From: Flavipsychrobacter sp.
Lineage (GTDB): Bacteria > Bacteroidota > Bacteroidia > Chitinophagales > Chitinophagaceae
Reading direction: 5' to 3'
Length of the DNA stretch: 64,000 bases
NCBI GenBank assembly: GCA_021155965.1
Contig: JAJNBJ010000006.1
Span: 62,001 to 126,000 of the forward strand
Part shown: piece after piece, positions 1-64,000 of the stretch
Layout: every line of letters begins with the position of its first letter
Position numbering within the stretch: position 1 is the first letter of the stretch
Program-made: the position numbers and the translations under genes
The notes under the pieces: generated by a model
What the model saw: only the letters and a program-made list of their open reading frames with translations
Told to the model about the DNA's origin: nothing
Databases searched by the model: none

Positions 1-519
1 TGAAGCAGTTGTCGCTATAACTGTAACTGTTTTATGTATAGTGCAACCACCTAGGTGGTACATGATAGATGTTGTGCCTGCATGGCTGCCCGTAACAACG
101 CCTGAAGATGAACCGACTGTGGCGACATAAGTGGAGCCGGAAGTCCAATAGCCGCCTGAGGTTGAGGCTGTAAGGGTAGTGGAAGAACTTACACAGATGG
201 GGCTAGTGCCGCCGGAAATAGTACCCGGAGACGGGTTAACCGTAAAAGAGCCGTAAACAGAAGCAGCACCCAATGTATAGGTAATGCTGACAACACCTGC
301 TGAAACACCTGTAAGCGCCCCAACACCGGAGCCTACAGAAGTTACGGTAGCTACTGAGGGGTTACTGCTTGTCCAAGTGCCGCCGGGATCAAGGCTGTCA
401 ACCAGGTGAAGGGTTGAGCCAATACATACAGTGCCCGTTGACGGTAGAAACGGGGATAGTGCGTAGGATGCATAGGTGAGCATCGTTGCTAAAATACTTA
501 GCGTAATCAATTTTTTCAT
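1..519 (-). CDS. Secreted Ig-like (BIg2-like) repeat protein, N-terminal part, truncated by the window edge
   Basis: Open frame from ATG (complement of 517-519) running off the left edge: MKKLITLSILATMLTYASYA... signal peptide, then 'VCIGSTLHLVDS..GGTWTSSNPSVATV..GVSAGVVSITYT' units like those of the neighbouring genes. Not in the ORF track because it is incomplete. Confidence 0.85.
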   Translation of the reverse strand, partial: MKKLITLSILATMLTYASYALSPFLPSTGTVCIGSTLHLVDSLDPGGTWTSSNPSVATVTSVGSGVGALTGVSAGVVSITYTLGAASVYGSFTVNPSPGTISGGTSPICVSSSTTLTASTSGGYWTSGSTYVATVGSSSGVVTGSHAGTTSIMYHLGGCTIHKTVTVIATTAS

Positions 520-628
520 AGATCGTTCTTTAAGTGATTTTTAAAAAGCAGTTTTTTTGCCTGCAAATAATATGACGAACTACGCAATGAAAACGTTAGA
601 GCCAGAATAGCATATATTTTATTATGAT

Positions 629-662
629 AAAAAAAGCCCCACGCGGGATGCGTGGGGCTTTT
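629..662 (-). terminator. Rho-independent terminator downstream of the 680-6895 gene
   Basis: AAAAGCCCCACGC-GGGAT-GCGTGGGGCTTTT perfect stem with A/T tracts on both sides. Confidence 0.85.
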
Positions 663-679
663 AACTAAAAGTAAATAGT

Positions 680-3600
680 TTATTGCCTGATTATGAGCCT
701 GCCGCTATAATGGATAGACTCCGACTTAAGCATGATCATATAAATACCATCTTTCAGGTCAGACAGGTTTACCTGGGTTTCACCTGATGCTTCATTAATA
801 TTCAGCGTTGTATGATACACCTCGCGGCCAATAATGTCTGACACAACCAATTTACACGCACCTGTTTCCTGGTTCTCCCATTTAACATTCACATTGCCGC
901 TGGTTGGGTTTGGATAAACACTCAATACTGCTTCGGCAGAAAGTGAAGCCACTTTGTTGGTTGCAGTATTTTTGGCTGCTGATGAGCCTGAGCCCATTTC
1001 TGAAAGAGAACTGGCCTCTGTTGGGTTCACGTCAGGTGTCAGCGGACCGAGAGGCCCTGTAACTGTTATGGTTTTGAACACGTTGCAAGGGCCGATAGCG
1101 TAGTTGATGTTCACGGTGCCTGATGCCACGCCTGTAACAAGGCCGCTGGTTGGATGCACGGTAGCCCTTGATGGGTTAGTGCTGGTCCATGTGCCGCCGG
1201 GAGTAGCTGAACTTAATGACAGTGTACCACCGGTAGTAACCGTAGAGCCACCAGTAATAGCAGCCGGGGTAAGGTGAACCGTAACTGGTTTTACAGCACG
1301 GCAGCCAGCCACTGTATAGGATATCGTTGCAACGCCTACACTCATGCCGTTTACCAAACCTGTAGATGTTACAGATGCTATTGCTGTACTGCTGCTTGTC
1401 CATGTACCACCCGGTGTAGGATCAGACAACATTATTGAGGAGCCTGTGCAAACTGTGGATGCGCCAACTATAGCAGCGGGAACGGGATTAACTGTTATTG
1501 ACCTGTATGCATAGCAGCCACCAACAGCGTAGTACACGGTTACAACACCAACACCAACACCCGTAACTACACCAGTAGAGCTTACTGTTGCGGTGCCTGT
1601 ATAGCCGCTTGCCCATGTGCCGCCCGATGGTGAACCTGTAAGTGTAAGTGTTGAGCCTAAGCATACTGTGCTGCCGCCGGTAATTGTTGATGAACCCGGG
1701 GTTATTGTTACTGTACGGGTTGCAAAGCAACTGCCGACGGAGTAGGTAATAGTTGCAGTGCCGGCAGACATACCTGTAATCACGCCTGTAGCGCTTACAC
1801 TGGCAATGGCTGTGGCGCTGCTGGTCCATGTGCCGCCTGATGGGGTAGCGCTGAGTGCGCCGGTGCTGCCTATGCATATAGAAACAGTACCTGTAATAAC
1901 AGGGGTTGCTGTGATAGTCATTGTTTTAGATGCGTAGCATCCGCCCAGCGCGTAGTAAATATTTACTACGCCGGGAGCAAGACCGGTAACTACACCGGAT
2001 GAACTTACTGTAGCAATAGTTGATGAGCTGGTGGCCCATATGCCGCCAGACGGAGTAGATGAAAGTGTGACTGATGAGCCAACGCATGTGCTGCTGCTGC
2101 CGGTAATGGCTGAGCTGCCGTTGACTGTAACTGTGCGGACAGCTGCGCAACCCGACGTTGGCGCATAAGTGATGTTGACAACACCTGTGCTGACCCCGCT
2201 CACTACACCAGCAGAGTTTACGGTAGCTATAGCCGTATTGCTGCTGCTCCATGTGCCGCCTGTTGGGGTTGCTGCGAGTGTCATTGTTGTGCCGAGGCAC
2301 ATTGAGCTGCTGCCAGATATCACTGCGCCAGCAGTAACGGTTACCAGCTTAGTAGCGCTGCACCCGCCGGAAGTATAAGTGATCGTAGCTACACCTGTAC
2401 TCATTCCTGTAACAACGCCTGAAGATGATACTGCTGCAATAGCTGTGCTGCTGGTTGTCCATATTCCGCCTGTTGGAGAACCTGTTAATGTTATAGATGA
2501 GCCTGTACAAACGGTGCTGCTGCCTGTGATAGATGCCGAGCCACTGATTGCGATAGTGCGTGTAGCCCTGCACCCGCCTAATGTGTAGGTAATGATCACG
2601 CTGCCGGATGACAAGCCAGTAACTACGCCTGATGAACTTACCCATGCTTTTGTAGTATCGCTGCTGCTCCATGTTCCGCCTGTCGGGCTTCCGGTCAGGC
2701 TCATTGTAGCGCCTACGCAGAGGCCGCTTCCGCCACCGGAAATCGATACAGCGCTTACGGTAACTAATTTAGTTGCTGCGCATCCGCCTGCGGCATAAGT
2801 AATGGTAACTACGCCACCGCTAACACCGGTTACCATTCCTGTGGATGACACTGTAGCAATAGCTGTATTGCTGCTAGTCCAACTGCCGCCTGATGGAGTA
2901 GCGCCAAGCGTTATTGAAGAACCAGGGCAAACGGTGCTGCTGCCGCTGATAACTGCACTTGCGCTAACGGTTACGGTACGATATGTAGTGCAGCCGCTTG
3001 TTGGCGCGTAGTAAATATTTACTACCCCTACGCCCGTTGCTGTTACCAAACCTGTAGAAGTTACCACGGCAACAGTTGTGTTGCTGCTGCTCCATGCGCC
3101 GCCGGATGGGGTTGCGCTTAACGACATTGAGCTACCTACACACATTACACTGCCGCCACCGGAGATAATTGCGCCGGGGGTAACAGTAACTGTGCGCGAT
3201 GCCGAGCAGCCGCCTGAAGTGTAATAGATCGTAACTACGCCTGTAGCTAAACCTGATACCACTCCGGTACTGCTTACTATTGCTTTGGAAGAGTCGCTGC
3301 TGATCCATGTGCCACCACCCGGAGTTGCCGTTAATGTGATAGTGCCACCAACACATACTGTGCTGGTGCCTATAATGGCTGCTGCCGCGCTGACAGTAAC
3401 AGTGCGTGTAGCGATGCAACTGCTGCCAGCGCTATAAGAGATAGTAACCACACCCGCACTAACGGGGGAAACTACACCTGTGGAGCTAACGGTTGCTATA
3501 GCCGTGTTGCTGCTTGTCCATATGCCGCCGGTTGGTGAGCCTGATAATGTTAATACAGATCCTATGCAAACTGCACTGCCACCGGAAATAAGGCTGCCGG

Positions 3601-6600
3601 CGCCAACGGTGATCACTTTCACCGCAGTACATCCGCCGTTGGTATAGGTAATAGTTGCTGTGCCTGCAGACATGCCGGTAACCACACCTGTGGCGCTAAC
3701 GCTAGCTATAGCTGTGCTGCTGCTGGTCCATGTGCCGCCGCCGGGTGTTGCTGTAAGCGTTATGGTGGAACCGATGCAGACTGTGCTGCTGCCTGTGATA
3801 GCTGCTGCTGTGTTCACGGTAACTGATTTGTAAGTATAGCAACCACTGCTTGCATAATAAATGTTCACAACGCCGGTAGCAATTGCTGTTACCAAACCTG
3901 TTGGGCTTACTGTGGCAATTGCGGGGTTGCTGGTGCTCCAGGTCCCGCCCGTAGGTGTTGCTGTTAAGCTGGTTGTTGATCCGAGGCAAAGAGAACTGCT
4001 GCCCGAAATAACTGCAGATGTGCTTACTGTAACGGTCCGGAATGCGCTGCATCCGCCGGAGGAGTAGTAGATATTAACAATACCCCCTGCAACGCCGGTA
4101 ACCACGCCTGTGGAGCTAATGGTAGCAACAGAAGGGTTGCTGCTTGCCCATGTGCCGCCTGAAGGCGAACCTGCGAGGGCGGTTGACGAGCCAATGCATA
4201 CGCTGCTGCTGCCGGTAATAGTAGCGCCTGATGATACAGTAATTATTTTTGTAACGAAAGATGAACCTACCGTATAAGTAATCGTAACAGTTCCTGCAGA
4301 AACCCCGGTTACTACGCCTGCAGCGTTAACTGTTGCAATTGCCGTGTTGCTGCTGCTCCATGTGCCGCCGGTTACGCTGTTGGTCAACGTAATGGAAGAC
4401 CCTACGCATGTAGAAGACGGGCCGCCAATAGGAGGCAGTGTAGTGCTGCCGGTAACAACAAAAGTGATCGTTCTGAAGCAACCGCTGGCTAATGTGTATG
4501 TAATTGTACACGTACCGGCTGCTACGCCTGTAACTACGCCCGTTGCCGGGTTCACTGTTGCAATTGAAGTATTGCTGCTTGTCCATGTGCCACCGGCTGG
4601 TGTGCTGGATAAAGTGCTGATGCCGCCTATTGTTGCGGTTGTGGTGCCGGAAATAGTTGTTGGAGATGCAGTGACCGTAACCAGTTTGGTTGCTATGCAC
4701 CCGCCTGCAGTATAAGTAATAGTAACAACACCTGCCGACATACCTGTTACAGATCCGCCTGTGGTTGTAACGGATGCAATGGCAGTACTGCTGCTTGTCC
4801 ATGTTCCGCCTGTTGGCGTGCCGGATAATGTAATTGAAGCGCCTATACATACTGTAGATGGCCCGCCAATAGATGCGCTTGCAGTAATGGTTACCAGTTT
4901 GGTAACAAAGCTTGCGCCTACTGTATAAGTGATCGTTACAGTTCCTGCTGCAACGCCTGTAACTACTCCCGTTGAACTAACGGTAGCAACAGATGGGTTG
5001 CTGCTGCTCCATGTGCCGCCTGCGGTGCTGTCGGTAAGTGTAATAGAAGTGCCTACGCAAGTACTTGACGGGCCAACAATCGGACCGATAACCGTGATTG
5101 CCGGTGTAACTATGAATGTTATTGTCCTGAAGCATCCTGATGGTAAGGTATAAGTGATGGTGCATGTGCCTGCGGCAATGCCGGTCACCAACCCTGTGGA
5201 TGCACTTACTGTGGCAATAGCAGTGTTGCTGCTGCTCCAGGTACCGCCTGCGGTAGCATCAGATAAAGTGCTGGTGCCACCAACGGTTGTGGTTGCTACA
5301 CCTGCGATAGGCGCTGGTGCTGGTGTAACTGTAACTACTTTGTAAGCATTGCATCCGGCAGCCAGGTAATAGATAATAGCTGTTCCCGAACCCATGCCAG
5401 TAACCACTCCCGATGAGCCAACAGAAGCAATGGTTGGGGCGCTGCTGGTCCACGTGCCGCCCGTTGGGGTTGCAGTCAACGTTATGGTTGAACCTACACA
5501 CAACGAGCCTGGCCCAGAGATAGACGCCCCTGAATAAACGGTGACCAATTTTGTTGCAAAGCTGCTGCCTACAGTATAAGTTATGGTAACTGTGCCAGCG
5601 GAAACACCTGTTACCAGGCCGGTGGCGGAAACTGTTGCAACTGATGGGTTACTGGTGCTCCATGTGCCGCCCGGTGTGGCATTGGTGAGTAAAGTGGAAG
5701 AGCTGACACATACAGATGAACTGCCCATGATGGGGGCAATGGTGCTTGAAGAGGTAACAGTGACCGTTTTTGTAGCTGAACAGCCTGCAACAGTATAAGA
5801 GATAGTAACCACTCCGGTGGAGATGCCGGTAGTAATGCCTGATGTTGAGCCTATCATTGCAATTGAAGTATTGCTACTGCTCCAAATGCCGCCTGAAGTA
5901 GCATTGGTTAAAGTTATGGTGCTGCTTATCCCCACAGTTGATGGTCCCCCGATGAGTGCGGGCCCGGCGGTCACCGTTACGGCACGGGTAGCTAAACAGC
6001 CTGTTTCAACGTATGTTATGATCGCGACACCGGCGGACATACCTGTGACTACACCGCCGGAAGTAACCGATGCGATGGCCGTGGAACTACTGGTCCATGT
6101 TCCGCCACCTGAACCCGCATGGGTAAGTGTTATTGAATTTCCTACACACACTGTTGACGGGCCCGATATTGTTGGTATGGCGCCTACAGTAAATACCATG
6201 CTTATTGACGTTGTCCCGACAGTGTAAATGATATTTGTGGTGCCGGCGCTAATGGCTGTAGCTACGCCTGTAGTGGGGTTGATAGTAGCCACGGCAGTGT
6301 TGCTGCTGCTCCAGGTGCCGCCCGATGTACTATTGAAAAATGATACAACCGAGCCAGCACATGCCCTAGATGGGCCAATTATTGAGTCAAGAACAACGCA
6401 ATTGCTGTCGCGTACGGTATGTTGCGCTTTGCACCCGGCCGCAGAGGTATAGGTGACCACGCAGGTGCCAACACCAACACCGGTTATCATACCGGACGTG
6501 GGGGTGATGGTAAGCACCGTAGGGCATGCGCTTGACCATGTGCCGCCGGGAGGTGTTGCAACAAGGGTGATAAAGTTCCCGGTACATACAACTGTAGGCC

Positions 6601-6895
6601 CGCTGATAGCCGGCGTGGGGTGTACCGTTACCAGTTTCATAGATGGGCCTGTACCAAAACGCTGGAATTTTATGGTGTCCACGCCAGCCGCAACAGCAGT
6701 AGCAGCCCCTGTAACAGGGTTGATCGTAATTATTGACGGGAACGAGCTGATCCAGATACCGCTGTCACATATTGTAGTGTAGGTAAAAGACTGGCCGACA
6801 CACAAATGATCTGGTCCGGTGATAGGGCATTGTGCCCTGGAGGATGCAATTGAAAATAACATTCCTAACAGGACAAGCGAGAAGATTTTTTTCAT
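680..6895 (-). CDS. Giant secreted Ig-like (BIg2-like) repeat protein with T9SS C-terminal sorting domain, about 27 tandem units
   Basis: ORF 680..6922; the more likely start is the internal Met (complement of 6893-6895) giving signal peptide MKKIFSLVLLGMLFSIASSRAQ. About 27 GGxW-S-S-N units of ~70 aa; C-terminus 'VLSVYPNPTSGNVNVKWE...GIYMIMLKSESIHYSGRLIIRQ' typical of T9SS type A sorting domains. Confidence 0.9.
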   Translation of the reverse strand: MKKIFSLVLLGMLFSIASSRAQCPITGPDHLCVGQSFTYTTICDSGIWISSFPSIITINPVTGAATAVAAGVDTIKFQRFGTGPSMKLVTVHPTPAISGPTVVCTGNFITLVATPPGGTWSSACPTVLTITPTSGMITGVGVGTCVVTYTSAAGCKAQHTVRDSNCVVLDSIIGPSRACAGSVVSFFNSTSGGTWSSSNTAVATINPTTGVATAISAGTTNIIYTVGTTSISMVFTVGAIPTISGPSTVCVGNSITLTHAGSGGGTWTSSSTAIASVTSGGVVTGMSAGVAIITYVETGCLATRAVTVTAGPALIGGPSTVGISSTITLTNATSGGIWSSSNTSIAMIGSTSGITTGISTGVVTISYTVAGCSATKTVTVTSSSTIAPIMGSSSVCVSSSTLLTNATPGGTWSTSNPSVATVSATGLVTGVSAGTVTITYTVGSSFATKLVTVYSGASISGPGSLCVGSTITLTATPTGGTWTSSAPTIASVGSSGVVTGMGSGTAIIYYLAAGCNAYKVVTVTPAPAPIAGVATTTVGGTSTLSDATAGGTWSSSNTAIATVSASTGLVTGIAAGTCTITYTLPSGCFRTITFIVTPAITVIGPIVGPSSTCVGTSITLTDSTAGGTWSSSNPSVATVSSTGVVTGVAAGTVTITYTVGASFVTKLVTITASASIGGPSTVCIGASITLSGTPTGGTWTSSSTAIASVTTTGGSVTGMSAGVVTITYTAGGCIATKLVTVTASPTTISGTTTATIGGISTLSSTPAGGTWTSSNTSIATVNPATGVVTGVAAGTCTITYTLASGCFRTITFVVTGSTTLPPIGGPSSTCVGSSITLTNSVTGGTWSSSNTAIATVNAAGVVTGVSAGTVTITYTVGSSFVTKIITVSSGATITGSSSVCIGSSTALAGSPSGGTWASSNPSVATISSTGVVTGVAGGIVNIYYSSGGCSAFRTVTVSTSAVISGSSSLCLGSTTSLTATPTGGTWSTSNPAIATVSPTGLVTAIATGVVNIYYASSGCYTYKSVTVNTAAAITGSSTVCIGSTITLTATPGGGTWTSSSTAIASVSATGVVTGMSAGTATITYTNGGCTAVKVITVGAGSLISGGSAVCIGSVLTLSGSPTGGIWTSSNTAIATVSSTGVVSPVSAGVVTISYSAGSSCIATRTVTVSAAAAIIGTSTVCVGGTITLTATPGGGTWISSDSSKAIVSSTGVVSGLATGVVTIYYTSGGCSASRTVTVTPGAIISGGGSVMCVGSSMSLSATPSGGAWSSSNTTVAVVTSTGLVTATGVGVVNIYYAPTSGCTTYRTVTVSASAVISGSSTVCPGSSITLGATPSGGSWTSSNTAIATVSSTGMVTGVSGGVVTITYAAGGCAATKLVTVSAVSISGGGSGLCVGATMSLTGSPTGGTWSSSDTTKAWVSSSGVVTGLSSGSVIITYTLGGCRATRTIAISGSASITGSSTVCTGSSITLTGSPTGGIWTTSSTAIAAVSSSGVVTGMSTGVATITYTSGGCSATKLVTVTAGAVISGSSSMCLGTTMTLAATPTGGTWSSSNTAIATVNSAGVVSGVSTGVVNITYAPTSGCAAVRTVTVNGSSAITGSSSTCVGSSVTLSSTPSGGIWATSSSTIATVSSSGVVTGLAPGVVNIYYALGGCYASKTMTITATPVITGTVSICIGSTGALSATPSGGTWTSSATAIASVSATGVITGMSAGTATITYSVGSCFATRTVTITPGSSTITGGSTVCLGSTLTLTGSPSGGTWASGYTGTATVSSTGVVTGVGVGVVTVYYAVGGCYAYRSITVNPVPAAIVGASTVCTGSSIMLSDPTPGGTWTSSSTAIASVTSTGLVNGMSVGVATISYTVAGCRAVKPVTVHLTPAAITGGSTVTTGGTLSLSSATPGGTWTSTNPSRATVHPTSGLVTGVASGTVNINYAIGPCNVFKTITVTGPLGPLTPDVNPTEASSLSEMGSGSSAAKNTATNKVASLSAEAVLSVYPNPTSGNVNVKWENQETGACKLVVSDIIGREVYHTTLNINEASGETQVNLSDLKDGIYMIMLKSESIHYSGRLIIRQ

Positions 6896-7102
6896 AAAAT
6901 CAATTTTGGCAAGTGTTGTCAATTTGAAAGACTAAAAGTAAGGTTTTTCTTTAATAATATTTGTGGTTTAATGCACAATTAATAGACGAGTCATCTATCG
7001 AAAACGTTGGTGCTGTTGAAAAATATCTAATCACTTATGGGTTATTATGGATAGTTAATATTCTTATTTGATTTATCGGTATGATAAACTAACTATCGAT
7101 TA

Positions 7103-7130
7103 ATAAAAACACCCGGACTTGGCCGGGTGT
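7103..7130 (-). terminator. Rho-independent terminator downstream of the 7156-12036 gene
   Basis: Minus-strand ACACCCGG-CCAAGT-CCGGGTGT followed by TTTTTATTA. Confidence 0.8.
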
Positions 7131-7155
7131 TGGAAAAAAAGCAATCTTAATCTGG

Positions 7156-10100
7156 TCATTTTTGTATATATAATTTGCCGTAATAATTGGTGTGCCCGTC
7201 AGTAATTGTAAAGAAATATATACCATCGACCAATTCTGCCAGTGATACCGTTGCCCTGGAAGAGGGTGCGTTAATGCTTATGGTTGATGTATGCACTTTG
7301 CGCCCGGCAACATCAGCGATCACCATAGTGAAAGTTCCGGGATCAAAGTCCTGCCATTGGATGATGATGTCGCCACTCGTAGGGTTGGGGAATATCCTGA
7401 CAGAACCAATCTCACCTTCGGTGGCAACAATACTGAAGCCGTTTGAATCTACCGGCTTTAAGTGCCGGGTTTCACCTGACGTACTACTTGCAGATGCAGT
7501 GGAACTTGTTGCGGTAACCGGGGTGCCAACTGGAGGGAATAATGTTACCGTAATTGGTTTCACCGTGGCGCAGCCACCCCACCAGTATTGAATATTGGTT
7601 GTGCCAAGTGTGAGGCCCATAACTACCCCGGTTGTAGGGCCCACTGATGCAACACCCGCGTTGGTAGAGAACCATGTTCCACCGGGGGATGCATTAGTAA
7701 GCGTAATACTGCTTCCTATCCGTACCGAGCCGGGCCCCATAATGGGTGCAGGATTTGGGTTCACTGTTACGGGTTTCACTGCTGAACAACCACTGCTCAT
7801 GGTGTAACTGATAATAGCAACCCCGGCGCCTACGCCAGTCACGTTACCTCCGCTCACAGTTGCAATCGCTGTGCTGCTGCTGCTCCACGTACCACCGCCC
7901 AATGAACTTGTGAAGGTGATGGTTGAACCGACGCATACAGGCCCGCTGCCTGATATTACTGCGCCCGCGCCTATTGTTACCGTATGGTAGGCAGAGCAAC
8001 CGTTGAGTGTGTATGTGATAGTAACTGTGCCGGCACTGATGCCTGTGACCTGCCCGAAAGCATTAACTGACGCCAAAGAAGGATTACTGCTGGCCCATAC
8101 CCCGCTTGATGGGAAACCGACCAATGACAGTGGTGTGCCGGTACATACTGCTGAACCTCCTGTTATAGTTGGGGTAGGGTTAATTGTAACCGGCTTAACA
8201 GCGAAACAGCCGCCTAAATTATAAGTAATGGTTGCTGTGCCCCCTGACATACCTACAACAGTACCTGATGAGGTAACGGTAGCTACCGACGGATTGCTTG
8301 TGCCCCATGTACCACCAGCGGAAGAACCAGAAAGTATTATAGCTGAACCTGAACAAAGCGTGCTGCTGCCAAGAATAGTTGGCGCGCCTGTAACTGTTAA
8401 TGTTTTATACGCATAGCATGAACCCAGGGTGTAACTGATATTGACAGCACCACCGCCAAGGCCTGTGACAATGCCCGATGGGTTGACAATAGCCCGGAAT
8501 GTATTGCTGCTGCTCCATGAGCCGCCTGTGGGCGAACCGGTGAGCGTGAGTGGAACACCGATACATACAACGCTGCCACCGCTGATTACGGGGGTAGCAT
8601 GCACTGTAACTGTGGTATAAGTAAAACATCCGCCTGTAGTATAAGTGATGTTGGCAATGCCTGCACCAACGCCTGTTACACTACCTGATGAACTAACTGT
8701 AGCAACGGCGGTATTGCTGCTGCTCCACACGCCGCCCGAAGAGGCGGAGAGCGACAGTATATCGCCTGAGCAGATGGGGCCGCCGCCACCCGTTATGATG
8801 GGTGCGCCTGATACCGTTACAGTGATGTACGCGGAACATGAGCCAGCTGTGTAACTGATATTGACAACGCCACCGCCAAGCCCAGTAACCACCCCCATCG
8901 AGTTGACAATAGCACGGAATGTATTGCTGCTGCTCCATGTGCCACCGGCAGGTGTGCCTGTAAATGCGGATGGAGTGCCGATACAAACCAGGCTGGGGCC
9001 AGAGATAGTTGCAGATGTGCTGACCGTTATGGTTTTGTATGCATAGCAACTGCCGGTAGTGTATGTGATGTTGACCACACCCGCAGCAATACCTGTCACT
9101 GATCCGGTTGGGGAAACAGTAGCAACTGCAATGTTGCCGCTGCTCCATGTGCCACCTGAAACAGAACCGGTTAATGTTATTGATGAACCGGTGCAAATGG
9201 GCATATCACCTGTAATGACCGGGCTGCCATTTACTGTAACTGCTATGTATGATGCGCAGCCACCCATTGTATAGCTAATATTGGCCACGCCTGCAGCGAC
9301 ACCGGTTACAATGCCCGTAGAACCAACAATAGCTATCCCTGTGCTGCCGCTTGACCAAGTGCCACCGGCTGGCGTAGCGGACAATGTTGTTGTCATACCA
9401 ATACAGATGGCGCCGCCCCCGGTAACTGCAGCGCCGGTACCTACATTAATGGTCTTAAAGCTATAGCAGCCCCCCTGCGTGTAATAGATATTTACAACGC
9501 CATTGCTTACCCCGGTTACTAAGCCGGATGAACTAACTGTTGCAACAGTAGGTGTTCCGCTTGTCCATGAGCCGCCTGCAGGCGTTGTTGAGAGCATAGC
9601 AGTATAACCAACACACAAACTGCTGCTGCCTGTGATCGTTGGTGCTGCATTTATTATTACCGTATAATATCCGTAGCAGCCACCTGCAAAATAGGTAATT
9701 GTAGCTGTGCCTGCGCTGAGGCCTGTTAATACGCCTGATGAGCTAATGGTAACGAGTGCAGTATCAGCAGTACTCCATGTGCCGCCGGATACGGAGGCGG
9801 TGAGTGTATGCGGGATACCGGTGCAAACCGATGGAGGGCCCGAAATAGCGGCTGAAGAGTAAACCGTAAATGTGTGTGTTACGAACAATGTGCCCACAGT
9901 ATAGGTAATAATGCATGTGCCTGCGGCAGTGCCGGTAACCACACCAAGTGGTGAAACCGAAGCAATTGCGGGATGACTACTGCTCCATGTGCCGCAGCAA
10001 GTGCTGCTGGCAAGTGCAACCATAGAGCCTACACATGTGCTTGAGGGGCCGGTGATGGGTGATATGGAAGTTGTGCCTACAGTGAAAGGCACATATATAA

Positions 10101-12036
10101 AACACCCGCCCACGTTGTAGGTAATGTTGCAAGTGCCGGAGGCTATGCCTGTAACAAAGCCGCTTGATGAACCAACGGTAGCGATCATGGGGTTTGAAGA
10201 ACTCCATGTGCCGCCGGGAGTAGCACAGGTTAATGTTGAAGTGCCGCCAGGCGCCACTGTTGTTGTACCCATAATAGGCGCAGGCGCGGTATTAACTGTA
10301 ACAGGTTTGAAATTGTAGCAGCCGCTGGCTGTGTAATAGATATTCACTACGCCGGAGCTTACTGCGGTAACTAATCCTGCTGGGCTTACGGTTGCTACAG
10401 ATGGGCTGCCGCTTGTCCATGAACCGCCGGTGGGAGTGACTGCTAAGGTCGTATTAATGCCCACACATAATGAGCCGGGGCCTGTAATGACAGGGATTGG
10501 ATTAACAGATAATGTGTAAGGGGCGCTGCAGCCGCCACGAGTATAGCTGATGGTAACTAAGCCGCTACCTGTGCCTGTTACTACCCCGGCAGAGCCAACA
10601 GTTGCGATCATGATATTGCTGCTGCTCCACGTGCCGCCTGATGGGCTGCCGGATAACGGCACTGTAGCGCCTACGCAAACAGAAGTGCCCCCAGAAACAA
10701 CAGGTGAAGCGTTTACCGTCATTGTTTTGTAGCCAACACATCCAAAAGCATGGTATGTTATGGTTGCTGTTCCTGAACTTGTGCCGGTAACAATGCCTGT
10801 GCTGCCAACAGCAGCAACCATTGTGCTGCTGCTGGTCCATGAACCACCTGTTGGTGAGCCTGTGAGTATTGTTGGATAGCCGATACATGCCGTGCTGCTG
10901 CCTGTGATGCTTGCTGTTGGGCTGACGGTAATTGTTTTATATGCCGAGCATGTGCCGGACGTATAAGTAATTGTAGCTGTCCCTGCGCTAATGCCGGTAA
11001 TGATGCCGGTGCTGCCAACGGTGGCTATCATGGTGTTACTGCTGCTCCATGTGCCGCCTGATGGTGATGCGGTGAGCATTGTGGTTAACCCGGTACAAAC
11101 GGTGCTGCTGCCTGATATGGAAGGGGTAGTGTTTACAATAAACGAACGGGTAACATATGCGCTGCCCACTGTGTAAGTAATGGTTACTGTTCCTGCTGCA
11201 ATGCCATTTACTACTCCCATGGTGTTGATGGTTGCTATGGCAGTATTGCTGGTGTTCCATGTGCCTCCGGATGGTGTAGCCGTAACAGTTGCCATAGAGC
11301 CAGCACAGGTGCTTGTACTGCCTGAAATGGGGGAGATAGATGTAGTAACGGTTACAAGCGCTGTTGCATAACAGCCGCCAACTGAATAGGTGATATTGCA
11401 CGAGCCTGCAGTTATACCGGTTACAACACCACTACCGGAACCTACAGTTGCAATAGCTGTATTAGAACTTGTCCAAACGCCACCACTTACGGTGCTGCTA
11501 AGGGTTGTTGTGAAGCTTGTGCCTACTGTAGTGATGCCTGTAAGCGGTGGGATAGAAGGGCTAACATTCACGATCTGGTAGGCATAGCAACCGCCGCCCG
11601 TGTAATAGATGTTGACAATGCCTGTGCCTACACCTGTAACATGGCCGGTAGAGCTGACTGTGGCAACTGTGGGTGTGCCGCTTGTCCAGGAGCCGCCTGC
11701 GGGGTAGCCTGTGAGCGAGATGTTGTTGCCGGTGCAAACGCTTGTAGGGCCGGTGATGACATTGGCAGGATTAACCGTGAAGGGCGTTGTTACATAAGAA
11801 GAACCTATAGCATAAGTAATGGTACATGTGCCTGCTCCAATACCTGATACAAGCCCTGATGAGCTGACAGTGGCTACTGATGGATTACTGCTGCTCCATG
11901 TCCCGCCGGGGGTGGCATCGCTGAGCGTGGCTGTCCAGCCTACACAGGTTGTGGTACTGCCGACAATTGGATCAATTGCATAAGACACTATGCTGCAAAA
12001 AATGCCCAGGAGAAAAAGAGCAAATGCTTTCTTCAT
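7156..12036 (-). CDS. Giant secreted Ig-like (BIg2-like) repeat protein with T9SS C-terminal sorting domain, about 21 tandem units
   Basis: 1626-aa ORF; signal peptide MKKAFALFLLGIFCSIVSYA; repeated 'xxCxG..L...GGTWSSSNxxVATV..G.VTG...G...I.Y..GGC.A...VTV'; C-terminus 'VRIFPNPTSGDIIIQWQ...GIYFFTITDGHTNYYGKLYIQK'. Confidence 0.9.
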   Translation of the reverse strand: MKKAFALFLLGIFCSIVSYAIDPIVGSTTTCVGWTATLSDATPGGTWSSSNPSVATVSSSGLVSGIGAGTCTITYAIGSSYVTTPFTVNPANVITGPTSVCTGNNISLTGYPAGGSWTSGTPTVATVSSTGHVTGVGTGIVNIYYTGGGCYAYQIVNVSPSIPPLTGITTVGTSFTTTLSSTVSGGVWTSSNTAIATVGSGSGVVTGITAGSCNITYSVGGCYATALVTVTTSISPISGSTSTCAGSMATVTATPSGGTWNTSNTAIATINTMGVVNGIAAGTVTITYTVGSAYVTRSFIVNTTPSISGSSTVCTGLTTMLTASPSGGTWSSSNTMIATVGSTGIITGISAGTATITYTSGTCSAYKTITVSPTASITGSSTACIGYPTILTGSPTGGSWTSSSTMVAAVGSTGIVTGTSSGTATITYHAFGCVGYKTMTVNASPVVSGGTSVCVGATVPLSGSPSGGTWSSSNIMIATVGSAGVVTGTGSGLVTISYTRGGCSAPYTLSVNPIPVITGPGSLCVGINTTLAVTPTGGSWTSGSPSVATVSPAGLVTAVSSGVVNIYYTASGCYNFKPVTVNTAPAPIMGTTTVAPGGTSTLTCATPGGTWSSSNPMIATVGSSSGFVTGIASGTCNITYNVGGCFIYVPFTVGTTSISPITGPSSTCVGSMVALASSTCCGTWSSSHPAIASVSPLGVVTGTAAGTCIITYTVGTLFVTHTFTVYSSAAISGPPSVCTGIPHTLTASVSGGTWSTADTALVTISSSGVLTGLSAGTATITYFAGGCYGYYTVIINAAPTITGSSSLCVGYTAMLSTTPAGGSWTSGTPTVATVSSSGLVTGVSNGVVNIYYTQGGCYSFKTINVGTGAAVTGGGAICIGMTTTLSATPAGGTWSSGSTGIAIVGSTGIVTGVAAGVANISYTMGGCASYIAVTVNGSPVITGDMPICTGSSITLTGSVSGGTWSSGNIAVATVSPTGSVTGIAAGVVNITYTTGSCYAYKTITVSTSATISGPSLVCIGTPSAFTGTPAGGTWSSSNTFRAIVNSMGVVTGLGGGVVNISYTAGSCSAYITVTVSGAPIITGGGGPICSGDILSLSASSGGVWSSSNTAVATVSSSGSVTGVGAGIANITYTTGGCFTYTTVTVHATPVISGGSVVCIGVPLTLTGSPTGGSWSSSNTFRAIVNPSGIVTGLGGGAVNISYTLGSCYAYKTLTVTGAPTILGSSTLCSGSAIILSGSSAGGTWGTSNPSVATVTSSGTVVGMSGGTATITYNLGGCFAVKPVTINPTPTITGGSAVCTGTPLSLVGFPSSGVWASSNPSLASVNAFGQVTGISAGTVTITYTLNGCSAYHTVTIGAGAVISGSGPVCVGSTITFTSSLGGGTWSSSSTAIATVSGGNVTGVGAGVAIISYTMSSGCSAVKPVTVNPNPAPIMGPGSVRIGSSITLTNASPGGTWFSTNAGVASVGPTTGVVMGLTLGTTNIQYWWGGCATVKPITVTLFPPVGTPVTATSSTASASSTSGETRHLKPVDSNGFSIVATEGEIGSVRIFPNPTSGDIIIQWQDFDPGTFTMVIADVAGRKVHTSTISINAPSSRATVSLAELVDGIYFFTITDGHTNYYGKLYIQK

Positions 12037-12208
12037 AAATCTTTTTGGTTGGTAGTGGTGATGTAATAAAGCCTGTTATTGCAGGCAGGGTTTATGTGCG
12101 CAAGGTAAAGAAAATCCTAGGGGACAGATAATTAAATTCATGTATACTTTGTTATTGAGTTGCTAATGGATTTTATATATCTCCGATTAAATGATGAGAA
12201 GTTTTTTT

Positions 12209-12242
12209 GTAAAAATGCTCCGTGCAAGGGGAGCTTTTTTAC
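12209..12242 (-). terminator. Rho-independent terminator downstream of the 12274-14976 gene
   Basis: GTAAAAATGCTCC...GGAGCTTTTTTAC inverted repeat. Confidence 0.7.
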
Positions 12243-12273
12243 AAAATTATAATTGAACGTTCCTGGAAGAGTA

Positions 12274-14976
12274 TCAATGCGCTACAACCAGTTTTGATGC
12301 ATAAAAGAGGTCGGTTGAGCTGATGGTAATGTGGTATACACCACCAGGTATGTGACTAAAGTCAAGCGCACTATGGCCATTGGCAGTTGTGGGATCTATT
12401 GAGGCATTGTAAACCGTTCGCCCCTGCATATCCCTTACAATGATAGCCGTATTTGCTGCGGCAGTTACCGGCCAGTTTATATGTAAATAACGGGACGTGG
12501 GGACAGGATAAACAGCTATTGTGCCGATCGCTGTAGCGGTCAGTATCCGTGTATAATCATACGGCTTGATGGTGCCTAAAGTTGTGCTCTTCCTGAAGCT
12601 GATGCCTGAAGCAGAAGGGGAGGATGCACTAAGCGTGATAGTGGCAGATGGGGTTGTATAGTATTTATGTTCTTCGGGATATACAAAGTAGGTGCCATTC
12701 GCCAGGCCGGTGAATGAGTAATTGCCTGTTGCATCGGTATAGGTGTAGGTGATCATGCTGCCGGTGCTGTTGTATAGATAGATGAGCATACCTGGCTCCG
12801 GTATATCCCCCGATGTGCCTTTACCAGCACCAAATGCCACATAGCCGCTGATGAAACCCGGCCCTGAAGGCACGGTGCCATATACCATGCTGATGTTGGC
12901 AATATCTCTTGATGAGGTATGGGCAATACTTGTTGCCGCATACCAGTTGGGTGTAGAAGTATAGTAAGTAGGTATGTAACCACTGGTGCCTGCTACCGTG
13001 CCATTCAGTTTAGCCTTGACCAGGTAGCTGCCTGCTGCGGGGGTAGGGAACTCATAATATGGAGTGGTGCCGGAGATCATACAACTGCTTGTGGAGTCAA
13101 GAGCAGTTATGGAGCTATCGGAAGGGTTGAATTGTATGAGCCATACTTTGAAGACATCGGTTGAAGACCCGCCTGTGTAGGTGATTTGTCCTGCTATGCG
13201 GTTTGCGATTACAGTAACGGTTGCTGTGTTAGAGCAACCTGAACCATCAGTGCCTGTAACGGTGTAGGTTGTTGCAGTAGTTGGTGTAGCGTCAGTAACG
13301 CCACAAGTGGAGCATGAAAGCCCTGTAGATGGCGACCACGAATAGGTAACACCACCTGACGCTGTTATGGTTTCTGCACCACCACATGGATAGGTAGACG
13401 ATGTGGTGATTGTTGGTGAACCAACAGTCATGGTTATTGGAGCAGATATGGCTGTGCTTGTAGTTACGCATATGCTACTGGAAGTTATGACCACTTCAAT
13501 AACATCACCGGTTACCAATGTGGCAGAAGTATAACTTGAACCTATTGCTCCGGTTATGGGAGTGCCGTTTAATTGCCATTGGTAACTTGGTGTCACGCCT
13601 GCTGATAAGGCTACTCCGCTGAAAGTAACCGTTGTTCCGGCGCACACTGTAGCGCCGGGGCTTGCAGTAACTGTTACGGAGGGCGTAGAGATCGGTGTGA
13701 TTGCGACTGTTGCACTGCCAGACATATTGTTGGTACACATGGTAGTAGTATTGGTTGCAACAACGGTATAGGAGCCAGCGGAGGTATGTAAGCCAAAACT
13801 GATAGCACTGCCTGTGCCGGTAATGGGAGGACCTGCCGTAGATGAACCTGCTATAAGCTGGTAGCTGACGCCTGCATCAGAACTGCTTAATCCTATCGTA
13901 ACACCGCTGCCGCCCGCGCAGTAGCTGCCGCCGCCGGTTACGGAGTAAACTGTGGGCAAGGGGTGGATGGCTAAAGTGGCAGTGGCAGTGGCGCTCATAC
14001 AGCCGGTTGACAGGTCTGTTGCTCTAACAAAATAGGTGCCCGCAGTAGTCATTGCAGGCCAGGAAAGGGAAGACCCGGTGCCAGGTGCTGGTGTGCCTAT
14101 TGGGGTACTACCCATGTAAAGCTGATAGTCAACACCTGTTTGTGAACCACTTAATGTTAATGTAGAACCGCTGCCGCCAGCGCAGTAACCGCCACCGGCA
14201 AAAGATAAAGTATAAACAGTTGGCAGAGGAGTAACAGTTACAGTTACAGCGCTCGCCATTGCCGTGGAACAGGATGTGCCGGGATAAGCTGCTGCAGTAT
14301 ATGTTGCGGGTGAGGCTATCAAACCAAAGCTAATTGCAGCGCCTGTGCCGGTAACAGGGGCGCCTACTGGAAAGGCCCCATTATGCAACTGGTAACTTAC
14401 ACCGGCCTGAGAACCACTTAACCCAATAGTAACACCTGTGCCCCCTGAACAGTAGCTGCCGCCACCGGTCAGGGTATAAACAATCGGTGTTGGTGTTACG
14501 GTGAATATCATACTTGTAGAGCAGCCAGTAGGAAGGGTATAGCTGATAGCAACCGTGCCAAGGGATACTCCTGTTGCCATGCCTATAGAACCGATGGTCG
14601 CTATTGAAGCGGTAGCACTTGACCAAATGCCACCGGGTGTAGCAGAGGTAAGTATGGTTGAGCCGGTTATGCATATTGAAGAAGGGCCGGTAATGGGAGC
14701 GGGCATTGGATTTACGGTAATGGGGTAAGTGACGGAGCTGGCACCGACCGTATAGGTAATAGTAGCAGTGCCAGCCGAAATACCGGTTGCTATGCCTGTG
14801 GCAACACTAATAGTTGCCACAACAGGCGTGCTACTGGTCCATGTACCACCCGGTGTTGAGTTAGTATAAGTGCCGGTATAGCCTATGCAAATTGAAGGCG
14901 GCCCGCTGATAGGCGCCTGACTGAAAGAAATAACAGAAATTAAAAGCGCAATGATAGTGAGTTGTATGTGCTTCAT
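12274..14976 (-). CDS. Secreted multidomain surface protein: 2 BIg2-like units, 3 'YCSGG...YQLY' repeats, Ig-like domains, carboxypeptidase-regulatory-like domain, T9SS tail
   Basis: 900-aa ORF; signal peptide MKHIQLTIIALLISVISFSQ; repeats 'YxxTGGGSYCSGGxGVxIxLSGSQxGVSYQLxxG'; 'GYVAFGAGKGTSGDIPEPGMLIYLYNSTG..YTYTDATGNYSFTGLANGTYFVYPEE' resembles CarboxypepD_reg/SdrD-like; 'IAVYPVPTSRYLHINW...' tail. Confidence 0.88.
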   Translation of the reverse strand: MKHIQLTIIALLISVISFSQAPISGPPSICIGYTGTYTNSTPGGTWTSSTPVVATISVATGIATGISAGTATITYTVGASSVTYPITVNPMPAPITGPSSICITGSTILTSATPGGIWSSATASIATIGSIGMATGVSLGTVAISYTLPTGCSTSMIFTVTPTPIVYTLTGGGSYCSGGTGVTIGLSGSQAGVSYQLHNGAFPVGAPVTGTGAAISFGLIASPATYTAAAYPGTSCSTAMASAVTVTVTPLPTVYTLSFAGGGYCAGGSGSTLTLSGSQTGVDYQLYMGSTPIGTPAPGTGSSLSWPAMTTAGTYFVRATDLSTGCMSATATATLAIHPLPTVYSVTGGGSYCAGGSGVTIGLSSSDAGVSYQLIAGSSTAGPPITGTGSAISFGLHTSAGSYTVVATNTTTMCTNNMSGSATVAITPISTPSVTVTASPGATVCAGTTVTFSGVALSAGVTPSYQWQLNGTPITGAIGSSYTSATLVTGDVIEVVITSSSICVTTSTAISAPITMTVGSPTITTSSTYPCGGAETITASGGVTYSWSPSTGLSCSTCGVTDATPTTATTYTVTGTDGSGCSNTATVTVIANRIAGQITYTGGSSTDVFKVWLIQFNPSDSSITALDSTSSCMISGTTPYYEFPTPAAGSYLVKAKLNGTVAGTSGYIPTYYTSTPNWYAATSIAHTSSRDIANISMVYGTVPSGPGFISGYVAFGAGKGTSGDIPEPGMLIYLYNSTGSMITYTYTDATGNYSFTGLANGTYFVYPEEHKYYTTPSATITLSASSPSASGISFRKSTTLGTIKPYDYTRILTATAIGTIAVYPVPTSRYLHINWPVTAAANTAIIVRDMQGRTVYNASIDPTTANGHSALDFSHIPGGVYHITISSTDLFYASKLVVAH

Positions 14977-15094
14977 AAGATGCTTTTTTAGGTATATTCG
15001 TATGTCTGTAATTAATTAGGCGTAATTCCGGGCATATTTGTTAGGGCAAGATAGAGATATTTATTCATTTAATAAAAAGGGAATTTGTTGATGC

Positions 15095-15126
15095 AATAAA
15101 AAAAGCTTCTGCAGAACAGAAGCTTA
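15095..15126 (-). terminator. Rho-independent terminator downstream of the 15151-19848 gene
   Basis: Minus-strand AAGCTTCTG-TTCTG-CAGAAGCTT followed by TTTTTTT. Confidence 0.8.
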
Positions 15127-15150
15127 AGAACACACACAGATAAAAAATCT

Positions 15151-18100
15151 TTATTGTTCGATCACCAACCGCCAGGTATAGTTCAAGTGCTCACCTTTAA
15201 CAGAAAGCAGGTAAACGCCATTGGTCAGGTTGCCAAGGTTGGCTTGCGTTTCGCCTGATGGTTGCGATAAGTTTAGCTGCGTATTATATACCTCCTGTCC
15301 AACAACGTTGGTAACAGACAGGGTTGCTGTGCCAGTAGTTTGCTCAGCCCACCTGATGTTTATTTTGCCTGTAGTAGGGTTGGGGTAGATGTGAATATTC
15401 CCTGCGCCTGTCTTCATGGAAGCAACACCTGTTACCGATACAGGCACTATCCTGCGCGATGTGGTGTATTGCATGAAGCGCACATTCTTTGCAGAGTCTG
15501 CGCCGGGAGAAAGCACAATAGTAGCAGATGGAGTTGTATTATACAGGAACTCCTCAGGGTATATCACATAGTTGCCTTCAGCTATATTGCTGAAGGAGTA
15601 GTTCCCGTCTGCATCGGTATATGTATAAGTAAGTATGAAGTTGCTCACAGCATCTTTCAGGTAAACGATCATGCCTTCGGCAGGTATGCTGCCCGAAGTG
15701 CCTTTGCCTGCCCCCGATGATATGGAACCTCCAATAAAGCCCGGGCCGGGTGGCACTGTGCCATAGATCATATTGATGTGCAGGGAGTCTGTTGCGTTGG
15801 TATGTGTTGCTGTAGCAGCATTATACCAATAAGGAGTTGAGAGGCTGTAAGTTGGTATGTAGCCGCTGGTGCCCGGTATAGTGCCCATCAGTTTAGCTTT
15901 CACATAATAAGTGTTTGCAGGCTTGCCCACAAATTCAAAATAGGGTGTGCCGGAGCTCATGCAGGTGTATGTGGAGTCGACGCCTGTAAGTGTGCTGTCG
16001 GATGGGTTGAAGTGGATGAGCCAAACTTTGAAGACATCGGATGACAGGCCGGTATAAGAAATGTGCCCTGATACGCGGTTGCCATTCACGCTTACTGCTG
16101 CTTTGGATGAGCATCCTGTAGCTGCCGTACCTGTAACGGTATAATTGGTGTTCGCCATGGGGCGGGCAATAGTTGTAGCACAAGTGCTGCATGACAAGCC
16201 TGCTATTGGCAGCCATGAATAGGTAACACCGCCATTGGCAGCGAGGTTATAGGTGCCGCCGCATGCTGCTGCCGAACTGCTGGCTGTAACAGTTGGTACG
16301 GGGTTCACCGTGACCACAATGATGGATGTGCAACCCAGCAAGGAATAGCTGATGGTAGTGATGCCCATTGACATACCGGTAAGCACGCCCAGTGTTGTGC
16401 CGATAGTGGCTACGTTGGCTATAGATGGGTTGCCTGGTATCCAAACGCCGCCGGGGGTGCCCGTGAGGTTTGTGCTTGAACCAACGCAAATACGCGTAGA
16501 GCCTGAAACACTTGGGTTTGGCCTTACGGTCATGGTCACATTATCAGTAACAGTAGCAGGGGTAGGGCATGCGGCATTGCTCAACATGCTTACCCGGACA
16601 ACATCTGCATTCGAAGGCAAATAGCTGTAGGAAGCACCGGTGCCGACAACTGCACCATTCACTGTCCATTGGTAAGTGGGGGCAGCGCCGCCATTCATTG
16701 ATATGGCAGTGTAAGTGACTAGTATGCCGGTGCATAATGTATCATCCGGTGTGGTACTGATGCTGACAGTTGGAGTTACCGTTGGGGTTATTGAAACGGT
16801 GGCACTGCCGGTCATGCTGCTGATGCAACCAGACGGGTTTGTGGCTGCAACAGTATAGACCCCGGTTGATGTTTGTAGCCCGAAATCAAGTGATGAACCT
16901 GTACCTACCAGTGTACCTGCCAATGTGGAACCGTTATACATGCGGTAGGTAACACCGGGGCTGGAAATACCCAGGCCAATACGCACGCCCGTTCCGCCGG
17001 AGCAATAACTGCCGCCACCTGTAACTGTGAAAATTGATGGGGCAGGGTTAATCACAACCGTAGCGCTGCTGTTCATTGTTTTGGGGCAGCCTACCAGTGG
17101 GTCTGTAGCTATTACTGTGTACGTGCCCATTACGGTTTGCAAACCAAAGTCGAGGGCTGCGCCTGTGCCTGCCAGTGGTAAGCCCACTGCAGTTGTTCCG
17201 AACATCAACTGATAATTGGTCCCGATAATAGAGCCGGAAAGCCTGATATGCACACCAGAGTCGCCCGCACAATAGCCACCGCCGCCTGTAACAGTGTACG
17301 CAACAGGCAATGGTTTTACGCTGATCACTGCGCTGTCGGTCATCCAGGTAGCACATCCATTTGATGCGTTAACAGCTTTGATGAGGTATGAACCGGCAAC
17401 AAATCGTGGACCGAAATCCAAAGTCCCGCCGGTGCCGGATAAAGACGTGCCCGTTACCAATCCGCCCTGGTATACCCAATAGTTTGTGCCTACCTGGGAA
17501 GAAGCTAACTTTACATTTATGCCTCCACCGCCTGAACAATAGGAGCCATCACCCATAACCATATATGCAGTCGGGGATGGGACAGGCATTATTGAAGGGG
17601 TGCCAGACATATTCGATGTGCAGCCACTAGCAATATTTGTTGCTTTTACTGTATAAGTAGCATACGCGGTCTGGTAGCCAAAATTAATTGCGCTTCCCGT
17701 GCCGGTTACTACACTGCCTACAGGTATGCTGCCGCTGTATAACTGGTAATTTACGCCTGTGGAAGAAGAAGAAAGCGATACCATTACACCTGCGCCGCCG
17801 CTACAGTATGTTGACGCACTGGCAGATACAGTATACACAGGTGGCAAGGGGTTTACAGATACATTGATCGTTCCCGTCATGCTCCTTGTGCAGCCTGTTA
17901 CCGGGTTGGTAGCAATGGCCGAATAAAGTCCGCTGGTATGGTAGTTAAAATCAATTACTGTTCCGGTACCCATCATCGCGCTGCCGGATGGTAAGCTGCC
18001 GTTGAGCAACTGGTAGCTGATACCCACATCAGAAGTGGCCAGGTTTATGCGTGCGCCGGATGTACCCGAGCAGTAGCTGCCTGCGCTGGTCAATGAATGT

Positions 18101-19848
18101 GTATTGGGGAGCGGGTTAACCACAAGCGTCGGCGTGCCTGACATTTGTGTCCAGCAGCCTGTAATGACATCTGTTGCCGTTACAACGTATATTCCCGGAG
18201 TTGAATGAACGCCAAAATCATAGGATGGGCCGCTGCCCATTACAGGAGGGCCATCATTGATACCGTTTATCTGTAACTGGTACCGTATACCAACAGTAGT
18301 GCTGTTCAATTGAACATGCGGGCCCGGGCTGCCTGCGCATATAGTTGAATCGGTTAGGGATACGGTGTGTGATGCAGGTAAGCTGTTAACAATTATTGTT
18401 GCACTGCCGTTCATGTTGCTAATGCAGCCTGTAGCAAGATTGGTGGCAACAACGGTATATATACCGGCTGTGCCATGTATACCAAAATCAAGTGCACTGC
18501 CGGTGCCCCCTATCGACATACCCGTAAAGCTGCCACCCCTGTATAGTTGGTAATTGAGGCCGGCTTGTGAGCCGCTTAAGTTTACGTGATAAGCCGGATC
18601 ACCCGGGCAATAGGCACCGCCGCCCGTAACATTGAATTGTGTTGGCAAGGGATTGATAGCTATGTTAGAAGTACCCGGCAATACAGTATTACATCCTGTA
18701 GCCGGGTTGGTAGCTTTAATGGTATAAGAAGCTGCCATCGTCTGCATGCCAAAGTTCACTGCAGCGCCGGTACCGGGGATAGCAGACCCTACCATTGCAG
18801 TGCCACGAAATAACTGGTAGCTTATACCGGTTTGTGAAGATGGAAGTGTAACAGCAACACCTGACCCTCCTGAGCAATAAGAGCCCATTGAAGGAGAAAT
18901 AGTATAAGCAGTTGGCAGAGGGTTGACACTTACCAGCCTTGTTGTTCTGCAACCTGTTGGCAAGGTATAAGATATGGTTACAGTACCTGCTGTTATCCCG
19001 GCCACTGCGCCCGTTGTAGCGCCTACAGTTGCCACTGACGGGTTACTGCTGCTCCATATACCGCCTGCAGTGCCATCGGCCAGGAAAATAATGTCTGAAA
19101 TACATGCACCTGCAGGGCCGCTGATGGGTGCAGGCAGCGGGTTTACTGTCACATAAGTGCTGGTGATGCAACTGTTGATAGAATAGTAGATCGCAGCAGT
19201 TCCGGCTGATACAGCACTTACGGTGCCGCTTGCTGAGCCAACAGTTGCCACGCCGGGGCTGCTGCTGGTCCATGTGCCGCCTGATACGGGATTGAACAGC
19301 GATGTGGTGTTGCCGGCACATACAGCAGTCATGCCGGTTATAGCCGCAGGCGTTGCGTTAACAGTTACCGGCTGTATGGCAGCACAACCGCCAGCTAAAG
19401 TATACTGGACATCAGCAGAACCTGCTGCTAAGCCGGTAATAACACCAAAGGACGAAATACTGGCCACCGAAGGGTTGGTGGTACTCCATGTGCCGCCTGC
19501 CGTAGGGTTTGTAGCCGGTATGTTGGAGCCAACACACATAGAAGTGAGGCTGCTGATCGCTGCCGGTGAAGGGTTGACCGTTATTGATGTAACAGTATAA
19601 AGCCCCCTGGTGTAGGTAATATTTACCACGCCCGCTGATATACCGGAAACAACTCCGGATGATGAGCCAATAAATGCAATGGAAGTGTTACTGCTGCTCC
19701 AAGTGCCGCCTGCAGAAGTATCGCTAAGTATTATAGTATTACCTGTACAAACAGTTGAAGGGCCTGTAATAGGCCCGATCTGTGCATGGCCGCACAAAGA
19801 AAAAATCAAAACCGCAAGGGTGAGGGTTACGTATCTCATCACATTCAT
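15151..19848 (-). CDS. Secreted multidomain surface protein: BIg2-like units, 8 'YCSGG...YQLY' repeats, Ig-like, carboxypeptidase-regulatory-like domain, T9SS tail
   Basis: ORF 15151..19950; likely start at internal Met (complement of 19846-19848; the next Met at 19837-19839 is also possible) before signal peptide MRYVTLTLAVLIFSLCGHAQ. C-terminus 'IHIYPNPTTGKINIRWAEQTTG...GVYLLSVKGEHLNYTWRLVIEQ'. Confidence 0.88.
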   Translation of the reverse strand: MNVMRYVTLTLAVLIFSLCGHAQIGPITGPSTVCTGNTIILSDTSAGGTWSSSNTSIAFIGSSSGVVSGISAGVVNITYTRGLYTVTSITVNPSPAAISSLTSMCVGSNIPATNPTAGGTWSTTNPSVASISSFGVITGLAAGSADVQYTLAGGCAAIQPVTVNATPAAITGMTAVCAGNTTSLFNPVSGGTWTSSSPGVATVGSASGTVSAVSAGTAAIYYSINSCITSTYVTVNPLPAPISGPAGACISDIIFLADGTAGGIWSSSNPSVATVGATTGAVAGITAGTVTISYTLPTGCRTTRLVSVNPLPTAYTISPSMGSYCSGGSGVAVTLPSSQTGISYQLFRGTAMVGSAIPGTGAAVNFGMQTMAASYTIKATNPATGCNTVLPGTSNIAINPLPTQFNVTGGGAYCPGDPAYHVNLSGSQAGLNYQLYRGGSFTGMSIGGTGSALDFGIHGTAGIYTVVATNLATGCISNMNGSATIIVNSLPASHTVSLTDSTICAGSPGPHVQLNSTTVGIRYQLQINGINDGPPVMGSGPSYDFGVHSTPGIYVVTATDVITGCWTQMSGTPTLVVNPLPNTHSLTSAGSYCSGTSGARINLATSDVGISYQLLNGSLPSGSAMMGTGTVIDFNYHTSGLYSAIATNPVTGCTRSMTGTINVSVNPLPPVYTVSASASTYCSGGAGVMVSLSSSSTGVNYQLYSGSIPVGSVVTGTGSAINFGYQTAYATYTVKATNIASGCTSNMSGTPSIMPVPSPTAYMVMGDGSYCSGGGGINVKLASSQVGTNYWVYQGGLVTGTSLSGTGGTLDFGPRFVAGSYLIKAVNASNGCATWMTDSAVISVKPLPVAYTVTGGGGYCAGDSGVHIRLSGSIIGTNYQLMFGTTAVGLPLAGTGAALDFGLQTVMGTYTVIATDPLVGCPKTMNSSATVVINPAPSIFTVTGGGSYCSGGTGVRIGLGISSPGVTYRMYNGSTLAGTLVGTGSSLDFGLQTSTGVYTVAATNPSGCISSMTGSATVSITPTVTPTVSISTTPDDTLCTGILVTYTAISMNGGAAPTYQWTVNGAVVGTGASYSYLPSNADVVRVSMLSNAACPTPATVTDNVTMTVRPNPSVSGSTRICVGSSTNLTGTPGGVWIPGNPSIANVATIGTTLGVLTGMSMGITTISYSLLGCTSIIVVTVNPVPTVTASSSAAACGGTYNLAANGGVTYSWLPIAGLSCSTCATTIARPMANTNYTVTGTAATGCSSKAAVSVNGNRVSGHISYTGLSSDVFKVWLIHFNPSDSTLTGVDSTYTCMSSGTPYFEFVGKPANTYYVKAKLMGTIPGTSGYIPTYSLSTPYWYNAATATHTNATDSLHINMIYGTVPPGPGFIGGSISSGAGKGTSGSIPAEGMIVYLKDAVSNFILTYTYTDADGNYSFSNIAEGNYVIYPEEFLYNTTPSATIVLSPGADSAKNVRFMQYTTSRRIVPVSVTGVASMKTGAGNIHIYPNPTTGKINIRWAEQTTGTATLSVTNVVGQEVYNTQLNLSQPSGETQANLGNLTNGVYLLSVKGEHLNYTWRLVIEQ

Positions 19849-20004
19849 CTTTGAGGTGACAAAACATAATGGTTTGTTATTAATATGTTGTTTCACCCTC
19901 CATATGTATAAGGCGTAAAAAGTGTCCTTAATGTTAGTACTGTCCGGCATATTTTTTTATTTAATAATACATAACCAGAATATTAATTATCATGTTCTAC
20001 CAGG

Positions 20005-22533
20005 CTAATATCTTTTATTGTTCTTTACGATCATTTTTGTTTTTATTTTATTGCCATGCTCATCAAAAAAAGTTAATAGGTAAACCCCGTTTGGCAAACC
20101 GCTGAAGTCTGCCTGGCTGGTACTTGTTTTTATACTGATCTCCTTGCCATCCAGGCATAAAACCCTGATCGTTACAGGCTTACACCAGTTAATAGATACT
20201 ATTGACTCGACAGGATTGGGGTAAACGCCCAGGTCATCAGGGTTGCAGGTGTAAATTTTTAACTGTGGAGAGGTAGCTGTGCAACCGAACTGGTTCATTA
20301 CGGTAATGGAGTAATCGCCGGTTGCAGCTACATTATATGTATCTGCCTTAGCCCCAGCTATGGGGGTGCCATTAAATATCCATTGGTAGGCGGCAAAGCT
20401 GTCAGCTACATATATAATGCCTTCGTTCTGCGTGATGTTTGGCGTATGAGGCATTGGATAAATCGTTATATATGTTGTTGCTGTATCAATGCCGCAGTGG
20501 TTTGCATAAATGTAACTGATCGTATCATCGCCTGCGGTAATTCCGGTTATTACATTCCCGGACAGAACTGCGTTGCTGTTAGCAAATATCCAAAGGCCAC
20601 CTTCAGGTATTCCTGTTATGATCGTGGTATCGCCGACACAAAACTCCGTTCGTCCCGTGACGATCTGCGCGGATGGTATGGCATCAATGGTCACGACATA
20701 GGTTGCCCGGTTGGTGCATGTGCCGTCAAAAATTGTATAACGCACAGTGTCCCTGCCTTCCTTAAGGCCGGTAAGAACACCAGTTGTTGTAATGCCTGCA
20801 TTGGTATTACTTACGCTCCATGTTCCGCCCGGTAAAGTTTCGGATAGCGTTACGGTTTGTCCGATGCACAACAATGAATCGCCGGAAATTTTTCCTGCAT
20901 CCGGCAGTGCATAAACCGTGAGTGTTTTTGTAGTGAATACGGAACCGCATACATTGGTGAGCGTATAGGTGATGGTCACTGATCCGCCTGATTGCCCTGT
21001 TACTACGCCATTGGATACAACTGCATTCAGATTGCTGGCGCTCCATGTGCCGCCGCCTTCGTTGTTAGTTAAAGTAATAGAGGCGGCCACACATACCGAT
21101 GATGGCCCTTCGATGACGCCCGGATAAGTCAATGCCGATTTTACGGTCAGGTAGACTTTTGTGAAGCTGGTATCGAGGCCATTCGTCACATTTATCACGA
21201 AGCTATCGTTGCCGGTGTAATGCATATTTGGTGAGTATGCAAGGCCTACGGGCAGGTTATAGCCGCCGGAAGAAACCTGGGTGAACGAAGAAAACGACAA
21301 CGAGCCGTGTACAGGAGGTGTGCCGACTGTCCAGAGATCTGTCTTGCCTGATGTGCGGTCAACAACCGCTAAAAGAGAATCAAGCTGAATGGAACCATTC
21401 TCACAAACATCTGCGTGTTGCGACCTGCCATTGTAAAAGGACAGCACTTTATGAATAACACGTACGCGTGCATTGTCCATGTCTGTAAAAAATATTTTTC
21501 CGCTGTCGTCTACGACCGCAGCTACCGGCCTGTATAACTGGGTAGCAGTTGCTGCAAGACTATCGCGATTAAAACCGGTTACTCCTGTGCCGCATATCGT
21601 GGTAATAATGCCGGCCCTGTTTACTTTCCTTATCCGTTCGTTCCTTCCGTCGGCAATGATCATGTTTCCCGCGTTGTCAATAAAAACACCTGTGGGTCTA
21701 TTAAGCCAGGCCGAGGTGGCAGGAATATTATCCCCGTTATACCCTTCTGTACCATTGCCTGCAACCGTAGTAATGATGCCAGCAGCGTCTACTTTCCTTA
21801 TGCAGCTATTGCCACCAGAGCCGGCATCGCAGATGTAGAGATTGCCCGCATTATCGGCATGCAACCCATAGGTGTAGCCAAGGCGCGCATATATTGCCAG
21901 CCCGCCATCACCAGAATAACCGAAAGTATCAAACCCCGCAACGGTACTTATGATGCCGGAGGGAGTTATTTTACGGATATTAAATGCATTCTGGTCGCCA
22001 ACATAAATGTTTCCGGCAGCATCTAAAGCAATCCCGACCGGCCTCATAAATTGCGCATTGACTGCCGGACCTCCGTCGCCACCTTTGCCGTATGTTCCGT
22101 CACCAGCAATTGTTGTAATAATGCCTGAAGTGTTTACTTTCCGGATTCTTTTGTTGGTCTGGTCAGCAATGTAGATATTGCCCGGCCCATCAACGGCAAT
22201 TCCCCAATTTGTATGCAGCTTGGCATTAGTAGCCAGTCCACCATCTCCGCTGAACCCTGCTGTTCCGTTACCTGCAACAGTAGTAATGATGCCGGTGCTG
22301 TGGTGTATCTTTCTTACGCAATAATTAAACTGATCGTTGATATAAATATTACCTGCTGCATCTCGTGCGATAGTTGTAGTAGAATCAAATGTTGCTGCCG
22401 CAGCAGGACCACCGTCTCCGCTATAACCTGTTAGACCATTGCCGGCAATGGTGTAAACCACCTGCCCTTTCAACTGAAATGGGCAAATAGCTAGCACCAC
22501 CATCCAGAGCAATAGGAATAGGTTACGCTTCAT
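20005..22533 (-). CDS. Secreted NHL-repeat (beta-propeller) protein with BIg2/PKD-like Ig domains and T9SS tail
   Basis: 842-aa ORF; signal peptide MKRNLFLLLWMVVLAICPFQLKGQ; repeats 'GIITTVAGNGTAGFSGDGGLATNAKL..GIAVDGPGNIYIADQTNKRIRKV' characteristic of NHL propellers; 'GGTWSASNLNAVVSNGVVTGQSGGSVTITYT' Ig units; 'LGVYPNPVESIVSINW' tail. Confidence 0.9.
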   Translation of the reverse strand: MKRNLFLLLWMVVLAICPFQLKGQVVYTIAGNGLTGYSGDGGPAAAATFDSTTTIARDAAGNIYINDQFNYCVRKIHHSTGIITTVAGNGTAGFSGDGGLATNAKLHTNWGIAVDGPGNIYIADQTNKRIRKVNTSGIITTIAGDGTYGKGGDGGPAVNAQFMRPVGIALDAAGNIYVGDQNAFNIRKITPSGIISTVAGFDTFGYSGDGGLAIYARLGYTYGLHADNAGNLYICDAGSGGNSCIRKVDAAGIITTVAGNGTEGYNGDNIPATSAWLNRPTGVFIDNAGNMIIADGRNERIRKVNRAGIITTICGTGVTGFNRDSLAATATQLYRPVAAVVDDSGKIFFTDMDNARVRVIHKVLSFYNGRSQHADVCENGSIQLDSLLAVVDRTSGKTDLWTVGTPPVHGSLSFSSFTQVSSGGYNLPVGLAYSPNMHYTGNDSFVINVTNGLDTSFTKVYLTVKSALTYPGVIEGPSSVCVAASITLTNNEGGGTWSASNLNAVVSNGVVTGQSGGSVTITYTLTNVCGSVFTTKTLTVYALPDAGKISGDSLLCIGQTVTLSETLPGGTWSVSNTNAGITTTGVLTGLKEGRDTVRYTIFDGTCTNRATYVVTIDAIPSAQIVTGRTEFCVGDTTIITGIPEGGLWIFANSNAVLSGNVITGITAGDDTISYIYANHCGIDTATTYITIYPMPHTPNITQNEGIIYVADSFAAYQWIFNGTPIAGAKADTYNVAATGDYSITVMNQFGCTATSPQLKIYTCNPDDLGVYPNPVESIVSINWCKPVTIRVLCLDGKEISIKTSTSQADFSGLPNGVYLLTFFDEHGNKIKTKMIVKNNKRY

Positions 22534-22601
22534 ACCTCTATTTTAATCATTTTTTCACAATAATTACACATTCGGTTAATGATTTTTAGCTGGTGAAAGA
22601 G

Positions 22602-22640
22602 AAAAAAATAACCCCTCAGTTTCGTGAGGGGTTATTTTTT
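22602..22640 (-). terminator. Rho-independent terminator, possibly bidirectional, downstream of the 22680-24182 gene
   Basis: AAAAAATAACCCCTCA-GTTTCG-TGAGGGGTTATTTTTT. Confidence 0.85.
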
Positions 22641-22679
22641 AGATCAGCGATCGGAAAAGACAGGTGTGCTATAGGATCA

Positions 22680-24182
22680 TCATTTGGTTATTTTATAACC
22701 AATGGATAGGCGGAAATAGGGCGCTGATAGGGGAGCGTTTATGTTATAGCCTCCTTTATAGTCGGCTTTTGACGGGGTTTGCTGAATGAGGGCATCAATC
22801 ACCAGTTTTTTGCTGAGTTGATAATTAACACCAACCATGTAGCCAACATCCAAACGGCTGCCCGATTGAGCGGGTTTCATTGGCCCACTGTAGTTGGCTA
22901 TGTCTTCGCCTGTGTATTCTATACCCATTGAAGGCACAGGTACCGGCAAGGTGGAGGAGAGTACTGTATCCTTGTAAGAACGTGTAATATCCTTTTGTGT
23001 GTATGTGTTTTCTTTTATGGTGGTGAGCTTGCTGTATACCATGTTCACGCCACCATACACTGCGGTTCTCTTGCCTATTTTATATTGTACCGTTACAGGC
23101 AGCTCGAACTGAACAGAAGTACCGCCGATCTTATTTGTCTTAACGATCGAGTCGTGTTTTTGTGTGTATGTGTAAATGTTGCGGTGGAGGAAAATTATCT
23201 CTGTGCCTGAAACATAACTTAGATTTTTGTACTCAGAAGTGACCTTTGCATCTTCAGGGTTGGCATAATAATAGGTTTGTGTGTTGCCGATCTGCCGCTC
23301 GCGCACGGATGCTATTTTCACCGCTGGCTGAGTCATGATGGAGAACTTAGGAGAAAGGTTGTACTGAAGATAGGGCGCCACCACTGCTTTCTGTGCAGCA
23401 TCGGCTGAGAAGCCCCCCTCATAACCCATCTTCACACCGGCTTCGAACCGTGGGAAGATGGGCTTGTGTTTGGCAGTGTTGCTCTTCGCAACAGTACCAG
23501 ATGGGGTTTTGGTACTTTCTTTCTTATCAGTACCTGCGGGTTTTGTCGGCTGTTGTACGACTGATAGGGTCGTATTGGGGCTGGCAGCATTAATATTTTG
23601 GTTTTCGGTTTCGTTTTCTGGTGCGGGGTTCGCAGTGTTTTTGTTGTTAGATGTGGTGTATTGATAGGTTTCTTCAGTAGCGTTTACGGGTGTAGCTTTC
23701 TTGTCATAGTTACGGGTTCTGTGATTGTTCTTATTGTTCTTTGTATTTGCTGAAGCAATTTGCTTAGCGCGTTTATTATAAGGATTGTTTGATGGTTTGT
23801 TTGCTGATATGCTTTCTTCGTTTGCAGCAACGGATGGTGTGGTAATATTTGTACTGGTAGTTTGATTAGATGTGGTTACTGTATTATTAGCCTGCGTTGT
23901 TTGAGGTGCTATTGTTGTTTGGTTACGAACTGCAGATACAGGTTGTACGCTTGTATCTGTATTATTGTTCATTTTCTGAACGCCCACATACACGCCAAGC
24001 ATCACGATAGAGGAAATGATGGCTGTGTGTATAAGCCAGCGGTAAGGTGATGTTACCGGTGCGGGGGCCAGCCCATCAAGGCGGCTTTCCAGCGCCTCCC
24101 ATACATCCGGGGGCGGTGTTTCCCTGTACCTGCCCAACTTTTCCTTGAAAAAGTTGTCAATATGTTTTCGATAGTTACTCAT
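22680..24182 (-). CDS. Putative membrane-spanning anti-sigma-like protein with C-terminal outer-membrane beta-barrel-like domain (Dma-like candidate)
   Basis: 500-aa ORF: charged N-terminus 'MSNYRKHIDNFFKEKLGRYRETPPPDVWEALESRLDG', one TM helix 'WLIHTAIISSIVMLGVYVGV', long N/T/K-rich linker, then beta-rich 'FEAGVKMGYEGG...LSKKLVIDALIQQ...YFRLSIGYKITK' barrel-like C-terminus. Directly downstream of an ECF sigma gene. Confidence 0.75.
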   Translation of the reverse strand: MSNYRKHIDNFFKEKLGRYRETPPPDVWEALESRLDGLAPAPVTSPYRWLIHTAIISSIVMLGVYVGVQKMNNNTDTSVQPVSAVRNQTTIAPQTTQANNTVTTSNQTTSTNITTPSVAANEESISANKPSNNPYNKRAKQIASANTKNNKNNHRTRNYDKKATPVNATEETYQYTTSNNKNTANPAPENETENQNINAASPNTTLSVVQQPTKPAGTDKKESTKTPSGTVAKSNTAKHKPIFPRFEAGVKMGYEGGFSADAAQKAVVAPYLQYNLSPKFSIMTQPAVKIASVRERQIGNTQTYYYANPEDAKVTSEYKNLSYVSGTEIIFLHRNIYTYTQKHDSIVKTNKIGGTSVQFELPVTVQYKIGKRTAVYGGVNMVYSKLTTIKENTYTQKDITRSYKDTVLSSTLPVPVPSMGIEYTGEDIANYSGPMKPAQSGSRLDVGYMVGVNYQLSKKLVIDALIQQTPSKADYKGGYNINAPLSAPYFRLSIGYKITK

Positions 24183-24192
24183 TACTTTACTT

Positions 24193-24726
24193 TTATTTCA
24201 ACAACTGGTTTATTTTCTCTTTCAATCTTCTGCGGGCATCGTTCAAATGCCAGCGGCAATTATTTTGTTTTAAGTTCAGCATTTTGGCAATCTCTTTATG
24301 CGAGTAGTTCTCAAATACAAATAAGTTGAAAACTTCTTTCTGAGCTGCCGGCAATGTGTCAATGACCTTTAATAATTCTTTGTGTGATAACTTTTCTACC
24401 TGTTCACTATTTATATATGCATCATCTTCTTCTACCTCTTTTACCTGTTCATCTTTTACATTCCGCCTGAAGTGGTCTGTTACCGCGTGAACCACTATCC
24501 TCCGTATCCACCCTTCGAATGATCCCTGGAATGAGTATTGCCCCAAGTCACGAAACACTTTAAAAAACGCATCATTTAAGATCTCTTTGGATACGGCTTC
24601 ATCATTATAAACGTACTTTTTAATAGTACCGTAGGCTTCGGGTGAATATAGGTCGTATAGCTTTTTTTGTGCGCTCCTTGAGTGTGCAATACAATCCTTG
24701 ATCAGTTTATTGAGATCGTCTGCCAT
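24193..24726 (-). CDS. RNA polymerase sigma-70 factor, ECF subfamily
   Basis: ORF 24193..24795; likely start at MADDLNKLIKDCIAHSRSAQKKLYDLYSP; region 2 'NDAFFKVFRDLGQYSFQGSFEGWIRRIVVHAVTDHFRR', region 4 'LPAAQKEVFNLFVFENYSHKEIAKMLNLKQNNCRWHLNDARRRLKEKI'. Confidence 0.93.
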   Translation of the reverse strand: MADDLNKLIKDCIAHSRSAQKKLYDLYSPEAYGTIKKYVYNDEAVSKEILNDAFFKVFRDLGQYSFQGSFEGWIRRIVVHAVTDHFRRNVKDEQVKEVEEDDAYINSEQVEKLSHKELLKVIDTLPAAQKEVFNLFVFENYSHKEIAKMLNLKQNNCRWHLNDARRRLKEKINQLLK

Positions 24727-24952
24727 AGCAGGACTCTTTTCTGATGCAGGAAAGTGAGTGCTTACGTGTAAAGTTTTAGGCAATGCGCTGGTCAAGTTTG
24801 GCTATTTCTACATTTCTTAAATTTTTCAAAGTTCAAACGCTCAGGGTCCCACACTTATATAGGCGTTTGTACAGCTAAAAATGTTAGAGTTGCAAAAATA
24901 TATTTTTTAAAACTATGTATTTATCTATTCCACAATTCATTAAAAACCTCAT

Positions 24953-24984
24953 CCAACCCTCTCAACAAAGTGGAGGGGTTGGAT
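24953..24984 (-). terminator. Possible terminator downstream of the 25015-29151 gene
   Basis: ATCCAACCCTC...GGGGTTGGAT inverted repeat; minus-strand T-tract nearby. Confidence 0.5.
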
Positions 24985-25014
24985 ATATGCTAAATATTAT
25001 AGATAGGAAAGGTG

Positions 25015-28000
25015 TTATTCTACAATAAACCGGAAGGCAGTATTTTCTGTTCCCGATCTAAGGTTCAACAGGTACATCCCGTTGGACATTATATTATCTG
25101 GTTGTATTTGTTCATTAATAAGGCCATTGCTAACAGGGATATTTTTCCGGTAGACTACCTGGCCCAGTGAATTAATTATTTCTATCCAAACTTCTCCGTT
25201 ACTCAAATTCCCGATCTTACCCCTGATGGTAAAGGCGCCTTTGTTTGGGTTGGGAAAGAGTGCCATCTCCGCTTTTTGCCCCAGGGCTTTTATGCCAACA
25301 TTACCTACCGTAACAATAAATGAATTGAACGTGGACAGCTTGCAAAGGTCTGTGCCGGTGGCGACACAGGTAACAGAGTCGTTGTTTGCCAGGGTATTGG
25401 TGATGAATGTATCGGATGTTGCGCCAGGAACCGGGGTGCCATTCAACAGCCATTGGTAAGTGGGTATAGGCCCACCACCCGGTACCGTAGCTACGAAAGT
25501 ATCGGCCATGCCGGGGCCAATGAACAGGCCAGGGTATGCATTGAGGATAACGGGGGGTATGTATGGTGCTACCACATTCAGGATGATGAGACCAGTAGCG
25601 GTATCGGGTGCAGGACAAACAGCATTGCTGGTGAGTTTAACAGAAAGCACATCGCCATTGGTGGGCGACGGATAACTGAATGAACTGCCTGTACCTGAAT
25701 TAATACCATTCAACTTCCATTGATAAGCCGGAGATGTGCCGCCATTAACGGGGGTTGCACCAAAAGTAGGTGTAGTACCCTCACAAATAGTATCGCCGGT
25801 GCTGCCGGTTGGCGTTATGCTAACTGCAGGGACAACTGTAGGGTTGATGGTGAGCGGTTTGGTTACTGAACGTGAGCCGCATGAGTTGGAGGTAGTATAA
25901 CTGATGGTATTTGTACCGGCAGAGACGCCCGTGACGAGGCCAAGTGTATTTACCGAAGCAGTGCTGTTGGCACGGGACCATGTGCCGCCAAGGCTGAGGC
26001 TGTTGAACTGCACCTGTTTGCCACTGCATACATTGGTTGGGCCTGTAATTGGGCTGATGCCAATGGTAACACCTGCATAGTTGGTGACAACAGGCTCGTT
26101 ATCATCAAAATAAATGCTGGCGCGGTTTGATAAAACTGTGCCATCCGGTAGGCCTGGTTTCGCATTTACTGTAAATACTACGTTCCCTTTGCAAACATCA
26201 TGATGTGAACTGTCTGGCAGCATAATATTCGGGAAATCGAATTTTACTATAGCACGCGAACCCCAGTTAACTATAGATATGTTTACAGGGTCGGATGAAG
26301 AAACAAGCTTTATTGTTTTGGGATTAACATTGGAGGGCAGGGTATCCAGTACAGCAATGTTATGTGCGGTATCATTACCCATGTTCTCGAAGTCGATGGT
26401 GTATTTCAATTTTGTGCAGGGGAGCACCAGGCCGCCCGGATAAACTGTGATCTGATTGGGGTCGTACGAGGCATTGACAGTGTCGATACGCGTGAAATAG
26501 TTATTAGTAGTATCCACATCGCCTGATGTCGGTGTGATGCGATAGGTAGTTAATACAGTATCGCCAACGGTATGCATAGGGCCCGGGTTGGTGAGCGTAT
26601 AACTAATAGAGTTGACATAAGAACCGATATAAACGGTGAGTGGATTGATACGCCATGTAACTGTATGGCCTGATATGGAGTGCGGAGCGGGAGATGAACT
26701 GACGAAGTCGTACTTGGGGTTTATATTCATGGTTATATATGCATCCTGCGGTGAGCAATATGTGTTACGCACCAATATTGCCCCGTTGGCGCCGCGCCGC
26801 GCACAGTTTTGGTGTGTGTTTGAAAAACCAAGGTCATAAGCTGTGGTGGCAGAGCAGTTGAAGCCAATGAGCTTCTGCGGATAGGTGTTTGTATAGCTGG
26901 TGATGGTATCGTAAATAATGCCTGTTGAAGGGCAGGTGAGATGAATACCTGTATCGTGGGCAATTACCCTGAAACGGTATACGGTGCCCGTATCACCAAG
27001 TGCCCTGTAGTGAAAACTGTAGTTGGCATATATAGTATCAATATGCACGCCATTTGAATCCACCTCGGTGGCTATGCTATGGTTAAGGTAGCCCGCATCA
27101 TCGTTGAGGCAGTTATTATTTATATCGTAGAAGAAACGCACTGAAAGTGTGCGGCAATGATTGTAGGCAACAGAGGTAGTAATTGAGTCTTGTGCGATGG
27201 TGCCATCATACAAAACCTGTTTTACAGTGTAGGTGCCCGGATAACTGTACTGATGAAATACTCCATGAGCGCCCGATGAATCTGAGTAATGAGTTAACAT
27301 ACTGCTATCAGATGTCCCGTCACCATAGTAAGACTTTACTTTAGAATTCAGGCCAACCCCGCATGTGCGGATGTCGAAATGTGGTCCATTGCAGAAATAT
27401 GAAGGTGTGTTTGTGACATAATGTGAAGTGATGCTGTTATATACATCCACGCGTGTTACTGATGAGTAGGCGGACAATGCAGTAGAATAGCAACTGAGCC
27501 TGCAGCGGTACCATGTTCTAGCCTGGGGATGAACTATTATCCGGTCGAAACTGCCACCAGGCACATTGTACCATGCGATGCTATCGGAAGAGTATTGCCA
27601 TTGGTGTATGATGCCACAGGTAGTTGTTGCGCCGGTAAGGTAGAGTGTATCGGCCTTGCCGCTGCAGTGGAAAGAGAAAGAGGCATTCGCGGTGCCGCCT
27701 ACCGGGGTGCCGGTGCATGATGAACTGACTGTTACGGTGCGGGTAGAAGCGCAGCCTGTGGAAGTGGAGGTGCTGGTGATGATGGCAGTGCCCGGGATAT
27801 TGCCTGTAACAACGCCAGTGTAAGACCCTACGCTTGCAACAGTTGGGTTGCTGCTTGTCCAGGTACCCCCTGTTGGGCCTGCGCTGGCAGTAATGAGCAT
27901 GATAGTATCTGAAACACAGAGAGCCGATCCCCCGCTGATAACAGGGGTGGGGTCTATAGCCATTATGGTTGTCCTGCTGCACCCGGCCACTGTATAGCTT

Positions 28001-29151
28001 ATAGTTGAGAGTCCGCCGGAAAGGCCGGCAACAATTCCACTGGCAGAGCCTACTGTAGCTACAGTGGTGTTACTGCTGCTCCAGGCGCCGCCTGATGTTG
28101 TACTGCTTAGGGTAGCTACCGATCCCGCGCATATGCTGGTAATGCCTGTGATGGCAGCGGGGGATGTGCTTACCGTTACCGGTTTGGTGACATAACCACA
28201 ACTGCCGCCTATTGTATAGGTGATGGTGGCGGTGCCTGTACTTATGCCGGTTACCAGGCCCGATGATGACCCAACTACTGCACGCGCGGTGTTGGAACTT
28301 GTCCATGTGCCGCCGGGTGATGGGTTGCTTAGGGCTGTGGTGCCAGCTACGCAAAGCCCGCCGGAGCCTGTTATGGGCGATATGAGGTTGATAACATTAA
28401 CGGTAGTGGTAACCCCGCAACCCGATGAAAGGGTATAGGAAATAACAGAGCTGCCTGTGGTAATGCCACTTACCACACCGGCAGAGCCTACTGTGGCAAC
28501 GGATGGGTTGCTGCTGGCCCAAGTGCCACCACTTGTGCCGTTGGTATAGGTGGCACTTGAGCCTATGCATACACTACTTGGGCCGCCAATGGGGCCGGGG
28601 TTAGGGAGCAATGTTAAAGTAGCAGGACCTGAAAAGTTCATACATCCGGTGATGTCATCAGTTGCACGTGCAGTATAAGTGCCTGCAGCTGTTTGAGCGC
28701 CAAAATTCAGGGACGATCCTGTGCCTGCCAGAGGCCAACCCATTGCTACGCCTCCATTAAATAGTTGATAAGTTACTCCTGTTTGTGAGCCACTCAAAAT
28801 TACCATAGAGCCCGGGCTGCCAGCGCATATGCTGCCGCTGCCCGCAAAAAACAGCGTATAAGTGGCTGGCAGGGGGAGAACTGTTACCGGCAAGGTTACA
28901 GTGCCGGAAGCATGCGTGTAGGTTATCGTGGCTGAACCTGCCGCTACGCCATTTGCCAGGCCTGTAGCAGAACCAATAGAGATAATGGCCGTGTTGCTGC
29001 TGCTCCATGTGCCGCCAGAAGTAGAGTTGCCATAGGCAACCGCAATTGCACCCTGGCACATGCTTGACGGCCCGCTTATTGGACCGGGAGGCAATGCAAA
29101 ACAGGCTACTGAAAATAATATAGCAAATAGTGTAAGGTGAAAATGTTTCAT
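25015..29151 (-). CDS. Secreted Ig-like repeat surface protein with DUF7619/DUF11-like domain and T9SS sorting tail
   Basis: 1378-aa ORF; signal peptide MKHFHLTLFAILFSVACFA; BIg2-like GGTWSSSN units, one 'SICAGSPG...YQLFNGG' unit, 'SYDPNQITVYPGG...KLKYTIDFENMGNDTAHNIAVLDTLPSNVNPKTIKLVSSS...GTVLSNRASIYFDDNEPVVTN' (conserved-repeat type), 'MALFPNPNKGAFTIRG...GMYLLNLRSG' tail. Confidence 0.9.
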   Translation of the reverse strand: MKHFHLTLFAILFSVACFALPPGPISGPSSMCQGAIAVAYGNSTSGGTWSSSNTAIISIGSATGLANGVAAGSATITYTHASGTVTLPVTVLPLPATYTLFFAGSGSICAGSPGSMVILSGSQTGVTYQLFNGGVAMGWPLAGTGSSLNFGAQTAAGTYTARATDDITGCMNFSGPATLTLLPNPGPIGGPSSVCIGSSATYTNGTSGGTWASSNPSVATVGSAGVVSGITTGSSVISYTLSSGCGVTTTVNVINLISPITGSGGLCVAGTTALSNPSPGGTWTSSNTARAVVGSSSGLVTGISTGTATITYTIGGSCGYVTKPVTVSTSPAAITGITSICAGSVATLSSTTSGGAWSSSNTTVATVGSASGIVAGLSGGLSTISYTVAGCSRTTIMAIDPTPVISGGSALCVSDTIMLITASAGPTGGTWTSSNPTVASVGSYTGVVTGNIPGTAIITSTSTSTGCASTRTVTVSSSCTGTPVGGTANASFSFHCSGKADTLYLTGATTTCGIIHQWQYSSDSIAWYNVPGGSFDRIIVHPQARTWYRCRLSCYSTALSAYSSVTRVDVYNSITSHYVTNTPSYFCNGPHFDIRTCGVGLNSKVKSYYGDGTSDSSMLTHYSDSSGAHGVFHQYSYPGTYTVKQVLYDGTIAQDSITTSVAYNHCRTLSVRFFYDINNNCLNDDAGYLNHSIATEVDSNGVHIDTIYANYSFHYRALGDTGTVYRFRVIAHDTGIHLTCPSTGIIYDTITSYTNTYPQKLIGFNCSATTAYDLGFSNTHQNCARRGANGAILVRNTYCSPQDAYITMNINPKYDFVSSSPAPHSISGHTVTWRINPLTVYIGSYVNSISYTLTNPGPMHTVGDTVLTTYRITPTSGDVDTTNNYFTRIDTVNASYDPNQITVYPGGLVLPCTKLKYTIDFENMGNDTAHNIAVLDTLPSNVNPKTIKLVSSSDPVNISIVNWGSRAIVKFDFPNIMLPDSSHHDVCKGNVVFTVNAKPGLPDGTVLSNRASIYFDDNEPVVTNYAGVTIGISPITGPTNVCSGKQVQFNSLSLGGTWSRANSTASVNTLGLVTGVSAGTNTISYTTSNSCGSRSVTKPLTINPTVVPAVSITPTGSTGDTICEGTTPTFGATPVNGGTSPAYQWKLNGINSGTGSSFSYPSPTNGDVLSVKLTSNAVCPAPDTATGLIILNVVAPYIPPVILNAYPGLFIGPGMADTFVATVPGGGPIPTYQWLLNGTPVPGATSDTFITNTLANNDSVTCVATGTDLCKLSTFNSFIVTVGNVGIKALGQKAEMALFPNPNKGAFTIRGKIGNLSNGEVWIEIINSLGQVVYRKNIPVSNGLINEQIQPDNIMSNGMYLLNLRSGTENTAFRFIVE

Positions 29152-29288
29152 AAGGTTGCAATTTACAAATTTATGGTTGAAGGCGGTGTGCGCTATTTAT
29201 TATGATAGGCGTTGCTATTTAGGTGAATGTTAGTGGTGTTTGGGAAAAAATTCTCTCGCATGGACGTGAAGATGCAAAAGGGCACGCT

Positions 29289-29354
29289 AAAATGTCCGAG
29301 CAGGGGCTGATTTTCCATTTTTTGGAAAGCATGTCCAATAGGCGGACATTTTTT
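29289..29354 (+). promoter_or_regulatory. Attenuator-like alternative hairpins upstream of the DUF4402 gene
   Basis: AAAATGTCCG (29289-29298) and ATGTCC (29331-29336) are both complementary to CGGACATTTT (29343-29352), which runs into a T-tract. Confidence 0.45.
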
Positions 29355-29484
29355 GAGTCGTGATAAAAATTAATTTGTTGATTATCAATTTATTATGAGT
29401 TTGGCATGCCATTGGCTATATACCTGCCAAACAAACAAACTAAAAAACTAAACAAATAACTCAAACAAACTAAAACTAACTAAA

Positions 29485-30006
29485 ATGAAAAACGTTATCA
29501 AATCAATCGTAATCGCTGCTTCTGTAATCGCTATCTCTAACAGCTCTTTCGCACAGGCAACTGCAACAGCTTCTGCTTCTGCAAATATCATTACTCCTAT
29601 CACTATCTCTAAGACAGTGGATATGAACTTCGGTAACGTAGCTGTTTCTGCTACCCTGTCTGGTACTGCTGTTCTTGCCCCTGCAGGTACACGTACCACA
29701 GGCGGTGGCGGTGGTGTTACCCTGCCAGCTACAAATGGTACTGTTTCTGCTGCAAGCTTCACAGTATCGGGCCAGGCAAGCTACACTTACGCTATCACCC
29801 TGCCTTCTTCTTGCACTATAACTGATGGTGCTTCTCACAGCATGACCGTTAACAGCTTCACCAGCTCACCTTCTTCAACAGGTACTTTGAGCAGCGGTGG
29901 CACACAGACTTTGAACGTAGGCGCTACACTGAACGTAGCTGCAGGACAGGCTTCTGGTTCTTACACCAATGCTACTGGTGTTCCGGTAACTGTTAACTAT
30001 AACTAA
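29485..30006 (+). CDS. DUF4402-like secreted protein
   Basis: 173-aa ORF; signal peptide MKNVIKSIVIAASVIAISNSSFAQ; 'ATASANIITPITISKTVDMNFGNVAVS..GTAVLAPAGTRTTGGGGGVTLPATNGTVSAASFTVSGQASYTYAITLPSSCTIT' matches DUF4402 as I recall it. Confidence 0.8.
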   Translation: MKNVIKSIVIAASVIAISNSSFAQATATASASANIITPITISKTVDMNFGNVAVSATLSGTAVLAPAGTRTTGGGGGVTLPATNGTVSAASFTVSGQASYTYAITLPSSCTITDGASHSMTVNSFTSSPSSTGTLSSGGTQTLNVGATLNVAAGQASGSYTNATGVPVTVNYN

Positions 30007-30047
30007 TCTTAGTAGAAAGTCGAAAGTAAAAAGTAGAAAGACTTAAA

Positions 30048-30079
30048 TAGATATTCTCAAACGTAGATATTCTCAAACG
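30048..30079. repeat. Perfect 16-bp tandem duplication TAGATATTCTCAAACG x2
   Basis: Directly read: TAGATATTCTCAAACGTAGATATTCTCAAACG. Confidence 0.9.
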
Positions 30080-30098
30080 CCCCGGATGGGGCGTTTTT
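30075..30098 (+). terminator. Rho-independent terminator after the DUF4402 gene
   Basis: AAACGCCCC-GGAT-GGGGCGTTTTTG. Confidence 0.85.
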
Positions 30099-30186
30099 GT
30101 TTTGTGTGCGATTGCGTCTTTCGTGAGGTCGCTTTGTCGCAGATACGCACAAAGTTATGTGATGCTCAGCGCAATGACGTGAGTTG

Positions 30187-33100
30187 TTATTTGTAATTAG
30201 TAGTGTAGAAAGTAAAGTACGCAGCAGCATCCTTATCGCTGAACATCTTCTTATAGTTAGGGGCGGTAATGACTGCCAGTTGCAGCTCACCTGATGTATA
30301 ATCCTTCATCGCGTCGGACGCGATGAGGTCTGCCAGGTATTTCTTTGCCTCGCCTGCGTTAGCGAGTTTTTTGATCACCAGTACTCCCTGGTCTATATTG
30401 TACAGGTCGAATAAAAGTTCAAAACTATTGGCAGTGTATTTAGCAGTGTTAAAGTCTTTTACAGCTTTCTTAAGGCCTGATGTACGTGAGTCTATGCCAG
30501 GTAATACTATAATAGCATAGTGTGGCGTATCGGCAATAAATGTAAATGTTGATGGTATATCAGCTGGAATAGACGGTTCGCTGGGTTCTGTCAGTTTCTC
30601 GGTCGAAGCTGTGGAAGTGCTTGTTGTTGTACTCGTGCCAGCAACAGACTTCTTTGTTGTGTCTACAATCCTGGGGATATAAGGGCCTTCTTTGTACCAG
30701 GATGGCTTGCCGCCATTGCGCACTTCTTTAATATAGTTTTTTACAGTGGTTGCCCATGGGGTAAGCGAATCGGCAGGGTTATTACGAAGGAACACTGTTA
30801 TAGCAGTATCTGCTTCATCAAACTTAGCTGAACCTGCTAAGGCCATAGCCTCAGTTACTTCGAAGCGCTTCTGGTAAGTTGGGTTATCAAATTGTTTCTT
30901 TGCAACATTAATGCGCATCAGCACTTCTGTGTACTGGTGTTTCAGCAGCAGGTCGTATGTCTCATCAAAGTAAGCAGATACGGTCTTACCTGCTATCATC
31001 TCTGCCTGCTTGCTCTCACTCTGGCCGGGGCGCACAATGCTTGCATACTGCGAGTTGGGGAATTTCGCCATCAGCTGGTCGGCATACATTTTTGCCTGGT
31101 CCAGTTTGTTTTGTTTCATAGCGATCTGGTAGCGCAGGTATAGTTCATCTTCCTTATAGTTGTGGCTGGGGTAGCGGGTGTTAAGTGTATCCAGCGTATG
31201 GACGGCCATGTTGTAATCTTCGAGCTTGTGGTATGCTTTTGCCAACTGCATGTAGGCCCTTTGCTCCAGCTTTACAGATAGTTCTTTCTGCTGGGGTGTA
31301 TTGGGTATTTTAGCCAGCAGGGTTTCTTCCGTTACTTCTCCTTTATCATTTACTGCTGCGAGGTCATCCAGTTCATCATCCACAGCGCTGGTTTTTGTTG
31401 AGGCAAATGTAAGGCTCGCACCCCTGCGCCAGTTATCTGCCAGCGGGCGGTTGCCCCATTTACGTTTGAATTCTGCACTGCCCTGCTGCATGAGCGTAGG
31501 ATTGCCAAAATACCAGGCAGAAGCATCCCTGTCTGCTTCAGTTTCCACCGGCGCTGCCGCTACCACGCCGCTGCTTTCTGCCCGGGCTATGCTGTCCATA
31601 CGTTTCCGCTCAAGGTCGCGCAGGTACCTGCGCACTACTGTCTGCTGCTCCCTCTGGCTCAGGCGGGATAGTGCAAGCAAGCTATCCTGATCGTGTATCA
31701 CTTTCGAGGGCACTGATATTTCTTCCAGGCCCTTGCTTCTTTGCAACGCAATGGCAACTCCTGTCTCTTTACCTGATGAATATTTAGCAGCGCTGTCGTA
31801 AGAACGTTTTGCAGCATGATAATTGTTAATGGCATAATACACATCGCCCATGGCAGCATAAGATGTAGCCTTCTGTTTCTTAGTAGCACGCGGGGTATTT
31901 ACGCTCTTTGTAAAGTAGGTGAGCGCCTGGCTGTTCTGGTTGGCTTTTACCGCAAGCTGGCCCAGTACATAATATACCTGGTCGTAGTAGCTGACATACT
32001 TACCATCGGTGAGCACCTTCTTCAGCGGCCTCATGGCATCGTCCACATTTTCCCCTGCCTGCAGTTTATTGAAGGCGGCATATTTGCGCGAGTAAAAGTC
32101 CATTTCTATTTTTGGGAAGTAGGTAAGCACCTTCTCAAATGTGGCTGCAGCCTTCTTATGCTCGGCCATATTTTGCTGTAGCTGGCCAAGTATAAATGTG
32201 GCACGCAAGCGCAACCATGATGGGAGATTGGGGTCATTAACAGCAATAGCCAGTTGTGTTGCTGCGGCAGGGTGGTTGTTTTCGGTGAGGAATGCAAAAG
32301 CTTTTTCTATCGCCATTTTTCCTCTCAGGTCTGCCGGGAGTTTGGTTTCTGACTCGAGCAGAGATAAGATAGAACCGGCATTTTCAACCTGCTGTGCCTG
32401 CGTATAGGTATGTGCCAGCCAGAGAATAGCTTCGTTATGCACGGATTTATGCTTCAGGAAATCGAGCATGCCGTGTTTGCCGTCTTTTTCGACTATAGAT
32501 GCTGATGGCTTGGAGGCACTGCTATAACCGGTTTTTTTTGCCTTCTTTTTCTTGGCTTCCTGGTCGGAACTGATGATATACCTGAAAGCTATAGCAGCAT
32601 TGTCATATTGGCCGCGATAGAAATATGCCTGTCCCAATAACAGGTATAGGTCGTCGGCCCATTTTACACGTGGGTCATGTATTTGTATGCCTACGGATAT
32701 TTTACGTATGATGGTATCCATATCTGCCGACATAAGGGACGAATCCTTACTCGGGTTAAATGGGTAAAGGCCGATAAGCGAATCATAATTTTCTTTACGG
32801 GTCCGCTGCATATTAGTCTCAGCTTCCTCCATTTTCTTTTTGGCATTGTAGTAGTAGTTATAATGGGTAAAAGAATTCTGTGTGAACCTGCGTACAGGCC
32901 CCCACTTCTTTTTGAGCATTTTTGCATTGGTCCACTCCTGGCGCTTCTGTTTTATCTTCAGCTCCAGCTTTATCTTCTTATCTTCTTCTTTAGTTTTCTC
33001 TTTCGACTTGGTAAGGCTTTCTTTTAGCTTTTTAGCTTTCGCAAAACTGTCTGTCTTTGCTTTGCGCACCATTTTTATACTGTCCAGCGACTTCATGCGC

Positions 33101-33915
33101 ACAGTTTTCACGCTGTCCATTGCCTTGGTGCGGGCAGTTTTGGCGCTATCCAGCGAGTGTTTTCGTATTGCTGCAATGCGGTCGCGCTCTGCTTTCTGAA
33201 CGGTCTTTATACTATCGGCACGCAGTTTCCTTACAATAGTTACACTATCTGCATAACGTTTGCTGGCTTTATATTTGGCAACTTTTGCAACGCTGTCTGT
33301 TCGCCTTTTTTGTACGGTTTTTATACTGTCTGTCTTCGACCTTCTTGCAACAGTTGTGCTGTCTGTAACTGCCTTCCGTGCAGCAGCAATAGAATCTGTG
33401 CGGGCCTTCCGCGCTTTAGCGAGGTTGTTTGTTTTTGCATTGTGTGCGCGTGCAACACTGTCTTTGTAACGTTTGCTTTCGCGGTATTTGCGGATACTTG
33501 CTGTACTATCAGTAATACGTTTACGCGCAGCCTGAATACTGTCTGTTCGTACTTTAGCGGTGGAAGTTGTTTTCGGATTTCGTGCCTGTGCTACGCTGTC
33601 TTTGTAATGTTTGCTTTCGCGGTATTTGCGAATTCTTGCTGTACTATCGGTTATATGTTTACGTGCAGCCTGCAGGCTATCTGTTTTTTTTGTGCGTGCA
33701 AGTTTTACACTGTCTGTTTTGCGGGTGCGGTCTTTCTTAAGGCTGTCTGCAGCGTGTGCCCTTGCGCGGCGAAGACTATCCGGGTTGCTGCGGCGGGTTG
33801 TATCGGCAAATTCATCATCATCGCCATCCAAATGCCGTGCTACGGCATGAGTATAGGTAAGGTTATTTAAGATAAAAAAACCTAATGCGATTAGTGATAT
33901 TATTTTAAACCTCAA
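30187..33915 (-). CDS. porW: PorW/SprE-like T9SS-associated TPR protein with long N-terminal 'DS' repeat extension
   Basis: 1242-aa ORF; 'KKWGPVRRFTQNSFTHYNYYYNAKKKMEEAETNMQR...LYPFNPSKDSSLMSADMDTIIRKISVGIQIHDPRVKWADDLYLLLGQAYFYRGQYDNAAIAFRYI' and multiple TPR-like units resemble SprE/PorW; N-terminal ~300 aa repeats of the type 'TDSIKTVRKxR'. Confidence 0.7.
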   Translation of the reverse strand: MRFKIISLIALGFFILNNLTYTHAVARHLDGDDDEFADTTRRSNPDSLRRARAHAADSLKKDRTRKTDSVKLARTKKTDSLQAARKHITDSTARIRKYRESKHYKDSVAQARNPKTTSTAKVRTDSIQAARKRITDSTASIRKYRESKRYKDSVARAHNAKTNNLAKARKARTDSIAAARKAVTDSTTVARRSKTDSIKTVQKRRTDSVAKVAKYKASKRYADSVTIVRKLRADSIKTVQKAERDRIAAIRKHSLDSAKTARTKAMDSVKTVRMKSLDSIKMVRKAKTDSFAKAKKLKESLTKSKEKTKEEDKKIKLELKIKQKRQEWTNAKMLKKKWGPVRRFTQNSFTHYNYYYNAKKKMEEAETNMQRTRKENYDSLIGLYPFNPSKDSSLMSADMDTIIRKISVGIQIHDPRVKWADDLYLLLGQAYFYRGQYDNAAIAFRYIISSDQEAKKKKAKKTGYSSASKPSASIVEKDGKHGMLDFLKHKSVHNEAILWLAHTYTQAQQVENAGSILSLLESETKLPADLRGKMAIEKAFAFLTENNHPAAATQLAIAVNDPNLPSWLRLRATFILGQLQQNMAEHKKAAATFEKVLTYFPKIEMDFYSRKYAAFNKLQAGENVDDAMRPLKKVLTDGKYVSYYDQVYYVLGQLAVKANQNSQALTYFTKSVNTPRATKKQKATSYAAMGDVYYAINNYHAAKRSYDSAAKYSSGKETGVAIALQRSKGLEEISVPSKVIHDQDSLLALSRLSQREQQTVVRRYLRDLERKRMDSIARAESSGVVAAAPVETEADRDASAWYFGNPTLMQQGSAEFKRKWGNRPLADNWRRGASLTFASTKTSAVDDELDDLAAVNDKGEVTEETLLAKIPNTPQQKELSVKLEQRAYMQLAKAYHKLEDYNMAVHTLDTLNTRYPSHNYKEDELYLRYQIAMKQNKLDQAKMYADQLMAKFPNSQYASIVRPGQSESKQAEMIAGKTVSAYFDETYDLLLKHQYTEVLMRINVAKKQFDNPTYQKRFEVTEAMALAGSAKFDEADTAITVFLRNNPADSLTPWATTVKNYIKEVRNGGKPSWYKEGPYIPRIVDTTKKSVAGTSTTTSTSTASTEKLTEPSEPSIPADIPSTFTFIADTPHYAIIVLPGIDSRTSGLKKAVKDFNTAKYTANSFELLFDLYNIDQGVLVIKKLANAGEAKKYLADLIASDAMKDYTSGELQLAVITAPNYKKMFSDKDAAAYFTFYTTNYK

Positions 33916-34170
33916 TACAACTCCTTTTGCTCACCAATAGAACGAAAATGCGGCAATAATATTATACAAAAATAATCTAAAAAGGGCGCAATTTCGGGTA
34001 AACCTCAAATATAGAAAAAAAAGAAATCAACCCACCTTCAGATAATTGTAAATTAACAAAACAGTTTTGCTATTTTGTCAGTCCTTCCTATAATTTCGGG
34101 AGGAAAATGGAGTTATAATAAGGGAAGCGAAAATACAGAGGAAACATAGGTAAGTGCGAAAATAAAAGTT

Positions 34171-34383
34171 GTGAAAACACCGCCAGAAAAAACACAAAGT
34201 GTTTTGCGCTATGCAAGCCTTGCAACGCAGTGGATGGTAATGATGCTTGTTGCTGTGTGGCTGGGTTATAAAGTGGATAAGTGGCTGGAATGGAAAGTGC
34301 CGGTGTGTATTGTTTTATTTCCGTTGACTGCGTTGATCGTTTCGCTATGGAAGTTAGTAAAAGAGCTGGGTAAGCCGAAGTAA
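34171..34383 (+). CDS. atpZ: AtpZ/AtpI-family F0F1 ATPase assembly protein
   Basis: 70 aa, two TM helices 'LATQWMVMMLVAVWLGYKVDKWLEWKVPVCIVLFPLTALIVSLWKLVKEL'. Confidence 0.7.
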   Translation: MKTPPEKTQSVLRYASLATQWMVMMLVAVWLGYKVDKWLEWKVPVCIVLFPLTALIVSLWKLVKELGKPK

Positions 34384-34760
34384 TGAGGAAGAAGTACCTG
34401 ATATCGATATTGAGTGTTTTTGTTGTGCTGAGTATTGTTTTTTGCGCAATGAGGTTTTATATGAACATACCGTATGACCGGTTTGCTACACTGGAGACCG
34501 GCAACACTATTATGGCATTGCTGGCTTTAACGACCTACACAATGGTTATGAAGCAGAAGGAGAAAAGCGCCCAGGCTTTTGTGAGAGGTGTATCAGGTGC
34601 ATCTTTCCTGAAGCTTATGGTGTGTATGATCTCTATTTTGGTCTATATACTGGTTAACAGGGCAGAGGTACATAAACCCACAGTGTTTATGCTGTTTGGC
34701 ATATATGCTGTGTACACTATTATAGAAACATGGTTATTATCAAAATCAGCAAGAGAGTAA
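34383..34760 (+). CDS. Small multi-pass membrane protein, possibly AtpI-related
   Basis: Overlaps the atpZ stop (TAATG); about four hydrophobic segments; position next to atpZ. Confidence 0.6.
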   Translation: MRKKYLISILSVFVVLSIVFCAMRFYMNIPYDRFATLETGNTIMALLALTTYTMVMKQKEKSAQAFVRGVSGASFLKLMVCMISILVYILVNRAEVHKPTVFMLFGIYAVYTIIETWLLSKSARE

Positions 34761-34766
34761 AATCGT

Positions 34767-35411
34767 ATGAGAAAGCAAGAGAGATCATTAACATTTTTGG
34801 AGCAGTTTTTACCACATGGAGCTTTTGAACAGGTTGCACCTTTTTTCAGAAATCATACCATACACCTTACGATCACACATGAGCGGAAAAGTGTACTAGG
34901 AGATTACAGGCACCCAATGCCCGAAGCACCGTATCACAGGATAAGTGTTAACGCCAACCTTAACCCGTACAGTTTCCTGATCACATTGTTGCATGAGCTG
35001 GCGCATTTGTATACTTATGTACATTTTGAACATAAGGCGCCGCCACACGGCAAAGAATGGAAGACGCAATTCAGGCATATACTGATACCGTTCATGGGAA
35101 AACGCTTTTTCCCGCATGATGTGGAGAAAGCCTTGTTCGCTTACCTGCATAATCCCGCCGCCAGTACGTGTACTGATGCCCAGCTTTATAAATCACTGTA
35201 CAGGTATGACGAGCGCAAACCGGGTTTCAAGCTGGTAGATGATGTGGGTGTCAATCAATACTTTGAGACGGACGATGGCGAGGTATACCAAAAGCTGGAA
35301 AAATTACGCACGCGCAACCGCTGTAAAAACATTGGCTCCGGAAAAATGTACTTTTTCCAGGGCATAGTTGAGGTTAGGTCTGTAAGACGTCAACGGGTCG
35401 AGGACAACTGA
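34767..35411 (+). CDS. SprT-like zinc metallopeptidase-fold protein
   Basis: 'SFLITLLHELAHLYTYVHFEHKAPPHGKEWKTQFRHIL' HExxH motif with downstream H, as in the SprT-like family. Confidence 0.85.
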   Translation: MRKQERSLTFLEQFLPHGAFEQVAPFFRNHTIHLTITHERKSVLGDYRHPMPEAPYHRISVNANLNPYSFLITLLHELAHLYTYVHFEHKAPPHGKEWKTQFRHILIPFMGKRFFPHDVEKALFAYLHNPAASTCTDAQLYKSLYRYDERKPGFKLVDDVGVNQYFETDDGEVYQKLEKLRTRNRCKNIGSGKMYFFQGIVEVRSVRRQRVEDN

Positions 35412-35438
35412 ATATGGGTTGTAGATGACAGCGATGAC

Positions 35439-36482
35439 CTACGCTACCATAATATTGCAGAGCTTGAATAACATTCTTGCACCTACAATTGCATCTATGC
35501 TATCCTTGCTATGGTCACCGCTGGAAACTTCGTTCAGGTCGAAACCTATGATCTGTTTGCCGGAGGCAAGAAGCATACGGAACAGGTAAAATATTTGTTC
35601 TGCCTCAAAACCACCAGGAACAGGCGTGCCTGTATTAGGGCATAATTTAGGGTCAAGGCCGTCGATGTCAAAGCTGATGTAGATCTTTTCGGGAAGCGCA
35701 GCAACTATTTCGGTACAGATGTCCTTCCATGTAGCACCCTCGTATTGCCGGCTTTTTATGTCCCTGTCGAAGAAAGTGTGAATGCGGCCGTTGCTGTTCT
35801 CGATCATGTCCAGTTCTTCGTCGCAATAGTCGCGGATGCCAACCTGCACCAGCTTTTTTACCTGTGGCAACTGTTGCAGCACATTATACATTATAGAAGC
35901 ATGGGAGTAGGTGAACCCTTCGTATGCCACGCGTAGGTCGGCATGGGCGTCTATCTGCAGGATACAAAAATCATCATGCACTTCGGATAATGCTTTGATA
36001 AAACCCAGTGGTGTGCTATGATCGCCGCCAATAAGGCCCACTTTCTTTTTTTCGGCGAGCAATTCTTTTGTTATTTCGTATACCCAGTCGCACAGCATTT
36101 TGCCACCCTCATTTATTTCTTTCAGTTTTTCACTGAGGTGTTTGTTTTGTGTAATGTCGCCCCCTTCTGCCATATTGGATATCACAAGCTCTGCACATTG
36201 GCGAAGGTAGTCGCTCTTGGAGCGGATATTTCTGTCGGCTGGCATCATGTAAAAACCCTTCTTCCAACCATCAACTACATCGGGGTCATACAGGTCTACC
36301 TGCAGGGCTGCATTGAAGATCTTTTCAGGACCTTTGGCTGTGCCTGGCCTGTAGGATACTGTTACTTCCCATGGTACCGGCAGTAAGACCAAGGCTGCTT
36401 CGTCTTCGGAAAAGGGGAGGCCAAAAATATTGTTGGATCTCAGCCCAATAGAATTGGGGTCAAAGTTTGCGATATCAGACAT
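35439..36482 (-). CDS. Arginase/agmatinase/formimidoylglutamase family protein
   Basis: Metal-ligand motifs 'GGDHS', 'DAHADLR', 'SFDIDGLDP' of the ureohydrolase family. Confidence 0.88.
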   Translation of the reverse strand: MSDIANFDPNSIGLRSNNIFGLPFSEDEAALVLLPVPWEVTVSYRPGTAKGPEKIFNAALQVDLYDPDVVDGWKKGFYMMPADRNIRSKSDYLRQCAELVISNMAEGGDITQNKHLSEKLKEINEGGKMLCDWVYEITKELLAEKKKVGLIGGDHSTPLGFIKALSEVHDDFCILQIDAHADLRVAYEGFTYSHASIMYNVLQQLPQVKKLVQVGIRDYCDEELDMIENSNGRIHTFFDRDIKSRQYEGATWKDICTEIVAALPEKIYISFDIDGLDPKLCPNTGTPVPGGFEAEQIFYLFRMLLASGKQIIGFDLNEVSSGDHSKDSIDAIVGARMLFKLCNIMVA

Positions 36483-36519
36483 GCCGCAAAAATAAAACTA
36501 ATAAAGGAAATGACATGGC

Positions 36520-37173
36520 TCAGAGACGGAATTTCCCGCTTTTGATGACATACATTGCGAGACCGACACGCGTTTTGAACCCCAGTTTTTTAAATAATGC
36601 ATCACGGTAGCCTTCTACGGTGCGCGTGCTGCAACTCATTTTTTCGCCTATCTCTTTATAGGACATCTCGGTGCAGCAATATTTCAGGAAGTCCATTTCA
36701 CGGTCACTGAAGTCGGTGGTGTCTATCTGCTTTTTTTGCTTGGTATCGCCCGACATATTGGAGAAAACTTTACCGGCAGCCCATTCGGGGTAATAAAACC
36801 CCTTGCTGACCAACGCGTCAAGAGCAACCAGCAGTTCCTCAGGGTGAATGTTCTTATGTAAATAACCTTTGGCCCCCGATTTGATCATCCGTATCAGCGA
36901 AAGGTCATCATCCTGCATAGATAAAGTAAGGATTAGCACATTGGGATGTTTCGATTTCAGCCACTTCGCTGTTTCAAAGCCATCCATTACGGGCATGGAT
37001 ATGTCGAGCAAGACAATGTCTGGTATATTTTGCGGATTTTTGAATTTTTCTGTAAGGGCCTTACCATGCTCAACCTCGTATAAAACCGAGTAGTTGGGAA
37101 ACCCCTCAATTATATTTGCTATTGCTTTGGCAATTAACATATGGTCGTCTACAAGAGCTACTGTGTGTTTCAT
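36520..37173 (-). CDS. Response regulator, REC plus LuxR-type HTH
   Basis: 'HTVALVDDHMLIAKAIANII..DIVLLDISMPVMDGFETAKWLK' and 'LSDREMDFLKYCCTEMSYKEIGEKMSCSTRTVEGYRDALFKKLG'-type HTH. Confidence 0.93.
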   Translation of the reverse strand: MKHTVALVDDHMLIAKAIANIIEGFPNYSVLYEVEHGKALTEKFKNPQNIPDIVLLDISMPVMDGFETAKWLKSKHPNVLILTLSMQDDDLSLIRMIKSGAKGYLHKNIHPEELLVALDALVSKGFYYPEWAAGKVFSNMSGDTKQKKQIDTTDFSDREMDFLKYCCTEMSYKEIGEKMSCSTRTVEGYRDALFKKLGFKTRVGLAMYVIKSGKFRL

Positions 37174-37174
37174 G

Positions 37175-37978
37175 TTAAGAGATGTTTATTTTGCTTTGCG
37201 GGATAAATATACGCAGTGTGGTACCTTCATTTATAATGCTGCTTAAAGAAAACTTTGCACCTATCAGTTCGGCACGTTTCTTCATATTCAGCAACCCTAT
37301 GCCTTCTTTCTTTTTCCTCATAGTGTCGCTAAGGTCAAATCCGGTGCCGTCGTCTGTTACTTTGCCGGTCAGGCCTTCTTCAGTGTAATTAAAATCGAGG
37401 CGGATGTTTTTACATTGGGAATGCTTGAGGCTGTTTTGCATGAACTCCTGTACAATGCGCAACAGGAAATTTTTATTGGTATTCGATATTTTAAAGTCGG
37501 TGGTATTGAAATTACAGATGACCGTGCACATGTTCAGGTCGTTCACCCGCTTACATTCCGCGTCAAGCAGTTCCTTCAGTTCGGCAATGTCGGTGTTCAC
37601 ATTGGTCAGGTTGCGTGAGAGGCTGCGCAGGTCGGTAAGCGATTCGTTGATGATCTTACTTATCTCTGTTACCTGGGGCTGTATCTCGGGGAACTTATTA
37701 TCGAATGCGATCTTATTTGCATAGATGGAGGCAAGGGTAAGCCTTTGGCCTACGTTATCATGTATCTCCCTGCCAACATCCTGCATGGTCTGCGTTTGTA
37801 TCTCCAGTTTTGTAGTGAGCAACTCCTGTATATGCTGCTCATTGATCACAGCCTTTTCCTTCTCATATGCCAGTTTTCTTTTGTGGTACTGGAGGATAAA
37901 AATGATGATTCCCCCAATAAAAACCAGCAATATAAGAGTTGCTAAGACGACGAAGATGATATATTCGGTTTGCCCCAT
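37175..37978 (-). CDS. Sensor histidine kinase (NarL/HPK7 type)
   Basis: ORF to 38014; likely start MGQTEYIIFVVLATL (complement of 37976-37978). TM helix, 'DVGREIHDNVGQRLTLASIYANKIAF' H-box, 'EEGLTGKVTDDGTGFDLSD..KKKEGIGLLNMKKRAELIGAKFSLSSIINEGTTLRIFIP'. Confidence 0.92.
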   Translation of the reverse strand: MGQTEYIIFVVLATLILLVFIGGIIIFILQYHKRKLAYEKEKAVINEQHIQELLTTKLEIQTQTMQDVGREIHDNVGQRLTLASIYANKIAFDNKFPEIQPQVTEISKIINESLTDLRSLSRNLTNVNTDIAELKELLDAECKRVNDLNMCTVICNFNTTDFKISNTNKNFLLRIVQEFMQNSLKHSQCKNIRLDFNYTEEGLTGKVTDDGTGFDLSDTMRKKKEGIGLLNMKKRAELIGAKFSLSSIINEGTTLRIFIPQSKINIS

Positions 37979-38607
37979 ATAAAACTTATTGTGAACATCA
38001 CATACATAAAACAATCAAGCACATACACAATGTAGGTATAGGTCATGTATACTTCCTGAAACTCCCTCGCAAGTACATTGCGAAGCCCATAATATGGGAA
38101 AGCGCCTAAATAGTATAATAATATACCGAGGCTCACCCAAAACAACATATTACGCCTGAAGGTAAGTATGGCATTGCTTGTTGCTAGCTGTATGAAAAAT
38201 CCGAGCACTAATACTAACAAAATAAGGTTGCCAACAGTGAAAGAAGAAGAATAAAAAACTGGTTTTGCTCCACTGTGTGTAAAAATGTCAATGAGCCAGC
38301 TTGATAAATATATTCCAAAGCATGCTATTGGCAACCATTTTAAATTTGTCTTTTTAAATGTGATATGAAATAACCATATAAAAAAAATGTACTCAACTGG
38401 AATTACTAAAATATTGTAGAATTCAATGTTAGCAGTTTGTGCATTTTTTTCTGATAACACCCATCCGATGCACTCTGATATAACAATAAATAGTAGATAA
38501 AATGAGAACCATTTCCAGTGAGTTTTTTTAATTTTTTTCCAATAAAATATACTAGTAATAAATGCAATTACCTCCAAGCATGTAAGTATATTTATTAGTG
38601 TATCCAA
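37942..38607 (-). CDS. Multi-pass membrane protein of unknown function
   Basis: 221 aa, about six hydrophobic segments; overlaps the kinase gene start. Confidence 0.7.
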   Translation of the reverse strand: MDTLINILTCLEVIAFITSIFYWKKIKKTHWKWFSFYLLFIVISECIGWVLSEKNAQTANIEFYNILVIPVEYIFFIWLFHITFKKTNLKWLPIACFGIYLSSWLIDIFTHSGAKPVFYSSSFTVGNLILLVLVLGFFIQLATSNAILTFRRNMLFWVSLGILLYYLGAFPYYGLRNVLAREFQEVYMTYTYIVYVLDCFMYVMFTISFIWGKPNISSSSS

Positions 38608-38609
38608 AT

Positions 38610-39074
38610 TTAAGAGTTGTCTGCATAATCCATAAAGAGATTACCCTGCTGATACATGTTGCTTGGGCCATCTACATTGAATGGAGGTGGAACAAGGTGC
38701 CCTTGGTTAAGTGCAGTAATCATTTGCAAATTAGCAAAGTCTGATCTGCCAGTTGCGGCATCAAAATCATAGTTTTTGCCATCTGCAGCTGAATGAGTAG
38801 CAATCATTAGCAGCGTGTGTAAATGATTATAATTAGCTTGAGCTCCGGGGGTATCTGTTGAATATGCGCCAAAGTATATTCTTACTCCGGTTGCATTCAC
38901 CTCTTGAGCATTAGGTTGTTTGATGCTATCGAGAAAACCTTGTAACTCGTCTATACTGAACCATACACATCTTGAGTCCCGAATGTCATAGTTGGGCAAA
39001 AAATTGCTGTTTATTATCGCCCATTGGTTGTTTTTGTAATTGCTTACCAGGCCTTTGGCATAACTTGTGTTCAT
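38610..39074 (-). CDS. Hypothetical soluble protein
   Basis: ORF 38610..39158, likely start MNTSYAKGLVSNYKN (complement of 39072-39074); 2 bp from the next gene. Confidence 0.65.
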   Translation of the reverse strand: MNTSYAKGLVSNYKNNQWAIINSNFLPNYDIRDSRCVWFSIDELQGFLDSIKQPNAQEVNATGVRIYFGAYSTDTPGAQANYNHLHTLLMIATHSAADGKNYDFDAATGRSDFANLQMITALNQGHLVPPPFNVDGPSNMYQQGNLFMDYADNS

Positions 39075-39199
39075 TTGAGTAAATTTTTGGGGGTTAGAAA
39101 ATATTTTGAGACTAATGTAAAAATTCCCCTTCATATTATCCAAAGAAAATAATAGCAAAAAGTGTATAACTCTTACAAGCTGCTACACATGCCCTTTCT

Positions 39200-39276
39200 T
39201 ACGGTCTTTAAACGGTTTGAATACCGCTATTTAACGGTATGGCACCGTTGTTTAACGGTATCAAATACCGTTTTTT
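39200..39276. promoter_or_regulatory. Cluster of ACGGTAT/ATACCGT inverted repeats
   Basis: AACGGTATCAAATACCGTTTTTTA (perfect 8-bp arms 39254-39261 and 39265-39272, then T-tract) plus ATACCG-N8-CGGTAT and further ACGGT copies. Confidence 0.5.
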
Positions 39277-39325
39277 ATCCTGTCTTTGTTTTTGTATATG
39301 GACTGCTCTTGTTACTTTTAGGTTT

Positions 39326-39823
39326 ATGAGTACTAAATGGTTAGGCACCGCGTTAATTACAGTTGCGTTAATATATTGCCCAGATGTATCTGCGGTGCCT
39401 GTGAAAAAGCGCAAGCCTTATTTTTTGTTGCTTCAGGCTGAATCGCAACGTACAATTCCGGGAATACCTGGCAAGGCAATAAAAACAGACTACTATTTTG
39501 TGATCGTATGGAAGGAGACAAAACCACCTCGTGAATTTTATTGGAAAGATGAAGCTTGGCAAAACTGTACTATAGCGAAAGCGCATAAAAACGTGAAAGA
39601 CGATGGTTCACCTGCTGGCTATACCAGCGAAGAAATAGTTACCGGAAAGATACGGAATGGTGATACTTTATTAATTGCCACAGGAAAGGGTGGCAAAATA
39701 TTGCCGCCAGATGGTATTCCTGCCTCACCTAAAAATACACTTTGGTTTAAGCCGGGAGGATCAGGATGGATATTTTTTCCAGTTAAAAAAATTACCCGGA
39801 AGGCTGATATTGCCATGCCATAG
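39326..39823 (+). CDS. Hypothetical secreted protein
   Basis: ORF 39239..39823; likely start MSTKWLGTALITVALIYCPDVSA (signal peptide) at 39326. Confidence 0.65.
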   Translation: MSTKWLGTALITVALIYCPDVSAVPVKKRKPYFLLLQAESQRTIPGIPGKAIKTDYYFVIVWKETKPPREFYWKDEAWQNCTIAKAHKNVKDDGSPAGYTSEEIVTGKIRNGDTLLIATGKGGKILPPDGIPASPKNTLWFKPGGSGWIFFPVKKITRKADIAMP

Positions 39824-39904
39824 TATGATAATCTGCTAATTGTTAAAGAGATCTGGCATCATTTTATTACCTAATGTGCTGTATTACTTTATCAAAGTAA
39901 AATG

Positions 39905-39912
39905 TACATTTG
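39905..39912 (+). promoter_or_regulatory. Bacteroidota -7 promoter element (TACATTTG)
   Basis: Matches TAnnTTTG, 33 bp upstream of the GH3 ATG. Confidence 0.5.
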
Positions 39913-39944
39913 CCATTCATTAAAAATCCAGCAGTAGCGAACAC

Positions 39945-41498
39945 ATGGCCATATTAGGTAATCTGATAGCTCGTTCTCTAAAGCTTAGGAAACAGTTCAA
40001 ACTTCCGGTAGCAAGCCCGCAAACATATCAGCGCCACGCTATACGCCAATTGTTGGAACGTGGACAATACACTGCATTTGGGAAACATTACGGTTTTGGT
40101 GATATCCTTAGCCAGGAAATAGATTTTATCTCAGCTTTCAGGGAACGAGTGCCAATATGTACTTACAATGAGATGTACATGAACTGGTGGCACCGTTGCC
40201 AGGAGGGTGAAGAAAATGTGACCTGGCCGGGAAAGGTGAAATATTTTGCACTCAGCTCCGGCACATCGGAAGCTGCCAGCAAGCATATCCCTGTTACGCA
40301 GGATATGATACGCTCTATCAAAAAAGTAGGTTTCAAACAGTTATACAGCATGGCCAATTTTAAAATTGAGCCCATAACTTTTGAGAAAGGAATACTGATG
40401 CTGGGGGGCACTACCTCTTTATATGAGAAGGGGGAATATTACGAGGGTGATATGAGTGGTATCAGCGCCAAGAATATGCCACGATGGATGTCATCACTGG
40501 TATATAAGCCCGGTAAACGAATAGCAAAGCGCCCGAAATGGGAAGACCGTATAAAGCTTATAGTAGAAAAAGCCACGCAATGGGATGTGGGGATCGTATG
40601 TGGTGTGCCGGCATGGGTGCAAATAGTGCTGGAGCGGGTAATTAAGTACCATGGGGCAAAGAACATTCACGAGATATGGCCTAACCTGAATGTATACATA
40701 CATGGAGGCGTTTCGATAGAACCATATAAAGAGAGTTTTAAAAAACTGCTGGACAAACCCATCACCTTTATTGAAACATACATGGCTTCAGAAGGGTCTT
40801 TTGGATTTAAGGCAAGGCCGGGTGGCGGAATAAAGCTGGTGCTGAATGCAGGTATTTTTTATGAGTTCATACCATTTACCGCAGATAATTTTGATGATGA
40901 GGGGAATGTGAAACCAAACCCCGAAACTTTCCTTGTGCATGAGGTACAGGAAGGGGTGGAATATGCCGTGGTGATAAGTACCTGCTCAGGGGCATGGCGG
41001 TATATTATAGGTGATGTGTTGAGGTTTACGAACACAAGGGAATACGAGATTGCTATTGTTGGCCGCACAAAACAGTTCCTTAGCTTGTGCGGGGAGCATA
41101 TGTCGGTAGACAACATGAATAAGGCTATTGAAACTGTGTCTAAGCAACTAAATATCACTATACGCGAGTTTGCGGTAGCAGGTAAAACGCTTGATAATTT
41201 ATTTGCGCACCAATGGTATATAGGAACCGATAACTCCAACGTAGATGCTCAGAAGGTAAAAGAACTGCTGGATGAAACGCTCTGTAAGCTTAATGATGAC
41301 TATGAAGTGGAGCGCACCTCTGCATTGAAAGAAGTATTTGTGGAGATACTGCCTGCTAATGTATTCATAGATTATTTGCGAGCCAAAGGGAAGGAGGGGG
41401 CCATGAGTAAATTCCCCCGTGTGCTGAAGAACGGCACGTTAGCAGACTGGGAAAAATACCTTGCTGATAATAAGGTGCATGAGATATCACATGCATAA
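39945..41498 (+). CDS. GH3-family (auxin-responsive promoter family) adenylating enzyme
   Basis: 'KYFALSSGTSEAASKHIPVTQDMI', 'SLCGEHMSVDNMNKAIE', overall GH3 layout. Confidence 0.9.
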   Translation: MAILGNLIARSLKLRKQFKLPVASPQTYQRHAIRQLLERGQYTAFGKHYGFGDILSQEIDFISAFRERVPICTYNEMYMNWWHRCQEGEENVTWPGKVKYFALSSGTSEAASKHIPVTQDMIRSIKKVGFKQLYSMANFKIEPITFEKGILMLGGTTSLYEKGEYYEGDMSGISAKNMPRWMSSLVYKPGKRIAKRPKWEDRIKLIVEKATQWDVGIVCGVPAWVQIVLERVIKYHGAKNIHEIWPNLNVYIHGGVSIEPYKESFKKLLDKPITFIETYMASEGSFGFKARPGGGIKLVLNAGIFYEFIPFTADNFDDEGNVKPNPETFLVHEVQEGVEYAVVISTCSGAWRYIIGDVLRFTNTREYEIAIVGRTKQFLSLCGEHMSVDNMNKAIETVSKQLNITIREFAVAGKTLDNLFAHQWYIGTDNSNVDAQKVKELLDETLCKLNDDYEVERTSALKEVFVEILPANVFIDYLRAKGKEGAMSKFPRVLKNGTLADWEKYLADNKVHEISHA

Positions 41499-41577
41499 AT
41501 GATATTCCAGATGTGCCGCACCGAAAGTGTGGCACATCTGTTTTAAAGCACTTATCTTTACCCCGAAATACACACAG

Positions 41578-42360
41578 ATGAACAAAACAATTCTTATCAC
41601 AGGGGCCACATCAGGCTTCGGGAAAGCTATAGCTGAGCGTTTTGCGAAAGAGGGATATACGGTATGCATTACAGGCCGCAGGGCTGAGCGGCTTACTGAA
41701 ATAAAACAGGAGCTTGAAAAGCAATATGGAGTGAAAGTGCATACGCTCACATTTGATGTGCGAAACAGGAAGCAGGTGGAGAATGCCATTGCTGAATTAA
41801 AGAAACAAGTAGAGCGGATAGATGTACTGGTGAATAACGCAGGGTTGGCATCGGGGTTGGCTACTATTGATGAGGGTGATGTTGATGATTGGGAGTTGAT
41901 GATCGACACTAACCTTAAAGGCTTACTCTACGTGACCCGCCAGATAGCGCCTATGATGCGTGCGCAGGCAGGAGGGCACATTATTAATATTGGTTCAACT
42001 GCAGGTAAGCAGGTTTATAAGAATGGCAATGTGTATTGCGCTACAAAGTTTGGCGTGGAAGCGCTGAACCAGGCAATGCGCATAGATTTGCTGCCATATG
42101 GGGTGAAAGTGACAGCGATCAATCCAGGGATGGCTGAGACGGAGTTTTCGCTGGTGCGGTTTAAGGGAGATGACGAGCGAGCAAAAAATGTTTATGCAGG
42201 TATCAGGCCATTACGTGCAGAGGATATTGCTGATATAGCCTGGTACTGTGCATCATTGCCGCAACATGTTTGTATTAATGATGTTACTGTTACCTGTTTG
42301 ACACAGGCGACCAGTGTGTATGCGATAAAAGAGGCTGAACGAGTAAAGCCTTCCCATTGA
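41578..42360 (+). CDS. Short-chain dehydrogenase/reductase (SDR)
   Basis: 'ILITGATSGFGKAIAERFAKEG', 'NNAG', 'YCATKFGVEALNQ'; start at internal Met 41578. Confidence 0.92.
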   Translation: MNKTILITGATSGFGKAIAERFAKEGYTVCITGRRAERLTEIKQELEKQYGVKVHTLTFDVRNRKQVENAIAELKKQVERIDVLVNNAGLASGLATIDEGDVDDWELMIDTNLKGLLYVTRQIAPMMRAQAGGHIINIGSTAGKQVYKNGNVYCATKFGVEALNQAMRIDLLPYGVKVTAINPGMAETEFSLVRFKGDDERAKNVYAGIRPLRAEDIADIAWYCASLPQHVCINDVTVTCLTQATSVYAIKEAERVKPSH

Positions 42361-42395
42361 GAAAAAATGAGTAACTTTATATAAAACTGAATATA

Positions 42396-42617
42396 GTGAC
42401 GACTACATATCATATCCGGATCAAAAAAGAGTATGCGGCGGCCGTAATTGAAGACTTGCAAAAGATGGATGCCGTAGAGTTGATGAATGAAGAAGATGCA
42501 TTTGACATTCCGCAATGGCAAAAAGACGAAGTGCGGAAAAGGATCGAAATGTATAAAAATAATCCCGGGCAGCTTATAGATGAAGATACATTCTTTAAAA
42601 TGTTAGATGCAGAATAA
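42396..42617 (+). CDS. Putative antitoxin of a RelE/ParE-type module (GTG start)
   Basis: 73-aa ORF with 'WQKDEVRKRIEMYKNNPGQLIDEDTFFKML', 3 bp upstream of a RelE/ParE-like gene. Confidence 0.75.
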   Translation: MTTTYHIRIKKEYAAAVIEDLQKMDAVELMNEEDAFDIPQWQKDEVRKRIEMYKNNPGQLIDEDTFFKMLDAE

Positions 42618-42620
42618 GGT

Positions 42621-42920
42621 ATGCCCCGTTGCCACCTGATATTTACCCCCGAAGCAAGAGCGGATGTGGTCTCCGCAGCATCTTATTATGATGGGCAACT
42701 GAAGGGATTAGGTAAAATATTCAGGAGTGAGATCAAACGCCAGTTGCTGTTATTAAAGCAAAACCCGTTCACAAGGTCTGTCCGTTACGACAATGTCAGA
42801 TTCGCTATAACAAGAAAATTTCCATATTCCATCCATTATACCATTGACAATGATATAATACTGTACATTCCGTGCTTTGCGATTATAGAGATCCGAAGGA
42901 GCACTGGAAGGCGTAGATAA
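42621..42920 (+). CDS. RelE/ParE-family toxin
   Basis: 99 aa, 'IFTPEARADVVSAASYYDGQLKGLGKIFRSEIKRQLLLLKQNPFTRSVRYDNVRFAITRKFPYSIHYTIDNDIILYIPCFAIIE'. Confidence 0.88.
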   Translation: MPRCHLIFTPEARADVVSAASYYDGQLKGLGKIFRSEIKRQLLLLKQNPFTRSVRYDNVRFAITRKFPYSIHYTIDNDIILYIPCFAIIEIRRSTGRRR

Positions 42921-42936
42921 TTAATTGAAATACTAA

Positions 42937-43356
42937 ATGTTCACATCAACAACACAAATTAGGGTACGATACGGGGAGACAGACCAGATGGGTTATCTCT
43001 ACTATGGCAATTATGCTTTGTATTACGAGGTAGGCAGGGCTGAGGCGATAAGGGAACTTGGGTTTACGTATCGCCAGTTGGAGGAAATGGGGATTATGAT
43101 GCCTGTGTCGGAACTGAATATTCACTATTACAGGCCGGCTTTGTATGATGACCTGATAACGGTGAAAACAATACTGAAAGAATTAAATACCGGTGCAAGG
43201 GTACAATTTCATTCGGAATTGTATAACGAGGCAGGCCAGTTGCTGAACAAGGGGGTTACGACATTGGTGTTCTACGATCCGAAAGAAAAACGGCCAACCA
43301 ATCCACCGGCTGAATTGTATGACAGGTTAGTGCCTTTTTTTCAGGAAAAATTATGA
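42937..43356 (+). CDS. Acyl-CoA thioesterase, YbgC/4-HBT family
   Basis: 'IRVRYGETDQMGYLYYGNYALYYEVGRAEAIRELGFTYRQLEEMG'. Confidence 0.9.
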   Translation: MFTSTTQIRVRYGETDQMGYLYYGNYALYYEVGRAEAIRELGFTYRQLEEMGIMMPVSELNIHYYRPALYDDLITVKTILKELNTGARVQFHSELYNEAGQLLNKGVTTLVFYDPKEKRPTNPPAELYDRLVPFFQEKL

Positions 43357-44600
43357 ACGTAACAGCAGCTATTATCACCATAGGAGATGAACTGCTGATT
43401 GGGCAGGTGGTGGATACTAATTCTGCATGGATAGCCAGGAACCTCAATAAACTGGGAATAGATGTGCTGCGCCGTGTTGCCGTTGGCGATGACCGCAATG
43501 CGATAATTAATGCGCTTAATGAAGAGTTGCAAGCTTCACAACTGATAATTATGACAGGTGGGTTAGGTCCTACGGCTGATGATATTACCAAGCCGTTACT
43601 AAATGAGTATTTCAGTGGTAAAATAGTGGTTGATGAGGCTGTGCTGGAGCATGTAAAAAACATTTTCGCAAAGCGCAACAGACCGTTCCTGGAGCGGAAT
43701 ATGAAACAGGCAGAGGTACCGGATGTATGCACTGTGCTGTTCAATAAAATGGGCACTGCGCCAGGTATGTGGTTTGAGCAAGATGGTAAGGTGATCATAT
43801 CCCTGCCGGGTGTACCGTTCGAGATGGTGCATATCATGGAGCAGGAAGTGCTGCCACGGCTAAAGGAACGGTTTATTAGTGACGCTTTATTGCACCGCTC
43901 GGTGGTGACTGCCGGGGAAGGGGAGAGTTTTATTGCAGAAAAGATAAAAGATATAGAAGAGGCATTGCCTGCACACATTAGGCTTGCCTACCTGCCCGGT
44001 GCAGGTATGGTGAAGTTAAGGCTTACCGGTAGGGGGGCTGATGCGAACCGTTTAGCCACTGAGTTAAAATCCTTGCAAAAACAAATAGCAGACCGGCTGG
44101 AGCATATAGTAGTAGCTATGGAGGATATTCCGCTTGAGCAAGTACTGGGGCGTTGGTTCTCTGCTAATAACGCTACACTTGGTATGGCAGAGAGTTGCAC
44201 CGGTGGTTTTATAGCCCATCACATTACGCAGGTGCAAGGCTCATCGGCATATTTTAAAGGCTGCATAGTATGTTACAGCAATGATATAAAAGAGAAGGTA
44301 TTGGGCGTAAGGAAGGAAACCATTGAACAATATGGTGCTATAAGTGAGCAAACTGTTACGGAATTGGTGAAGGGCGCGCTGAAAGTACTGGATGTAGAAT
44401 ACGCTTTTGCAGTAACCGGCCTTATGAGCGAAGGTGGCGAAAGCGACAAAATAGAGGTGGGCACTGTATGGATGGCGGTGGCAGATAAGAATACAGTGGC
44501 CACCAGGAAAATGTGGTTCCCGTTCGACAGGGCACGAAATAAGGAGATGACGGTGTCTATGGGGATGCTGCTATTGTGGAAGTTTATAACCAAGTCGTAA
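43353..44600 (+). CDS. cinA: CinA-family competence/damage-inducible protein
   Basis: 'AAIITIGDELLIGQVVDTNSAWIARNLNKLGI', 'TGGLGPTADDITK', 'LGMAESCTGGFIAHHITQVQGSSAYFKGCIVCYSN'; ATGA overlap with previous gene. Confidence 0.95.
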   Translation: MNVTAAIITIGDELLIGQVVDTNSAWIARNLNKLGIDVLRRVAVGDDRNAIINALNEELQASQLIIMTGGLGPTADDITKPLLNEYFSGKIVVDEAVLEHVKNIFAKRNRPFLERNMKQAEVPDVCTVLFNKMGTAPGMWFEQDGKVIISLPGVPFEMVHIMEQEVLPRLKERFISDALLHRSVVTAGEGESFIAEKIKDIEEALPAHIRLAYLPGAGMVKLRLTGRGADANRLATELKSLQKQIADRLEHIVVAMEDIPLEQVLGRWFSANNATLGMAESCTGGFIAHHITQVQGSSAYFKGCIVCYSNDIKEKVLGVRKETIEQYGAISEQTVTELVKGALKVLDVEYAFAVTGLMSEGGESDKIEVGTVWMAVADKNTVATRKMWFPFDRARNKEMTVSMGMLLLWKFITKS

Positions 44601-44609
44601 GTCATAAGT

Positions 44610-45134
44610 ATGCCCGCTACAAAAAGCATTTTTCTTATTGGTATGCCGGGTGTGGGCAAAACATACTGGGGTAAAAAAATTGCGCAGGCATATGGTTTGC
44701 CATTCATCGACCTTGATAGCCTTATAGCTGAATGTGAGCAAGCCACTATTCCTGAATTATTTGCACAGTATGGAGAAATTGGTTTCCGGCAGAAAGAACA
44801 TGAATATTTGAAGAAATTGGTTGAAGGAACTGAGAACGGTATTGTAGCCTGTGGCGGGGGCACGCCTTGTTTTGGTGACAACTTGCAGTTAATGAAAGAA
44901 AATGGGTTTGTTGCCTATCTTGAAGCAGATACACTATATCTTTTAAATAATCTGAAAAATGATACCCAGGTAAGGCCATTATTGCAAACTGGGAGTGATC
45001 TTGTTGCTACACTGGAGGAAATGCTTAATGCACGCAAGTCTTTTTATGAACAGGCGCACTATATTTTACACGCCAAAGACATTTCTATCAGTACTTTTGC
45101 TGAAATGATCTCGTTATGTACAAACAGGCAATGA
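44610..45134 (+). CDS. aroK: Shikimate kinase
   Basis: 'IFLIGMPGVGKTYWGKKIAQAYGLPFIDLDSLI', 'VACGGGTPCF'. Confidence 0.92.
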   Translation: MPATKSIFLIGMPGVGKTYWGKKIAQAYGLPFIDLDSLIAECEQATIPELFAQYGEIGFRQKEHEYLKKLVEGTENGIVACGGGTPCFGDNLQLMKENGFVAYLEADTLYLLNNLKNDTQVRPLLQTGSDLVATLEEMLNARKSFYEQAHYILHAKDISISTFAEMISLCTNRQ

Positions 45135-45502
45135 TAGCCGGTACGGTATTCGCGATGCTGGCAGTAATATTGGGGGCTTTTGGTGCGCATGCTTTAAAAG
45201 AGAGGCTGGCATCAGATATGGTTCAGGTTTTTGAAACAGGTGTGCGTTACCAAATGTACCACAGTTTTGCGTTATTGGTAACGGGTATTGTCTATCCATT
45301 CTATACTAATAAAACCTTGAAGCTGGCAACGCTGTTTTTTATTATTGGTATTGTTTTGTTCAGTGGCTCGTTATATGCAATGGCGCTGATGAGCCTTAAA
45401 GGAATGAGTCTTGGTAAGATAGGCATGGCAACACCTATTGGCGGTTTCTTCTTTATTATTGGCTGGGCGGAGTTGTTGTTTGGCATCGTTAAAAAGAAAT
45501 AA
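45116..45502 (+). CDS. DUF423 family membrane protein
   Basis: 'VILGAFGAHALKERLASDMVQVFETGVRYQMYHSFALL' typical of DUF423/YgdD. Confidence 0.9.
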   Translation: MYKQAMIAGTVFAMLAVILGAFGAHALKERLASDMVQVFETGVRYQMYHSFALLVTGIVYPFYTNKTLKLATLFFIIGIVLFSGSLYAMALMSLKGMSLGKIGMATPIGGFFFIIGWAELLFGIVKKK

Positions 45503-45532
45503 AGCTGTATCTTTAACTATAGCACTCTTCGA

Positions 45533-46063
45533 ATGATCAGCCTTAAACATATTGATACTCCGGTAGGTAAAATGCGCATCGGCGCTACCGATGAAGGTAT
45601 CTGTCTGTTCGACTTCCTGTACAGGAAGAGTATTGATAGTATTATGAGCAGGATAGAGCAGCTAAGCGGGGATAGATTTGAAGAAGGGGAGCATCCTCAC
45701 TTTGTTCTACTGGAACAACAGATGGCAGAGTATTTTGCCGGTACACGAAAAGTATTTGACTTATCTCTTCATTTTGTAGGCACGCCATTCCAGAAAAGTG
45801 TTTGGGAAGCTTTGTTACAGATACCATATGGAGAAACAAGATCATACAAGCAGCAGTCCATCTTCCTGGGCGATGAGAAAGCAATAAGGGCAGTGGCAGG
45901 CGCCAATGGACAGAATGGAATAGCTATTATCGTGCCGTGTCACCGTGTTATTGGTGAAGATGGCAGTCTTACCGGGTATGGTGGTGGATTGCAACGTAAA
46001 AAATGGCTGTTGGCACTAGAGAGGAAACATTCGGGTAAGGTTGTGCAGGCAGAACTGTTTTAG
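45533..46063 (+). CDS. ogt: Methylated-DNA--[protein]-cysteine S-methyltransferase
   Basis: 'GTPFQKSVWEALLQIPYGETRSYKQQ..RAVAGANGQNGIAIIVPCHRVIGEDGSLTGYGGGLQRKKWLL' PCHRV active site. Confidence 0.95.
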   Translation: MISLKHIDTPVGKMRIGATDEGICLFDFLYRKSIDSIMSRIEQLSGDRFEEGEHPHFVLLEQQMAEYFAGTRKVFDLSLHFVGTPFQKSVWEALLQIPYGETRSYKQQSIFLGDEKAIRAVAGANGQNGIAIIVPCHRVIGEDGSLTGYGGGLQRKKWLLALERKHSGKVVQAELF

Positions 46064-47304
46064 AATAGCTTTAATTGAGTGTCATTAGTTTTTGAAGAAG
46101 GTGGCTTTGCTTTTCCGAAAACAGTCCTGCCTCCATACTTCCATGAATCCTTTCGTTCCTTTGCTATAAGCTGGTTAAAGTTGTCATTCGGCTGAAAATC
46201 CTTTTCGAGCATTTTGGCAGCATTTGATAAATTTTTGATCGCCTCATTCTTATCTGTATTACCTAGTTTGGCGCGTTGTATTGCTGTATCAAGTGTTTTA
46301 ATAGCTTCGTCATATACTTTGGTAGGTACAGGAAACGGGTGCCCATCCTTGCCGCCATGCGCAAACGAGAATCGTGCAGGGTCTTCGAACCTTGATGGTG
46401 TGCCATGTATCACCTCGCTCACCAGTACCAGAGATTGTAATGTGCGTGGGCCGAGGCCTTCTAATAAAAGGAGGGATTCCATATCCAGGTTCTCTTTCTC
46501 ATAAGCCACTGCTAATATGCTACCTAACCTCTTTAGATCAATATCTTTTGCCTGAACATCGTGATGAGAGGGCATTGCTAGCTTTTTAATTTCAGGTAAT
46601 AAGCGCTCAGGATTTTCTTTCGTAAGTTGCAAAACACTAGAACGGGTAATGTCGGCAGTTTTATCTGTAATATTCAGTATCTTACCATGATTAGTACCGT
46701 AAATAAATGTATGTGGCTCCTCAACAAATGATGTGAGGGTAGGTGAGTGCCAGTGATACCTCCGGGCCATGCCATTAGCATCGTTCATGCCTTGTTGTAT
46801 CACTGTCCAGTCGCCATCTTTGCTCAGTATGAATGAATGCAGGTACAACTGGTAACCATCCTGTATGGCAGTGTTATCTACTTTGGCTGATAACTTGCTG
46901 CTGCGCACCAGCATATCTCCATCAAGACCTGTTTGCAAGGCTATTTTTATCAGCTCTGCGGGTGTCTCTCGTGAGTATCTGCCTTTGCCGCCACAGATAT
47001 AGATGCCCAACTCTTTCGACCGTTCATTTACCGAACGCTTCAATGCACCCATAACTGATGTTGTGATGCCCGATGAGTGCCAATCCATACCCAATACACA
47101 ACCCAGCGCCTGGAACCAGAAGGGGTCACTTAGTCGTTGCAGCACTGCACCTCTGCCATATTCCAATACAATTGCCTCAACTATGGCCACGCCCAGCTTG
47201 CTCATGCGCTGGTAGAGCCAGGGCGGCACCTGGCCGTAATGCAGTGGCAGATCGGCATAAGAACGGGACATCAATGCAAATTTAAGCTTTTTGCTGCGAG
47301 GCAA
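46060..47304 (-). CDS. DUF763 domain protein
   Basis: '[76 protein letters not shown]'-like; resembles DUF763. Confidence 0.85.
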   Translation of the reverse strand: [414 protein letters not shown]

Positions 47305-47351
47305 TTAATGAGCGCCATAAAAAGCATCTATATAATACTGAGCAGTTCGTT

Positions 47352-48950
47352 TCATTTTTTTGCTGTAATTCCATGCTCAGCAAAGTATTTATCACGCTCC
47401 CTCATCACATCATCAGTATACATGAATAGCCCATTTGTATACAATATCACCTGTTCGGTTTTCCTATCGAAATCGATCATATATTTAAGTTGTACCGGAT
47501 CGGTAAACTTCATTGAATCCAAGTAACGAATTTGTTTGCTTTTGCCTTGGTAGAATTCAAAAAAGTAACCACGCCATAAGTTCCAGTTCATCCCTTCTAT
47601 AGTATTGGGGTTTAGTTTTTCCGTAAGAATATATATGGTATTTGTGCTTTTAGGTAAAAAATCATGACTAACCAGATCTTTAAAACAAGAGGTAACCCAC
47701 TCGGATCCTTTCATCCAGAAGTTCCTGTTTAGCTGGATAATATACATTCTATCTGATATCTGGTATACTACCATAAGTAATACTAATAACATCGTTTTGC
47801 TAGCCATTTTTGCCTTTGTATAGCGAAAAGCTACGCACACAATTAGCAAAAATACGGCTAAAGGCCCTTGAAGCCATCGTTGCATATAGGCGATAGTGCT
47901 TACGGCCGGTGCTAAAACAACAAAAAATATTATCAATAGTATTAAATTCAGTTTAACGCTGTATTTAAAGCTGGGATTGTTTACAATGCCTGTTTTGATA
48001 TTGCTGATCATATACCAACCCAATACAAGGGCAATGCACGCAATAGTTGTCATAACCAGTGCATAATGAACATCAGTGATGTGGTGGTAATTAACCCCGA
48101 TCTGGTACTCCTCTCCCGAATTAAATTGAACAAAAGAAGCAAGAGCATCGCCAAGGAAACCTAATTGTCTTTTGAGATTAAAATCAGTTGCAATGGGCGA
48201 GGTGCCGGTACCTACAAAAAAATGATAATGGTAAACGTATTTCTTAATAGCGAAATTGGCAAAGAGCGAACCAATAGCTAAAAATGAAATAAACATTTTC
48301 TGTTTGCCGGAAAGTTTGTTCTTCAGCGGATGAAAAAAACTTATGAATATAATAAGCGGGAACAACACCATATAACGCTCATGCGTATACATAGCCAGGT
48401 TAGCATAGATCAGTGCCCAGGCAAGGTAATAGTACTGGCTTTTAGTGCGCTCATTATCGAAATAAATAAGGTAGGCGACAATATTGTAAATAGCAGCAAG
48501 GAACAGGAACATGGCCAAACCTTCAAGTGGGCCTCCGCACATGATCTGGGTAATATTGTAGTACGCAAACCGTGATAACCCAATGATAATTCCCATTAGG
48601 GCTGAAAGCAAAAATGACTTCAGCAGCAAGTTTGTAACTGCTGTGAACATCAGTGCAATAAAGGCCTGGACGGCTACGTTGAACCTGAAATAATCAGATT
48701 CTGTTTTATCAAAAAAATGAATTTCTATAGCGCTGATTACGCCCGACACCGGCCGGAATTTGGATACTGGTTTTCCCACCGCTATGATATCTGACAAACC
48801 TTTACATTCTGCTTGTTCTTTGATTACACTAAGGTCATCACCATATATAGTTTGGGTACGGTATTCATAAAAATAAAAATAAATACCGGTAAAAAAGATG
48901 GCATATAACAGGAGATAACGAAGAAACCCAGAGTTTATCAATCGATTCAT
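47352..48950 (-). CDS. Multi-pass membrane protein, possible glycosyltransferase 39-like
   Basis: 532 aa with about ten hydrophobic segments and a C-terminal soluble part. Confidence 0.6.
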   Translation of the reverse strand: MNRLINSGFLRYLLLYAIFFTGIYFYFYEYRTQTIYGDDLSVIKEQAECKGLSDIIAVGKPVSKFRPVSGVISAIEIHFFDKTESDYFRFNVAVQAFIALMFTAVTNLLLKSFLLSALMGIIIGLSRFAYYNITQIMCGGPLEGLAMFLFLAAIYNIVAYLIYFDNERTKSQYYYLAWALIYANLAMYTHERYMVLFPLIIFISFFHPLKNKLSGKQKMFISFLAIGSLFANFAIKKYVYHYHFFVGTGTSPIATDFNLKRQLGFLGDALASFVQFNSGEEYQIGVNYHHITDVHYALVMTTIACIALVLGWYMISNIKTGIVNNPSFKYSVKLNLILLIIFFVVLAPAVSTIAYMQRWLQGPLAVFLLIVCVAFRYTKAKMASKTMLLVLLMVVYQISDRMYIIQLNRNFWMKGSEWVTSCFKDLVSHDFLPKSTNTIYILTEKLNPNTIEGMNWNLWRGYFFEFYQGKSKQIRYLDSMKFTDPVQLKYMIDFDRKTEQVILYTNGLFMYTDDVMRERDKYFAEHGITAKK

Positions 48951-49106
48951 AAGGGATGTTAACTAATAATTTTTTTGCAATGTTTATGTACGCGGCCGCA
49001 TACATCTTCCTGTATCACCCAAACATAGAAAAAGTTTGCGAGTTATTGGATAGCATGCTTGAAAATTAGATACACCGGCGTTTAGCAGGTACTAATGGTT
49101 TTTTAT

Positions 49107-49114
49107 TACTTTTG
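49107..49114 (+). promoter_or_regulatory. Bacteroidota -7 promoter element (TACTTTTG)
   Basis: Matches TAnnTTTG, 33 bp upstream of the lpd ATG. Confidence 0.5.
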
Positions 49115-49147
49115 CCCTCCACTTAAGATACAAAAACATCTTCTTTT

Positions 49148-50554
49148 ATGGCATATGATATCATTGTAGTAGGTAGCGGTCCGGGCGGTTATGTAGCTGC
49201 TATCCGCGCTGCACAATTAGGTTATAAGGTAGCAATAGTTGAGAAGGAAAGCCTTGGGGGTATATGCCTCAACTGGGGTTGTATACCCACAAAAGCACTG
49301 CTGAAGACAGCCAGCGTATATGAGAATTTCTCTCATGCTGCTGATTATGGTATCATAGCAGGCGATTTTAAAGCTGACTTTGGAGCTGTGATAAAGCGCA
49401 GCCGTGGTGCTGCTGAGAAGATGAGCAAGGGTGTTCAGTTCCTGATGAAGAAAAATAAGATAGAGGTGATCATGGGGATGGGTAAGCTGAATGCTAAAAA
49501 AGAAGTGGAAGTAACAGGTGCTGATGGTAAAGTAACAGCCCACCAGGCAAAGCATGTGATATTGGCTACCGGTGCACGCAGCCGCCAGTTGCCTAATTTG
49601 CCTATTGATGGCAAGAAAGTGATAGGCTACCGCGAGGCGATGTCATTGCCCACACAGCCTAAAACAATGATCGTAGTTGGCTCGGGTGCAATAGGTGTGG
49701 AGTTTGCGTATTTCTATAATAGCATTGGCACTAAGGTTACAATAGTGGAATTCCTGCCACGACTGGTTCCTGTTGAAGATGAAGATATTTCTAAAGAGCT
49801 GGAAAGGAATTTTAGAAAAAAAGGTATTACTGTGATGACCAACTCATCGGTAGAGAAGGTTGAAGCTGCAGGAAGTGGTGTGAAAGCTACGGTTAAAACA
49901 GAACAGGGCCAGCAGTTCCTCGAGGCTGATGTAGTGTTGAGTGCGGCGGGTATTACTGCCAACATTGAGAACATTGGCCTGGAAACATTGAAGATAAACG
50001 TAGACAAGGGCAAGGTAATAGTAGACAAATACTATAAGACCAATGTGGATGGAATATACGCAATAGGCGACATTACTCCTGGCCAGGCGCTGGCGCACGT
50101 GGCATCAAAGGGCGCTATCATTTGCGTGGAAGCAATAGCCCATAAAGACGGTAAATACAAGCATATGCCGGAGCCGCTGGATTACGGCAATGTGCCGGGC
50201 TGCACTTATTGCTCGCCTGAGATAGCAAGCGTAGGCCTTACAGAAAAGCAAGCAAAAGATGCCGGTTACGAAATTAAGGTCGGCAAGTTCCCGTTCACGG
50301 CATCAGGCAAAGCGGTGGGCGCAGGCGCTACCGAAGGTTTTGTGAAGGTGATATTTGACGCCAAATACGGTGAGTGGCTGGGTACGCACTCTATAGGCTA
50401 TAACGTTACAGAAACAATAGCTGAAACAGTAGTAGCCCGCAAGCTGGAAACCACATGGCATGAGATATTAGACAGCATACACCCACACCCGACCATGAGC
50501 GAAGGTGTGAAAGATGCGATTGAGGCCGCATTAGGTGAGGCGATACACCTTTAA
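49148..50554 (+). CDS. lpdA: Dihydrolipoyl dehydrogenase
   Basis: 'GGICLNWGCIPTKALLKTA' redox site, 'AIGDITPGQALAHVASKG', 'HPHPTMSEGVKDA'. Confidence 0.96.
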   Translation: MAYDIIVVGSGPGGYVAAIRAAQLGYKVAIVEKESLGGICLNWGCIPTKALLKTASVYENFSHAADYGIIAGDFKADFGAVIKRSRGAAEKMSKGVQFLMKKNKIEVIMGMGKLNAKKEVEVTGADGKVTAHQAKHVILATGARSRQLPNLPIDGKKVIGYREAMSLPTQPKTMIVVGSGAIGVEFAYFYNSIGTKVTIVEFLPRLVPVEDEDISKELERNFRKKGITVMTNSSVEKVEAAGSGVKATVKTEQGQQFLEADVVLSAAGITANIENIGLETLKINVDKGKVIVDKYYKTNVDGIYAIGDITPGQALAHVASKGAIICVEAIAHKDGKYKHMPEPLDYGNVPGCTYCSPEIASVGLTEKQAKDAGYEIKVGKFPFTASGKAVGAGATEGFVKVIFDAKYGEWLGTHSIGYNVTETIAETVVARKLETTWHEILDSIHPHPTMSEGVKDAIEAALGEAIHL

Positions 50555-50591
50555 TGCTTAATTGCTGAATAAGGTAATGGCTCATGATTTT

Positions 50592-50619
50592 TAAGGCTGC
50601 GGTTTTCGCAGCCTTTTTT
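50592..50619 (+). terminator. Rho-independent terminator after lpdA
   Basis: AAGGCTGCGGTTTTCGCAGCCTTTTTT. Confidence 0.88.
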
Positions 50620-50636
50620 CATGAAAGATAATTTCG

Positions 50637-50644
50637 TATATTTG
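50637..50644 (+). promoter_or_regulatory. Bacteroidota -7 element (TATATTTG) upstream of the VapBC-like module
   Basis: Matches TAnnTTTG just upstream of ATG at 50653. Confidence 0.4.
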
Positions 50645-50652
50645 TTTATAAT

Positions 50653-50892
50653 ATGACCTTCACAGACCGACATATAGTTGAAGCCTATTCTTCTCTTTTT
50701 GAAGGGCTTAACCCTATTAGTAAGCTGGAACTAATAGAGCAGCTTTCTAAATCTTTGAAAACCGAAACAAAGAAGAAAGAAAATAAATTTTTCAAATCAT
50801 TTGGCGCATTTGCATCAAAAAAATCGGCTGAAGAGATTACCAAAGAAATAAGATCAGCAAGAAAGTTCAGAAGAAAGGAAATTAAACTCTGA
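50653..50892 (+). CDS. Putative antitoxin of a VapBC-like module
   Basis: 79 aa, small and charged, ATGA-like overlap with PIN gene. Confidence 0.75.
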   Translation: MTFTDRHIVEAYSSLFEGLNPISKLELIEQLSKSLKTETKKKENKFFKSFGAFASKKSAEEITKEIRSARKFRRKEIKL

Positions 50893-51299
50893 TGAAATAT
50901 CTGCTGGATACAAGCATATGTGTGTTTTTCCTTCGTGGAAAATTAGGGCTTGACGATATAGTTAAAGAGAAAGGGCTGGTCAACTGTTACATATCCGAGA
51001 TTACTGTGTTTGAATTGCGTTATGGGGCTGAGAATAGCGAAGATCCCATAAAATCTCATAAAGCTGTAGATTCATTTCTTGCCGGGTTAAGTGTGATTCC
51101 CATTTTTGGTTGCGTGAAGAGATATGCAAAAGAAAAAGTGCGGCTAAAAAAGTTAGGTAAGCCAATACATGACGAATTTGACCTTCTCATTGGGGTTACT
51201 GCGGTTGAGAATGATGTAACTTTGGTCACTGATAATACAAAAGATTTCAGTCACATAAAAGGGATAAGACTGGAAAACTGGATTAAAAGAAAGGCGTAG
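50892..51299 (+). CDS. PIN-domain (VapC-like) toxin
   Basis: 'YLLDTSICVFFLRGK', 'SEITVFELRYGAEN', 'IHDEFDLLIGVTAVENDVTLVTDNTKDFSHIKGIRLENW'. Confidence 0.93.
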   Translation: MKYLLDTSICVFFLRGKLGLDDIVKEKGLVNCYISEITVFELRYGAENSEDPIKSHKAVDSFLAGLSVIPIFGCVKRYAKEKVRLKKLGKPIHDEFDLLIGVTAVENDVTLVTDNTKDFSHIKGIRLENWIKRKA

Positions 51300-51325
51300 A
51301 GTCGGTGATTTTGTCCAATGATTTT

Positions 51326-51352
51326 TAAGGCTGCATTTTTGCGGCCTTTTTT
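51326..51352 (+). terminator. Rho-independent terminator after the PIN toxin
   Basis: AAGGCTGCATTTTTGCGGCCTTTTTT. Confidence 0.8.
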
Positions 51353-51363
51353 ATCTTTGATAT

Positions 51364-51630
51364 ATGTCGTTGAGGGTTAGAAAGCTATTTTTTGAAATTG
51401 CTCTGAGAATATTGCCTTTGGCATTCCTTTGGAGTGGTTTTGAAATATATGTTCTTCAAGTGAGTTTAGAAGGCAATAGCGATATTATGGACGTTGATGC
51501 CCTTCGTAATTTTCAAAGTGCCATACGCTCAAAGCAAGCTTGTTGGATAGTTGCCTGTGGTGTAGTTTTTCTGTGTTTTCTCGGTTTGATAATTTTCAGA
51601 AAACGCATTCGTTTTACAGATCCGCATTGA
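51364..51630 (+). CDS. Small hypothetical membrane protein
   Basis: 88 aa with two hydrophobic segments; TATCTTTG element immediately upstream. Confidence 0.45.
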   Translation: MSLRVRKLFFEIALRILPLAFLWSGFEIYVLQVSLEGNSDIMDVDALRNFQSAIRSKQACWIVACGVVFLCFLGLIIFRKRIRFTDPH

Positions 51631-52276
51631 TCAAAAAGCAGAATATCTCTCCTGGGCCGTGTACGCCCACTACCAATGTCTTTTCTATATCTGCGGTGCG
51701 GCTCGGGCCGGAGGTCAGGTTGATCATTGAAGGTAGGTCGCTGCCGTATTTTTTCTTCAGCAGGGCAAAACCATCTTCTATGTCTGGCACTACCTGGTTG
51801 GCATAGGCAAATACAATGTGTACGGGATAATATACGGGAGCAGTACGTCCTAAATTCTGTTTACTGCTGAGTAATACAGAGCCTGTGCGGGCTACCAGCG
51901 CCTCGCAGCCAGTAATGCAGGCATCAGCGCTTTCCGCTTTAGGGTTGGCAGGAGATAAAATATCCACCTTGTTATTGTGAAATATCTTCAGCATCCGCTC
52001 ATCTGCACACAGTAATTGTTTCCATCCCCTGTTCTCATACAGTATATTGATGTTGTCCATCAGGTCCTGCTCATTTTCGCAGAAGACGAATTTGCCACCA
52101 AGCTTTATGAACGCTTCCGCAAAATCTTCCTCGGGTGCATTGCCTGTGCTTGCATAAATCGCTCCACTTTCCTTCTCAGCATCAGGGTAGGGCATAGCTA
52201 CTTTTTCATCGCTTAGTCCTTTGCGGATGCGGCTCAGTATATTCTCCCGTGCTTTAGATGTTTTGAAGGTCTGCAT
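51614..52276 (-). CDS. LUD-domain (LutC-like lactate utilisation) protein
   Basis: 'ARTGSVLLSSKQNLGRTAPVYYPVHIVFAYANQVVPDIEDGFALLKKKYGSDLPSMINLTSGPSRTADIEKTLVVGVHGPGEIFCFLI'. Confidence 0.9.
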   Translation of the reverse strand: MQTFKTSKARENILSRIRKGLSDEKVAMPYPDAEKESGAIYASTGNAPEEDFAEAFIKLGGKFVFCENEQDLMDNINILYENRGWKQLLCADERMLKIFHNNKVDILSPANPKAESADACITGCEALVARTGSVLLSSKQNLGRTAPVYYPVHIVFAYANQVVPDIEDGFALLKKKYGSDLPSMINLTSGPSRTADIEKTLVVGVHGPGEIFCFLINADL

Positions 52277-52351
52277 GCGTTAGTTGTAAGTCGTAAGTCA
52301 TAAGTCGGAAAAAGAGTAGGGACAAATGAGATACGCTATCGTTTACAAAAA

Positions 52352-52385
52352 TAAAAAAAGCGATGAGTAAATCATCGCTTTTTTA
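52352..52385 (-). terminator. Rho-independent terminator downstream of ftsH
   Basis: AAAAAAAGCGATGA-GTAAA-TCATCGCTTTTTT. Confidence 0.85.
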
Positions 52386-52402
52386 GTATTGATTTTATCT
52401 TA

Positions 52403-54403
52403 TTACGGTGTATTCGGATTCAGGACACTGTCCGGTACAAAAGGCTCTTCGCTGGCTATCTGGTCCTCGTAAGGGCGTTTGCCAAGCAGGCGTTCCATGT
52501 CGTCTTTAAAGAGAACTTCCTTTTTCAGCAGTTCCTCTGCTATCAATTTCACAGATTCTATCTTGTCTGATAGTAATAACTTCACCTTTTGGTAGGCTTC
52601 ATCTACAAGTTTCCGCACTTCATCGTCTATCATTTTCCCGGTTTCTTCAGAATATGGCTTGGAGAAACTGTTCTCATTCTGTGGGTCGTAGAACGAAATG
52701 TTACCTACATTGGCGTTCATGCCATACATGGAGATCATAGCATATGCGGTGCGTGTTACGTGTTGCAGGTCGCTCAATGCACCGGTAGATATTTTACCAA
52801 ATATCAGTTCTTCAACAGCCCTGCCGCCAAGCGACATTTTCATATCGTCAAGCAGGTGGTCTGTAGTGCGTATATATACTTCCTTCGGCAAGTATTGCGC
52901 ATAACCCAATGCTGCTACACCGCGTGGCACTATAGTCACTTTCACCAGCGGGTGCGCATGCTCCAGGTACCAGCCAGATACTGCGTGGCCGGCCTCGTGG
53001 TAAGCGATGATGCGTTTTTCTTCAGGCAGTATGATCTTATTCTTCTTCTCAAGGCCGCCTATCACACGATCAATAGCGTCGTTGAAGTCGCTCATGTCCA
53101 CTTCGCTTTTGCCTTTGCGGGCAGCTATCAGTGCAGCTTCGTTACAAATGTTAGCTATATCAGCACCTGCAAAACCGGGTGTTTGTAAAGCCAGTTTTTT
53201 GATGTTCAGGTCTTTTGAACGTTTGATAGGTTTGAGGTGAACATCAAATATCTTTTCGCGCCCTTTTACATCCGGGATATCGATAGATATCTGCCGGTCG
53301 AAACGACCGGGGCGCAGAAGGGCGGTATCCAGCACATCAGGGCGGTTGGTGGCAGCTAGTACAATAATACCGCTATCACCGCTGAAACCATCCATTTCCA
53401 CAAGCAGTTGGTTCAGTGTATTCTCACGCTCATCATTGCTCATTACTACGTTCTTGCCACGCGCACGGCCAATTGCGTCAATCTCATCTATAAAAACGAT
53501 ACATGGCGCTTTCTCACGAGCCTGTTTGAACAGGTCGCGCACACGGCTCGCACCAACCCCTACGAAAAGCTCCACAAAATCAGAACCCGACATGGAGAAG
53601 AAGGGCACCTGTGCCTCTCCTGCCATAGCTTTGGCAAGCAGGGTCTTGCCTGTTCCGGGTGGGCCTACAAGCAATGCGCCCTTAGGTATTTTGCCGCCTA
53701 ATGCAGTGTATTTCTTAGGGTTTTTCAGGAAATCCACTATCTCCATCACTTCTACCTTAGCTTCATCAAGGCCTGCAACATCGTTGAAGGTTATATTTAC
53801 CCTTGTGCCTTTTTCAAAAAGCTGTGCTTTTGATTTGCCTATGTTGAAAATACCACCACCGGCGCCGCCACCACCACCAGAGCCCATCTTGCGGAAGATG
53901 AGGAACCACATAGCCACGATGAATATTACCGGCAGCAGGAAGGTATTGAGCAGTATATGCAGGTAATCGCCTTGCTGGTCGTAAGAAACCGGTGGGCGGT
54001 TGGCTTCGGGTACATTCTTTTCTGCTTCGTCAAGTTCTTTGCCGAAACGGTCAACAGTACCTATTTTAAAAGTATATGCAGGTGTCTTGTCGTTAGTAAC
54101 AGCAGGCATTTTGCCAGGCGTATGCCCGGCAGGGGTTGCCCCTGGTTTCAGATAAACTTCCACATGCTCGTTGTTAATAACCACCAGCCTCGATACTTCG
54201 CCCTTGTTCAGGTTTTCTTTAAAATCCTGGAAAGAGTGCTCGGTTGTGCTGCCGCCAAAGTTGCCCCCAATGAACTGGGCCCCAAGTATAGCAAGCAGTA
54301 TGATGCCGTATATCCAATAGATATTGAATTTAGGCCCTTTGCGTGGGTTAGGATTATTATTATCTCCCGGTTTCATTCCGGGCTTTTGCGAATTTTCTTC
54401 CAT
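52403..54403 (-). CDS. ftsH: ATP-dependent zinc metalloprotease FtsH
   Basis: '[46 protein letters not shown]', 'HEAGH', SRH region. Confidence 0.97.
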
Positions 54404-54435
54404 TTTTTCCTTCGTTTACTATTTCTCTTCTGTTT

Positions 54436-54828
54436 TTAGTGTTCTGTCCGGGGGGCGTCTGCCCAAAGGCTTTCAAGTCCGTAGAACATTCTTTGCTCAT
54501 GCTGGAATATATGCACCACCACATTCACATAATCTACCAGGGTCCATTTATCACCATGTTCTATATGATAAGGGTTTTCGCCACATTCTTCCTCAACCAG
54601 TTTCTTTATGTTATCCGCTATTGCTTTAACCTGTATATTCGAGTTTGCCTCACATAAAATAAAAAAATCAGCAACTGCCTCATCAATTTTCTTCAGGTCG
54701 AGTGATACGATCTGGTGCCCTTTTTTATCCTGGATTGCGTTAATGATGGTTTTAAAAAGCTTGCTGTTTTTTGTCAGACGGGTTACGGTCTTTTTTCTTT
54801 CCTGCAGCGTAGTTATTATTTTCTCCAA
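54436..54828 (-). CDS. rsfS: Ribosome silencing factor
   Basis: 'DLKKIDEAVADFFILCEANSNIQVKAIADNIKKLVEE..GDKWTLVDYVNVVVHIFQHEQRMFYGLESLWADA'. Confidence 0.95.
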   Translation of the reverse strand: MEKIITTLQERKKTVTRLTKNSKLFKTIINAIQDKKGHQIVSLDLKKIDEAVADFFILCEANSNIQVKAIADNIKKLVEEECGENPYHIEHGDKWTLVDYVNVVVHIFQHEQRMFYGLESLWADAPRTEH

Positions 54829-54904
54829 ATTCTACTTATTTTGTTAAGCAATATCTTTACATTTTATCAAAATTATAAATCTTTTCGCACTAAACATCAC
54901 GGCT

Positions 54905-55642
54905 TTGTCAGATTTCACAATAATTGAACATAACACAATAGATAGCACCAATAACTATGCCATGCTGCTCATAGATGCCAATAAAGCACAGCATGGCCTG
55001 ACAATTACTGCGCAATCACAGGAAGGCGGTAAAGGGCAGCGTGGCAAAATATGGATAGATAGCCCCGGTGAAAGCCTCCTTATGAGTATTATTGTTAATC
55101 CGAAGCAGGCTATAAGGGAGCAATTTGCTTTTAATGCGGCCGTGTCGGTAGCAATTGCAAAGGTTTTGCAAAATGCATATAAAAATTGGAATATACGTAT
55201 CAAGTGGCCTAATGATATTATAATCAATGACAAAAAGGCAGGAGGCGTATTGATAGAGAATGTGTTGCGGGGCAACCAGTGGGCGTACAGCATTATAGGT
55301 ATAGGAATGAACATAAAGCAGGAGCATATGCCCCCTGAACTGCCTTCTGCCACGTCGCTGAAAATTGCATCAGGCATAGATTTCGATATCAGGCAACTGA
55401 CGACTGATATACATGATGCTATCATGTATATGGTCAATTATCCCGCTTCAGGTCCGGCCAGCATGAAACTTTATAACGAATACCTATACAAACGAGGTTG
55501 CCGGCAGGTATTTCGCGATAATAAATATACCTGGGTGGCAACCATTGTAGATGCACATGCCGACGGTACGCTTGAATTACGGTACGAGGATGGGTCTGTT
55601 ACCTATCTCCATCATGGCCAGGTGCAGTGGGTTTGGGAATAA
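54905..55642 (+). CDS. birA: Biotin--[acetyl-CoA-carboxylase] ligase (TTG start)
   Basis: 'TIDSTNNYAMLLI', 'QSQEGGKGQRGKIWIDSPGESLLMSIIV', 'IRIKWPNDIIINDKKAGGVLIEN'. Confidence 0.93.
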   Translation: MSDFTIIEHNTIDSTNNYAMLLIDANKAQHGLTITAQSQEGGKGQRGKIWIDSPGESLLMSIIVNPKQAIREQFAFNAAVSVAIAKVLQNAYKNWNIRIKWPNDIIINDKKAGGVLIENVLRGNQWAYSIIGIGMNIKQEHMPPELPSATSLKIASGIDFDIRQLTTDIHDAIMYMVNYPASGPASMKLYNEYLYKRGCRQVFRDNKYTWVATIVDAHADGTLELRYEDGSVTYLHHGQVQWVWE

Positions 55643-55788
55643 CTATTTGTTAGCACTAGTTAATCAGAGTTTTCTTATTTTTATCTCTCAAATAAACCAG
55701 AAAGTATCCCCTCATTACACCACCAAAAGATTACCCAACAAAATAAGTAATTAATTAACGCGTTTGAACTATTTAACTGCGTGGTGTT

Positions 55789-56691
55789 ATGGAGTTTGGT
55801 AAAATCTCAGAAAACGACCTGGAAAAAATTGATTTTAAATTGCCGCCGGATCCCCCGGAAACAACAACTGTGCTGAAAAAAGGCAAGGGCAAGACAAAAT
55901 TCTACATTGGTTGCGCCAAGTGGGGCAGGAAAGACTGGGTGGGCAAATTGTACCCCAATGGAACAAAAGACAAGGATTTTCTGCAGCAATATGCGAAGCA
56001 ATTCAACAGCATTGAATTCAATGGGTTCTTCTACAATGTTCACTCGCGTGAGCAAGTGGAGAAATGGGTGAAGGCGGTACCCCGGGGGTTTTTATTTTGC
56101 CCTAAGTTCACGCAATATATCACGCACATTCGCAGGCTGCAGAATACAAAAGCAGAGGTGGATGAATTTCTGAATATAGTTTCTGCATTTGGTAAGCACC
56201 TCGGCCCAATATTCCTGATGCCAAATCCGCAAATGGGCTTAAAGCATTTAGAGACGATTGAAAATTTCATCAACGATCTTCCTGCAGATATTGATCTGTT
56301 CCTTGAGCTAAGGCATGAGGAATGGTATAACGGTAGCAGTGGCTATAATAAAGAACTGTATCAATTTTTGCAGAAGTCGAAAAGAGGGATAGTAATTACT
56401 GATGCCGCGGGCCGAAGGGACTGCGTGCATATGCACCTTTCCACTCCTGAATGTTTCATTCGTTTTGTGGGCAATGCCCTGCACAGAACAGATTATCTCC
56501 GTATTGATGAGTGGGTGAAACGTATAAAGGAATGGATGGGTGAGGGATTGGAGCGATGCTACTTTTTTATGCACCAGCACGAGGAACTACACTCGCCCGA
56601 GCTGATAAAATATTTCATTGAGCAGATGAACAAGCATTGCGGAACTGATATACCTTTACCTGTACTGTATAATGAGGGTTCACTTTTTTAA
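55789..56691 (+). CDS. DUF72 domain protein
   Basis: 'FYIGCAKWGRKDWVGKLYP', 'YAKQFNSIEFNGFFYNVHSREQVEKWVKAVPRGFLFCPKF' typical of DUF72. Confidence 0.93.
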   Translation: MEFGKISENDLEKIDFKLPPDPPETTTVLKKGKGKTKFYIGCAKWGRKDWVGKLYPNGTKDKDFLQQYAKQFNSIEFNGFFYNVHSREQVEKWVKAVPRGFLFCPKFTQYITHIRRLQNTKAEVDEFLNIVSAFGKHLGPIFLMPNPQMGLKHLETIENFINDLPADIDLFLELRHEEWYNGSSGYNKELYQFLQKSKRGIVITDAAGRRDCVHMHLSTPECFIRFVGNALHRTDYLRIDEWVKRIKEWMGEGLERCYFFMHQHEELHSPELIKYFIEQMNKHCGTDIPLPVLYNEGSLF

Positions 56692-56697
56692 AGTGTT

Positions 56698-57114
56698 ATG
56701 GCAGAACTAAAAACAAAGGAAAATAAAGCAAGTGTCAAAGACTTCCTGAACACAATAGAGAACGAGCAGAAGCGTGCCGATTGTTTTGAGGTGTTGAAAA
56801 TAATGGAGGATGCTACGGGTCAGAAGGGGCATATGTGGGGTGGTGCAATTGTGGGTTTTGGCCGTTATCATTACAAATATGATTCGGGTCATGAGGGAGA
56901 TTCGTGTAAGGTGGGGTTCTCGCCGCGGAAAGCAAATATTACTTTCTATATCATGATGGGTAGCAAAACAGAGGCGGAACAGTTGAAAAAATTAGGCAAG
57001 CATAAGGTGAGCGGCTCCTGCCTGCACATCAACAAATTGGCTGATGTTGATAAGGCTATCCTGAAAAAAATGGTGAAAGATGCATACGATGCAATGACAA
57101 AGCAATACGGATAG
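56698..57114 (+). CDS. DUF1801-like protein
   Basis: 'CFEVLKIMEDATGQKGHMWGGAIVGFGRYHYKYDSGHEGDSCKVGFSPRKANITFYIM'. Confidence 0.9.
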   Translation: MAELKTKENKASVKDFLNTIENEQKRADCFEVLKIMEDATGQKGHMWGGAIVGFGRYHYKYDSGHEGDSCKVGFSPRKANITFYIMMGSKTEAEQLKKLGKHKVSGSCLHINKLADVDKAILKKMVKDAYDAMTKQYG

Positions 57115-57120
57115 CACGGC

Positions 57121-57942
57121 ATGCAACAAAATAATCACGACTATATTATTAGTGGCGGACAACAAGGCAAATCGCGCCTTGATGTGTTATCGCATGTTTT
57201 ACAGGACTACACAAAGTCGTTGCTGGAAAAACATGGAGTATCCAAGGGTATCTCTTTTCTTGACGTTGGTTGTGGCGGTGGTAATGTATCGGCAATGGTA
57301 GCGGATATGGTTGGGGAGAATGGTCTCGTTACTGCAATTGATTTTGACGAAAGCATAATCGCCCTCGCAAAACAGGATGCTGAAGCGATTGGAAGAAAGA
57401 ATGTTACATTCAACGCAATGAGTGCCTATGAACTTCCGTATAACAAAGAGTTTGACGTTGCTTATGCGCGTTTTTTATTATCTCACCTGGAAGATCCGCT
57501 TGCAGTGCTGCAGCGCATGAAACAAGGTGTGAAACCCGGTGGGAGGGTAATTGTTGAGGATGTTCAATTTTCAGGACATTTTTGCCATCCATATTGCAAT
57601 GCATTCTGCCGGTATGTGGAGTACTATATGAAAGTTGCTGAGCATAAAGGAGCAAATGCTGAGATAGGGCCAATGCTTGTATCATTGTTCCGGGAAGCAG
57701 GTTTTAATGAGATAGGTTTCGACATGATACAGCCGTGCTTTAATACCGGAGAAGGTAAGTGGATGGCATGGCTGACACTTGACAGGATAAAGGAAACACT
57801 AATTAATGAGCAGATCGCATTCCGTGATGAAATTGTTGCTTTATTGCATGAGATTGAAGATTTTACGAATGATCAGAATACTGTCATAAGTATGCCGCGT
57901 ATTTTCAGGGTGTGGGGTGTTAACACTAATGTTGTAAAGTAG
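57121..57942 (+). CDS. Class I SAM-dependent methyltransferase
   Basis: 'ISFLDVGCGGGNVSAMVADMVGENGLVTAIDFDESIIALAKQDA'. Confidence 0.92.
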   Translation: MQQNNHDYIISGGQQGKSRLDVLSHVLQDYTKSLLEKHGVSKGISFLDVGCGGGNVSAMVADMVGENGLVTAIDFDESIIALAKQDAEAIGRKNVTFNAMSAYELPYNKEFDVAYARFLLSHLEDPLAVLQRMKQGVKPGGRVIVEDVQFSGHFCHPYCNAFCRYVEYYMKVAEHKGANAEIGPMLVSLFREAGFNEIGFDMIQPCFNTGEGKWMAWLTLDRIKETLINEQIAFRDEIVALLHEIEDFTNDQNTVISMPRIFRVWGVNTNVVK

Positions 57943-58064
57943 TTATTTGTAGTTTGCTGATAAGTAGTTGCATGTACTGCCTGACCAGGAATATTCGCAA
58001 GTTCTCCTCTGCTATCCTATTAATTATTGTTATTACTTACTATTTTGTTCTCATTATCACGCAT

Positions 58065-59936
58065 ATGCGCTACCTGTTATCCATATTGCTTTGCCTGTTA
58101 GTCATTTCCGGTTATGCGCAGTCCCGGATGCCCGCATTTCATAAATACAACGACCAATATTACTTTATAGATACCAATAAATATTTTCACCAGCATTCTC
58201 TGGCAGAGGTGGGTGATAGTTTAAAAAAACTGGAGCAGCTGGCAGAAGAAGCAGGAGACCCGGAATTTGCAGGCAGCCTTAAATTACATGCGATCATAAA
58301 GGCATTCAGGGAACGGAAGATCAGCAATGATACAATAGAAAATGACCTGCTGATGCTTAATGCACATGCCAGGGATAACGGCCTCCACTATCTTGAAGCA
58401 GATGTTCTGCAAATGCTGGGAGATTTTTACGGAGAGAATAATGAAAAGCAAAGTACGGCCATTGAGTTTTATGTATCGGCTTATGCTATCTATAAGAATT
58501 TTTCTTCCGCGCAGTTCCCGCCCAAACAGTCATATATCTATACGCTTGCAGGAATGTATTATAAGTATGAGGACTACAACAATGCCATAAAATACATGCA
58601 GGAGGCGATCCACTCGCCTAATTCGGTAAATAAGAATATTTTCTGCTCCATGTATAATACGGTGGGTATGGCATACCGGCAGCAGGGTAAGTATGACAGT
58701 GCGATCGTTTATTTTAAAAGATCCTATGAAGCAGCCGTAAGACTTGAAAACACTGCATGGCAGGGTATATCGCAGGGTAATATAGGTATCACTTACTTTC
58801 GCCAGAAGAAATATGCAGAGGCAATACCCCTGCTGAAAATAGATATAGAATCAGGGCTTAATACAAATAATATCAAGAATAGTATAGGGTCTATGGCCAT
58901 ATTGGCTACCATTTACAACGAACAACATGAGTATGATAAGGCTGAAGAATTGCTGCTGAAAGGTTTGAGGCTGGGGCAAAGTAAGCAGTTCTGGCCCAGT
59001 TACCAGCTCGCCGAACAGTTGTTCACACAATTATATAAGTTATATGCTGCCAGGGGCAATTTTAAGCTCGCTTACCTATATGCTGATTCTGCAATAATGG
59101 CAAAAGACAGTGCCATCAATCGTAACAATGCCGTTGTTCTTGCCAAGGCGTCCGAAAAGCAAAATTTTATACAGCAAAAGCTAGACGAAGAAAAGTTTCA
59201 AAACCAGGCAAAGCTGAATGAATTAGCTATCAGTAAAAAAAGAATTGAGATCACGTTCGCAATAATTGGGTTGGGTATACTACTTGCAGTTATCGTTTTC
59301 ATAACGCGCGAAAGGAAACGTTCGGAAATTTTGTTGTTGAATATCCTGCCTGAAAGAATTGCAGACAGGCTTAAAAAGAAAGAACATCCTATCGCCGATT
59401 ACTTCGATCATGCCTCGATCATATTTATAGATATGGCAGGTTTTACGGTTTTCGCCGATGGGCGCGATCCTAAAGAGATCGTGAATATCCTCAATCATGT
59501 TTTCACATCATTTGACAATATAGCGGAAAGACATGGTCTTGAAAAAATAAAAACTATTGGGGATTGTTATATGGCAGTGAGCGGCCTGCCCGACCCGCAT
59601 CCTAACCACGCAGAGGCTGCAACCCAGATGGCGCTTGACATAAGGGCTGAGATGAAAGGGTATGAAGCTTCGGATGGCACGCCCATTGAATTCAGGATTG
59701 GGTTGGATTGCGGCCCGGTAGTTGCTGGCGTAATAGGCCGGAGGAAATTTATTTACGACCTGTGGGGCGACACTGTGAACACTGCGAGCCGCATGGAGAC
59801 TACCGGAGTGGCAGGTGAAATACACTGCACAGACAGGTTCAAAAAAATAATCGAACACAAACACCGCTTCAGGGCGCGTGGGCAAACCGAGATAAAAGGC
59901 AAGGGTGCGATGGATACCTGGCTTATTGTAGAGTAA
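58065..59936 (+). CDS. TPR-containing class III adenylate/guanylate cyclase
   Basis: ORF 57954..59936; likely start MRYLLSILLCLLVISGYAQ at 58065. TPR units, TM 'FAIIGLGILLAVIVFIT', cyclase 'ASIIFIDMAGFTVFADGRDPKEIVNILNHVFTSFDNIAERHGLEKIKTIGDCYMAVSGLP...YDLWGDTVNTASRMETTG'. Confidence 0.95.
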   Translation: MRYLLSILLCLLVISGYAQSRMPAFHKYNDQYYFIDTNKYFHQHSLAEVGDSLKKLEQLAEEAGDPEFAGSLKLHAIIKAFRERKISNDTIENDLLMLNAHARDNGLHYLEADVLQMLGDFYGENNEKQSTAIEFYVSAYAIYKNFSSAQFPPKQSYIYTLAGMYYKYEDYNNAIKYMQEAIHSPNSVNKNIFCSMYNTVGMAYRQQGKYDSAIVYFKRSYEAAVRLENTAWQGISQGNIGITYFRQKKYAEAIPLLKIDIESGLNTNNIKNSIGSMAILATIYNEQHEYDKAEELLLKGLRLGQSKQFWPSYQLAEQLFTQLYKLYAARGNFKLAYLYADSAIMAKDSAINRNNAVVLAKASEKQNFIQQKLDEEKFQNQAKLNELAISKKRIEITFAIIGLGILLAVIVFITRERKRSEILLLNILPERIADRLKKKEHPIADYFDHASIIFIDMAGFTVFADGRDPKEIVNILNHVFTSFDNIAERHGLEKIKTIGDCYMAVSGLPDPHPNHAEAATQMALDIRAEMKGYEASDGTPIEFRIGLDCGPVVAGVIGRRKFIYDLWGDTVNTASRMETTGVAGEIHCTDRFKKIIEHKHRFRARGQTEIKGKGAMDTWLIVE

Positions 59937-59938
59937 GA

Positions 59939-60484
59939 TCAGTAAAGAGCTGTGGGAAGCCCATCGATGCTTATCCTGTTCTTCTCCTGTTTATAGGTTT
60001 TTAATCCTGCAAACCCTTTTTTGTCTTCCCATTTTTGGGCATGGTCCCTTTCCCCGGCATATTCATACAAGGGTACACTATACCCGCATGAGTTTTGTAT
60101 TTTATGAACATCGGCAACAATTATCTGCCGTGTGGACAATCGTAACTGAAAGAGGGGCGCTATTTCTTCCCACTCCTCATCGCCCGGTAAAATGGCGCGT
60201 CCTTTGCCATATAACCGCAGGATATTGGGTGGGCCGTCATACGAGCAGAACATGAAGGTTATCCGGCCATTCTGTAACAGGTGGGCAGATGTTTCGTTGC
60301 CACTGCCCACAAGGTCCATGTATGCTACGCGGTTTTCAGAAAGTACCCTGAAACTATCTGAGCCCTTTGGCGAAAGATTGATATGATGTTGCTCGTCTAA
60401 TGGCGCAGTGGCAACGAAAAACATTTTTTGTTTTGCGATAAACTCTTTTTCCTGTTCGCGTATGTGGTCATGAAAGCCGCCCAT
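59939..60484 (-). CDS. Pyridoxamine 5'-phosphate oxidase-like flavoprotein
   Basis: 'KQKMFFVATAPLDEQHHINLSPKGSDSFRVLSENRVAYMDLVGSGNETSAHLLQNGRITFMFCSYDGPPNILRLYGKGRAI'. Confidence 0.9.
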   Translation of the reverse strand: MGGFHDHIREQEKEFIAKQKMFFVATAPLDEQHHINLSPKGSDSFRVLSENRVAYMDLVGSGNETSAHLLQNGRITFMFCSYDGPPNILRLYGKGRAILPGDEEWEEIAPLFQLRLSTRQIIVADVHKIQNSCGYSVPLYEYAGERDHAQKWEDKKGFAGLKTYKQEKNRISIDGLPTALY

Positions 60485-60501
60485 AAGTACAATTTTATAC
60501 T

Positions 60502-61116
60502 TTAATAAGTTCTTTTGTTGTTTTTGCAATACGTGTCTGATCGTTCAAGAGGGTATTTCTTATCCAGGTCTATATTGTTGAAACTTTCTTTTTTCCCCCA
60601 GGCGAACAATTTTTCAAAGAATGGTAATAGCCTGTTCGTTTTTATTTGACCCAGGAAATAAACTTCATGCTCTTTCTCCTTCATACCCATGTCATAAAGC
60701 AATTGATCGTGTTCGTGTATGCCGAGAGCATTAAAGTATTGTTTCATGCGGAAGTATTCGCACACATTCCCACTCTCCAGCCTGCCCGCAAAATAAAAAG
60801 GCATGAACCATCCTATTACATAACAACTGCCCGAAATAATTTTGCCAATAATATGGAACCTGAATTCGTAATATTTTCTTATTGGCACATCATATTGGTT
60901 CATCAGGCTTAGTACCTCCCTGCGGTGGTTCCATTCGTCAATTTCTATTTGGTGTATAGCCTTTTTTTCTTCAGGATCTTTTACCGAACCTGCATGGCCC
61001 TGGTAGGCAAAGGCTGCAGCTTTTTCGGCAGAATAGGCTCTTTGCATCAGGTTTGTAAGGGCAGGATGGTCCAGTTTCATTTTAAAGGCTGTAAAAGCGA
61101 TAATATTTGTATCCAA
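60502..61116 (-). CDS. Demethoxyubiquinone hydroxylase-like (Coq7/ferritin-like) protein
   Basis: 'MQRAYSAEKAAAFAYQGHAGSVKDPEEKKAIHQIEIDEWNHRREV', later 'KEKEHEVYFL'; E..ExxH-type di-iron pattern. Confidence 0.8.
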   Translation of the reverse strand: MDTNIIAFTAFKMKLDHPALTNLMQRAYSAEKAAAFAYQGHAGSVKDPEEKKAIHQIEIDEWNHRREVLSLMNQYDVPIRKYYEFRFHIIGKIISGSCYVIGWFMPFYFAGRLESGNVCEYFRMKQYFNALGIHEHDQLLYDMGMKEKEHEVYFLGQIKTNRLLPFFEKLFAWGKKESFNNIDLDKKYPLERSDTYCKNNKRTY

Positions 61117-61240
61117 TACAAAAATAGGTGATGATGTTATTCCTGACTATTTAATTTTCAAATAGTACTATATGTAAAAAAGGTTACTCATTAGCACATG
61201 TCATTCGCAATTACTACTTTAGCAGTCCAAAATCAATTGA

Positions 61241-61987
61241 ATGAAATTGCTCGAGAATAAAGTAGCGCTCATTACCGGTGCAAGCCGTGGAATAGGAGAG
61301 GCTATAGCTCAGAAATTTGCAGAGCATGGCGCAAATATTGCTTTTACCTATTTATCATCTGAAGAAAAGGCAAAAGCGCTGGAGGAAAAACTTGCAGCTA
61401 TGGGTGTAAAGGCCAAGGGTTATAAAAGCGACGCTGGCGATTTCAAAGCTGCTGAACAACTGGCTAATGATGTGGTAAAAGAATTTGGTACCATTGATAT
61501 ATGCGTGAATAATGCTGGTATCAGCCGGGATAATTTATTGCTCCGTCTTACACCGGAACAGTGGGATGAGGTGATGCAGGCAAACCTGAAAAGCGTGTAC
61601 AACCTCACAAAACAGGTAATGCGGCCAATGATGAAGGCGCGTTCAGGCAGCATCATTAATATGAGCTCTATTGTTGGTATAAAAGGTAATGCAGGCCAAA
61701 GCGCATATGCAGCCAGCAAGGCTGGTATTATTGGTTTTACAAAAAGTATTGCGCAGGAAATAGGCAGCCGCAACATTCGTTGTAATGTGATAGCTCCGGG
61801 TTTTGTAGAAACAGATATGACCCATTACCTGAAAGGTGACGAAGCAGAAAAATGGTTCAAGGATATACCATTGGGACGGTTTGGTAAAACAGAGGACATT
61901 GCCAATGCAGCACTGTTCCTGGCGTCTGATATGGGTAGTTACATTACCGGGCAGGTATTAAGTGTATGCGGAGGGATGACACAATAA
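61241..61987 (+). CDS. fabG: 3-oxoacyl-[acyl-carrier-protein] reductase
   Basis: 'ALITGASRGIGEAIAQKFAEHGANI', 'NNAGISRDNLLLRLTPEQWDEVMQANLKSVYNLTKQV', 'YAASKAGIIGFTKSIAQEIGSRNIRCNVIAPGFVETDM'. Confidence 0.96.
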   Translation: MKLLENKVALITGASRGIGEAIAQKFAEHGANIAFTYLSSEEKAKALEEKLAAMGVKAKGYKSDAGDFKAAEQLANDVVKEFGTIDICVNNAGISRDNLLLRLTPEQWDEVMQANLKSVYNLTKQVMRPMMKARSGSIINMSSIVGIKGNAGQSAYAASKAGIIGFTKSIAQEIGSRNIRCNVIAPGFVETDMTHYLKGDEAEKWFKDIPLGRFGKTEDIANAALFLASDMGSYITGQVLSVCGGMTQ

Positions 61988-62068
61988 AGGGATGCTGGAT
62001 TGAAGTGATGACATAAACTGTTATCCGGTATTTAGTATCCGGAAACCAGTATCGTTTAAAAAATGATT

Positions 62069-62076
62069 TAACTTTG
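62069..62076 (+). promoter_or_regulatory. Bacteroidota -7 promoter element (TAACTTTG)
   Basis: Matches TAnnTTTG, 21 bp upstream of the fabH ATG. Confidence 0.5.
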
Positions 62077-62097
62077 TTTGTTTTTAAATAATTATAA

Positions 62098-63102
62098 ATG
62101 CAGAAAATTCATGCTGCTATCACTGGGGTAGGTGGATATGTTCCGGAATACAGGCTTACAAATGCTGAACTGGAGAAAATGATGGATACTACCGATGAGT
62201 GGATACAGACAAGAACAGGGATAAAGGAGCGCCGGATTCAAAAAGGAGAAGGTAAGGGAAGCAGCGACATGGCGGTTGAAGCCGTAAAAAACCTGCTGGA
62301 TAAAAAGGGTATTGATCCGAAAGAAATAGAGCTGCTTATATGCGCTACTACCACGCCGGATATGCAGTTCCCTGCTACAGCAAATATAATATGTGATAAG
62401 GCAGGTTTGTCAAATGCTTGGGGCTACGATGTAAGCGCAGCCTGCAGTGGTTTTATTTTCGCTTTAACTACCGGGACACAGTTCATTGAAACGGGCAAGC
62501 ATAAAAAAGTAATAGTAGTTGGTGTGGATAAAATGAGCTCCATCATTAACTATGAGGACCGCACAACTGCGATCATCTTCGGAGATGGTGGTGGGGCTGT
62601 ATTGCTGGAGCCAACCACTGAAGAATATGGTGTGCTGGATTCCGTACTCCGCACCGATGGTGCCGGGCGCGTGCACCTGCACCAGAAAGCAGGGGGCTCT
62701 GTAAAGCCGGCAACTATGGAAACAGTAATGAACAAAGAACATTATGTGTACCAGGAAGGGCAGGCGGTTTTCAAATTTGCGGTGAAAAATATGGCGGATG
62801 TCGCGGCGGATATTATGGCACGCAACAACCTTACCGCTGATACAGTGCAATGGTTAGCACCGCACCAGGCCAATAAACGTATCATCTCAGCCACGGCAGA
62901 GCGCATGGGGTTGCCTGCAGAAAAGGTGATCATTAATATCGACCGGTACGGCAATACTACAAATGGTACCCTTCCTCTATGTTTGTGGGAGTGGGAAGAT
63001 AAGTTCCGTAAAGGCGATAATATAGTAATGGCTGCATTTGGCGGGGGCTTTACCTGGGGCGCCCTCTATATCAAATGGGCATACGATACCCCAAAAAAGT
63101 AG
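62098..63102 (+). CDS. fabH: Beta-ketoacyl-ACP synthase III
   Basis: 'TDEWIQTRTGIKERRI', 'YDVSAACSGFIFALTTGTQFI', 'WLAPHQANKRIISATAERMGLP', 'RYGNTTNGTLPLCLWEW'. Confidence 0.96.
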   Translation: MQKIHAAITGVGGYVPEYRLTNAELEKMMDTTDEWIQTRTGIKERRIQKGEGKGSSDMAVEAVKNLLDKKGIDPKEIELLICATTTPDMQFPATANIICDKAGLSNAWGYDVSAACSGFIFALTTGTQFIETGKHKKVIVVGVDKMSSIINYEDRTTAIIFGDGGGAVLLEPTTEEYGVLDSVLRTDGAGRVHLHQKAGGSVKPATMETVMNKEHYVYQEGQAVFKFAVKNMADVAADIMARNNLTADTVQWLAPHQANKRIISATAERMGLPAEKVIINIDRYGNTTNGTLPLCLWEWEDKFRKGDNIVMAAFGGGFTWGALYIKWAYDTPKK

Positions 63103-63165
63103 GTGTCTTAGGTGATAAGTTGAAATGTTAATAAGCCACCTGATTGCATTCGTCTTTTTTTGTCT

Positions 63166-63173
63166 TAAATTTG
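63166..63173 (+). promoter_or_regulatory. Bacteroidota -7 promoter element (TAAATTTG)
   Basis: Matches TAnnTTTG, 16 bp upstream of ATG 63190. Confidence 0.5.
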
Positions 63174-63189
63174 CACTAATTACTATTAT

Positions 63190-63768
63190 ATGAAAAATAA
63201 TAAGTTAAGCATACTTATAGCAGCAGGTTTAATAATAATGGCAGGTGCCGCACGCATCATTAACCATGAGATGCACCTATACAACTTTGCACCCGTATGC
63301 GCACTGGGCTTGTTCAGCGGAGCGGTGATAAAGGATAAGAAAATTGCTTTTTTGCTGCCCATACTGGCGCAGTTGATGGGCGATATATATATATCCTTAT
63401 TTACCCAATGGCCGGGGTTCTATGGCATAGAACAGGCTTGTGTGTATACAGCGTTATTACTTGTAACTGTTATGGGCACAGTAATGAACCAGCCAAAGGC
63501 ACTTAAAGTGCTAGGTTATACTTTGGCAGGTGCAGTTGTGTTCTTCCTCGTAAGCAATTTTGGAGTGTTCCTGGCTATGTCTTTCGGTAAAACCGACCTG
63601 TACCATTATGGCACAGGATTTACCGGCCTGGTAAATACTTATGTCGCGGCTATTCCGTTCTTCAAGCATACATTGATAGGTGAATTCTCGGGTAGTATAT
63701 TGCTGTTTGGTGCTTATTACCTGTTGCAGCAAGCAATGGAAAGCAAAGTACAGAAAGCAGGAGCTTAA
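63190..63768 (+). CDS. DUF6580-like integral membrane protein
   Basis: 'RIINHEMHLYNFAPVCALGLFSGAVIKDKKIAFLLPILAQLMGDIYISLF...FYGIEQACVYTALLLVTVMG'. Confidence 0.8.
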   Translation: MKNNKLSILIAAGLIIMAGAARIINHEMHLYNFAPVCALGLFSGAVIKDKKIAFLLPILAQLMGDIYISLFTQWPGFYGIEQACVYTALLLVTVMGTVMNQPKALKVLGYTLAGAVVFFLVSNFGVFLAMSFGKTDLYHYGTGFTGLVNTYVAAIPFFKHTLIGEFSGSILLFGAYYLLQQAMESKVQKAGA

Positions 63769-63786
63769 AGATATTTAGTGCATAAA

Positions 63787-63819
63787 ATAAAAACGAGCGG
63801 ATTTCCGCTCGTTTTTATT
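63787..63819. terminator. Bidirectional rho-independent terminator between convergent genes
   Basis: AAAAACGAGCGGA-TT-TCCGCTCGTTTTT. Confidence 0.88.
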
Positions 63820-63844
63820 TTATAATGTTACTTGAAGCATTACG

Positions 63845-64000
63845 TCAATAAAACTCTCCAAGTTTAGTAACCGTACTTATTAGGTTGTAGTTTGTGTCAA
63901 CTCTAATTCCAATCTGAGTACCATGATTCATTCCTTTAGGTGCAGTCATTACAATAAAAAATGAATCATGATTGGTACATTTTGTTAAATGCCATTTTTT
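63845..64000 (-). CDS. C-terminal end of an unidentified protein, truncated by the window edge
   Basis: Open minus-strand frame to the right edge: ...KKWHLTKCTNHDSFFIVMTAPKGMNHGTQIGIRVDTNYNLISTVTKLGEFY*; not in the ORF track because incomplete. Confidence 0.5.
   Translation of the reverse strand, partial: KKWHLTKCTNHDSFFIVMTAPKGMNHGTQIGIRVDTNYNLISTVTKLGEFY

Follow-up and report, generated by a model that had tools for sequence, protein, structure and literature searches.

Among solved structures, the best relative by profile of the Ig-like arrays described here is GhpA (grappling hook protein A) of Aureispira sp. CCB-QB1, a protein of 5898 aa (PDB 9FLP, 9FLV, 9FLW and others) that is matched over many stretches (E = 1.3e-57) and was also recovered by fold search. 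GhpA is described as a heptameric fibre (PMC13319060, citing Lien et al. 2024). It likewise has a long Ig-like array, and in the stretches compared its cysteines occupy the same two positions, but its domains are packed differently (TM 0.39-0.44). The profile matches point to homology of the Ig array to a GhpA-type grappling hook. Leptospira LigA/LigB and intimin/invasin belong to the same Pfam family and have a tandem Big_2 stalk (PMC7821625; profile matches to 2MOG, 2MQG and 1F00). The Lig domains have no cysteines bridging their Ig sheets; they are believed to contact one another through salt bridges that span linkers of 3 aa (PMC7821625).

Long Ig stalks that are covalently reinforced are found in the cross-linked stalk adhesins of Gram-positive bacteria, with isopeptide, ester or disulfide Ig domains (for example the Mobiluncus mulieris adhesin; PMC10619420, PMC12617251). 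Each of those cross-links lies inside one domain, whereas the bonds proposed here would join neighbours, with cap units at the ends; a Pfam search of the window proteins gave no match to families with isopeptide (Lys-Asn) or ester (Thr-Gln) cross-links. In cytophagalysin one disulfide joins the catalytic domain to an Ig-like domain and there is no ladder (PMC11674741). The gliding adhesins of Bacteroidota experience strong mechanical force, and disulfides are already of importance for their anchoring (PMC12635249). A literature search, whose coverage did not extend to the GhpA structure paper, found no report of inter-domain disulfides in bacterial Ig arrays.

Cysteine grammar of two adjoining repeat proteins

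The window, a 64,000-nucleotide stretch of the Flavipsychrobacter sp. genome, carries two adjoining minus-strand genes whose products consist almost entirely of Big_2 (PF02368) domains, as judged by significant Pfam matches. Protein 1 (680..6922, minus strand; 2080 aa) comprises a putative signal peptide, 27 Big_2 Ig-like units and a type IX secretion C-terminal tail (Big_2 E = 1.5e-122, Por_Secre_tail E = 2.8e-13). Protein 2 (7156..12036, minus strand; 1626 aa) has 21 units and a type IX secretion tail (Big_2 E = 1.1e-89, Por_Secre_tail E = 3.1e-9). The C-terminal sorting domain (PF18962/TIGR04183) was found as Por_Secre_tail in window proteins 1, 2, 3 and 5; the putative N-terminal signal of a type IX substrate was judged by eye from a hydrophobic N-terminus.

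Units were called with an HMM trained on the window's own repeats. The parse bore out the three unit types of the initial annotation, and showed that they differ only by the cysteines kept, Cys1 in 'xCVG' and Cys2 in 'GGC': A units lack Cys2, C units lack Cys1 and B units have both. From the N- to the C-terminus the units of protein 1 run AB, ABC, ABC, ABC, A-B14-C (n = 27), and those of protein 2 A-B-C, A-B4-C, A-B10-C (n = 21). These orders agree with the earlier reading, in which the triplets of protein 1 were followed by a run of B units closed by a C unit, and the 1626-aa neighbour went from A through several B to C and then to A again.

All of the following units lie on the minus strand. 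The first two units of protein 1 (A and B, 6404..6826) are divergent, carry extra cysteines and form a separate pair, followed by a linker cysteine ('DSNC') able to pair with Cys1 of unit 2. Triplet 1 (5753..6385) consists of A at 6182-6385, B at 5969-6172 and C at 5753-5956. In triplet 2 (5105..5734) the units lie at 5534-5734 (A; Cys1 5708-5710), 5324-5524 (B; Cys1 5498, Cys2 5351) and 5105-5311 (C; Cys2 5132), and in triplet 3 (4451..5083), which was modelled as ABC, at 4883-5083 (A; Cys1 5057), 4670-4873 (B; Cys1 4847, Cys2 4697) and 4451-4657 (C; Cys2 4478). The terminal A-B14-C ladder (1058..4432) has its A unit at 4232-4432, its 14 B units at 1274-4222 and its C unit at 1058-1261. Protein 1 has three C-to-A junctions, one of which, between triplets 2 and 3 (5085..5104, minus strand), is a putative unstapled junction and hinge.

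The 651-bp super-repeat of the initial annotation was recovered: the starts of A units 12, 9 and 6 are 651 and 651 bp apart, and unit 3, the weaker fourth copy, lies a further 648 bp on. An independent repeat search gave the same spacing, with a 222-nt family at 4212, 4863 and 5514 (identity 72%/66%). Tandem Repeats Finder reported no array in the window, since the copies are only about 55-72% alike. The sequence that had been offered as the A-type landmark, GTATAAGT, does not serve as one. It encodes the strand-F 'TYT' and occurs 14 times in the window (2.1 expected); B units at 2373 and 4710 and the C unit at 5148 carry it too, and it was rejected as an A marker.

A third capped array has its N-terminal part at 1..519 (minus strand), and the whole gene (L033) reads A-B-B-C. 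Two further minus-strand neighbours begin with the same units: the protein at 12274..14976 starts with an A-type and a B-type unit followed by Ig_7 domains, and that at 15151..19950 starts A-B-B-B followed by other Ig-like (Ig_7) domains. The statement that every Ig-repeat protein of the cluster begins with an A unit held for 6 of the 7 Big_2-bearing frames and failed for the frame 20005-22533, in which the Big_2 units are placed after another domain having a single Cys1-like cysteine.

Predicted positions of the two cysteines

Cys1 belongs to the AB turn and Cys2 to the FG turn or the start of strand G. The ABC triplet was modelled with AlphaFold2 from an input of one triplet and 90 related triplets (mean pLDDT 97.7, pTM 0.83). 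The model puts Cys1 where the first strand ends, ahead of the AB turn, and Cys2 where the last strand, G, begins, so that they occupy opposite ends of a strand roughly 10 residues long. By Ig topology Cys1 is predicted to face the following domain and Cys2 the preceding one. Cysteines at opposite poles would make a bond within the domain implausible and a bond between Cys1 of domain n and Cys2 of domain n+1 plausible. In the Flavipsychrobacter sp. genome itself the tally was 404 B, 12 A and 10 C units with no unit lacking both cysteines, and within units it gives no reason for a same-domain bond.

Linkers at the putatively stapled junctions are uniformly short, with 4-5 aa in the window and 5 aa in the ortholog L063 considered below, and those at the C-to-A junctions are longer (5-9 aa). 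In L063 the C-to-A linkers are Gly/Ser-rich, as against Pro-containing linkers at the stapled junctions. A lower pTM for C-A-B than for A-B-C had been predicted ahead of the C-A-B run, and AlphaFold2 gave 0.77 versus 0.83, a small difference, with the lowest-confidence block at the C-to-A linker. The difference between the two models is weakly concordant with a hinge at that junction.

Coupling of cysteines across junctions and at array ends

In all, 816 units were sampled; they came from further arrays in this genome, from 40 regions of same-family relatives, and from L063, an ortholog with 46% identity that was the only close homolog in the GTDB scan. At 664 adjacent junctions, Cys1 of unit n and Cys2 of unit n+1 were both present in 640, both absent in 18 and discordant in 6 (table 640, 5; 1, 18; Fisher p about 1e-29, a nominal value as the repeats are related). 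The rule that Cys1(n) is present if and only if Cys2(n+1) is present thus held in 658 of 664 junctions. Of the discordant junctions, four are truncated at contig ends, L106 accounts for one through an HMM register miss, and the one between units 2 and 3 of protein 1 is compensated by the extra linker cysteine as a possible partner. At distant loci there were 14 apparent discordances, all put down to HMM register; 11 of these, in L174, were checked on the sequence, and 3, in L172/L173, by eye only.

The initial annotation had called A a start and C a stop unit, and this is strongly supported and extends to other arrays. With the window and L063 left aside, all 22 A and C units were in legal positions (A at the start or behind a C; C at the end or ahead of an A), a score that none of 20,000 within-array shuffles reached (mean 6.0, maximum 15). 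The junction rule is kept in unrelated arrays of other spacing, among them A-B2-C, A-B4-C, A-B19, AC and B8-C-o7, the last of these (L164, from G226) having eight B units, one C and then seven units free of cysteine. The unit order of L063 is seven AC pairs followed by ABBBC; with exactly one cysteine per domain, the AC pairs are explained only by an inter-domain bond.

In arrays that lead directly into the secretion tail, a terminal B unit had a lone linker cysteine after it every time (10 of 10) and a terminal C unit never (0 of 5; p = 3e-4, nominal, the repeats being related). At the other end, a linker cysteine or a cysteine-bearing Ig- or cadherin-like domain stands ahead of nearly all arrays that start with B; several of these upstream domains have one cysteine only, Cys1-like in position and about 96 residues ahead of the array. 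Three exceptions were found: the Cys2 in the first unit of L164 lacks a visible partner, the first unit of L110 is without an upstream cysteine and has an extra one of its own, and the C unit of L093 has a cysteine after it.

Proposed pairing between neighbouring domains, its alternatives and its reach

We consider it quite probable that these arrays are inter-domain disulfide ladders with caps and hinges. Each Big_2 domain would have at most two cysteines at opposite poles, Cys1 at the bottom towards the next domain and Cys2 at the top towards the preceding one, and Cys1 of domain n would bond Cys2 of domain n+1. The A unit would be the N-terminal cap, with Cys1 only because no partner precedes it, and the C unit the C-terminal cap, with Cys2 only because no partner follows; B would be the middle domain with both cysteines, in any number including zero. 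A ladder may alternatively end on a lone linker cysteine or on an Ig-, PKD- or cadherin-like domain with one cysteine. With one bead at each end made special, no cysteine would be left unpaired, and neighbouring ladders would meet at an unbonded C-to-A junction acting as a hinge. Pairing between neighbour domains would explain why A starts and C stops. What the sequences show directly is the cysteine grammar and its coupling across junctions, and from this we infer that the bonds form and would stiffen the segments; the product would be a type-IX-secreted fibre, on the cell surface or released, of covalently stapled stiff segments and hinges, probably used as a stalk or adhesin. A Pfam search of the genome gave no match to DsbB, VKOR or Thioredoxin_4 and one weak match to DSBA. 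The missing matches count against the ladder and put the route of oxidation in question.

Alternatively, a 651-bp cassette duplicated in blocks could be the main source of the unit order, which would then carry no meaning for pairing. Three A units that are 651 bp apart and 66-72% identical in DNA (A6/A9/A12) are what such duplication would leave, and these, like C8/C11 (65%), are nearest to their own type. The B units of the triplets resemble one another (55-63% identity) no more than they resemble B units elsewhere (10B and 21B are 72% identical); between triplets 2 and 3 identity is 68% for A, 65% for C and 60% for B. Since the nearest relatives of the triplet B units are not one another, block duplication accounts for no more than part of the A-B-C blocks. 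The DNA identities thus support the cassette duplication of the initial annotation only in part. A tree of proteins 1 and 2 and the ortholog, cysteine columns included, clustered the types, with 5 label changes against 27.4 after shuffling. When more arrays were included in the tree and the cysteine columns were masked, there were 31 label changes against 46.1 after shuffling and the types intermix, the outcome that the initial annotation had named as its own refutation; its lineage claim is weakened, and pure A, B and C clades, which appear only in the tree of the window proteins and the ortholog with those columns retained, were rejected as a general description. The intermixing suggests that the A and C states are set by position and were gained repeatedly. 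With the same rule in unrelated arrays of other spacing and every A and C unit outside the window and L063 in a legal place, a functional rule rather than mainly duplication history is strongly supported for the order, and duplication as its main cause appears improbable.

Were Cys1 and Cys2 bonded inside each B domain, A and C would be units that had lost one cysteine. Most units are B and carry both, as this requires, but the two cysteines sit at opposite domain ends in the predicted fold and the coupling is seen across junctions. The A and C units would moreover hold free thiols, yet these have long been kept, and only at ladder ends (22/22), and the seven AC pairs of L063 would have no bond at all; we regard a same-domain bond as very unlikely. 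We would give equally little credence to cysteines that link different chains in a disulfide-crosslinked bundle, or bind a ligand, with the end units lacking the outer cysteine by register. The solved homolog GhpA is a heptameric fibre (PMC13319060, citing Lien et al. 2024), which makes inter-chain contacts possible. The bookkeeping from n to n+1 follows directly from a bond within the chain, however, and between chains it needs a stagger of one domain; the lone linker cysteine after every terminal B unit (10/10) also fits the intra-chain bond directly. As for a ligand, a metal site would need more than these two cysteines.

The ladder reading may reach beyond Big_2. In two SprB-repeat proteins, L205 and L213, Cys1 alone is present in the first SprB repeat, both cysteines in the repeats after it, and Cys2 alone in the last PKD domain. 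SprB repeats and the PKD/Ig_7 arrays of Bacteroidota adhesins are different domain families with a similar cap pattern, in the few proteins compared. For CHU_C, crude windows gave no association of cap cysteines (p = 0.19), and windows redefined after seeing that first result gave 6/2/2/10 (p = 0.02). We treat the SprB and CHU_C patterns as leads. We see an even chance of a general, previously undescribed assembly code of Bacteroidota surface proteins, by which unrelated Ig-like families (Big_2, SprB, PKD, Ig_7, cadherin-like) would be disulfide-stapled head to tail, with one-cysteine caps at both ends.

If disulfide ladders are indeed built in this way, the finding would call for an explanation of bond formation in a genome without recognisable DsbB or VKOR, would account for the regularity of cysteines in these repeats, and would offer a designable module for stiff fibres. 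In the Flavipsychrobacter sp. genome such surface proteins reach 9,551 aa. Under the general code, stiff segments and hinges could be read directly from the cysteine pattern. SprB-type gliding adhesins bear large mechanical loads, and for very large, poorly studied Bacteroidota surface proteins the sequence would predict the disulfide map, the stiffness pattern and the positions of the hinges.

Big_2 content and thiol-oxidation genes of the source genome

At least 148 Big_2 matches were found in the source genome, with examples at G000:C16:220000-258000 and C37:1-20000. Open frames of up to 9,551 aa and 5,284 aa consisted mainly of B-type units, which carry both Cys1 and Cys2, with Ig_7 domains scattered among them. 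DSBA gave a single weak match in this genome and Pfam DsbB, VKOR and Thioredoxin_4 gave none, yet its secreted proteins carry hundreds of cysteines at regular positions.

Cysteines and neighboring genes within the window

Unit 9 of protein 2, a C unit (Cys2 only) at window 10075-10278, had additional cysteines in strands B and F, within LTCATP and GTCNITY, respectively. Their placement would be consistent with the classical Ig disulfide formed within a single domain. The strand-F GTC was seen again in several A (Cys1 only) and C units.

At window 20005-22533, NHL/teneurin-like beta-propeller repeats were followed by a single-cysteine domain and then three B units, an arrangement found again in other loci. 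The secreted Ig-protein cluster also includes, at window 22680-24795, genes for an ECF-type sigma factor and, by a weak match, a predicted beta-barrel protein of the outer membrane.

Arrays beyond the window and the cap rule

The array in G226 (L164:5632-9861) began with eight B units and passed through a single C unit into seven near-identical Cys-free units; its opening unit had Cys2 with no visible partner. Twelve almost identical tandem 81-aa units were present at L174:6454-10497, each with both cysteines and the domain type of the Big_2 arrays, and this tandem appears to be a recent expansion of that type.

In two SprB-repeat proteins, L205:640-2727 (+) and L213:154-2253 (-), the opening SprB repeat had Cys1 only and the final PKD domain Cys2 only; CHU_C in this setting lacked its N-terminal Cys. 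By their cysteine patterns, these proteins also appear to obey the cap rule of the Big_2 arrays, in which a Cys1-only unit opens and a Cys2-only unit closes.
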